Source: Clostridia bacterium
Lineage (GTDB): Bacteria > Bacillota > Clostridia > TANB77 > UBA1234
Length of the DNA stretch: 38,405 nt
NCBI GenBank assembly: GCA_017462965.1
Contig: JAFTQC010000009.1
Coordinates: 1-38,405 of the forward strand
Direction: 5' to 3'
In this document: positions 1 through 38,405 of the stretch, one piece after another
How the letters are laid out: every line of letters starts with the position of its first letter
Numbering within the stretch: position 1 is the stretch's first letter
Notes under the pieces: generated by a model
Database searches by the model: none
Told to the model about the DNA's origin: nothing
The model's input: the letters and a program-made list of their open reading frames with translations, nothing else
Program-made: the position numbers and the translations under genes

Positions 1-100
1 CCTTGCTTGCAAAATAGGTGTATTTGTTTCTTGCCTGGGATTCTCCTGCAAATGCCGCCAGTAAATTCGCTTCTGTTTTTGTGCCTTTTAAATCTTTCAT
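1..100 (-). CDS. rbr: rubrerythrin, N-terminal part only
   Basis: Reading the minus strand leftwards from 100 gives about 33 residues before the window edge, beginning MKDLKGTKTEANLLAAFAGE and continuing with SQARNKYTYFAS. This is the conserved start of rubrerythrin, where the Glu of AFAGES is an iron ligand of the diiron four-helix bundle. Rubrerythrins are cytoplasmic peroxide reductases of anaerobes. An upstream in-frame ATG at 109 lies only 2 nt from the GGAGG ribosome binding site; the ATG at 100 lies 11 nt from it and matches the usual family start, so I prefer 100. The rest of the gene, including the C-terminal rubredoxin domain, lies outside the window. Confidence 0.85.
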   Translation of the reverse strand, partial: MKDLKGTKTEANLLAAFAGESQARNKYTYFASK

Positions 101-242
101 GTCTTTCATATCCTCCTTGCAATTTATAATATTTGAAAAAAATGCTTTTACATAAAACGCTTCATAAAAAACAACGTTTTCACACCTGTCCGATTATGCT
201 TTCTTCCGGAAAACAATGGTTCTTTCCCACTGATATATTTTA

Positions 243-2189
243 TCATTTTTCTGCTTTTTCCGCAACCGCTTCCATCAGCTTTTCATTCCACTTCCTAAGC
301 AGTCCGGCATCTATTTTTAACACCTTCCTGTCGTAGGTCAACAGTCCGTTGATTTCTTCCTCCACATCCGAAACCTGTGTATACACAGTGGCACTGACAC
401 CATCTTCAACCGCAGGTAAAATCGCCTCCGCCATCAAAGTTTCATATGCCTTTTCCAGTTCCTCTTTAGATTTGAAAATCTTGTAGCCGTACTCCTTGTC
501 ATGAAGGGTATGTCCCTCTATACGCTGTACATAACCGCCAAATTCAGTCAATGCCAGTGCACGTTCTTTTTCTCTTTTATATTTAAATTTTAAAAAGTAC
601 CAGTGTATGCTCTTTAAATCACCGCAGCCTTGGTCATACCAGCCGCTTGCAGCATCCACAATAATGTCCGGACACTCGCTTTTTACAAGTTCAGCCATCT
701 TCTTTGTCTCAAACTGTCCCCAGCCCTCATTAAAAGGTACGATGCAAACCACAGAAGGGTGCTTTTTCATCAGTGCCATCAGCTCTTTCAGTTCGGATAC
801 GTACGCCTCACGGCCGGCTTTATCCTGACGGGACAGAAGATATTTGTGCTTATCCGATGCCCTGATACCCAGTATCTGAAATACCGTTGCCAGATATGTC
901 ACATACCAGCCCTTGTTCTTTCTGCCACCGTTTATCATATCCTGCCATACCAGCATACCCATGCGGTCACAATAGTAGTACCAACGTTCCGGCTCCACCT
1001 TAATATGCTTACGCAGCATATTAAAGCCTAAATCCTTCATCTTTTCGATATCATAACGCAGTGCTTCGTCCGAAGGTGCCGTATACATACTCTCCGGCCA
1101 GTAGCCCTGGTCAAGAAGCCCTACCTGCATATAAGGACGGTTGTTTAAAAAAATACGCCGAATGCCCGCATCATCTGTACCAATACTACATTTGCGCATG
1201 GCGAAGTAGCTCTGTACGGTATCGCAGACCACCGCTTTTGTAAGCAGCTCCACTCTTACCTCATATAAATACGGATTTTCGGGACACCACGAAATAAACT
1301 CCGGCAGGCATAACGTCTTCTCTGTATCCGCCTGCCACTCTGCGTTTTCATACTCTCCCTTTAAGAAAGTCACCCGCAAAGTATAGTCCGGGAGACTCTT
1401 TTCTTTATCGGTTACAATCTCCACAATAGGCTTCACTGTTTTTTTATCGTAGTCAGTTTCCCATGTAATGTCCCTGATATAAGCACCCGGCACTGCTTCC
1501 AGCCATACAGTCTGCCAGACGCCACTGGTTGCCTGATAATACATACCACCTGGCTTTAAAGTCTGCTTTCCCACACTGTGAAAAGAAGTGTCGGAGGCAT
1601 CCTCCGCAAAAAGAGTAATTTCAAAAGTATCCTCTTTTGAACAAGCCGCCACACGACCTGCTCCCACCTCGTTCTGACAATCTGCTACACGGTCTGTCTC
1701 CTCACTGTCCGCCGCATCACCTGCACTGCCCGTTCCTCCCAGCAATCCGGTAATATCCAACGAAAAAGGCAGATAGCCCCCAAAATGACTACCTGCAAAT
1801 TTATTGTTCACAAACACCTCACAGCTTTGGTCCACTGCACCAAAATGCAACAGCAGACGACCGCCGTTTTGATATATACTTTTTATTTCATCAGAAAGCC
1901 GTATCTGCTTTTTATACCACAAAAATTGTCCCGGCAAAAGTTGTTTACCCACACCTGACAAATTGGTTTCCGGCGAAAAAGGCACTAAGATTTCGCCCTC
2001 TGCCTGCACGGGAACTTCCTTTTTATCTAAAAACGCATACTCCCACAAACCATTTAAACACTGCCAGCTATCACGCACCATAAACGGTCTCGGATATTCG
2101 CAAAGTACGTCCAATTTGCATTCACTTTCTGCAATCTGTTCTCCCCAGCAAGTGCTAAGATATGCAGGCTTCGCCTTTTCCTTGTGCAA
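243..2189 (-). CDS. glycoside hydrolase family 2 protein (beta-galactosidase / beta-glucuronidase type)
   Basis: A 648-residue protein with the GH2 layout: an N-terminal jelly-roll sugar-binding domain (YPRPFMVRDSWQCLNGLWEY near residue 35), an immunoglobulin-like domain ending around WCPENPYLYEV, then a TIM barrel. The acid/base Glu lies in NEGWGQ (E488) and the nucleophile in LTEFGGY (E549). No signal peptide is seen, so it probably acts in the cytoplasm on an imported glycoside; the exact sugar cannot be read from the sequence. The start is a TTG that overlaps the end of the acyltransferase gene by 35 nt, with GAGAGG 10 nt upstream; no in-frame ATG lies before residue 37, and starting there would cut into the sugar-binding domain. 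An insert rich in Gly, Ala, Asp and Glu near residues 150-185 is a likely disordered loop. Confidence 0.88.
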   Translation of the reverse strand: MHKEKAKPAYLSTCWGEQIAESECKLDVLCEYPRPFMVRDSWQCLNGLWEYAFLDKKEVPVQAEGEILVPFSPETNLSGVGKQLLPGQFLWYKKQIRLSDEIKSIYQNGGRLLLHFGAVDQSCEVFVNNKFAGSHFGGYLPFSLDITGLLGGTGSAGDAADSEETDRVADCQNEVGAGRVAACSKEDTFEITLFAEDASDTSFHSVGKQTLKPGGMYYQATSGVWQTVWLEAVPGAYIRDITWETDYDKKTVKPIVEIVTDKEKSLPDYTLRVTFLKGEYENAEWQADTEKTLCLPEFISWCPENPYLYEVRVELLTKAVVCDTVQSYFAMRKCSIGTDDAGIRRIFLNNRPYMQVGLLDQGYWPESMYTAPSDEALRYDIEKMKDLGFNMLRKHIKVEPERWYYYCDRMGMLVWQDMINGGRKNKGWYVTYLATVFQILGIRASDKHKYLLSRQDKAGREAYVSELKELMALMKKHPSVVCIVPFNEGWGQFETKKMAELVKSECPDIIVDAASGWYDQGCGDLKSIHWYFLKFKYKREKERALALTEFGGYVQRIEGHTLHDKEYGYKIFKSKEELEKAYETLMAEAILPAVEDGVSATVYTQVSDVEEEINGLLTYDRKVLKIDAGLLRKWNEKLMEAVAEKAEK

Positions 2190-2892
2190 TCTGATTCATC
2201 CTCTCTTCAATCTTTTCTTTTACAATATCCCTGATTTCCGAAGTACTCTTACCGGCATATTCTTCAAAAGAAATAGCTTTTAAAAAATGCACTTCTGTCA
2301 CAACCTTTTTTAACCCTTTCCCTTCAAAAGGCTTGTAGGAATCCCAAATTGCCACCGGTACAATGGGACATTTGGCTTTCTGGGCACATTTAAAGCTACC
2401 CGCATGAAACTCCTGTAACGTATTGCGATTATCTGTATAGCCACCCTCCGGAAAAAGCAAATAACGTCTGCCCTCTTTCAGTTCCTTGGCAATCTCCATC
2501 ATTACCTGTACCTGCTGCTTGGGATTGGTCTTATCCAACCTTTTCCCCCTTAACAAATCAATAAACTGGTTACAAAGGGGCATCTTGGCACGTTCAAAAT
2601 CCATTACTACCGTACAGGGGCTGGGATGTGCACCAATAATTCCCAATGCATCATATTTGCCCTGATGATTGGCATACATAATATAGCCACCTTCTTCCGG
2701 CAATGTTTCCTTGCCGAATACTTCCGTGGTAATCTTTCCTTTTTTCTTAATCTTTTCAATCAGCTTTACACCCAGATGAAAACGGCGTTCTTCACTGTAT
2801 TTATTGGGGTGATTGGCATAATGACGCATTTTGATAATGTAATAAATAATCAAAAAAAACTGTGTAATAACCAAATAATAAAATCGTTCCAT
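2155..2892 (-). CDS. lysophospholipid acyltransferase (PlsC family)
   Basis: A 245-residue membrane-bound acyltransferase of the 1-acyl-sn-glycerol-3-phosphate acyltransferase type, which would transfer a second acyl chain to make phosphatidic acid. An N-terminal hydrophobic helix (about residues 5-21) anchors it. Motif I is NHQGKYD (H76 and D81, the HX4D catalytic pair) and motif III is FPEGG (147-151). The ATG at 2892 has AAGGA just upstream. Its 3' end overlaps the GH2 start, so the two are probably translationally coupled, although no metabolic link between them is obvious. It lies 6 nt beyond the end of the ApbE gene, so a three-gene transcript apbE-plsC-GH2 is likely. Confidence 0.87.
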   Translation of the reverse strand: MERFYYLVITQFFLIIYYIIKMRHYANHPNKYSEERRFHLGVKLIEKIKKKGKITTEVFGKETLPEEGGYIMYANHQGKYDALGIIGAHPSPCTVVMDFERAKMPLCNQFIDLLRGKRLDKTNPKQQVQVMMEIAKELKEGRRYLLFPEGGYTDNRNTLQEFHAGSFKCAQKAKCPIVPVAIWDSYKPFEGKGLKKVVTEVHFLKAISFEEYAGKSTSEIRDIVKEKIEERMNQIAQGKGEACIS

Positions 2893-2898
2893 ATTTCC

Positions 2899-4005
2899 TT
2901 ACTGCTCTCCTGCTTCTTCAAAAATCCCCCGCATACTCTCCGTCATGAAAATCCGTCCTGCTTCATCCACAAACAAAGCCCTGACACCATAGCTTTCCGC
3001 CAGTTCCATACCATCTTCCACTCCCAGCACAAAGCATGCCGTAGAAAGGGCATCACTTAAAATACCGCTGTCGCACACAATCGTCACACTGCGTACCCCA
3101 CTTGTTGCCGGATATCCCGTAGCCGGATCCAATATATGATGATACCGGATACCGTCCACCTCTACATACCGCTCATAATCACCGGAAGTAGATACAAACC
3201 ATTCCCCCGTTAAAGATAAAGTTCCCAGTTGCGTTGCCGTATCCAAAGGATTGACTATCGCCACCTGCCAAGGCATACCATCCGGCTTTCTGCCATAAGT
3301 AAGCACACTGCCTCCCACAGAAATAACCGCTCCCGACACTTTGCTCTCTTTTAAAAACTCTGCAATTTCATCACAGGCAATCCCTTTACCTGCCGCTCCC
3401 AAATCAAGACTCATCTCTGCAGGTAAATACAAAGTATTGTTTTCTATGGTAATTTCCTCATAGCCCGTGTGGGACAGGGCTTGGGTTACTTGCTTTTGGT
3501 CCGGGAGAATAATTGACGTTGCACCGTCTGACGGTTGATTGTCCTGTATTTCTCCTGCACCTGCTACCGTTTGTTGCATCGGTACTACACCTTGTCCTGC
3601 TGCCCATGCATCAATATTCCAAAGCTCTACTACCGGATGCATGGTAATGTCAAAAGCTCCGTTACTACGCTCCGATACCTCCCGTAAAACCTCCAAATCA
3701 GCACGGAGATTGTCAGAAAGTACAAATCCTTCCCCGCTGCCTGTCCGGGCATTGATACGGGCAATCTCCGACTCTGCAATACGCCATGATAAAGTATCCT
3801 GCTCCAAACCATTAATCAGACCTGTCACATCTGCAGTCACATCCTCGCCGGAAGTATACACAGTCTGGTATACAAATGTCCCCATCGCCGTATTGGCCGA
3901 AGTATATTTTACAGTCCTGCCACAGCCTGCACAAAAACAAATAACTGCTGCCAACAGACTGCCGCACAACAGCTTTGTGAAATTTTTCTCTCTGTTCCTC
4001 TTCAT
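2899..4005 (-). CDS. apbE: FAD:protein FMN transferase (ApbE), lipoprotein
   Basis: A 368-residue ApbE flavin transferase that would attach FMN covalently to Thr or Ser of exported proteins outside the membrane. Family signatures are NTAMGTFV near the start of the mature protein, DLGAAGKGIACDEI, ISVGGSVLTYG and HHILDPATGYPATSG. The open frame extends upstream by 97 codons, but the ATG at 4005 is the right start: AAAGGA lies 9-10 nt upstream, and the protein then begins with a basic stretch, a hydrophobic helix and a lipobox-like CAGC (Cys28). The divergent NusG-domain-II protein and Gx transporter are common ApbE neighbours in Firmicutes and suggest a role in flavin-based extracellular redox chemistry; this last point is inference from context. 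Confidence 0.9.
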   Translation of the reverse strand: MKRNREKNFTKLLCGSLLAAVICFCAGCGRTVKYTSANTAMGTFVYQTVYTSGEDVTADVTGLINGLEQDTLSWRIAESEIARINARTGSGEGFVLSDNLRADLEVLREVSERSNGAFDITMHPVVELWNIDAWAAGQGVVPMQQTVAGAGEIQDNQPSDGATSIILPDQKQVTQALSHTGYEEITIENNTLYLPAEMSLDLGAAGKGIACDEIAEFLKESKVSGAVISVGGSVLTYGRKPDGMPWQVAIVNPLDTATQLGTLSLTGEWFVSTSGDYERYVEVDGIRYHHILDPATGYPATSGVRSVTIVCDSGILSDALSTACFVLGVEDGMELAESYGVRALFVDEAGRIFMTESMRGIFEEAGEQ

Positions 4006-4017
4006 TTCAACAGATCC

Positions 4018-4065
4018 TTTTGTTATACTATCTATAAGTATAACAAAAAATTCAATTGCTGACAA
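4018..4065. promoter_or_regulatory. divergent promoter with 12-bp perfect palindrome
   Basis: Two perfect 12-bp arms (TTTTGTTATACT at 4018-4029 and its complement at 4037-4048) flank a 7-nt spacer between apbE and the NusG-domain-II gene. Each arm contains TATACT, so the same palindrome supplies a -10 element on both strands. For apbE the -10 (4042-4037) pairs with a TTGTCA -35 (4065-4060) at 17-nt spacing. The plus-strand -35 is weak. A single regulator binding here could control both directions. Confidence 0.6.
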
Positions 4066-4078
4066 TACGGGGAACACC

Positions 4079-4588
4079 ATGCCAAATAATACTAAAAATT
4101 CTGAGAAAAAGCAAATACATATAAAACAGACCGACCACGGAGCGGATACCGGACCGTGTGTCAAACCAAACTCCGCCTCGCAACATGTTTCCAAACCGGT
4201 CTCCGCTATGGTGCGGGCATTGGTACTTTTATTGGTTTTGCTGATTTTATGTATCGTGTCAGTATTTTTTATCTTAATAAAAAAACAGCCTGCCACCGGT
4301 TCCCTTCATGCGGAAATTTACCAAAACGGCGAACTGTTGCAAACCATAGATTTATCTGCGGTAACCGAGCCCTATTCTTTTACCGTAGAATGCCCTGACG
4401 GTGGATTTAACACCATCACCGTCCGCCCCGGTGCCATCGGCATCTGCGATGCCGACTGTCCCGACAGGCTCTGTGTTTCCATGGGTTACGCAGACTCATC
4501 CCTCCTTCCCATAGTATGCCTGCCCCATTCGCTGGTAATACAGGTAAAAGAAAAAGATGGCGGACTCATTGACGGAATGACTTACTAA
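4079..4588 (+). CDS. NusG domain II-containing membrane-anchored protein
   Basis: A 169-residue protein with a polar N-terminal segment, one transmembrane helix (about residues 44-66) and an extracytoplasmic NusG-domain-II fold. The recognisable core is VRPGAIGICDADCPDRLCV followed by IVCLPHSLVIQV; the spaced Cys residues are typical of this family. The open frame begins far upstream at 3539, but that part overlaps apbE on the other strand and is spurious. The ATG at 4079 has GGGGA 5-6 nt before it. It is 17 nt upstream of the Gx transporter gene and divergent from apbE. The biochemical function of the family is not established; association with ApbE and membrane redox proteins is a recurring pattern. 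Confidence 0.82.
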   Translation: MPNNTKNSEKKQIHIKQTDHGADTGPCVKPNSASQHVSKPVSAMVRALVLLLVLLILCIVSVFFILIKKQPATGSLHAEIYQNGELLQTIDLSAVTEPYSFTVECPDGGFNTITVRPGAIGICDADCPDRLCVSMGYADSSLLPIVCLPHSLVIQVKEKDGGLIDGMTY

Positions 4589-4605
4589 AAAGAAAGGAGG
4601 CCCCT

Positions 4606-5112
4606 ATGCGCCTCAAAAGATTGACTACTCTTGCAGTTTTTACTGTAATTGCTTTGACTATATTTGTAGTGGAAAGTGCCATTCCCGTACCGGTTCCCCT
4701 ACCGGGTATTAAGCCGGGGCTTTCCAATATCGTAACCTTATTTTTACTGTTAAATTACAAACCGGCAGATGCCTTTTATGTACTGCTTGTACGTATCCTT
4801 TTGTCCTCCCTGTTTACGGGTGGCGCACTGTATCTGGTTTACAGCCTCTGCGGAGGACTGTTTTGCTTTGTTATTATGTGTCTCCTGCACCGTTTTTTAT
4901 CAGGACATTTTATCTTTATCACCAGCATCTTTGGTGCATTGTTCCACAATATCGGACAGCTGTGTGCCGCCTTTTTTGTAACCGGTACTGCAGGCGTATT
5001 TGCCTACCTGCCGTTTCTGATACTGAGCGGCACCGTGACCGGGCTTTTTACGGGGTTGTGCGCCTATTATGCACAGAAATATTTGAAAAAGCATGTGCCG
5101 AGGATGGAGTAA
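4606..5112 (+). CDS. Gx transporter family protein (Hpre_diP_synt_I / HepT-like)
   Basis: A 168-residue integral membrane protein with about five hydrophobic helices. The stretch PLPGIKPGLSNIVTLFLLL early in the protein and the Gly- and Phe-rich later helices are characteristic of the Gx transporter family, often annotated as heptaprenyl diphosphate synthase component I. The ATG follows AAGGAGG at 5 nt spacing. It lies in an operon with the NusG-domain-II gene. Related genes occur in flavin-based extracellular electron-transfer loci together with ApbE-like proteins, so a role in quinone or flavin metabolism at the membrane is plausible but inferred. It converges on the phosphatase gene with only 19 nt between the stops. 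Confidence 0.85.
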   Translation: MRLKRLTTLAVFTVIALTIFVVESAIPVPVPLPGIKPGLSNIVTLFLLLNYKPADAFYVLLVRILLSSLFTGGALYLVYSLCGGLFCFVIMCLLHRFLSGHFIFITSIFGALFHNIGQLCAAFFVTGTAGVFAYLPFLILSGTVTGLFTGLCAYYAQKYLKKHVPRME

Positions 5113-5131
5113 GGTGTTTTTGTATGGTTTG

Positions 5132-5608
5132 TTATTTGATTTGTCCTGTTTGTTCAAGATAATCCAGAAAACCATTGCAGCCCTCCACCACATCTTCGTA
5201 GGTTTCATCAAAGTTGCCGGTATACCAAGGGTCTGCGATGTCGCCCTTGCGGGATGTAAAATCTAATAACTTATAGATTTTGTGGTTATTATCGCCTCCT
5301 GCAATACGGGTCATATTGCGGATATTGGCGGAATCCATACCGATAAGGTAATCGTAATAGTCGTAATCTGCCGGTGTCATCTGTATCGCCCGGTGGGGCA
5401 CTACAGGGATGCCTACCTGACGAAGTTTGGCTACCGTGCCATAGTGGGGTCCGTTTCCGATTTCCTCCCGGCTGGTGGCCGCGGAGTTGATTTCGAAAAG
5501 ATGGGACTGGTGGTTTTGAGTTACCAGGTGGGTGAGGACGGACTCAGCCATAGTGCTGCGGCAGATGTTGCCGTGGCAAACCATGAGCACTTTTATCTTC
5601 TCTTTCAT
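5132..5608 (-). CDS. low-molecular-weight protein-tyrosine phosphatase
   Basis: A 158-residue cytoplasmic phosphatase. The P-loop CHGNICRS (Cys11 nucleophile, Arg17) matches the CX5R signature, and the general acid Asp126 is in DPWYTGNF. Length and motif positions are those of the family, which also includes arsenate reductases; the DPWY loop favours a tyrosine phosphatase. The ATG at 5608 has AAAGGA 11 nt upstream. It is transcribed away from the recombination module and appears to be the last host gene before the island. Confidence 0.92.
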   Translation of the reverse strand: MKEKIKVLMVCHGNICRSTMAESVLTHLVTQNHQSHLFEINSAATSREEIGNGPHYGTVAKLRQVGIPVVPHRAIQMTPADYDYYDYLIGMDSANIRNMTRIAGGDNNHKIYKLLDFTSRKGDIADPWYTGNFDETYEDVVEGCNGFLDYLEQTGQIK

Positions 5609-5909
5609 AAGTTCTCAAATCCTTTCAAATGCCCATAAATACTGGGTTTGTGGAGTTTTTCTTATTTTTGTTGTTTTCTCATTTGTACTCAAATCAGGTC
5701 ATATTTCTTCAATAGCGTGGTATATAAATTGGTATATTTTGAAAAATTTATACCAGTAAATCTGACTGGTATAAATTTTCACGACGCCGCATAAACACTG
5801 GCTTTGCGAGGCGTTCCATGGCAAACTAACACACCAAAAACGCCTATTTCCGAGCTGGAAAAGCATCGATTTATACCACGTTTTTACCACATATGGCAAC
5901 TTGCTTTTT
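5609..5909. other. gene-free 301-bp region beyond the integrase: candidate attachment region
   Basis: No gene is seen here. It holds repeated TGGTATA/TATACCA words (5718, 5730, 5749, 5767, 5872), a 15-bp inverted repeat, and two related 22-bp segments (5634-5655 and 5790-5811, 17 of 22 identical: CATAAATACTGG and CATAAACACTGG at their starts). In Tn916-family elements the int gene ends a short distance from the element end, so one junction with the host chromosome probably lies in this stretch. The exact crossover cannot be fixed without an empty site for comparison. Confidence 0.5.
5743..5779. repeat. 15-bp perfect inverted repeat beyond the integrase
   Basis: Arms AAAATTTATACCAGT (5743-5757) and its exact complement (5765-5779) are separated by 7 nt. 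On the minus strand the stem is followed by a T-rich run, so it could terminate the int transcript. The TATACCA core recurs elsewhere in the same 170 bp, which fits recombinase or accessory-protein binding at least as well. Confidence 0.65.
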
Positions 5910-7118
5910 TCACGCTTCCTTTGTTTTCAAGTAATCAAGCCTCTCCATCTCTGCAATTGCATCCTCCGATTTGATATGCGTATAGGTATCAAGTGTCACA
6001 GAAATGTCTCCGTGTCCCATGATATACTGCAATACCTTTGGATTCATACCAGACTTCGCCATGTTCGTACAAAACGTATGTCTGCATACGTGAGGTGTAA
6101 TCTTCGGCAATTGTACACGGTATATGCTATTGTATTTTTCAACAGAAAGCTGGAAGTATTTCTCCCAATGCAATGCCACCTTCGGTCTACCTTTGCTATC
6201 TAAGAATAGGAAACCGGAGTACCCATCTATAATCGGCTCAATCTTTGGCTTTGGACGGCTATTGATAATTCGCTTAAATGCCGCTATCACCTCAGGCTTC
6301 ATAGGAACTTCGCGAACTCCGTTATCCGTCTTCGTTTTCTCACAGACATACTGCTTACCACCGATACGTTGGAGTTGATGATTTACTTTAATGACATTTT
6401 TCTTAAAATCAATGTCCCTAATCGTCAAACCGCAAAACTCACTAATACGAAGTCCTGTCTTGAACAAGATAAAAAACGCATCATAGTATCTGCTATAATG
6501 TTCGTCCTCTGCAATAAACTGCAGGAACTTTCTCTCCTGTTCTCTTGTGAGTGCATCCCTTTTGACACTATCATTCACAACTACTGTGTGAAGTTCGAAC
6601 TGAAATGGATTCTTGACTATCATGTCATCATCTGCCGCCATCTGAAATGCAGGGCGAAGAACGCCTCGCACCGTATGAATGGTGCTGTATCCTCTGCCAT
6701 CCTCCTGCATCTTAATCAGAAAAATCTTTGCATCCGATGTCTTGATACTCGCAATCTTCCTTTGTCCGAAAGGTTCTTTCGCCAAGATATTTTGCACAAA
6801 TTTGTACCCGGTCTGAGTGCTGTGTTTCACTCCGGTTTTTGTCATTAGATATTTCTCTACCAACTCACAAACCGTTATATCCTCACAGCAGATTTCTAGT
6901 CTTAGTTTTTTCTCAATCTCCTTAATTTTTTCTCTTAAGGCTTTGTCCTTACGCTTTCCTGCCGGCATAGGGTCCGAAGCAGTAAGTCTCCAACTGTAAA
7001 CCGTTTTTCTCTGACCAAATGGGGTAGTATAACGATACGCATAACGTCCATCATCTAACTGGTTTTCTCCCATTTGAAGTACTCTACCTTTATTGTCACG
7101 TCTCTTTGTATTACTCAT
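5910..7118 (-). CDS. int: Tn916-family tyrosine recombinase (integrase)
   Basis: A 402-residue site-specific recombinase. The N-terminal region (RRDNKGRVLQMGENQ, then VYSWRLTASDPMPAGKR) closely resembles the DNA-binding domain of Tn916 Int, followed by a SAM-like core-binding domain. The catalytic set is complete: Arg224 (TGLRISE), His343 and Arg346 (PHVCRHTF), His369 (MGHGDIS) and Tyr379 (LDTYTH). The tyrosine number agrees with that of Tn916 Int as I recall it. The frame opens earlier, but AAAGGAG sits 7 nt before the ATG at 7118, which fixes the start. It lies 67 nt downstream of xis. It would integrate and excise the island in the cell. No conjugation genes accompany it in this window. 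Confidence 0.93.
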   Translation of the reverse strand: MSNTKRRDNKGRVLQMGENQLDDGRYAYRYTTPFGQRKTVYSWRLTASDPMPAGKRKDKALREKIKEIEKKLRLEICCEDITVCELVEKYLMTKTGVKHSTQTGYKFVQNILAKEPFGQRKIASIKTSDAKIFLIKMQEDGRGYSTIHTVRGVLRPAFQMAADDDMIVKNPFQFELHTVVVNDSVKRDALTREQERKFLQFIAEDEHYSRYYDAFFILFKTGLRISEFCGLTIRDIDFKKNVIKVNHQLQRIGGKQYVCEKTKTDNGVREVPMKPEVIAAFKRIINSRPKPKIEPIIDGYSGFLFLDSKGRPKVALHWEKYFQLSVEKYNSIYRVQLPKITPHVCRHTFCTNMAKSGMNPKVLQYIMGHGDISVTLDTYTHIKSEDAIAEMERLDYLKTKEA

Positions 7119-7185
7119 AATCATTCTCCTTTCAAAGAGCTGTGACATGGCTTACAGTTAATATATCATAGCTCTTTAGATTTTT

Positions 7186-7392
7186 CTATATTGCTTCCAA
7201 TGTATCTACAAATTTCTCAAATTTTTCTCGCTTTATTTGAACACGATTCCCATTCCAAAGAAGATAATCTGCGTTCTTATTCTCATTAATGAGCTTACGC
7301 AATTTATGTTCTCCGATGCGAAAATAAGCCGCCGCTTCCTCCACTGTTAAAGTGTACTTCTCCCACAAAGGAACATTCTGACTATGCTTCAT
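7186..7392 (-). CDS. xis: Tn916-type excisionase
   Basis: A 68-residue winged-helix DNA-bending protein. [20 protein letters not shown], then [22 protein letters not shown], is a near copy of the Tn916 Xis pattern. It would help Int excise the element by binding near the ends. Its ATG at 7392 lies inside the last codons of the preceding gene (11-nt overlap), so translation of the two is probably coupled. Order orf-xis-int on one strand matches the recombination end of Tn916-like elements. Confidence 0.92.
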
Positions 7393-7927
7393 CTACATTC
7401 ACGCCCCTTTCCTTTAATTTTCGTTGCAGGTCTATTACCAGCCCCATTGTTTCATCCATCTTTTGAAAGTATCTACACGATCCAACTTCATCACCTTTAG
7501 CCTCTGCTAAGTCAGACTTCGCATCATAATAGCTTGCCTTTACATCCAGATAGCGGTAACGAAGTAAATCATATTCCAGCTCCAGGGCTGCATATTTTTT
7601 CTTCATTTCAATCAATCCATCCCTTGCTTCCGTCTCCTCTTTAGGCGGATATGGATAAGGCTTTAACCTGATAGGATAGATAGAACGCAAATCCTCTATA
7701 ACTGCCTTAAATTTCTCCTCGTCTAAGTAAAACTTCCATCCAAAGCTTTTGACAATTCCATCCTCATCCTCCAAGGCTCGTAGCATCTGATACCTGGCTG
7801 TTGCCTCTGGCAATCCCAACTCCTGCATCAAATATTCCTTGATTTCCTCTTTCTCCTTGCCATCACTGCCAAGGAACTCACAAATGTGTCTGTACTTACA
7901 AAAATGTTCTAACCACTGTTTCTGCAT
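7382..7927 (-). CDS. hypothetical protein of the recombination module
   Basis: A 181-residue soluble protein that I do not recognise. The N-terminal half (about residues 15-85) looks helical with a possible winged-helix pattern ([20 protein letters not shown], then a region with [12 protein letters not shown]); the C-terminal half (105-175) is a predicted coiled coil rich in Lys, Glu, Leu and Tyr. The frame extends upstream, but AAGGAGG lies 8 nt before the ATG at 7927. It overlaps xis by 11 nt and sits directly behind a pair of 38-41-bp direct repeats. A regulator of xis/int expression, or a partner in excision, would fit; this is inference from position only. Confidence 0.75.
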
Positions 7928-7946
7928 TTTCTTTTCCTCCTTCTGA

Positions 7947-8057
7947 TTAGTACTTAGGGTCAAAAAAGCTGATTGCAAAAATCCCAGATAATTTTCTTCA
8001 ACTTTTTTTCCTGTCAGTTATTACTTGGAGTCAAAAAATGCTGATGACAAAAAATCC
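7947..8057. repeat. pair of imperfect 38-41-bp direct repeats upstream of the orf-xis-int group
   Basis: Copies at 7947-7984 and 8017-8057 share the cores ACTT-G-GTCAAAAAA and GCTGAT with matching A-rich ends (AAAAATCC). On the minus strand they read ATCAGC, then a T-run, GAC, then AAGTA and TAA. A third GCTGATGAC word occurs at 8091. They lie in the promoter/leader region of the 181-residue gene, so they may be operators or binding sites for a recombination protein. The spacing of about 70 bp centre to centre is close to seven helical turns. Confidence 0.55.
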
Positions 8058-8439
8058 GGCAAAACAATAAAAGAATCACCAACATTTCTGCTGATGACTC
8101 AAAACTTCAACAATATTTACTTGTATCTTCTCATAAGTGCTATTTTCTCAAATTCCGGAAAATCCGAAAAATCAGTCTCAAAAAATGAGACTGACTTGTC
8201 CAGCGTCTCTAAAAAGAATCCAACGTCGCCTGACACTTTCCAGTGTCTCCGGACAGAGAAACCCAGTAAAATCAAGGGTTCAGAGGCTCTGTCCAAAATT
8301 TCAAAAATGTAGACTATGGTCTATGTAATTGGACTGCGAAAGAAACAGGATACGCCTAAAGTTGTATACTTTATGCTGGAAACTTCACGCCCAGGGCGTT
8401 CACTTTAGGGTTCCCCTAAGACCCGAATAATGGTCAGAA
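8058..8439. other. gene-free, densely folded stretch between the recombination module and the defence operon
   Basis: No convincing coding region is seen. Inverted repeats follow each other closely: 8172-8180/8186-8194 (9 bp), 8232-8237/8242-8247 (6 bp, 4-nt loop), 8251-8258/8287-8294 (GGACAGAG with its complement, enclosing a nested AACCC/GGGTT stem at 8260-8264/8276-8280), 8310-8314/8319-8323, 8387-8391/8395-8399 (ACGCC/GGCGT) and 8405-8410/8414-8419 (TTAGGG/CCCTAA). This could be a structured RNA, an origin-type region or a relic of one. Which of these is unknown. Confidence 0.45.
8166..8194 (-). terminator. rho-independent terminator (minus strand)
   Basis: A perfect 9-bp stem (TCAGTCTCA with its complement) closes a 5-nt T loop and is followed on the minus strand by TTTTTCGG. 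It would stop transcription arriving from the defence operon side before it enters the orf-xis-int group, or attenuate a leader transcript. Confidence 0.6.
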
Positions 8440-8478
8440 AAAGGAAAAACCACTTTTGGTCACGATGACCAAAAGTGG
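8440..8478 (-). terminator. rho-independent terminator of the DISARM-like operon
   Basis: A 13-bp perfect stem (CCACTTTTGGTCA with its complement, 8450-8462 and 8466-8478) has a 3-nt loop and is followed on the minus strand by TTTTTCC and a second T run. It lies 47 bp beyond the stop of the DUF262 gene, the last gene of the operon. Confidence 0.85.
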
Positions 8479-8496
8479 CTTAGAATGTTGGTTTGG

Positions 8497-8523
8497 AACT
8501 TTTGGTCATCATGACCAGAAGTT
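8497..8523. repeat. second TTTTGGTCA hairpin directly after the DUF262 stop codon
   Basis: Arms AACTTTTGGTCA (8497-8508) and TGACCAGAAGTT (8512-8523) pair with one mismatch around a 3-nt loop. The stem shares its central sequence with the terminator 35 bp away, so the two hairpins are near duplicates. It may stabilise the 3' end of the mRNA or bind a protein that recognises GGTCA-TGACC. Confidence 0.65.
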
Positions 8524-8524
8524 A

Positions 8525-10267
8525 TTAAACTGTCAATTGATTCAATTCAAGATATTCTATAAATGCATCTATGATTTCTTTCTTACGGCTAATTATATTT
8601 GATTCTGCAAAATCATCTTGCTTGATAGCCATTTCAGCCAGTTCAACAATTTTTGTTCCGTCCTTAACTTTTCCCTTATCATTCGTAAAACCTATGTAAT
8701 ACTTTTTCTTATCTGTAAAACGATAATCCGATGCTCTAATATTAATACTCTTCTCTAAAAGAGCCTTGTTTCCTAATGACTCTAAGCTATTTTTATTAGT
8801 AAGACTTCTCTCGTTTTCCTGTCTTTTTCGTGAAAATATATGTTCTATTTCAAGTGTTACATCTAGCGGGATTAACTGCTGTTTTTCCTCGTTGTAAGCC
8901 CACCATGCCAGCATAGATTTAGTTATAGGCCGTCCATTCGTAAATACATAGTTTTCAATCACATTGCGTACTGCTGCAACATCAAATTTATATTCAGAAA
9001 AGTCTACAGGACGCTCATTTACTATTTCTATCATTTCAGGGTATGCTGGACTTCTAAGTGCATTAACACCTGGTCTCATAAATGCATAAGTCCATATAAA
9101 TGCTGTGATTTTATTTAAAAAATCATAAAATGCTTGATCCTCCAACATGTTATCACTGTTTTTATACTGCATAAAATAAACTGACACTAAGTATGTCCAC
9201 ATCCCATTTGGCGCGTAATTTAAAACAGCCAATCTTCGGAGTATTCTGTCAGAAAAAACCGTATCATCCTGACAATATATGCATTTCCAGAACAATAACA
9301 ATTTTTCAAGATTATCTAACGTTTCCTCTCTTTTTAAAATAGCGTATTTATCCTTTTCATAGAATTTACGTAACGCCTCTGTTGTTGTAAGCTTTATTCC
9401 TTGTTTTGCTCTCTCATAATACATGTACCTAGTAAAAAGTTCATCCATAGGTGAACCTGACGGCGCCTCAAAAATATCTTCACATACAACTTCTATTTCT
9501 TTCCAGCGTTTTATAAACTCTTCTTTTCTACCTTGATCTGAGTAATATTTATAAAACTGTGCTTTAAATATATCTGTATCAGATAATGGTTTACCTCTAT
9601 CATTCAGCGTAGAGAATATTCTCAATGCAGTATCTTGTGACTCAGCCTCAATTGGCAACAAAATACAATTATTCAATATTCTAGTAGGTAAGTACGCAAA
9701 ATACGACGGATACTCTGATAAAAACTCGTTTATTTTTTCTTGAAAAAATCTATAAGTCTTTGCATATCGACTCTTCTGAGAAGCATCAACATTTCCTGTC
9801 TTTAAAATGGAAAGAAATTCTTCCTTATCTTCATCCGTAGATACTTCTGAATCAATTTTTAATTTATTTTTATCAGGATTACCAAACTCGTCCGTCTTCC
9901 ATATACACTTTGCAATATCATCACTTGTACTAATTGCATTTGCATCCTTCATATTACCAAACTTAGAGAAAAATGCACGTAACAAAAGCATAAGCGTAGT
10001 TAACCTTTGTTGACCGTCTATAATCTCTAATTTACCATTGTTATTTTTAAAGGTAACAATAGGACCAAGAAAATATTCATCTTCTTCACTGTTAAAACGT
10101 GTATAATCATTTTCAGGGAATGCAAATGCAAATATATCGTCCCAAAGAGTCTGGCACTCTGCTTCTCCCCATGCATAAGGTCTCTGATAATCTGGGATTA
10201 GAAAATCTGATCGTTTATTAGAAAATAACTCTTTTATTGTTTGTTGATCGATATTTAACTTTGACAT
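8525..10267 (-). CDS. DUF262/DUF1524 protein (GmrSD-like type IV restriction nuclease)
   Basis: A 580-residue protein with an N-terminal DUF262 domain (IPDYQRPYAWGEAE at 24-37; IIDGQQRLTTLMLL, with DGQQR at 84-88, the ParB/Srx-like NTPase motif) and a C-terminal DUF1524 HNH nuclease (LEIEHIF, His476; then LGNKALLEKSIN). This is the GmrS-GmrD fusion architecture, whose known members cut DNA carrying modified cytosines or other modifications using NTP. The frame opens 7 codons earlier, but AAAGGAG sits 6 nt before the ATG at 10267. It is the last gene of the operon, 37 nt after the small gene. Its presence beside two methyltransferases implies that it must tolerate the host modifications made by this locus. 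Specificity is unknown. Confidence 0.85.
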   Translation of the reverse strand: MSKLNIDQQTIKELFSNKRSDFLIPDYQRPYAWGEAECQTLWDDIFAFAFPENDYTRFNSEEDEYFLGPIVTFKNNNGKLEIIDGQQRLTTLMLLLRAFFSKFGNMKDANAISTSDDIAKCIWKTDEFGNPDKNKLKIDSEVSTDEDKEEFLSILKTGNVDASQKSRYAKTYRFFQEKINEFLSEYPSYFAYLPTRILNNCILLPIEAESQDTALRIFSTLNDRGKPLSDTDIFKAQFYKYYSDQGRKEEFIKRWKEIEVVCEDIFEAPSGSPMDELFTRYMYYERAKQGIKLTTTEALRKFYEKDKYAILKREETLDNLEKLLLFWKCIYCQDDTVFSDRILRRLAVLNYAPNGMWTYLVSVYFMQYKNSDNMLEDQAFYDFLNKITAFIWTYAFMRPGVNALRSPAYPEMIEIVNERPVDFSEYKFDVAAVRNVIENYVFTNGRPITKSMLAWWAYNEEKQQLIPLDVTLEIEHIFSRKRQENERSLTNKNSLESLGNKALLEKSINIRASDYRFTDKKKYYIGFTNDKGKVKDGTKIVELAEMAIKQDDFAESNIISRKKEIIDAFIEYLELNQLTV

Positions 10268-10304
10268 ATAACTCTCCTTTGTGAACAAAATATTGATACG
10301 TTTA

Positions 10305-10523
10305 TTACAGATTGAATTCTTTACTTAAAATATCTACTAATTCTTTTGCTCTTTCTTTATCAAACTGAATCGTTTGTTTTGCGCTTGATGAACTTCCCTC
10401 TGAGCCATATGTCTGAATCTGGAATAATTTTTCGCCAGCTATAATTGTTGTCGAATATGTAGTTTCTCTTACTTCTTGCTTTCTAAAGTTTCTTGCTTCC
10501 TTCTCCCATTTGTTTACAAACAT
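10305..10523 (-). CDS. 72-residue conserved-looking small protein
   Basis: A small acidic/basic mixed protein with two apparent beta strands (TTYSTTIIAGEKLFQIQTYG), a Ser-rich turn and a C-terminal helix (FDKERAKELVDILSKEFNL). I do not recognise a named domain, though I have an impression of similar short proteins beside restriction genes. The ATG at 10523 follows GGAGGG. It sits 10 nt after drmC and 37 nt before the DUF262 gene, in the same direction, so it is cotranslated with defence proteins. It could be a structural subunit, a regulator or an inhibitor of the nearby nuclease; nothing in the sequence decides. Confidence 0.7.
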   Translation of the reverse strand: MFVNKWEKEARNFRKQEVRETTYSTTIIAGEKLFQIQTYGSEGSSSSAKQTIQFDKERAKELVDILSKEFNL

Positions 10524-10533
10524 TTCTTCCCTC

Positions 10534-11223
10534 CTATATTTGACTAAATACCTTCATCCTTTTTAATTCTTTTAGCAGTTCCTCAATCTGTTTTGCTTTT
10601 TCTTCAGATTTAAGCAGAATACCCATTTCAATATTTCCCTGCATTCCATGATATGACAAATTTGCAGACGACACCAACGATACTTTTTTATCAACAACAA
10701 GTATTTTGGCATGAAGAGCTGCCATCTTATCCTCTGAATCTTTCTGATACTCATATATTCTTAAAAATTTACTTTTGTACGCTAGTAACCGTTCCAAAAC
10801 TAACTTTTGTTTTTCTAAATCATTTACATATAATGTCACATATACACCTTGTTGACTTTTTCTTATAATTACATCCAGCATTTCTGTAAAGAAATCTGAT
10901 ATTGAGTATCCTGTTATTGTAATACTCCTCGTTGCTTCTTTTACAAGAGAATATATAACATCCTTTGTTTTACGCGACTTCACCTTGAACGAATCTGGAG
11001 AAGTAATCACCAACTCTGCACTTTCACTGTGTTCTAAGCTATACATTTTTACACACAATGATAAAATGTCCATTATTTCCTCTTCTGAACAATTTTCAAA
11101 ATGCTTCTTTAATTCAATAATAATACTTTGAAAAATTTCATCATTTTCACGGATGCTGTAATCTCTTACAGCATCCGCAATCAAACCTACAAAATAGTCG
11201 ATTTTTATACTTGTATTCCGCAT
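10534..11223 (-). CDS. drmC: DISARM DrmC-like phospholipase D family protein
   Basis: A 229-residue protein with one PLD HKD motif: His171, Lys173 and Asp178 in HAKILVVD, followed by SSANLSYHGMQGNIEMGILL, the usual second half of the motif. The N-terminal 85 residues are helical, as in DrmC. PLD nucleases with one HKD motif act as dimers. In characterised DISARM systems DrmC is present but has been reported as dispensable for defence. The ATG at 11223 overlaps the end of drmB by 19 nt, giving tight translational coupling. Confidence 0.85.
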   Translation of the reverse strand: MRNTSIKIDYFVGLIADAVRDYSIRENDEIFQSIIIELKKHFENCSEEEIMDILSLCVKMYSLEHSESAELVITSPDSFKVKSRKTKDVIYSLVKEATRSITITGYSISDFFTEMLDVIIRKSQQGVYVTLYVNDLEKQKLVLERLLAYKSKFLRIYEYQKDSEDKMAALHAKILVVDKKVSLVSSANLSYHGMQGNIEMGILLKSEEKAKQIEELLKELKRMKVFSQI

Positions 11224-12968
11224 AAATCTTTCACCAATTCTCTAAAATAACCCATTTCTTCATGTTCAGGCACCGGCACTACTAATGCTCGATCCAATAG
11301 ACGATTACCATTTTCGCATGCAGTTTCAGATATCATTGTACATGAATGACAAGCTGCTCCGTTAAGCCTATCGCTTGTTGGATTTTTCATAAAGCACTCC
11401 GGATCAGTCGTACATGTAAGACCATTTTCAAGCGCACTCTTCAACAAAGGAATCAATTTATTCATACCACCCAATTCAACTAAACCGCCAAGAGAACCTT
11501 CTTTATCAGCGGCACCAGTGTATATCAATATGCCACACATATTTTCACTACTATAGATTCTCTCATGCAATGCTGAAGACGAATATCCTGATTGCATAGA
11601 CATTTCTTTTATTAACATATGTGATAAAGTATGTAACAAAACATATTCTGCATTTCTTATTTTATAATTTTGCCATCCTTTTTTATCACAGTATGAAGCA
11701 TAGCATTGTGCATATTTATTAGATCGTTCTTTAACCTTCTCTATTTGAAGCCATGAATTAATGGTATTTCTGTTGAGTTCTATAAATACACCCTCACCGT
11801 TTATCTCTACAGCTGGCAGCCATTTTTCACCAGAACCAGATTTCAGTTTTACAACATGTGCCTGCTCGTCAATTTCCGGTTCAGGGACTTCCAATCTTGT
11901 AAATCCTGTCAAAACTCTTACTTCTCTCAAACGATGAATCTTAATAACTCTAGAAATGTACGGTTTTAAATTCTCAACTAAACTTACTTCCTCTGCCTTA
12001 AAATATTTCACGTCATGTTGATACTCTACGTCCTCATGATGGGTAATTGCAGCATATTCCATTTCTTTCAATTCTGTAAATTCTTTAATATTCTTACTTA
12101 ATCTTTCATAAGCTTCTAAAAACTCATCCTTCGAATACTTATCCGCGAAATACTTACCATACGCAAACTCTAATCCTGCTTCTTCACCCATAGCTTCAAC
12201 CAACGTTTCGATTGTCGCACGTTGAGCACCCATAATGTCATTAATTGGATTGGTCCATGGTGGGATAGAAATTGCATTCTTGGTAACTGCAAAGTATACA
12301 TTTGATGCACCTCTTTGGCTTGGTACAACGTCCTTTTTACATATCTTTGGTTTACCACCCGGTCTATGCGGATGATTTCCAGAACAATTAAGGCCTGAAA
12401 ACTTATCCTTCTGCATTGCACCTGACATGACACGCTTTGCACCACACGAACATTCAACCAAAAGTTCTGCTAGTGACGATGTATTACCCATGGATTTCAG
12501 ATACATATCCTCTTTACAGCTTGTTTCACCATGATGTACCCACCAACGCCAAGGAAAGTCATCCATATGTCCATCTTCACACACTGTAATAAATCTAGAT
12601 GGATATGCTGGAAATCCACATTTAGGACACTTAACTTCTCCCTGTTCATTTTTGTATTGTTCAATGTCAAAATAATCTCTCATGTCAAACAAGTACTTAC
12701 AAGAACCTTTGGAACATACATGGTAATAAGGAAATGAAATTACTGGAACATCTTCTTTTCCACCCGTTTTAGGCATAAAAAACTTTCTTACATTCATATA
12801 GTTGGCAAGACGAGCATCTCTGATTTCCTTGCCAATATTATCATTTGTCCAGTACTCAATATCTAACACCGTAAGAGAATCATTCACAGCATCCATAATT
12901 GAGCCTGGTCCGTATGTAGTTATTAATTGATTAGGACGTATTTCTCCTAATTTTTTATAAAAATTCAT
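11205..12968 (-). CDS. drmB: DISARM DrmB (DUF1998 protein)
   Basis: A 587-residue protein. The N-terminus, IRPNQLITTYGPGSIMDAVN, is the typical DrmB start. Cys pairs (CSKGSC, CPKCGF, CSCGAKR) suggest zinc ribbons around residues 80-190. The C-terminal DUF1998 domain includes LLHTLSHMLIKEMSMQSGYS, GILIYTGAADKEGSLGGLVE and a Cys cluster, CFMK followed by CHSCTM. In DISARM, DrmA and DrmB form a complex that loads on DNA with a 5' overhang. The start is the ATG at 12968, preceded by GGAGGGG; it overlaps the drmA stop as TGATG, so the partners are translationally coupled. Confidence 0.92.
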   Translation of the reverse strand: MNFYKKLGEIRPNQLITTYGPGSIMDAVNDSLTVLDIEYWTNDNIGKEIRDARLANYMNVRKFFMPKTGGKEDVPVISFPYYHVCSKGSCKYLFDMRDYFDIEQYKNEQGEVKCPKCGFPAYPSRFITVCEDGHMDDFPWRWWVHHGETSCKEDMYLKSMGNTSSLAELLVECSCGAKRVMSGAMQKDKFSGLNCSGNHPHRPGGKPKICKKDVVPSQRGASNVYFAVTKNAISIPPWTNPINDIMGAQRATIETLVEAMGEEAGLEFAYGKYFADKYSKDEFLEAYERLSKNIKEFTELKEMEYAAITHHEDVEYQHDVKYFKAEEVSLVENLKPYISRVIKIHRLREVRVLTGFTRLEVPEPEIDEQAHVVKLKSGSGEKWLPAVEINGEGVFIELNRNTINSWLQIEKVKERSNKYAQCYASYCDKKGWQNYKIRNAEYVLLHTLSHMLIKEMSMQSGYSSSALHERIYSSENMCGILIYTGAADKEGSLGGLVELGGMNKLIPLLKSALENGLTCTTDPECFMKNPTSDRLNGAACHSCTMISETACENGNRLLDRALVVPVPEHEEMGYFRELVKDLCGIQV

Positions 12969-15900
12969 CAGATCCCCTCCCAATAAAATACTGTTGATGA
13001 TTGTTCAACATCACGCATCGAGCTTAATGTTGGTTTTTCTTTATCCGCATAATATTCCCCGAAATACGTTAACAATCTCTTTTTATCTTCCGCCACAGAT
13101 GGAACAAAATAGTACAATTTCTCACTTTTCGCAATATTTTTCCATGTATTAATGAATGACTCTATTTCCTCTTCAGTATTCGCATACGAAGATGGTGCTA
13201 TAGTTTTTACACGCTCTAAAATCATATTTTTGATCTCTTTCACCTGTAAATCAGTCAAATCATTAATGCATGATGCTCCACTATTGTCTGCCATTAGCTC
13301 TATCTGCAATCTAAGCAATGATACAACTAATGCATGCAAAACCCTATCTCGTGCACGAGCTGCAAATGGAGTTGCTGTCGTTCCTTCCACATAACGATAC
13401 ATCTGAGAATGAAAACCGACAAAATTTTCATAATTAGATAAATCTCTTGGTCTATACGGGTTATATACAGTAAAAATAATGCCAGGATGTTGACGTCCCA
13501 CACGGCTTGTTGCTTGTATATACTCAGAATTTTGTTTAGGTTGGCCTACAACAGACATTAATCCTAATCTATCTACATCCATTCCTACTGCAATCATATT
13601 AGTTGCTATTACCACATCATAGCAGTCTTGTTTTATTTTTTCCTTGTTATAAGGAATTGCCAATTTCTCTAAAACTTGAGCTATTTCCCATGAAGGAATT
13701 CTCGATGTTATCTCTTTCTTTCCATCAATCCCAATATATCGTTGCTCTATACTACCATACTTATTTTTCACTACACGGATTCTACTAGCGATGTCGTCGT
13801 CAAGAAGTCTTACCGCACCTCCTAACTCTCTAATACTGTTAAAATATCCGATAAGCGTATAATACGGGTCAACATAATCTTCATATTCTGGATCTTTTGC
13901 TAAATCAAAAGTCTTTTGCAAAATAATAGAATATAAACGAATCAAAGTTGTTTTTACAGATTGACCACTAGCACAAATACCCACATATTGTCTAAATGGT
14001 TTTTTCCCTTGTTGTAGCATTTCATATATGTCATCATCTGATGAAATACCCAGATCTTTATCCGGCAGTGGAACTTCTTTGATAAAAAAGGAATCTCTTG
14101 TATCAAATCCGCTTGGTGGAAATTGAGCAAAATCTTCACGACCATATAAATATTTTATCTGCTCGCTTGCATTCTTTATGGTGGCAGTTGATACAACATA
14201 TTTAGGCTTTATTTTTTTACCATTTTTTTGTGCACAACACATCTCTTCTACAACAGTTTCATATCCACCATATATAGTACCTAACGGACCAGTAATCAAA
14301 TGCAACTCGTCCTGAATAATAAGTTCTGGTGGATAAAACGCTTTACAAGACTTCACTTCTGCTTTCACTAAACCATATGCATTATCTGCTCGATGAGTAG
14401 TTGGGTGCTTTTCACCTACTGCCAAAAAACCACATCTTGAACAATGTCTATTTGTTCTACCAAACAATAATCCAACTTGTTCAGACCATGGCAATCTAGC
14501 AAACTTATCAACTGTAGAAATAATAACTGTAGGGCACTTCGCATATATCTCTTCATCTACAAGATATACAGGTATTGTTCTCCCTTTTGATTTCTCGAAA
14601 TAGCAGTTTCTATCCGCACAATGAATATTTACAAATCTACCTTTTTCATTGATTTCATATTCATCTTTTGTTATTTTCTTTCCACAATATGGACACTTTA
14701 TTATTTGTTTTGTTAGCTTGCGAATAAACTCCTTTTTCTTAAACTGGTCCGTGTCGCTATACTCACTAAATTTGTTTGGTGTAACATTGCCGCCAACCCA
14801 GAAGCCTATCGTAATCCTTTCATTACCATATAGTTCCGGATTTTTTTCACGCAATTGCTCCATTGCAACAATCAATCGCATCAATCTATCTCTCTGTTGA
14901 GTAGTTAACAAGCGCAATGTATAACGCAAAAATACTGTTACGCCACCGTCCTTTTCATATTCAGTTTCTTCTGATGCAGTTAATCTACGATATGCAATCG
15001 TAAAGGCAATTAAGCCAAGATATGCTTCTGTTTTACCGCCGCCAGTAGGGAAATAAAGCAAATCTACAATTTCTCGTTCTACCGATTCTCCATCAATTAT
15101 TCCATATAAATTCAAAAGTACAAATGCAATCTGGAATGGTCTCCATTCGCTATGATCTTGCTTACGACCTTTTTCCGGAACGTCTCTCATATAATCTCTC
15201 AAACTACATGGTACGTCATTTCCATAATCCCTGGAAAAGGATGTAATACTTCTTTGAAGATACATAGCTTGATTCATAAACGTAAATGCTTGGAAAACTT
15301 TCTCATCCTTTTCAATCAAATCTATTCCTTTGTTCATACGACGATTTGCTTCTTTGCATTTATCTATAATAGCTTGTCCTGTCAATGCAAAATGGCTATT
15401 CTGCATCTCTGCATTATTTACTAATTCACGGCTAATCCAAGTCCCATAACAGTCTGTCAATGCACGCAACATATCGACGGTCTCTGCCTTCTTTTTAGGC
15501 GTTCCCATACGCAACATTGAAAATGCATGTTCTGGCATTTCTTCTATCTGAGCACTTACACTTGGAATTTCATAATCTGGAATAAATGACGTCCTAACGC
15601 ATGTTGCATTAACTTCATCAACTGACTTATCCCATACCGCTGCACATCCTCTACCTCTTGCATATACAGGTCGTCCTTTGTAATAATACTCGTCTTCCAG
15701 TTCAACCTTACGACACACAAATTCCGGAACAAAAATGGGATTCATCATGTCATCTGCAATCAGCATTTCTACTTGGAACATTACCTTCTCATACTCTTTT
15801 TCTTCACCACTAGACTTGTCATTATTATGCAAATAAACAGATACCATTTTATACCCATTATCTAACTTCATTTGCATAATATACACATACACATTGCTGT

Positions 15901-16435
15901 TGCTTTCCAGAAATAATTGTTTAGAACGTCCTATAGAAGATAAATCTATCTCAACAACATCTTCCATTGCTTCTCTGCGGTAGACCGTATGTTTCTTTTT
16001 TTTCTTATTTTCCGCATCTTCTTCTAAAGATTCGTCCACTATTTCTCCTTGCACTTGTTCCGCATAATAACGTCCCCATTTTATATAGGCATTTATGGAT
16101 GCCACATCATTCTTAATATAAAAGGACACGCCAATTGAGGAAGGCTTTTGAAAACCTCCCTTTATTCTATCCTCTGGCTCTTCCTCTTCAAAAATCGATG
16201 CTTCCATAGATTCCCCTTCAGAATCAAACTTCTTTTCTGTAAATTCTACATCAAAGTAATTCTCATCCTCTGTTACCGCTGAATCAGCTGGATACAGTAA
16301 GCCTGTAATATAACTACTGGTTGGAATCTCGTTTAAAACTTCTTCTGGTGAACCTGGTCCTATCAAATCCTGGCGCACTGCATCCAATATTTTTTGCCTA
16401 ACTATTGCATGTTTATAGTCTTTTATATCAGCCAT
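12968..16435 (-). CDS. drmA: DISARM DrmA helicase
   Basis: A 1155-residue SF2 helicase. The N-terminal ~400 residues have no simple motif, then come the DrmA hallmark WRPFQIAFVLLNL and Walker A in LLYFPTGGGKTEAYLGL (about residue 460), a DEAH-box variant in IIQDELHLITGPLGT, SAT-like VSTATIKNAS, and a C-terminal helicase lobe ending NMIAVGMDVDRLGL and YIQATSRVGRQ. A Cys cluster (CPYCGKK, then CADRNC and CSRCGF) lies between the Walker A and B motifs. With DrmB it would recognise and process invading DNA. The ATG at 16435 has GGAGGAGG 4 nt upstream; a longer frame to 16456 lacks a site. It starts 22 nt after the end of the Res-like gene. Confidence 0.93.
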   Translation of the reverse strand: MADIKDYKHAIVRQKILDAVRQDLIGPGSPEEVLNEIPTSSYITGLLYPADSAVTEDENYFDVEFTEKKFDSEGESMEASIFEEEEPEDRIKGGFQKPSSIGVSFYIKNDVASINAYIKWGRYYAEQVQGEIVDESLEEDAENKKKKKHTVYRREAMEDVVEIDLSSIGRSKQLFLESNSNVYVYIMQMKLDNGYKMVSVYLHNNDKSSGEEKEYEKVMFQVEMLIADDMMNPIFVPEFVCRKVELEDEYYYKGRPVYARGRGCAAVWDKSVDEVNATCVRTSFIPDYEIPSVSAQIEEMPEHAFSMLRMGTPKKKAETVDMLRALTDCYGTWISRELVNNAEMQNSHFALTGQAIIDKCKEANRRMNKGIDLIEKDEKVFQAFTFMNQAMYLQRSITSFSRDYGNDVPCSLRDYMRDVPEKGRKQDHSEWRPFQIAFVLLNLYGIIDGESVEREIVDLLYFPTGGGKTEAYLGLIAFTIAYRRLTASEETEYEKDGGVTVFLRYTLRLLTTQQRDRLMRLIVAMEQLREKNPELYGNERITIGFWVGGNVTPNKFSEYSDTDQFKKKEFIRKLTKQIIKCPYCGKKITKDEYEINEKGRFVNIHCADRNCYFEKSKGRTIPVYLVDEEIYAKCPTVIISTVDKFARLPWSEQVGLLFGRTNRHCSRCGFLAVGEKHPTTHRADNAYGLVKAEVKSCKAFYPPELIIQDELHLITGPLGTIYGGYETVVEEMCCAQKNGKKIKPKYVVSTATIKNASEQIKYLYGREDFAQFPPSGFDTRDSFFIKEVPLPDKDLGISSDDDIYEMLQQGKKPFRQYVGICASGQSVKTTLIRLYSIILQKTFDLAKDPEYEDYVDPYYTLIGYFNSIRELGGAVRLLDDDIASRIRVVKNKYGSIEQRYIGIDGKKEITSRIPSWEIAQVLEKLAIPYNKEKIKQDCYDVVIATNMIAVGMDVDRLGLMSVVGQPKQNSEYIQATSRVGRQHPGIIFTVYNPYRPRDLSNYENFVGFHSQMYRYVEGTTATPFAARARDRVLHALVVSLLRLQIELMADNSGASCINDLTDLQVKEIKNMILERVKTIAPSSYANTEEEIESFINTWKNIAKSEKLYYFVPSVAEDKKRLLTYFGEYYADKEKPTLSSMRDVEQSSTVFYWEGI

Positions 16436-16457
16436 ATAACCTCCTCCAGCCAACACG

Positions 16458-19154
16458 TTATTCTTCTACGTCAATAGTGACTGCTAGCCCCGCAACATAC
16501 TTCAAGGTATTTCCAACAATAATCTTATCCCCAGGAATCATTCTATATTCCCAAGTCTTACCGTCTGCATCGACTTCTGTCGCACATTGACACCACTTAA
16601 TCGCTGCTTTAGCCTTTTCCTGCACCTCATCATTATCAGTTTGATTGCTTGCTTTTACCTCTATCATATACTTCTTATCCGTTGTTTCGACTAAGAAATC
16701 AGGATTGTACTGTTTCGCAGCACGGTAAAACAAACCAAGTTGATTCAACGGCGGCTTTATGAAGCGAATCACATCTTCATCCTCTTCTAATATTACCGAT
16801 AATCTTCTTTCATCATCACTATCAAAAGCATTCTCTGCATAATATGACTTTTTGTATCCTGTAAAAAGATACTGTCTAATACTTTTCTTATCTGAAATTT
16901 CTTTCTTATAATGCAATCGTCCATCTGCTTTCATATTTTTGACAAATTGACCAAATACAATAAGATCTTGCTGAACGTTGTATACAAACTCCGTTTTTTC
17001 ATCCTTAGATGCATATATCTGTGTCCTCAAATCGTCAACAATCAACGTCGCATATCTTCGAACAATCTTTTTCTTATCTTCTGCACTACCCTCAATCAAT
17101 GCCAAATATTGATCAACTACATCAAGAATAAACTCAGCGTCATCCGAACTAAATTCTGGAATGCTTTCTAACAGCGAGACCGCCAACATATTTTCTGGAT
17201 TTTCTACAATTAATGCATCTGCATCTAACACCTGCAACAATTTTTCATTAATTGTGTCATAACGTTCAATTTTCGATGCTGCCAAATCAAAATCTTGAAT
17301 ATTTCTCTTTACCTGAAACGGCTTAAATGTAATTGCGGAACTGTAGCTAATACATATTTTCGGAACTGAAATTGCAACTCTTTTTAATTCTTCAATCTTT
17401 TGAACAAACAGTTCTTTCGCATACGGAACTATCGCTTTTAATCCAGATGATTTCGGAAAATCTACCTGTTCCATTCTTGTATCATTCTGTACAAATACCG
17501 AATCTGCTACCGGAGTTACTTCCTGTTCACTGCCTGTCGCTGCCGACTGCGTCTCCTGCATCATATCGAATAATGATAACTGTCCACTGTCTTCCGTCTG
17601 CTTCTTCGGCATATTTTTCTTGACGTATGCCTTTTGATATGATTCAAACAGTTTTTCCGTAGTCTGTTTATCACTAATATCTTGATATGACTTAATTCCA
17701 TTTTCACGCAAAGCTTCATCAAACAAAGATAACTGTGCCGTCTCTACTACCGTTTCTACTTGAACCGTTTTTACATCTGGAATGTCTTCTTCATCTAAGT
17801 TTCTCTTCTTAAATACAGGATTATTTTTGATATCATCAATAATCTCTCGATAATGATCATGCGCTACAATATCCAAGGTATCTAATTCTTCTATCCCTGT
17901 AATTTCACCAAACGGTAAACGTAATCCTCTACCAATAGTCTGCAAAGCCAAAATATCACTTTTCGCAGCGTTTAAAGGAATAATGGTAAAGAGATTATTT
18001 ACATCCCAACCTTCTTTTAACTTATACACATGTAAAACAATTTCAATTGGATTTGTATTCTTTTCAATGGTCAAAAGTTTTTGAATGTTTTCCTCTGTTT
18101 CCGCACCGCTAGTACTAGAGTCAATCTCAATTACCTTTCCGACATATCTTCCACCAAAGAAAGCATCAGAATCTATCTTCTCCTTAATCTTCTTGGCATG
18201 TGTTGTGTCTTTACATGCAACTAAAACAATAGGTTTTACTTGCTCCACTCCATTCTCAAGACAATACTTATAAACAATGGCTTTCCTCCTCTCATGAAGC
18301 TTAATACCATCTTTCAATTTCATCTCTTCAATATCATCATCTGAATATCCCGCTGTATTAGTTCTGCCCATAACTACAGGAATCTTTAAAAACTTTCCTG
18401 CACCTTCTTCTAAACCATAATGATATATTATGTTCTTATTTGTAGATTTAGGTGTTGCAGTAAATTCAAGTCCTAATATTGGATTCAAATAATTGATAGC
18501 GGTCTTCGAAGCCGGAGCATAATATCTATGCGCTTCATCCATACATATTACAAGATCATCAAAAGAACGCAGAACCTCCGCAAAGGAACCACCTAAATTC
18601 TCGTGAAACTTGTGGAATTTGAACTCTAAGTCACCACGCGTAAAAATCTTTGCAATATTGAAAATAAATATCTGAATTTCAGACGTATTTTCAACAAACA
18701 TTTCCTGCTGAACATATTTTACCGGATACGACAAATAGTTTTCTCCATCATACACCTTCGGTCTACCCATTTCTGCTTCAAGACCTTTAAACATATATTT
18801 AGGATGTCCCGGCACAGCTTCTCTTCTCATCTTGTCATAAATTGTATTTCCTGGTGCCAAGATAAAAAAGTGCCTATATCCTTTGGTTTTGTACAAATAG
18901 TAAATACATGCGCCCATAAGACGAGATTTACCAATACCTGTTGTCATATCAAAACAAAAGGACGGGAAATCAAACTCTTTATCTACTGTAATCTTATGAG
19001 GATTCTGGCAATACTCTGATGCTACTTTTTCTGCATTCTCTTTATCTATAGTTTTATATTCTACTCTAGAACTAATTGCATCAAAATACTTTAATGCCTC
19101 ATATTGAGGGTCTCGCAAGCTCATGGCCCATTTAATTTTATCTACGGAACTCAT
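16458..19154 (-). CDS. type III restriction enzyme Res-like helicase-nuclease
   Basis: An 898-residue SF2 helicase with a C-terminal nuclease motif. Walker A is MTTGIGKSR (TTGIGKS at 71-77), Walker B/DEAH is CMDEAHR (206-209), and motif VI is LQTIGRGLRLPFGE. Near the end, NPDFLVE then YMIEVKAS gives a PD-(D/E)XK site (Asp819, Glu832, Lys834), as in type III Res subunits. It would translocate or switch along DNA and cut it when paired with the Mod-like gene upstream (2-nt gap). Lengths of type III Res proteins are similar. A Glu/Gln-rich linker near residues 500-560 separates the helicase from the C-terminal half. Its place between the methyltransferase and drmA is not part of standard DISARM. 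Confidence 0.87.
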   Translation of the reverse strand: MSSVDKIKWAMSLRDPQYEALKYFDAISSRVEYKTIDKENAEKVASEYCQNPHKITVDKEFDFPSFCFDMTTGIGKSRLMGACIYYLYKTKGYRHFFILAPGNTIYDKMRREAVPGHPKYMFKGLEAEMGRPKVYDGENYLSYPVKYVQQEMFVENTSEIQIFIFNIAKIFTRGDLEFKFHKFHENLGGSFAEVLRSFDDLVICMDEAHRYYAPASKTAINYLNPILGLEFTATPKSTNKNIIYHYGLEEGAGKFLKIPVVMGRTNTAGYSDDDIEEMKLKDGIKLHERRKAIVYKYCLENGVEQVKPIVLVACKDTTHAKKIKEKIDSDAFFGGRYVGKVIEIDSSTSGAETEENIQKLLTIEKNTNPIEIVLHVYKLKEGWDVNNLFTIIPLNAAKSDILALQTIGRGLRLPFGEITGIEELDTLDIVAHDHYREIIDDIKNNPVFKKRNLDEEDIPDVKTVQVETVVETAQLSLFDEALRENGIKSYQDISDKQTTEKLFESYQKAYVKKNMPKKQTEDSGQLSLFDMMQETQSAATGSEQEVTPVADSVFVQNDTRMEQVDFPKSSGLKAIVPYAKELFVQKIEELKRVAISVPKICISYSSAITFKPFQVKRNIQDFDLAASKIERYDTINEKLLQVLDADALIVENPENMLAVSLLESIPEFSSDDAEFILDVVDQYLALIEGSAEDKKKIVRRYATLIVDDLRTQIYASKDEKTEFVYNVQQDLIVFGQFVKNMKADGRLHYKKEISDKKSIRQYLFTGYKKSYYAENAFDSDDERRLSVILEEDEDVIRFIKPPLNQLGLFYRAAKQYNPDFLVETTDKKYMIEVKASNQTDNDEVQEKAKAAIKWCQCATEVDADGKTWEYRMIPGDKIIVGNTLKYVAGLAVTIDVEE

Positions 19155-19156
19155 TC

Positions 19157-20668
19157 TTATACCTCACTCTCAAATGTACATTTCTTCAGTAAATCTTTCG
19201 GTATCTTCTTTACCTCCACATTCTCTGGCAACATCATATCTGCTTGATTTTTCTTACAATAAATTAACAAGCTCTGTCTCTCACCTAATGTTTTCATAAC
19301 AGACATTACATATTTTGTATTTACAAACTCTTCTGTAATATGAATAAATCTATTTTCAGAAGAATAACCCTGAAATTCTCCTGCTGGAGCATATGTAAAT
19401 CCTTCTATTTTACATATTGCTTCACATACCATTTCCCAAGTATATGAAGGATTTATTTGGTATACTGGCAATACAGGATTTTTTACAAGCAAAGGTTCTG
19501 CAAGTTCATAAAACTTATAACCACCACCGCCTTGCCAAGCAACTTCTTTGGATATACCACCTTGTTCGCCCTCAACAACACTATCCATTCTAACTTTACA
19601 ATGTGTATAACAATGATCTCCTAGCTCTATTCCAATCCATTTCCTGCCCATCTTATGCGCAACAGCCGCCGTAGTACCTGACCCCAAAAAAGAATCTAAA
19701 ACTATATCGCCCGGCTTTGTGGCTAAAAATATAATTCTTTGAATTAGTCTCTCTGGCTTTGGTGTTGCAAATACTGATTCCATGTTAAATTTTTTAACTT
19801 CTCTCTTCGCTTCTTGATTATCTCCCACTTCAGTACGATACCAAATAGTTTTACATACCATTCCCTGCTTTACTTCCGATAAAAATCTCTTGACCCTAGG
19901 TACTCCTTGTCCATCACTCCCAAAATAAATTCTGTTATCAGCCAATAATTCTTCATATCTTTGTGGACTACACATCCAACTTCTCCCTTGTGGAGGATTT
20001 ACAACACGCCCAGCAGGGGTTGTTATTGGATAATCACAACTAGCAGAATATGTTCTCACATTTAAATTATCTGATTGCCATGGTCCTCTTGGATCATTAT
20101 CTGGATTTTTATATCTCGCATCCATTTCTGCAGAACGTTCCATTAAATTTGGACGCCAGACATTTTTATTTTTAGCATAAACCATTATAAAATCATGACT
20201 ATCTGACAGCCACTTTGCATCATTTTGTGGAGCATACTTTTTTTCCCAAATTACATTTGCAACAAAATTGGTACGTCCAAATATTTCATCTAATACAATT
20301 TTCAAATATGCCTGCTCATCATCATCAATGCTAATCCAAATACTGCCATCTTCGGAGAGCAGATTATACATAATTTCTACTCTTTTTCTTATTAATGATA
20401 ACCATATGGAATGTTGAAGCCCATCATCATATTGCTCAAAAGCGTTACCCGTATTATATGGCGGATCTATATATATACATTTTACCTTCCCCGCATAATC
20501 ATGCTCTAATGCTTTAAGCGCCAAAAGATTATCTCCATGAATCAGCATATTCTCTGCGTTCTCATCACCATAAGACTTTGATTTATCTTCAATCAAAATT
20601 CTTGGCTCTAACTTCTCTTCTTCATATTTACCAACCCATGTAAGTTCTAATTTCCCTCTCTTGTCCAT
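19157..20668 (-). CDS. N6-adenine DNA methyltransferase (type III Mod-like)
   Basis: A 503-residue beta-class methyltransferase: the catalytic motif IV comes first (IDPPYNTGNAF; DPPY at 68-71) and the S-adenosylmethionine-binding motif I comes later (DSFLGSGTTAA at 325-335, followed by GIELG). The ~200 residues between them hold the target-recognition region. N-terminal LELTWVGKYEE and ENMLIHGDNLLALKAL are typical of Mod-like enzymes next to a Res gene. AGGAGG lies 5 nt before the ATG. Here it stands where class 1 DISARM carries drmMI, but it is shorter and of the type III Mod kind. It would protect host DNA at the sites cut by the operon's nuclease. Confidence 0.88.
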   Translation of the reverse strand: MDKRGKLELTWVGKYEEEKLEPRILIEDKSKSYGDENAENMLIHGDNLLALKALEHDYAGKVKCIYIDPPYNTGNAFEQYDDGLQHSIWLSLIRKRVEIMYNLLSEDGSIWISIDDDEQAYLKIVLDEIFGRTNFVANVIWEKKYAPQNDAKWLSDSHDFIMVYAKNKNVWRPNLMERSAEMDARYKNPDNDPRGPWQSDNLNVRTYSASCDYPITTPAGRVVNPPQGRSWMCSPQRYEELLADNRIYFGSDGQGVPRVKRFLSEVKQGMVCKTIWYRTEVGDNQEAKREVKKFNMESVFATPKPERLIQRIIFLATKPGDIVLDSFLGSGTTAAVAHKMGRKWIGIELGDHCYTHCKVRMDSVVEGEQGGISKEVAWQGGGGYKFYELAEPLLVKNPVLPVYQINPSYTWEMVCEAICKIEGFTYAPAGEFQGYSSENRFIHITEEFVNTKYVMSVMKTLGERQSLLIYCKKNQADMMLPENVEVKKIPKDLLKKCTFESEV

Positions 20669-20677
20669 GGTATCCTC

Positions 20678-23269
20678 CTAAAATTTAATTACCATCTTTA
20701 CATACAATAATGGTTTTCTAACTATTTCACGCTCAAACTCTTCTTGCATCCTAGAAGCTTCTGTTTCTAACATACTTACTTCGTCATGAAAACTTTTTAT
20801 CATTTCTTCCTGTTTACTTTTCAGTTCTTCCAATCTCTTTTTTAACGCAATTTTTCGTCTAAAATCTGCTTCTACTTCATACTGGCTCATAAGCTCATCC
20901 GTATCAGAAGTATCCTTTACTTTTAGAACATACTCTTCTTTTCGTAATTCAAGCCAATTATCAACTTTCAAATTATGGTTTCTAATGATTTCTCGCTTCG
21001 ATTCCTGATAGTTGCGCCATAGAAATTGCTCTAACTTTTCAATATATGCTATTACACTTGCGTCATTGGCATTTTGTTCTTTTATTTTGACATCCTCTAT
21101 TTGTGAAACTAGCTCTCGCACCATTTCGTCTTCCACTGTAAACATTTTCCCTTGTTCGTCAACAATGTAGAAAACACAGTTTTCAATAGAATCATCTAAA
21201 TAATATCCACCTATCAAAATATATCCATGCTCAATTTGAGAAATATGCAACTTCTCCTGCATAACATAGTACTTTGGAAACCTACCATATTCTCCAGAAG
21301 TATTTATTTTACCCCAATACCGTTTTTGAGATTGGTATTTCTCTATATCATCCATAATTCTCTCAAAACTTTGCTTATGAGCATCTGGTGTCTTGTGAGT
21401 AAGAAGACCTCTTAACTCATCCATTTTTCTGTTTCTTTTTCGTTCTAATTCTTTCTCTAACGCTGAAAATTCTTTCGTAAACTCTGCTGCTGACCTACAC
21501 TCTTGATATATCTGTGAAACTCTTTTTTCAAAGTCAGCCCCACTTTCTAATAGGCCTATTGCTTTGTCTGACGCACCAAATACACCTTGAAACAATTCAA
21601 ACTTTTCCGAAAGAATTTCATATACCCGTCTATCTGCAACATTCTGCGTATTAAGTAAATTAATAACTACCACATCATTTTTTTGACCATATCTATGACA
21701 ACGCCCAATACGCTGCTCGATTTTCTGCGGATTCCAAGGTAAGTCATAATTTATAACAGTATTGCAAAATTGCAAATTCAAACCTTCAGAACCAGAATCT
21801 GTTACCAACAAAATTTTGTATTCATCACGAAATGCTTCAACTATTGCATTTTTTATTTCTACATTTCTACTTCCATAATTGCGTCCGTAATTTCTGGCCT
21901 TCCAAGCTTTATATATTTGCTTAGTTATATTGTCATTTGCACTCCCGTTAAATTTCAATATTTGCCCCTCATATCCGTTCTCTGATAAGGTTTCAAATAT
22001 ATATTGCTGTGTTCGAACAGATTCGGTAAAAATAACAATCTTGTTCGCAATGCCTTCTTTTTCTTGAAAATTAAACGCAGTAATTACAGCTCTTTTTAAA
22101 GCAGTCATCTTTGCATTTCTTTGAATATTTTCTGACTTAGTAATTATCTCATCAACTTCATCGATTTCGTGCTGAATAAACTGATTAACCTTTTCTCTTG
22201 TATATAACTCGTCCTGTTTACTTTCTTCTGTTTCTTCAACATCCTCCTCGTCAAAGAAACTAAAGAAAAAATCTAAACTTTCATCTGCTGTTTCTTTCCT
22301 TGTAGTTTCTTTTAATGTTATCAGACGATTTCTTAACACCTTAAATGTTTCTGCTACTGCCATACTTGATGAAGCCAAAAGTTTTCTTATTACTGACGTA
22401 ATCAACGCACGGCGTGAATTGGGTAATGCATACAAAATCTCTTTTTGAAGATAATTGTTTATCAGCACATATAACTCAATCTCCGGCAAGGATAATTCAA
22501 AATCAACTGTCATCTCTTTTCTTTCAGAAAAACGAACATATTCTGCCACTTCACTCCTTAGAGTGCGCTGTACTACTGGTTCTAATAATTTTTTCAAATC
22601 AGAATACTGTTCATTTCGCAAGTATCTCTCGTTGAAAACCGCCTTGCTATAAAAGATACGATCGTCTACATACTGAACTAAACCATAAATATCAAGTAAC
22701 GAATTCTGCATAGGAGTAGCGGTCAACAGAATTTTAGGTATGCCTTTTGTAAGCTCATGCAATGCATTTGCCATCTTGGAGCCATTTTTATGAACATTTC
22801 TTAACCTATGTGCTTCATCAAAAACACAAAAATCCCAGGCCACTTTCCCAATGTCAGCTTTTCTCTTCGCCGCAAAATTGTATGACATAATAACAACTGC
22901 CTGCTTCTTTTTAACTGCCACTATGTAATCTTCCCAATTAGAACTATCTACAATAAGTGCTTCAATATTAAATTTCTCTTCTAATTCTAATTGCCATTGT
23001 TTCCGTAAATTTGAAGGCATAATTAGCAAAATTTTCTTCCAACCACTTTGAAGTAAATACTTTATCACAAGACCAGCTTCAATAGTCTTTCCCAAACCAA
23101 CTTCATCTGATAAAATTGCGCCCCCTAAAGGAATAGCAGAAAGTGCGAATGTAAATGCTTCTATCTGGTGTGGATTAATATCAATCTCTGCCGATTCCAG
23201 ACAGCTATATGGACTTTTATTCAATTCTTGCTGTTTGATTTCTGCATAAACTGATTCAACAACACCCAT
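20678..23269 (-). CDS. drmD: SNF2/RapA-type helicase (DrmD-like)
   Basis: An 863-residue SNF2-family translocase. Motifs: INPHQIEAF (Q motif region), Walker A SDEVGLGKTIEAGL (55-68), DEAH 151-154 in VFDEAHRLRN, LTATPMQNSL, SEGLNLQFCN, and PWNPQKIEQRIGRCHRYGQ. The last ~250 residues are Lys/Glu-rich with long coiled coils. A SNF2 helicase next to a methyltransferase and upstream of drmA and drmB is the arrangement of class 1 DISARM, where it is called DrmD. The assignment rests on family plus position, since SNF2 proteins occur in other defence loci too. It begins 15 nt after the cytosine methyltransferase, with AAAGGAG upstream. Confidence 0.82.
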   Translation of the reverse strand: MGVVESVYAEIKQQELNKSPYSCLESAEIDINPHQIEAFTFALSAIPLGGAILSDEVGLGKTIEAGLVIKYLLQSGWKKILLIMPSNLRKQWQLELEEKFNIEALIVDSSNWEDYIVAVKKKQAVVIMSYNFAAKRKADIGKVAWDFCVFDEAHRLRNVHKNGSKMANALHELTKGIPKILLTATPMQNSLLDIYGLVQYVDDRIFYSKAVFNERYLRNEQYSDLKKLLEPVVQRTLRSEVAEYVRFSERKEMTVDFELSLPEIELYVLINNYLQKEILYALPNSRRALITSVIRKLLASSSMAVAETFKVLRNRLITLKETTRKETADESLDFFFSFFDEEDVEETEESKQDELYTREKVNQFIQHEIDEVDEIITKSENIQRNAKMTALKRAVITAFNFQEKEGIANKIVIFTESVRTQQYIFETLSENGYEGQILKFNGSANDNITKQIYKAWKARNYGRNYGSRNVEIKNAIVEAFRDEYKILLVTDSGSEGLNLQFCNTVINYDLPWNPQKIEQRIGRCHRYGQKNDVVVINLLNTQNVADRRVYEILSEKFELFQGVFGASDKAIGLLESGADFEKRVSQIYQECRSAAEFTKEFSALEKELERKRNRKMDELRGLLTHKTPDAHKQSFERIMDDIEKYQSQKRYWGKINTSGEYGRFPKYYVMQEKLHISQIEHGYILIGGYYLDDSIENCVFYIVDEQGKMFTVEDEMVRELVSQIEDVKIKEQNANDASVIAYIEKLEQFLWRNYQESKREIIRNHNLKVDNWLELRKEEYVLKVKDTSDTDELMSQYEVEADFRRKIALKKRLEELKSKQEEMIKSFHDEVSMLETEASRMQEEFEREIVRKPLLYVKMVIKF

Positions 23270-23284
23270 TATTGCCTACTCCTT

Positions 23285-24559
23285 TTATTTCTTACTCAAC
23301 TGCTCTTTTATCTTATCCGCTATTTGTTTCGCCATCATCGGAGGAACAGCATTCCCGATTTGTACAAACTGGGCTGTACGTGGTCCCTCAAAATAGTAAT
23401 TATCCGGAAATGACTGCAATCGAGCAGCTTCTCTTACTGTAATTGATCTATGCTGATCAATATCCGGATGTATAAAGTAATGCCCATCCTTTGACAAATG
23501 TGCCAAAATCGTATGACAATACTCCATATCCCCTTCAACCACTTTAAAACGGTCTGTGAATGATGTTCTATTTGTATGGGTCTTCAGATTTTCTGGCAAA
23601 TCGTCATATCGTAATCGCTTATGTTGACTGTTAGAATACCATAAATCAATTACACGTTTATAAATTTCGATATCCTGATCTGTATGAGGTCTGGCTACAT
23701 GTCCAGTCAACACATCTGCTTTTTCTCGGATAGCATTTTTCTTCACATAGCTCTTTACTTTTCTCATATCGTGCACAAGATAATCATCCGACTTCCCACC
23801 TGGCTTTAATGAAGATAAATCATCCAACAAATCGCTAACCAATGCCTTTCCCGTAATAATATTAAACTCTGGGTATTCATAACCGGTTCCTTTTAGCCAA
23901 CCAACAATAATTACTCGTTTTCTACTTTGTAATACGCCAAAGTCTTTAGCATTCAACTCATGTGGCTCTATTTCATATCCCACTCTTCTCATATAGCTTT
24001 GAAGATTTTTATATGCTTGTCCGCCGCGTGCAGTTTTGATACCTGCCACATTTTCAAATACAAACATTCTTGGTTTGTATTTTGTTAAAAACTGTACATA
24101 CATCTTGTATAATTCATTTCGCGGATCTTCTTCCATTGGCACAAGCATATGACTACTTTGTGCTCTTCCAACAAGCGAATATGCTTGGCATGGCGGGCCC
24201 CCTACAATAACATCTATTTGTTTTAAACCTTTCTCTGCCATAACTGTATCAATTGTCTTAAAAATGTCTTTGATAGTTGCTGTAGACATTTCTTTATTAA
24301 TCACAGTTTTTAGTTCCTCCGCCGGAACTAACTTCAACAAGTCTTCTCTAGATATTTCACCCTTCTCATATTTATAATAACTATCCAATTTACCTTGTTC
24401 TTTTAGGTAAAAGTACGCTATTCTCGTTTGCAATGTCTTTGCCGCATATTCATTCATTTCAACATGGGCGACTGGTTCGAAACCGCTTTGCATAAAGCCT
24501 TCCGACAGCCCACCTGCCCCTGCAAACAAATCTATATAATTCAGACTTCCCGTCTCCAT
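23285..24559 (-). CDS. DNA (cytosine-5) methyltransferase (DrmMII-type)
   Basis: A 424-residue C5-methyltransferase with all main motifs: I (IDLFAGAGGLSEGF), IV (VGGPPCQAYS, catalytic Cys124), VI (FENVAG), VIII (QSRKRVIIVG) and IX/X (SITVREAARLQSFPD; QIGNAVPPMMA). About 60 residues of extra sequence lie between motifs I and IV. The frame opens with a GTG at 24571, but the ATG at 24559 has GAGGTG 9 nt upstream. C5 methyltransferases mark class 2 DISARM (drmMII), whereas drmD marks class 1, so this operon combines both. It sits 51 nt after the regulator gene; a TATAAT within that gap might provide an internal promoter, but no matching -35 is seen. Confidence 0.92.
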   Translation of the reverse strand: METGSLNYIDLFAGAGGLSEGFMQSGFEPVAHVEMNEYAAKTLQTRIAYFYLKEQGKLDSYYKYEKGEISREDLLKLVPAEELKTVINKEMSTATIKDIFKTIDTVMAEKGLKQIDVIVGGPPCQAYSLVGRAQSSHMLVPMEEDPRNELYKMYVQFLTKYKPRMFVFENVAGIKTARGGQAYKNLQSYMRRVGYEIEPHELNAKDFGVLQSRKRVIIVGWLKGTGYEYPEFNIITGKALVSDLLDDLSSLKPGGKSDDYLVHDMRKVKSYVKKNAIREKADVLTGHVARPHTDQDIEIYKRVIDLWYSNSQHKRLRYDDLPENLKTHTNRTSFTDRFKVVEGDMEYCHTILAHLSKDGHYFIHPDIDQHRSITVREAARLQSFPDNYYFEGPRTAQFVQIGNAVPPMMAKQIADKIKEQLSKK

Positions 24560-24610
24560 AATCCTGTTCACCTCATTATATCATTATTGTTGTCCAATAA
24601 ACAGGACTTA

Positions 24611-24877
24611 TCACTCTGACAGGGACATCTTTTCCAACAAATCGTATCCTTTGTCTAAGATAATATAACGGCCCTTTGCATGCGCCATCTGTATGTATCC
24701 TTCTTCAGCCAACTCCTTCATTAACTGATTTGTTTTAACTTTTCCACAATCAATAAGCGTAGCTATCTCTTGCTGGTTCAACGGGCACACTTTCTTTCCA
24801 TCAATTTCAATTTGTTTTTCCTTTAAAACCAATAAGATTTTTGTCTTTTCATTTACAAAATTTAAAACGTCGTTCAT
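24611..24877 (-). CDS. small winged-helix transcriptional regulator of the DISARM-like operon
   Basis: An 88-residue protein consistent with a winged helix: NQQEIATLIDCGKVKTNQLM as the helix-turn-helix (about residues 34-53), then ELAEEGYIQMAHAKGRYIIL as the recognition helix end and wing. Similar small HTH proteins precede other defence operons. It is the first gene of the operon, with its ATG at 24877 after AGAGGG. A perfect palindrome lies directly on the predicted transcription start in front of it, so it probably represses its own operon. That would hold back two methyltransferases and several nucleases until needed. The link between this protein and the palindrome is inference. Confidence 0.78.
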   Translation of the reverse strand: MNDVLNFVNEKTKILLVLKEKQIEIDGKKVCPLNQQEIATLIDCGKVKTNQLMKELAEEGYIQMAHAKGRYIILDKGYDLLEKMSLSE

Positions 24878-24893
24878 ACACTTTCCCTCTATT

Positions 24894-24953
24894 TTTCAAA
24901 ATGTATCAGTTTCATTTTGAAACCATTATACCATTAATATGAACGTTCTACAA
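24894..24953 (-). promoter_or_regulatory. promoter and palindromic operator of the DISARM-like operon
   Basis: On the minus strand a consensus -10 TATAAT (24930-24925) is preceded at 17 nt by a poor -35, TTGTAG (24953-24948). The predicted start near 24918 falls inside an inverted repeat with perfect 10-bp arms, TTTCAAAATG (24894-24903) and CATTTTGAAA (24913-24922), spaced by 9 nt. An 8-bp palindrome GAACGTTC (24941-24948) covers the upstream part of the promoter. A bound repressor would block initiation. Confidence 0.7.
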
Positions 24954-25009
24954 CCATTTACTATATGTTGACTGCAGGAACCCACAACCGTGCTTGTAAG
25001 GCAATAAGA

Positions 25010-25050
25010 AAGGCACTAACCCTCGGATTCACCCCAGCAATTAGTGCCTT
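25010..25050 (-). terminator. hairpin at the end of the 287-residue gene, probable terminator
   Basis: Perfect 10-bp arms AAGGCACTAA (25010-25019) and TTAGTGCCTT (25041-25050) enclose a 21-nt loop; outer bases AATAAG and TTATT extend the pairing with a bulge. On the minus strand the stem is followed by TCTTATT. It lies about 80 bp beyond the gene at 25131-25994 and separates it from the DISARM-like promoter. The loop is longer than usual, so a transposon-derived relic is also possible. The rest of 24954-25130 shows nothing further. Confidence 0.5.
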
Positions 25051-25130
25051 ATTGGCATCACAGCCTAGCACAGCTGTCTCCTACAGTAAACATATTAATT
25101 ATTACACCACATAAATTTTATTTGCATTTG

Positions 25131-25994
25131 TTACGCAATACCTCTTTTTATGTCTTCAATTTCTTTTTTATCATCTAGATATTTTGCGATAATAACACAA
25201 GATAAAAACATGTTGAAGATTTTATCATACCAACGCTCCAATTCCTGATCATTCATTGCCAAGAATGTTGCACACGCAATTTTGTCTTTTTCTACATTAT
25301 GTCTTACCCCAGATTTATTGAACAACAATTTTGTATCATCATACATATTTTTATACGTTGTTCCCTTAAACAAGTCCGAATATATCTCTAATTTTTTATA
25401 CAGCGTACAAAGTATCTCCGCCTTTCGCTTCAAATCACCACGATTGTTAATTAACACATATTCTGCAATACTATCTTTTATGTCAATACACTCGTTAGCA
25501 ACAACAGTAGCTGTAGCATTTTTATACATAATAAAAACTTCTTTTTTGTCTTTATCAAATTTAGGAGCGCAATTTAATTTATCAATAAGTTTTTCAATAT
25601 TTTCACCTAACATAGTTAGGATTGTATCATCTGAAAACAGAGACTCTTTCGCTCTCTTCATTGAATATGATACCCTATATACACAATTCAAAGCATATTG
25701 CAAAAAATCAAGAACTTGATTTTCTTCTATCTTGTCTCGAACCATAGATTCTTTTGCAATTCCCAATCCACTTCTCATTTCTTCGATACTAATAAATGTT
25801 CCTCTGAGGTTCCAATTATTAAAACAAACATACTGAATATATTCTTCTAACGTGAAGTAATCTGGTATAAATTTACCATACTTATTATAAATACCTACTG
25901 TTTTTACCTCTGACAAAAGCACGTCGATTTTCAAATATTCATTATACAAATCAAAGTCTGGGAAATTGTTTCTTTCTGATATCCGCTTTCTCAT
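25131..25994 (-). CDS. hypothetical protein, possibly HEPN-like
   Basis: A 287-residue, mainly helical protein that I do not recognise. There are no transmembrane segments and no Cys clusters. Towards the C-terminus, LLFNKSGVRHNVEKDK carries an Arg-His pair (231-232) in a setting reminiscent of the RNase motif of HEPN domains found in abortive-infection proteins; this is weak because the full RX4-6H spacing is not present. It lies 45 nt after the putative deaminase gene, on the same strand, and is the last gene of that group. Codon use is AT-rich like its neighbours. A role as partner of the deaminase-like protein is suggested only by position. Confidence 0.6.
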   Translation of the reverse strand: MRKRISERNNFPDFDLYNEYLKIDVLLSEVKTVGIYNKYGKFIPDYFTLEEYIQYVCFNNWNLRGTFISIEEMRSGLGIAKESMVRDKIEENQVLDFLQYALNCVYRVSYSMKRAKESLFSDDTILTMLGENIEKLIDKLNCAPKFDKDKKEVFIMYKNATATVVANECIDIKDSIAEYVLINNRGDLKRKAEILCTLYKKLEIYSDLFKGTTYKNMYDDTKLLFNKSGVRHNVEKDKIACATFLAMNDQELERWYDKIFNMFLSCVIIAKYLDDKKEIEDIKRGIA

Positions 25995-26039
25995 TATGTC
26001 CCCTCCTATAATAATTTCTCGAATTATACCTATTTTATC

Positions 26040-27377
26040 TTAATTTATGATCTGAATCGTGGCTCCATAGTTGTTTTCGTAATCAATAATTGCATAATCA
26101 CAATTATCACATATAGGCAATCTGGTCCATAGTTTGATATTACGTGGAAACGGAGTCCCAGAATGACTATCCATTTCCAACTTAGCTATAAATTTCCGTT
26201 CGCAACAAGAATAATCCATCTGATTCGCCTTCCAGTCTATGTCGTCCTCGAGATAATTCCACTGAGCTAATTGATTATATGTATCATCTATCTGATGAGC
26301 ATATCTTCTCATTAGAACATTTTGCCTACAAAAAATGTAGGTTCCGATCAAACGCAACTCTTGTGCAATTGGATATGCTACCCCTGTTTCAAAATATGTG
26401 TTATATGTTTTATCATCATTTAGTTCGATTCCACTCAAAGCAAACATATTATCTGAAGCATTGTCCGGAAATTCCATGATTGCCACACATCTTCGATTTC
26501 TTCCAAAATATCTTCTTAATCTTCTACTCATTTCATCATAATGGAGATTTCCCTTTCGAATAGAAGTCCTTTCAGAGAAATATTTATCAATCTCATTGAT
26601 TTTTTCAATCGACAATCCAGTTTGGAAATCTTGGATATCTAATCTATTTTCAAAAGCCAAACGTGTCCTTGTACTTATACCACCCTCTATATCTGTTATG
26701 TAGTCCAATGTCGCATTAGCACACACAGCTATCCTCGCAAAATCATAGGAGTATATTCCACGAATATTGTTTCTTTTACATAATACATAAAGTGTATCAT
26801 ATCGTTTCTTGGATTCCTCGGAGTACATCTCAGCAATTCGAACAATTGATTCACGTATTATATTTTTTTGCACAGTGTATGGACTTCTTCTATTCCAATG
26901 TACGTCTGTTTCTTCAAAATAAGCCGTTCCAACATCACTAGAAAGTGCTAATCGAATTCTATTTAATAATTGATTAATATCTTCTCTTTCAGAAGTTGGT
27001 ACTACGATAATATCCATCGGCAAAGGTCTACGACTATGTAAATGAGGAGCAAGTTGATTTACTAAATCTGAAAATTCTCTTTCAAAAACCGTATTTTCTT
27101 CCATATACATGTCATGAATTAATGCTGCATCTACAAATGCTTCATGGATTATGCTATCAATTTTTTCATATTGCTTTTTTATCTGAAAATAATGCTCTCG
27201 TTCTTTATCATCCTGCAATGCAACTACTTTCTTGTATTGTCGAAATGCTTCAACATCCAAAAGATTCATTCCCAACCAAGACTCAGAGTCAAATGCGATC
27301 TCCTTATTCCGCAAAAGCAGTTTCATGTCTAACTCCTGCGAATATACATTTTCTCCGATTTTCCACTCGAATTTCAT
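26040..27377 (-). CDS. protein with C-terminal deaminase-like zinc motif
   Basis: A 445-residue soluble protein. The C-terminal ~60 residues contain SCCERKFIAKL (Cys391, Glu393) and, 30 residues later, LPICDNCDYAII (Cys423, Cys426). The pattern C-x-E followed by P-x-C-x-x-C is the zinc site of the cytidine-deaminase-like fold in its Cys variant, known from bacterial toxin and defence deaminases. The N-terminal ~380 residues match nothing I recognise; they include an Arg-rich stretch (SRRLRRYFGRNRR) and no obvious ATPase or membrane segment. It follows a GIY-YIG nuclease gene by 76 nt. A nucleic-acid or nucleotide deaminase used in defence is the best guess; the alternative is a structural zinc-binding domain. 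Confidence 0.6.
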   Translation of the reverse strand: MKFEWKIGENVYSQELDMKLLLRNKEIAFDSESWLGMNLLDVEAFRQYKKVVALQDDKEREHYFQIKKQYEKIDSIIHEAFVDAALIHDMYMEENTVFEREFSDLVNQLAPHLHSRRPLPMDIIVVPTSEREDINQLLNRIRLALSSDVGTAYFEETDVHWNRRSPYTVQKNIIRESIVRIAEMYSEESKKRYDTLYVLCKRNNIRGIYSYDFARIAVCANATLDYITDIEGGISTRTRLAFENRLDIQDFQTGLSIEKINEIDKYFSERTSIRKGNLHYDEMSRRLRRYFGRNRRCVAIMEFPDNASDNMFALSGIELNDDKTYNTYFETGVAYPIAQELRLIGTYIFCRQNVLMRRYAHQIDDTYNQLAQWNYLEDDIDWKANQMDYSCCERKFIAKLEMDSHSGTPFPRNIKLWTRLPICDNCDYAIIDYENNYGATIQIIN

Positions 27378-27453
27378 TTGTTTTTATCTCCTGTAAAAGT
27401 CAACTTTCTTATCCTTAGTATTCGTAAATTCAATTACATGCTTTATATTATTG

Positions 27454-27945
27454 TTATGTAGCATTTACCTTAGATTCAGTTGCAAACTTGCCATCCCATT
27501 CCTTCTTTTCGTGTTTTTTTACCGCCTCTGAAATCTGATCTTCCGTTATACAAAACCCTATATTTTGTTGCTTGACTATTTCTTTTAATTCGGCTAAAGC
27601 AAGTCGATTTGCATCCTGGATAAAACTATCTCCTTTGTATCTAACTCGTTTTAATACTCGCGCTTCAATGATGTAGCCTTTTTCCAGAAAATCTTCTATC
27701 CGTTTATGTACATCAGTTTTCCGTACGCCTCTTAAATAATGATATATATGCCCCGTAAACATTCTAATAAAAATATTATTAGATTTTCCGATGTAAAAAG
27801 GGATTTCTTTATCACCTTTTTTTGCAAAGAAGCCATACACTCCTCTAATATGACTGTTGATCGTTATTTCCTCTTGTACGAATATATTATTTAACTTTGC
27901 CTTTTCAATTCTTTTCAAAAACTCTTTTTCTTCTCTTTTAGTCAT
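27454..27945 (-). CDS. GIY-YIG domain nuclease
   Basis: A 163-residue protein with a GIY-YIG fold: GVYGFFAKK (35-43), FYIGKSNNIFIRMF (YIG at 51-53, catalytic Arg61) and a later RLALAELKEIVKQQN helix that supplies the Glu of the site. It is a single domain with no intron, homing or UvrC-type partner domain. GIY-YIG enzymes cleave DNA; some stand-alone versions occur in restriction and anti-phage loci. It lies 30 nt after the AbiEii-like gene and 76 nt before the deaminase-like gene, all on the minus strand, so it probably belongs to the same transcript. Confidence 0.8.
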   Translation of the reverse strand: MTKREEKEFLKRIEKAKLNNIFVQEEITINSHIRGVYGFFAKKGDKEIPFYIGKSNNIFIRMFTGHIYHYLRGVRKTDVHKRIEDFLEKGYIIEARVLKRVRYKGDSFIQDANRLALAELKEIVKQQNIGFCITEDQISEAVKKHEKKEWDGKFATESKVNAT

Positions 27946-27975
27946 ATCTTATTTCTCCATACAAAGTCTTATCTC

Positions 27976-28728
27976 TTACAAATAAATCTCCTTCAACAGT
28001 TCCACGCCCCTATCTCTATTAAAAGGCATTCCCATCTGTTGAAGTCTTACTTCACTTTCATCTACCGCACTAATTTCCTCGATATATCTATGTATGCTCT
28101 CTGTTACAAGTCCTTCTGACTCTACTTTTGTTCCGGCTGTAACAATCTGAAGCAAGCGGAACACGTCGTATTTGTGCTTCTTCAAATCCTTTTCATTCAC
28201 ATGTTCTCCGGCTCTCTTTCTGTCCAAAAGGTTAATCCACGCATACATTTTGAATGGAATAAGATGCTCTGCCCCCAGAACACCAATACCATCAACAACT
28301 CTTCGCCCAGACATCATAAACTTGTAAAAATCATCATTCAGCAAAATTGCTGATAAGCTGGAAGTATCATCATCAATATGAATTGGTATAATTCCCTCTT
28401 CAATTTCCAGATGATATCCCGGCTTTCTTGAAAACAATTCAATCATAGTCGGATAACCGAATTTACCTTCTGTAAAGCGGTAAAAGTGCATATTTTCTGC
28501 GTTCTTCCAGCCGCACTTATAACCGCCTTCTTTTATGTATTCCCAGAATATAGCTGCAAATTCCGGGAAGTTATCCTCCATAATCAAAATCATATCAATA
28601 TCTTTTGTTGCTCTAAATGGCAAGTCAGCTTCTGTTAACAAAATATCACAAGCTGTTCCGCCAATAATTGTGTAATACTCTGTATAATCTTTGAATTTTT
28701 CCCTAAAAGAATCTATTCCAAGTACCAT
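27976..28728 (-). CDS. AbiEii-like nucleotidyltransferase toxin
   Basis: A 250-residue protein with the DNA polymerase beta-type nucleotidyltransferase signature: YTIIGGTACDILL (GG at 23-24) and TKDIDMIL (Asp43, Asp45 as metal ligands). A later Lys/Arg-rich helical half (FKMYAWINLLDRKRAGEH) also fits AbiEii/AbiGii toxins, some of which add nucleotides to tRNA or other RNA and stop growth. Its ATG follows the stop codon of the upstream partner with no gap (TAA then ATG), a sign of strict co-expression of antitoxin and toxin. Confidence 0.82.
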   Translation of the reverse strand: MVLGIDSFREKFKDYTEYYTIIGGTACDILLTEADLPFRATKDIDMILIMEDNFPEFAAIFWEYIKEGGYKCGWKNAENMHFYRFTEGKFGYPTMIELFSRKPGYHLEIEEGIIPIHIDDDTSSLSAILLNDDFYKFMMSGRRVVDGIGVLGAEHLIPFKMYAWINLLDRKRAGEHVNEKDLKKHKYDVFRLLQIVTAGTKVESEGLVTESIHRYIEEISAVDESEVRLQQMGMPFNRDRGVELLKEIYL

Positions 28729-29679
28729 TTATAATTCCTCCAATAGTTCTTCAATGCACATTTCTATTCTTTCGTCTTCGTTTCCTTTGAATGTGCACGC
28801 CAAAGAAACCGGGTCAACTCGTCCTTCTCTTGCAAAATAGGAAGGGTTGTATTTCCATAATTGCACCTTCAGAAAGTATTCATTATCAGCAAATCTTTCA
28901 TCTACAATTTCAAACTGATCAACAATTTCCTCTCCTTTGTAGATTGCACATTCTTCTACTCTTGGAGGATTCAACTGCGATAATTGACTAAGTGCCGTTT
29001 CACCTGCACTCCACATATTCCAAGTTGGTATAGACCCCATAATAGAAACTATTTTTTGAACCGGATTAATCAAATACGCTTTCGCATTCTCATAATATTC
29101 TCTGCGAGAACAATTTCTCTGAATTGAAATCTCTGTCCCTGATTTTATCTGCTGAATAAGTCCCATTTCCTCTAATTGCGCTGTCGCTCTCGTGATAGAC
29201 GTTTTAGTAAGATTCAACTTACTCGCAACTTCGCTTTTCAGTGCAGATTCTTCGTCATTCATATATAACAATTCAAGGAACACCATCTGTGTTGCCGGCA
29301 TCATCTTGTCCGCTTTTACAAGCTGCTTTCTATAAACATCCTGCAATACAATTCCCACAAATGGTAAAAACACATTTCCCGGTAAATCCACAAAGGATAC
29401 TCCATTTTTCACTAGTGCATTTCGCATAGACACACTGTTTATTGCCACTTTATATGCAACCGGACACTGCAATGCCTCCTCATACTTTGCTTTCTGCTTT
29501 TTCATCGTAGCAACACTTAGCTCCGTTTCCTTCACAACATCAACAATAGCAAAGTTAACACCATATATTTCAACCATTGCAATATCACGCATAGTCATGA
29601 AAATCGGCAATGATAATTTGCTTTTATATTCTCTTATTTTCACTTCACAGCCAAAATACTGCTCCAATTGCTTTTTCAT
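28729..29679 (-). CDS. winged-helix antitoxin/regulator (AbiEi-like, MarR-type HTH)
   Basis: A 316-residue protein with a central winged helix (EVASKLNLTKTSITRATAQL, then EEMGLIQQ, about residues 165-195) and an N-terminal domain containing NALVKNGVSFVDLPGNVFLP, which is seen in AbiEi-type antitoxins. Together with the downstream nucleotidyltransferase it forms a type IV toxin-antitoxin or abortive infection pair; in known AbiE systems AbiEi represses its own promoter. Two perfect 18-bp repeats cover the promoter here, in agreement. The ATG at 29679 follows AAGGAG at 7 nt. Confidence 0.8.
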   Translation of the reverse strand: MKKQLEQYFGCEVKIREYKSKLSLPIFMTMRDIAMVEIYGVNFAIVDVVKETELSVATMKKQKAKYEEALQCPVAYKVAINSVSMRNALVKNGVSFVDLPGNVFLPFVGIVLQDVYRKQLVKADKMMPATQMVFLELLYMNDEESALKSEVASKLNLTKTSITRATAQLEEMGLIQQIKSGTEISIQRNCSRREYYENAKAYLINPVQKIVSIMGSIPTWNMWSAGETALSQLSQLNPPRVEECAIYKGEEIVDQFEIVDERFADNEYFLKVQLWKYNPSYFAREGRVDPVSLACTFKGNEDERIEMCIEELLEEL

Positions 29680-29692
29680 ATAGCATCTCCTT

Positions 29693-29755
29693 GTAACATA
29701 TTTTTATGTATAATAACATATTTTATGTTACTTTGCAATATTTTATGTTACTTTG
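29693..29755 (-). promoter_or_regulatory. promoter with repeated operators for the AbiE-like pair
   Basis: The minus strand has -35 TTGCAA (29738-29733), a 17-nt spacer and -10 TATTAT (29715-29710). Perfect 18-bp direct repeats ATATTTTATGTTACTTTG lie at 29718-29735 and 29738-29755, two helical turns apart: one fills the spacer and one lies just upstream. An inverted half-site GTAACATA follows at 29693-29700. This is a typical autorepressed antitoxin promoter. Confidence 0.78.
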
Positions 29756-29815
29756 TGCATGTCTCATTACCAAGTATTCCATTTTAGATTTACTTTTATT
29801 ATTTTTTATAATAAA

Positions 29816-29856
29816 TAGCATTCCGGCAACAAACGTTCCCCACTGCCGAAATGCTA
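29816..29856 (-). terminator. hairpin after the kinase-helicase operon, probable terminator
   Basis: Arms at 29816-29828 (TAGCATTCCGGCA) and 29844-29856 (TGCCGAAATGCTA) pair over 13 bp with one mismatch; on the minus strand a TTTATTAT stretch follows. It lies about 145 bp beyond the gene ending at 30002. The rest of the 322-bp gap 29680-30001 holds the AbiE-like promoter and a small palindrome, GTTACT-acat-AGTAAC at 29955-29970, whose function is unknown. Confidence 0.55.
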
Positions 29857-30001
29857 CACTTTTCTCACACGACTCAGCAAGACATCGACACTATTATTAA
29901 CAAATTGCATTTATAAATTCACTTTTTCCATTCACACAATATAAATAAAGCATAGTTACTACATAGTAACATAAATAATATTGTATATCAAAAACTACTG
30001 T

Positions 30002-31393
30002 TTATTTCTTTTTTATGCGTGGTTTATCTGGCTTATCTAGAATCCGCATTCCTTCTATAAAGATATTTATATCATATTTATCAACAATTTTTCTTACTAC
30101 ATCTTTTACAACTTGTTTACTAAAACAGCACTCCATCTGAGAGTATGCTACCGGTCGCTCAAAAGCTGTGACTATATGCTCACGAAAATATATAAGTAAC
30201 TCAGAGTCGAAACAAATAACATTATCATCAATACTCTCTTTAGGAATCAAATATAAATTGCTTTTATGATCTTTAAAATAGTGCCCAAGCGATTTATCTA
30301 TTCCATATTCATTTTTGTTGTAAACAATATAAATAGGAATATTTTCAGACAAAATATTAATTTGGTAACAAAAGACATTTGATAATAACTTGCCTAAATG
30401 ATTCGAGCAAATATAAATTTTACTATATCTGAACGCTTTAGGATTATACAAATAACTTAGGTACTCCTTATCATTTAATGCATATCGGTCTTGCACAAAA
30501 GCACTAAATAAATCATCGTCAGTATTTTGTTCTGAAAATAGTAATTGAGTTACAACTTGAGTTTGCAACAATTTCTTTTCATCTATTTCAGTCACATTCC
30601 TTTTTGCTTCATTTATAAGATCTCTGTTTTTTTCAAAAAAGTATTCTTGGCATGGACGAAAACTATCCTTCAATTGATTATAAAACTCATTTTTAAATTT
30701 ATCATTGCTATCATTAGAAAAGACAAACAATAACTCATCAGAAGAATCACTTTTGTAAATATATACCTTATTTTCTAAATAGTGAAGTTCCGAATATGAT
30801 ACCCCTATAATTTTATATAGTTCGTTCGTAATTGCACTATTGCCAAACACACTATTTTTCTTTTGTTGTAATTGATATACACAATTAATTTCCTGAAAAT
30901 GCGTATCCAAATAAGAATCATCTATATCAATGACACTTTCTAATATGACACTTCTTGAACCCGTTCTAGATAACTTTACCAAATCAGCATCACATACAGT
31001 TCCGGTAATCATATCCACAAGTATTTCTTGTAAATAAGTTTTCTGAATATCTATTTTTTGTCTTGTTTCCAAAGCCTTTGCACCCTTTTCTGTAATAGTA
31101 AGAACACCTTCAGATACAAAAACATAATCAATATTAACCATATCTACAATGGCTTCATTAACCACACCAATTGAAACACCTAATATTTCTGCGATTTCAC
31201 TTGTTTTTTTTACCGAAATTTCAATCAATTTTAAAATACTTTCAAAAAACAGATTAAGCTCAGAAATTTTTCTTGTTAAACATTCAATGGTCACTTTTTT
31301 TAATGGGATATATACATTTTGTGTTTTTACATAGTTATAACCTGGCATAATTTTGGGAGTATGCCGCCTCACATCATCAATTAAGTTCTTCAT
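30002..31393 (-). CDS. winged-helix protein, candidate degenerate PLD partner (MkoB-like?)
   Basis: A 463-residue protein. Residues about 30-105 look like a winged helix (TSEIAEILGVSIGVVNEAIV, then a VLTITEKGAKAL wing). The C-terminal ~150 residues alternate short strands and helices (YSKIYICSNH, IPIYIVYN, SNLYLIP, DDNVICFDSELLIYF) in a way that recalls a PLD domain, but the HxK of the catalytic motif is absent. The frame opens at 31423; the real start is the ATG at 31393, which has AGGAG 7 nt upstream and begins 2 nt after the kinase-helicase stop. Type I Mokosh pairs a kinase-helicase with a PLD protein, so this may be the partner or a replacement for it. Family assignment is uncertain. Confidence 0.6.
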   Translation of the reverse strand: MKNLIDDVRRHTPKIMPGYNYVKTQNVYIPLKKVTIECLTRKISELNLFFESILKLIEISVKKTSEIAEILGVSIGVVNEAIVDMVNIDYVFVSEGVLTITEKGAKALETRQKIDIQKTYLQEILVDMITGTVCDADLVKLSRTGSRSVILESVIDIDDSYLDTHFQEINCVYQLQQKKNSVFGNSAITNELYKIIGVSYSELHYLENKVYIYKSDSSDELLFVFSNDSNDKFKNEFYNQLKDSFRPCQEYFFEKNRDLINEAKRNVTEIDEKKLLQTQVVTQLLFSEQNTDDDLFSAFVQDRYALNDKEYLSYLYNPKAFRYSKIYICSNHLGKLLSNVFCYQINILSENIPIYIVYNKNEYGIDKSLGHYFKDHKSNLYLIPKESIDDNVICFDSELLIYFREHIVTAFERPVAYSQMECCFSKQVVKDVVRKIVDKYDINIFIEGMRILDKPDKPRIKKK

Positions 31394-31395
31394 GA

Positions 31396-34300
31396 CTATT
31401 CTCCTACTTCCGTAATTCTGCAACCTTGTGTTTGATTAATGTATTGGATAATCTCTGGAAATTTATTTCCATGAATATGAGGGTTGTTAAGGAAATCCAA
31501 ATCACCTACAATTATCAATAATGATTGTGCTCTTGATAGAGAAACATTTAACCGTGCTTCCGATTTTAGGAATCCGATTCTGTTCGCTTTACTACTACTT
31601 CGCACAGTGGAATAAATAATTACTTCTTTTTGCCCTCCCTGAAAAGCATCTACAGTATCAACTTCCACATGCAAATATTTGAAATTCTGTTGTTTAATCA
31701 TATCTTTTATTGCCGACTTTTGAGCCCTATATGCTGTTATAACACCAACTCGAATTACTCGAGAAGTCAATGAATCTAATTCATGCAACTTATCTCTAAT
31801 AATGCTAATTTCAGCATCATTTTTATAAGTAGCATTGGTTTCATTTCCGACTTTTTTCTCATACCGTTTAGCCGTTGAAAGTTTCGAGGTAGTTATCCAC
31901 TCGATTGCTACATCATTATAATCATCGATTCCTATATTGCGCTTTTCTTTCGGAGTTCCATTCTGTATTTCATTTTCATAAAACACCTTACTAATCAAAC
32001 TACCAATAACAGGATGCATCCTATACTGTATAGATAATCTATGCTTATTTTCCTTTGGGAAATTATCATATAACTTTTCGAACAATCCTTCTGTAAAATC
32101 ATCCTTATGAAGCGTTTCCTTATTTTCTTCAATAATATCTGTATCAAGAACTGGAGGTAATTGTTTGTGATCTCCTACCAAAATTATCTTTTCAGCCTTA
32201 GAAAATGATACCGCTAATTCTGGATATGTAGCTTTGGCAGCTTCATCTACAATTACATAATCGAAAGTTGTATTTCTAAGTACTCTGTTAGATATAAATC
32301 CAGTACAAGTACCTGCAATAATTGTAGTATTTTTAATTATATAGAGATCTACTTCTTCACACTGCGACAATCTCTCACTCCATTGTTTTTGAATTTCCAA
32401 TATCTTACGAAGTTTTTCCTTACTTGGTGTATTGGTTTTGCTGCCAAATGACTCTATCAATCCTTCATCAATAGTTTGTGGTTCAATATTAGACACAAAC
32501 TTTTTCTCATATTCTTTGTAATAAGATTCAAACTCAGTATAGGAAACACCTAATTCTTTGCAATACGATTCAGCCATGTCTTTGCAATTTTTTCTAACTT
32601 GATCAACCCAATTATCTTTAACATAATTCAACCCAAATTCTTCTCGAATTTCATCGTTAAGCTTTTCATCACGACCAACTCGAATTAAATTAGGTTTCAC
32701 TGGGTTCTGCTGGATTAAATCATCTAGCATTTTGTCTACTGCAGGGTGCGACTGTGATACCAAAAGAATTTTCTTTTCTGGCAAATCTGGATAATCAGCA
32801 TTATTCTTCAAAATTTGTCGGATAATCTCAATAACCACATTTGTTTTCCCTGTACCTGGAGGACCCTGAATAATTGCAATAGATTCAGAATAAAGTGCCT
32901 TTTCAACTGCTGCCGCCTGAGAAGAATCAAGTCTTGCATTTAAAAATTTAATTTTGCCATACAATTGATCTGTTTTAGGACTCGAAACTCCTGCAAAAAT
33001 TTCTTTTAAACTATATGAACAAGTATAGTTTTCCCTTTCGATGCTGTCTAAAGCATCTAACTGACGGTCAATGTTTATCATATTCTCACTGTAATCCAAA
33101 CAGATAAATCCCTTTGCCGGCAAACCTTCTGGTTTCCTTAAAAATCTTATTTTTAATATAACGTGCTCATCTACTAAGATATCCTCGTCATAGTTACCGA
33201 TATATATCAATTTATTTTTATCTTTTTTCTTCTTCTCAAACACAAAGCGTGTTTCTTTGTTAAAAATCGTATCACCAAAAAATACTCCGTCACTCAACTT
33301 GAAACTACAAATATTTCCTTCAATTTTATACGAATCATAACTGAACCTTTGAACACTCTCTTCAATACTTTTTTTTGTTAACGTTAATAATTCACGCCAT
33401 GCACCGTACTTTTTCTTATATTCTGCATCAACATTGTCCTTTGAACGATAACCCTCACAATATGCATCCACAATATTCTTGATTTCTAAATTATCATTTT
33501 GAGGCAATTTGTGAATGAATCTAGGATCCGGCAAAGAAAGCTTTGCTGATATTTCACAAAACTTTCTTTTCATAATTTCTCTTTCCAATGGAACAATTTT
33601 TTGTACTTTTGCAACCATAAAAATGTTAGTATTTTCGTTATAAATACATTCAAGGTAATAGTTAGTTCCTAAAAATTGATATTTGTCATCATCTTGACTA
33701 ATATACAACTCCATATAATTACTAGGAACAATATCATTTATATCTCTTATTGTGGAATTTCGCGGAATTAGATTCAAATTTTTCAGTTTATTGAATTTTT
33801 CGAAATCTAATGTTAAAACAGCAGTATATCTTACATCTAGAAATCTTTCCAATATTTCTGCTAAATCAGCTTTTAACTCCGATATATCTTTATATCTCTC
33901 ACCAGGGGATTCTGCAACTAATTTTGCAATGATAGGCTTTAATTCAATATCAAATCCAGATGCTTTTTCAATAATATCTTGAAAAGCTGTAGCTACCGGT
34001 GGTTGTTTCCCTGTGAATAAATAGTACATTACTGCACCAATAGAATACAAATCACTTTGTTCAGTTGCATTTTGACTATGTAAATGAACTTCTGGTGCTG
34101 AATATAAATTAGTACCCATACGAAAAACAGTGGCACTATTTACCATTTGCTTTATCTTACAAATACCAAAATCTATTACTTTAACATCTTCATTTTCATC
34201 TAGCATAATATTATTCGGATTAATATCTCGATGAATTATGCCCTCGTGGTGTGCTGTTTCTATTGCAGATAACAACTGTTTTACTATTTTGAATTTCTGT

Positions 34301-34641
34301 TTAGAAGTCAGTTGCGTAATATTTTTATTTGCAAGTGTTTCACCACTAATATATTCCAAAAAAATACATCCAACTTTTTCTTTTCTTTGTGTAGCAGCAT
34401 CTGTTGCTATCATATTGCTATAGTTGATTATTTTCACAATATTATCGCAAGAATTAAGCCTATGCAAAGCTTGTACTTCTCTTAAAAAAATCCCTTGGTA
34501 TAAAGGCTGATCAATACCGTATATGACTTTACGAACATATAGATTTCCTGTTTGCTCATCCTGAACAAGGTCAACTATGGAATTTGTATCACCTCGCTCG
34601 CTTAATCTACGAATCCCTTTTAACTCACTATATTTAGACAT
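31396..34641 (-). CDS. mkoA: Ser/Thr protein kinase fused to SF1 (Upf1/COG1112-like) helicase, MkoA-like
   Basis: A 1081-residue two-domain protein. The kinase (about 10-270) has all catalytic parts: Lys38 (YVRKVI), Glu55 (LREVQAL), HRD 137-139 (IIHRDINPNNIML), DFG 157-159 (VIDFGIC) and YSAPEV. The helicase has Walker A GPPGTGKT (593-600), VIVDEAAKATYPE, LVGDHKQLPP, IQYRMHP, DAFQGGQKEV and NVSLSRAQSLLI, the order of Upf1-like superfamily 1B. This fusion is the defining feature of MkoA in the Mokosh type I anti-phage system as I know it. GAGGTGG lies 6 nt before the ATG at 34641; the frame start at 34656 overlaps that site. It sits 28 nt after the nuclease/TPR gene and 2 nt before the winged-helix gene. 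No membrane segment is seen. Confidence 0.85.
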   Translation of the reverse strand: MSKYSELKGIRRLSERGDTNSIVDLVQDEQTGNLYVRKVIYGIDQPLYQGIFLREVQALHRLNSCDNIVKIINYSNMIATDAATQRKEKVGCIFLEYISGETLANKNITQLTSKQKFKIVKQLLSAIETAHHEGIIHRDINPNNIMLDENEDVKVIDFGICKIKQMVNSATVFRMGTNLYSAPEVHLHSQNATEQSDLYSIGAVMYYLFTGKQPPVATAFQDIIEKASGFDIELKPIIAKLVAESPGERYKDISELKADLAEILERFLDVRYTAVLTLDFEKFNKLKNLNLIPRNSTIRDINDIVPSNYMELYISQDDDKYQFLGTNYYLECIYNENTNIFMVAKVQKIVPLEREIMKRKFCEISAKLSLPDPRFIHKLPQNDNLEIKNIVDAYCEGYRSKDNVDAEYKKKYGAWRELLTLTKKSIEESVQRFSYDSYKIEGNICSFKLSDGVFFGDTIFNKETRFVFEKKKKDKNKLIYIGNYDEDILVDEHVILKIRFLRKPEGLPAKGFICLDYSENMINIDRQLDALDSIERENYTCSYSLKEIFAGVSSPKTDQLYGKIKFLNARLDSSQAAAVEKALYSESIAIIQGPPGTGKTNVVIEIIRQILKNNADYPDLPEKKILLVSQSHPAVDKMLDDLIQQNPVKPNLIRVGRDEKLNDEIREEFGLNYVKDNWVDQVRKNCKDMAESYCKELGVSYTEFESYYKEYEKKFVSNIEPQTIDEGLIESFGSKTNTPSKEKLRKILEIQKQWSERLSQCEEVDLYIIKNTTIIAGTCTGFISNRVLRNTTFDYVIVDEAAKATYPELAVSFSKAEKIILVGDHKQLPPVLDTDIIEENKETLHKDDFTEGLFEKLYDNFPKENKHRLSIQYRMHPVIGSLISKVFYENEIQNGTPKEKRNIGIDDYNDVAIEWITTSKLSTAKRYEKKVGNETNATYKNDAEISIIRDKLHELDSLTSRVIRVGVITAYRAQKSAIKDMIKQQNFKYLHVEVDTVDAFQGGQKEVIIYSTVRSSSKANRIGFLKSEARLNVSLSRAQSLLIIVGDLDFLNNPHIHGNKFPEIIQYINQTQGCRITEVGE

Positions 34642-34669
34642 GTTTATCCACCTCATTATCCCATTTTAT

Positions 34670-36781
34670 TTATTCCAATATTGTTAATTTCATTTTTTCT
34701 TTAGGAAATGTCAACTGCGTTTGATGCGTTTCATCAAATACTAATAATATCGCAGCCTCATTAAATCCACAGTCCTTATTGAGTTGATCGACAAATCTAT
34801 CCATACTATTTGAGAGCGGATTAATCTCAAGTCTTATATCAACTTGTCCAATTATCGCGTCACCTGTAAGTTTATTACCAATAACTTTCATTTCAACACT
34901 TATATCATCTGCCCGAATCACATACTCCCTTATATGTTCTCCAAATTCGTGATTTAAGTGAAGTACTCTTTGATCTAAAAGGCTCTCCATCATATGTTTA
35001 TATGATTCATAATCATCATATAATTTAAAAATTGTCGGTACCGCAACTTCATCGAAAATAGTCTTTGAACTTTTCCTTATAGGATTTTCCTCATCTTGCA
35101 AAGTAAATTGCAGCATACTGATTTCAATTTGTGGAGGATATAATCCAATTGCCGTTCTGGCCATATTATTATCCGTTCGATATGAAAACACTTCCTGATT
35201 CTCTAAAAAGACTCTCATACCATTCTCCATCGATTGAACAAAAAACGGATACAAATATTCTCTTCCCCAGTCTATTACCGGAATCTTAACTTCGCCTACT
35301 ATGTTATGTTTTCTTCTAAATACTTCATTCCACTTTTGAAATGCAACTTGCCATCCACTAGCATCTATATGAAATTTGTTTGTAGCTAGCATTAATAAAA
35401 CGGCTTCGTTTTCATCATCCCCACTATAAGCAACATATTTTTCACAATTTTCAACAACTGAAGTAAAATCATCAAACAATTGGCTAATTTGCGCCCTCAA
35501 CATATATGCCTTCGCACATTTAGGTTCCAAACACAGTACATGATCTAAATATTCTGTTGCTAACTCCGCATTTGACTTATAGATTAAGGAAGCAAAAAAT
35601 ACATACGCATCCACAAATTTATCATTAAGCTCAATACACTTCTTCAATGCTTCCTTTGCATTTTCATTATCTTCTAATCCCTGATAATTTATTGCACTTA
35701 TATAAAAAACAATACAATCCCATTCACTTTGATCTATGGCTTCCAAGCATCTTTGTGACTCGCCAAATTCCATTTTATACATATGTGCTTTTGCAAACTC
35801 AACAATACAATCAACTTCTTTCCTACACAGGTCCTTTCGTTCAATAACAGCATCGTAATCTCCCATTATATTCAAGATCATGAGAAGTATCCCTTCCAGT
35901 TCTTGGCACATTTTCAAAATACTTTCAATACTATTTTTAGCTTCTAATAATTGATCATTTTCAAGAAAGAATTTTATTAATAAAAGCTTATCCTTTATAC
36001 TTTCATATTCTATAATCAAACCATCAATAAAAGCTGAAATATCCCTTTTTGTCTCTTTTTCAATTACAGAAGAAACACGTTGTCCCTTAGGAATAAATGA
36101 TTCTATCTTGCTCGTCTTATGCTTCTTAATAATTTCTCCTAAATCATTTTTAGACAAATGTCCACCTATTGGTCGAAAGCGGTTACAGATTAATGCCGCC
36201 AATTCATTAAATAGTGCATCAGTATCAATATAAATATTTTTATTTCGTGCCCACTTTTCGATTGCGCTTTTTGCAATATCAATTCTACTCGTGCTTTCAA
36301 CTGCAAAAAAATCACATTGTAGAAATTTTTTTACATCAATCTTACTCTTTTTACAAAGTTCATCCATTTCTTTAAATAACTCTTGTTTATCTTCATATAA
36401 AATTCCATCTCGTGCCTGTAAATATCTGTTTTTATATTGTAGCAAATTTCGAAAATCATCATTACACTCCGAACCTATAAAAACCGTCTCCTCAAGGATA
36501 TTACTTGTTCGTAATAATTCTGACACCTTGGGCAAAGTGAATTGATTGATTTTTACTTGAAAATGTAATCGTCTACCATTTTCAAGAACAATGCAAAAAT
36601 CGTTTTTTGATTCAAATGTAATTTCTGCCAACCCCTTTTCAAGATATTCAAACATGTACTTTATGCTTGCGCAATCTTGTTCTGAAAAGCCAATACTGCT
36701 TATCATACCACCAACATTTTTTCGTCCATTTACATAATCCATTTTACTGTACTCCTCTTTTATTCTTTCGTTTTCAAGCAT
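34670..36781 (-). CDS. protein with N-terminal restriction-nuclease-like motif and TPR repeats
   Basis: A 703-residue protein. Near the N-terminus, NVGGMISSIGF is followed by ITFESKNDFCIVL and LHFQVKINQF: Glu57, Asp61 and Gln75-x-Lys77 form the E-D-QxK arrangement of a PD-(D/E)XK fold like that in Cap4/DUF4297 effectors. Residues about 365-475 are TPR-like helical pairs (NAKEALKKCIELNDKFVDAY, then ATEYLDHVLCLEPKCAKAYM). The C-terminal ~200 residues are unrecognised. The start is the ATG at 36781 with GGAAG 5 nt upstream; the frame itself opens with a TTG four codons earlier. As first gene of the kinase-helicase operon it may be a sensor-effector. The nuclease assignment rests on a short motif. 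Confidence 0.65.
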   Translation of the reverse strand: MLENERIKEEYSKMDYVNGRKNVGGMISSIGFSEQDCASIKYMFEYLEKGLAEITFESKNDFCIVLENGRRLHFQVKINQFTLPKVSELLRTSNILEETVFIGSECNDDFRNLLQYKNRYLQARDGILYEDKQELFKEMDELCKKSKIDVKKFLQCDFFAVESTSRIDIAKSAIEKWARNKNIYIDTDALFNELAALICNRFRPIGGHLSKNDLGEIIKKHKTSKIESFIPKGQRVSSVIEKETKRDISAFIDGLIIEYESIKDKLLLIKFFLENDQLLEAKNSIESILKMCQELEGILLMILNIMGDYDAVIERKDLCRKEVDCIVEFAKAHMYKMEFGESQRCLEAIDQSEWDCIVFYISAINYQGLEDNENAKEALKKCIELNDKFVDAYVFFASLIYKSNAELATEYLDHVLCLEPKCAKAYMLRAQISQLFDDFTSVVENCEKYVAYSGDDENEAVLLMLATNKFHIDASGWQVAFQKWNEVFRRKHNIVGEVKIPVIDWGREYLYPFFVQSMENGMRVFLENQEVFSYRTDNNMARTAIGLYPPQIEISMLQFTLQDEENPIRKSSKTIFDEVAVPTIFKLYDDYESYKHMMESLLDQRVLHLNHEFGEHIREYVIRADDISVEMKVIGNKLTGDAIIGQVDIRLEINPLSNSMDRFVDQLNKDCGFNEAAILLVFDETHQTQLTFPKEKMKLTILE

Positions 36782-36883
36782 ACAATCTTCCAAATCCTAG
36801 TTATGTTCCCACTATGCTAACTCCACCTTCTCAATAATACACTTTCATTTTAACTATTTTAATGATAAAAAGTATTTAGCAAA

Positions 36884-36925
36884 AAGGCAACCGCAAGCCG
36901 TCCTCCAACACCTCGAAATTGCCTT
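36884..36925 (-). terminator. probable terminator of the lipoprotein gene
   Basis: Arms AAGGCAA (36884-36890) and TTGCCTT (36919-36925) pair; on the minus strand the stem runs into a T-run (TTGCCTTTTT). The 28-nt loop is GC-rich and can fold further. The remainder of the gap 36782-37106 holds a weak promoter candidate for the downstream operon (TATTAT near 36832) and one CTGGTATAAA word at 37022-37031 that also occurs at 5766-5775 beside the integrase. Confidence 0.6.
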
Positions 36926-37106
36926 GTCATACTTTATTCACTTAACATTCTTTTTTAGTCATTTTCAGACTCATTTAATCCGCCACGTCACAGCCCCAAA
37001 TCCTTAATTTTTGGCTTAAATCTGGTATAAAAATCCTCTCTCAAACTCCCACAACCCTTGATTTTCCTACATTCTTCCAGAAAAGCAACTTCTTGCCGTG
37101 GCACCT

Positions 37107-37607
37107 CTACCAACAATTCCCGCACTGTCTTTTTTCCAAACCGGGCTTTATCATTTCGGAATAAGCTATCGCTTCATCATACGTATTAAAATAAACCGGG
37201 TAATCCATCGCATGCTCGCCATTTCCGGTTGCAGAACATTGTCCGACAATGTGTACTTTTCCGTTCTTTCCATTCACTGCATATGTTCCTGTTCCGCCTC
37301 CGGAAGAGTCTGGTGCTACTTCCGGTACTGGTGCAGAAGCGGGTTCCTGTATTGGTTCCGGTGTTGACTCCGGCATAGGTTCCGGTGTTGGTTCCGGTGT
37401 TTGCTCCGGCATAGGTTCCGGTGTTTGCTCTGCCGTCGGTTCCGGTGCATCCTTCTCGGTTTCCGGTACAACGGTTTCGTCACTAACCTCAGCAACGGAA
37501 TCGGTAAAATCAAGTGCCGTTTCCACTCCATAGTTTTCGCCTGCACATCCCGCTAACATCAAACATATTCCTATGGAACAAAAAATTCTTGTAATTTTTT
37601 TCCGCAT
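37107..37607 (-). CDS. lipoprotein with Pro-Glu repeat linker and Ada-type Cys domain
   Basis: A 166-residue secreted lipoprotein. The signal peptide MRKKITRIFCSIGICLMLAG ends in the lipobox LAGC (Cys21). Residues about 40-100 are a low-complexity linker of PEPTPEPMPE-type repeats, which would span the cell wall. The C-terminal ~55 residues (KVHIVGQC, then YFNTYDEAIAYSEMIKPGLE and KRQCGNCW) resemble the small zinc-binding Ada-like domain often attached to thermonuclease or competence-related proteins, with Cys residues spaced for metal binding. GGGAGG lies about 11 nt before the ATG. Exact function is unknown. It appears to be the first host gene beyond the island. Confidence 0.78.
   Translation of the reverse strand: MRKKITRIFCSIGICLMLAGCAGENYGVETALDFTDSVAEVSDETVVPETEKDAPEPTAEQTPEPMPEQTPEPTPEPMPESTPEPIQEPASAPVPEVAPDSSGGGTGTYAVNGKNGKVHIVGQCSATGNGEHAMDYPVYFNTYDEAIAYSEMIKPGLEKRQCGNCW
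37342..37447. repeat. tandem GGTTCCGGTG-type repeats inside the lipoprotein gene
   Basis: GGTTCCGGTGTT and related units (GCTCCGGCATA, GACTCCGGCATA) repeat about seven times in frame, coding the Pro-Glu-Pro linker on the minus strand. Such arrays change length by slippage in multiples of three bases, so the linker is probably variable among strains. Confidence 0.8.
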
Positions 37608-37789
37608 AATTCTCTATTCCCTCCCCATTATACCCCACCCTCCCTTTTTCCACCTTAACAGAACTGGCACACTTTGTCGAAAATCCACCAAAGCCCACAC
37701 CAAAAAGACCCGAACCACAAGGATTTCTCCCTGTAGCCCGAGCCCGCTACGAACACTGCCCTAATATAACATTTTCCGCAACTACACTC

Positions 37790-38257
37790 CTAATGCCTAA
37801 CAGAAAAATAATTCAACAAAATTTCTTTAATATGATTGTATCGTCGTGCATAGGAATTTTCTACACGAATAATCTGCAGATTGTGCAGGGCGCATATCTC
37901 ATTTTTCTTTTTATCCCTGCTTTTAACCACTTCATCGGTAAAGTGCTCTTTGCCATCCAGTTCAATTGCCAGCACCGGGATCTGTTGCTTGCCCATCTTT
38001 TCATAAACAACAAAATCAAATCTTCCGGAGTAAAACAAATCACTATAATTAACATTGTCGCTAAATACTTGGGAAATAGCTACCTCCTTTTGAATCTGAT
38101 ACTTGTTTTGCGATAGCCAGATATTTTCCAATGCGTGGTTCAAATTCTCCAAAAATGCCTCTTCTGTTGCCGTACTGAATGGTTTGACACCCAAAGCACG
38201 GGAATTGGTAAGCACCGTTGAAAATAGCACTACACCAATTATATACACTTTGCACAC
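37790..38257 (-). CDS. DUF2726-like nuclease domain, probably the 3' part of a frameshifted gene
   Basis: A 155-codon open frame whose last ~120 residues resemble the DUF2726/PD-(D/E)XK family: TATEEAFLENL, FDFVVYEK, VLAIELDGKEHF (the E-x-D-G core), then RDKKKNEICALHNLQIIRVE. The open frame begins with a GTG and no ribosome binding site, and its first ~25 residues (YIIGVVLFSTVLTNSRALGV) look like the tail of a helix-turn-helix domain read from the neighbouring frame. It overlaps the HTH frame at 38061-38381 by 197 nt. I therefore think the two were one gene; a separate nuclease with an undetected start is the alternative. Confidence 0.5.
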   Translation of the reverse strand: MCKVYIIGVVLFSTVLTNSRALGVKPFSTATEEAFLENLNHALENIWLSQNKYQIQKEVAISQVFSDNVNYSDLFYSGRFDFVVYEKMGKQQIPVLAIELDGKEHFTDEVVKSRDKKKNEICALHNLQIIRVENSYARRYNHIKEILLNYFSVRH

Positions 38258-38381
38258 TTGTGAGGTTTAAATATTTTTTTACATCTTTCGGCGTAATCCC
38301 GCGCTTGTCCATGATTCTGCGGAGATTGATTCCGGTTTCTTTAAGGTTAATTGTAGGGAATATATATTTTGATTTTTCCAT
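38061..38381 (-). pseudogene. HTH (XRE-like) 5' part of the apparently frameshifted gene
   Basis: A 106-codon frame. Residues 1-49 (FPTINLKETGINLRRIMDKR, then VKKYLNLTSVQSVYNW) match the first part of a small helix-turn-helix family common in clostridia; after Trp49 the sequence stops resembling it and runs as unnatural Cys/Gly-rich sequence over the nuclease domain of the other frame. The expected continuation appears one frame away, so a one-base change near 38220-38240 is likely. AGGAT lies 5 nt before the ATG at 38381. Confidence 0.45.
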
Positions 38382-38405
38382 AGCTTATCCTATTCCACCT
38401 CTCTA

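Follow-up and report, generated by a model that had tools for sequence, protein, structure and literature searches.

Controller (C) proteins of R-M systems have a helix-turn-helix of the XRE/Cro type. They are autogenous regulators encoded with the R-M genes that they control, as passages of two papers describe (PMC12707154, PMC6237814), and those of typical type II loci activate first according to the relevant passages of one of them (PMC12707154). A second kind of control is represented by RptR, a small lone regulator of 79 amino acids (aa) that stands beside type I R-M operons and represses from the promoter. According to the same paper (PMC12255303), its binding sites are TAGCTA palindromes of 6 bp in repeated copies, and its range spans the Gammaproteobacteria. 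Repressors of the CapW/BrxR, CapH with CapP and CapK with CapS kinds lie ahead of diverse defence operons, DISARM being named among them, and passages of the source state that the CapW, CapH and CapS kinds carry or pair with a sensor of DNA damage, which may be a WYL domain, a protease or a kinase (PMC13373217).

The window, as the whole stretch of 38,405 nucleotides analysed here is called, carries a DISARM-composite operon headed by a small gene whose 88-aa product can be set beside these regulators. RptR is the nearest in role, being likewise a small lone regulator (79 aa versus 88 aa) when compared by description, but the head protein here is a winged helix of the CRP type, and an exact search found no TAGCTA motif in 24878-24990. 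The XRE/Cro-type fold of C proteins is not seen in the window's protein, whose fold is of the CRP type and whose conserved promoter element lies downstream of the -10. Together with the C proteins, the CapW, CapH and CapS regulators come closest in concept. Compared with the described parts of the CapW/BrxR, CapH with CapP and CapK with CapS systems, it is a bare DNA-binding domain, with no sensor partner seen in the operon. The CRP/FNR regulators are alike in DNA-binding domain and fold, but the head protein, at 88 aa in total, has no sensor domain. Lone regulators of defence operons are a known kind, while the CRP-type family treated here is undescribed in the literature searched: no description of it was found among the matches listed, from a literature in which subscription papers lay mostly outside. 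We consider the head protein likely to be a dedicated autorepressor that acts locally and is built from a lone CRP-type DNA-binding domain, with both its binding and its repressive sign predicted from sequence.

The DISARM-composite operon and its head protein

The DISARM-like operon proposed in the initial annotation is borne out by PADLOC (Table 1). Behind the head gene the run reads drmMII-drmD-mod-res-drmA-drmB-drmC (PADLOC), followed by a 72-aa frame and a GmrSD gene (Pfam), all co-directional and with gaps of at most 39 bases, a layout that points to a single transcript for the head gene and the DISARM run. DrmA, a separate DrmB, the PLD nuclease DrmC and a methylase are all present in this one operon. 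Class 1 DISARM combines drmD with drmMI and class 2 combines drmE with drmMII, so that the window's operon, in which drmD is joined by drmMII and by mod and res genes of the type III-like kind, fits neither. Passages of a DISARM structure paper allow DrmMI and/or DrmMII (PMC9142583). DISARM diversity is also treated in parts of a preprint on YprA helicases, where the matching places covered, 12 of 23, make no mention of a head regulator of the CRP type (PMC12458937).

Table 1. Features of the operon and its promoter, in window positions.
Feature	Position	Strand	Basis
GmrSD-type gene, tail of run	8525-10288	-	Pfam GmrSD_N and GmrSD_C
72-aa frame between drmC and GmrSD gene	10305-10523	-	no Pfam match
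DrmC, PLD nuclease	10534-11223	-	PADLOC DrmC 1.7e-94
DrmB	11205-12983	-	PADLOC DrmB 7.8e-89; Pfam MZB
DrmA helicase	12968-16456	-	PADLOC DrmA 3.1e-285
Type III-like Res	16458-19154	-	PADLOC REase_III 2.7e-121
Type III-like Mod	19157-20668	-	PADLOC MTase_III 1.1e-168
DrmD, SNF2-type helicase	20678-23269	-	PADLOC DrmD 1308.5 bits
DrmMII, C5 methyltransferase	23285-24571	-	PADLOC DrmMII 1.5e-167
Lone CRP-type winged-helix protein, 88 aa, operon head gene; proposed autorepressor	24611-24877	-	Pfam, AF2, fold search
Palindrome of the initial annotation, 10-bp arms, 9-bp spacer	24894-24922		repeat finding, shuffles, arm pairing in relatives
22-bp conserved element directly downstream of -10, proposed operator (GGTTTCAAAATGAAACTGATAC)	24903-24924	-	alignment of 8 promoters; register-free search
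Candidate dyad GTTTC-N5-GAAAC inside element	24909-24923	-	pairs G-C and T-A kept in 8/8, next T-A in 7/8
Extended -10, TGG-TATAAT (TGGTATAAT)	24925-24933	-	sequence; aligned in 8 promoters; hexamer 24930-24925
Weak -35, TTGTAG, 17 bp from -10	24948-24953	-	sequence; TTG kept in 6/6 aligned promoters

In all 13 other DrmD loci the gene order is the same over the whole of the DNA retrieved, which extends to drmC in four of them. Nine of these loci came from genome contigs via DrmD and four from further genomes; to identify their genes, window proteins served as queries for tblastn or blastp, in place of PADLOC, and weaker DrmD relatives (L012-L018) were left out of the counts.

As the initial annotation had claimed, the first gene encodes an 88-residue winged-helix protein: it matches Pfam HTH_Crp_2 at 29.8 bits (cut-off 27), a profile matched at E <=0.01 by 15/15 aligned family members, and its AF2 model is a winged helix (pLDDT 84.5). 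The closest folds to this model are CRP/FNR DNA-binding domains, the first being 2zcw (E 1.4e-4), and the PDB profile matches of the protein also start with CAP; no NCBIfam model matches it at E <=0.01. No cyclic-nucleotide-type N-terminal sensor domain appears among its Pfam matches, nor does a WYL domain at E up to 1. Since 88 aa leave no room for a sensor domain, the protein is probably no inducible switch by itself.

Relatives of the head protein and exchange of operon heads

A recognised defence or R-M operon begins behind the winged-helix (wHTH) head in 21 of the 24 loci examined, which form an uneven sample from several searches of overlapping genome sets. These operons comprise five DISARM composites (window, L019, L026, L027, L049), eight type I R-M systems (L032, L035, L038, L063, L068, L069, L070, L071), two of type III (L066, L081), one of type IIG (L067), two methylases with a GHKL ATPase (L061, L078), one Druantia with DruA (L062) and two of the NsnA or GmrSD type (L036, L080), with L069 and L078 classed by likeness to L068 and L061 alone. 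A further locus, of the Schlafen/AlbA_2 type (L079), is uncertain as defence, and L064 and L065 show no recognised defence gene behind the wHTH head.

Relatives were found in 10/299 genomes of one large family (E 1e-8), in 6/392 genomes of that family's order with a narrower profile (E 1e-12; two already known) and in 3/391 genomes of the window's class (E 1e-6; own genome included). Matches in 10/398 genomes of the phylum left two that were kept (G000, G820), while L041-L048 (frames of 108-259 aa) were dropped, as were L002-L006 before the counts (open frames of 218-487 aa; L002 by eye LexA). Plasmid searches by DNA and by protein found nothing. Viral contigs gave one locus with A1 as query (L038) and nothing with P0001, A2, L061, L062 or the operator pattern, and phage records gave one scaffold, MT836552.1 (L032). 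On this scaffold, whose record bears the label bacteriophage, there are a resolvase-like gene, recognised by eye, and a wHTH-headed type I R-M gene; it resembles a mobile island more closely than a phage. In L038 a truncated type I methylase gene is followed by a resolvase-like gene, again by eye (4255-7284), and the methylase gene looks interrupted by a mobile element.

The gene before drmMII varies among DISARM operons. In 15 of them it is a wHTH in five, HTH_26 in six and HTH_17 in three, with none identified in one (L020); the HTH_26 assignment comes from a scan for three heads and from likeness for the other three. As L049 was found via its wHTH, it was set apart from the 14 operons found regardless of head (the window and 13 others), for which the counts are four, six, three and one, respectively. 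In the DrmD tree the wHTH-led L026 pairs with the HTH_26-led L028 (support 100/99), and starred branches of this tree require the wHTH label to have changed at least three times; the DrmMII tree requires a single change. DNA identity between L026 and L028 is 0.69-0.81 in drmMII and 0.86-0.97 from the end of drmMII (L026 ~6131) onward, and we read this step as a recombination joint at which promoter, regulator and drmMII would have been exchanged together. Across DISARM operons, wHTH heads are swapped for HTH_26 or HTH_17 heads. That such swaps occur between DISARM operons otherwise so close to each other suggests an evolution of regulation apart from that of the effector genes.

Promoter layout and the conserved element

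Read along the minus strand, TTGTAG is followed after 17 bp by TGG-TATAAT, then by the repeat, a GAGGG-type ribosome site and the ATG at 24877. The perfect 10-bp inverted repeat of the initial annotation, TTTCAAAATG-N9-CATTTTGAAA, was recovered with its arms at 24894-24903 and 24913-24922, and its claimed overlap with the predicted start of a TATAAT promoter also holds, the +1 being predicted by convention at ~24918, within the upstream arm of the palindrome. A promoter scanner reported no site here, because TTGTAG matches the -35 at 3/6 positions, under its threshold of 4/6. Perfect repeats with arms of at least 10 bp and spacers of at most 20 bp arose in 16/5000 dinucleotide shuffles of the 120-bp region and in 4/5000 of the 60-bp region. 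As eight repeats of this kind occur in the whole 38 kb, where 20 shuffles average 1.1, the size of the palindrome alone is unremarkable and its position is what is remarkable. Another perfect repeat, CTTGAAAATG-N11-CATTTTCAAG, lies inside a coding frame at 36556-36586.

Conservation at this promoter is highest in the 22 bp right after the -10. These align gap-free in eight promoters belonging to close relatives of the head protein (window, L019, L026, L061, L078, L062, L064, L079), with the consensus gGTTT..AAA..aAACtgAtAT and a mean pairwise identity of 0.72, compared with 0.315 in shuffles (sd 0.017; largest of 2000, 0.383) that flatter the block because the register of the alignment was set by eye. 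The operons behind the eight promoters differ, being DISARM, Druantia, methylase-GHKL, Schlafen-like and one unassigned, and the head proteins of five subgroup relatives are 43-93% identical to that of the window (L019 89%, L026 93%).

Because the register had been set by eye, the comparison was repeated free of register, by seeking the best match to the window's 22-mer within 120 bp upstream; the start codons of the relatives were also chosen by eye. This match lay directly after the -10 in 7/7 relatives, with scores out of 22 of 19 in L026 and L078, 18 in L061, 17 in L079 and 15 in L019 (each p <=0.017), and of 14 in both L064 (p 0.065) and L062 (p 0.088). The element was absent from 6/6 HTH_26-led and 3/3 HTH_17-led DISARM promoters (11-13/22, p >=0.217), and 15 of the 16 wHTH-led promoters outside the window's subgroup were without it. 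The element therefore goes with the window's protein subgroup and not with DISARM. The one exception is L080, a GmrSD-type operon with a wHTH of another subgroup, where a 15/22 match lies right after TATAAT (p 0.0065).

The conserved element thus lies at the predicted start of the head gene's own promoter, beside that gene. When the 2.07-Mb genome is searched with a 21-bp version of the site at <=3 mismatches, there is a single match and no second copy, a count that speaks solely to the lack of a second site because a reversed control pattern also gave one match.

Alternative explanations

It is possible to take the perfect 29-bp palindrome itself as the operator, although we judge this unlikely. 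Its 10-bp arms are perfect, sit at the predicted start and are rare locally, and L019 keeps 8/10 arm pairs together with 6-bp perfect arms round the same centre. However, pairing falls to 6/10 in L026 and to 3, 4, 5, 6 and 5 of 10 in L061, L078, L062, L064 and L079, and the right arm (4-6/10 identical to the window across relatives) is less conserved than the left (6-8/10). In addition, a distance of 19 bp between arms, start to start, is wide for a single CRP-type dimer. The left arm falls within the 22-bp block, as does most of the spacer, and since arm pairing decays in relatives and 24924-24903 is the best-conserved stretch, the perfect palindrome as a conserved operator could not be upheld past the closest relatives. 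The autorepressor at a palindromic operator envisaged in the initial annotation therefore stands as regards the winged helix and a conserved element at the predicted start, but not as regards an operator in the form of a perfect 10-bp palindrome.

Symmetry within the element was also considered. Dyad centres 9, 12 and 17 stand out, with best familywise p of 0.11, 0.16 and 0.41, respectively; centre 17 thus ranks among the best for the palindrome but reaches 0.41 at best, and, as none reaches significance once all centres are taken into account, the idea that the element has one dyad centre was rejected. GTTTC-N5-GAAAC has a familywise p of 0.11 to 0.34, which is not significant; GTT-N9-AAC is present in 7/8 promoters and GT...AC in 8/8. 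At centre 12 there are paired changes from CA/TG to TG/CA in L019 and L062 (familywise p 0.16; 0.998 by a second measure). In another subgroup, L035, L036 and L038 have perfect dyads over the -10, with arms of 8, 9 and 6 bp and shuffled frequencies of 0.012, 0/1000 and 0.13. A perfect dyad is not a general mark of the family, because 14 of the 24 wHTH-led promoters have none with arms of at least 6 bp within 60 bp, and of the ten that do, three (window, L035, L036) are at p <0.05, by frequencies from 1000 shuffles.

A controller of the C-protein kind, acting as an activator at low and a repressor at high concentration, is a distinctly improbable reading. The weak -35 (TTGTAG) would suit it, and C proteins are described in passages on their action as activating and then repressing their own operon (PMC12707154). 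Against this, the conserved element downstream of the -10 is in a blocking position, and the subgroup has no conserved element upstream of the -35 (identity 0.27-0.36). The activator-like position belongs instead to the exchange partner: five of the six HTH_26-led promoters (L021, L022, L023, L025, L028) carry a common TTYGARAAWTCRAA upstream of the -35, at 46-47 bp ahead of the -10, an activator-like position for HTH_26 as the alternative DISARM regulator.

We give equally little weight to the proposal that the block is just part of the promoter and of the first transcribed bases, passed on with the module, while the protein acts at another place or, in this case, not on DNA. In its favour, it is evident that promoter and gene move as a unit, and one pair of loci (L062/L064) has a block identity of 0.50, barely above the 0.47 at third codon positions. 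Among five representatives, however, the block has a mean identity of 0.68 (0.50-0.82 over ten pairs) compared with 0.25-0.65 at third codon positions, which it exceeds in all ten pairs and by at least 0.1 in nine. Moreover, conservation drops on both sides, with identity falling off gradually from the block to flanks of 0.27-0.36 (blocks ending at or before -22) and 0.34-0.37 (from 34 bp downstream).

A repeat that acts in RNA, as a 5' leader hairpin hiding the start codon, was rejected as very improbable, since the fold of the window's leader, which is better than in shuffles (z -3.15 from the predicted start and -2.78 from six bases earlier, with AUACAUUUU pairing with the start-codon region), is not shared by the six of seven other subgroup leaders that were folded (all but L078; z -1.27 to +1.59), and the predicted transcript begins inside the left arm.

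Proposed mechanism and purpose

The preferred reading remains a local autorepressor. The 88-aa protein would bind 24924-24903, presumably as a dimer of CRP-type winged helices, and would thereby cover the predicted start and block RNA polymerase sterically. Because the head gene is first in the run, this would amount to autorepression, keeping expression low and steady both for the head gene itself and for the DISARM and type III-like genes that follow in the same direction. The grounds for this reading are the fold class, the promoter layout, the occurrence of the element in unrelated operons, the lack of a second site and the exchange of heads, all of them taken from sequence.

We infer that the purpose would be to limit self-attack and cost, the protein serving as a steady-state dosage brake. 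In a naive cell that has just taken it up, the operon would at first be expressed in full, beginning with drmMII, before being turned down. The purpose suggested in the initial annotation, guarding an unmethylated host from the nucleases, is not supported: drmMII and mod lie in the co-directional run of the nucleases, so that repression cannot let methylation run ahead of cutting, and in a recipient that has no repressor yet the operon would start derepressed. A steady-state brake would fit better than protection of an unmethylated recipient. A short early burst, drmMII first, could help the recipient by a route unlike the one originally suggested.

More tentatively, and with rather less than even confidence, promoter and lone winged-helix repressor may together form a mobile head cassette on unrelated defence systems (DISARM, Druantia, type I/IIG/III R-M, GmrSD/NsnA) that is swapped for cassettes of the HTH_26 and HTH_17 kinds. 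The unrelated systems headed by the window's subgroup would then have an operator in common, through which a repressor already present in the cell could shut off a newly arriving system or join several systems in one dosage circuit. With relatives heading several kinds of anti-phage and restriction operon, the family may serve bacterial immunity as a volume control that can be moved from one system to another. Control of DISARM and Druantia is little described in the literature searched, and one small family with a readable operator would give a common handle on the dosage of several defence types as well as a way to find further defence operons.

Surroundings of the operon

Upstream of the promoter, 24955-25110 contains imperfect inverted repeats of 17 nt, with a AAGGCACTAA/TTAGTGCCTT repeat inside, and is a candidate terminator or small element; it is single-copy, with no copies elsewhere in the genome. 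A protein of 1086 aa encoded at 31396-34656 combines a Ser/Thr kinase with a helicase-type AAA (Pfam Pkinase, AAA_11, AAA_12) and is a candidate defence gene. At 5910-7392 a tyrosine integrase-like gene and a small excisionase-like gene were recognised by eye, and the defence island may be an integrated element.
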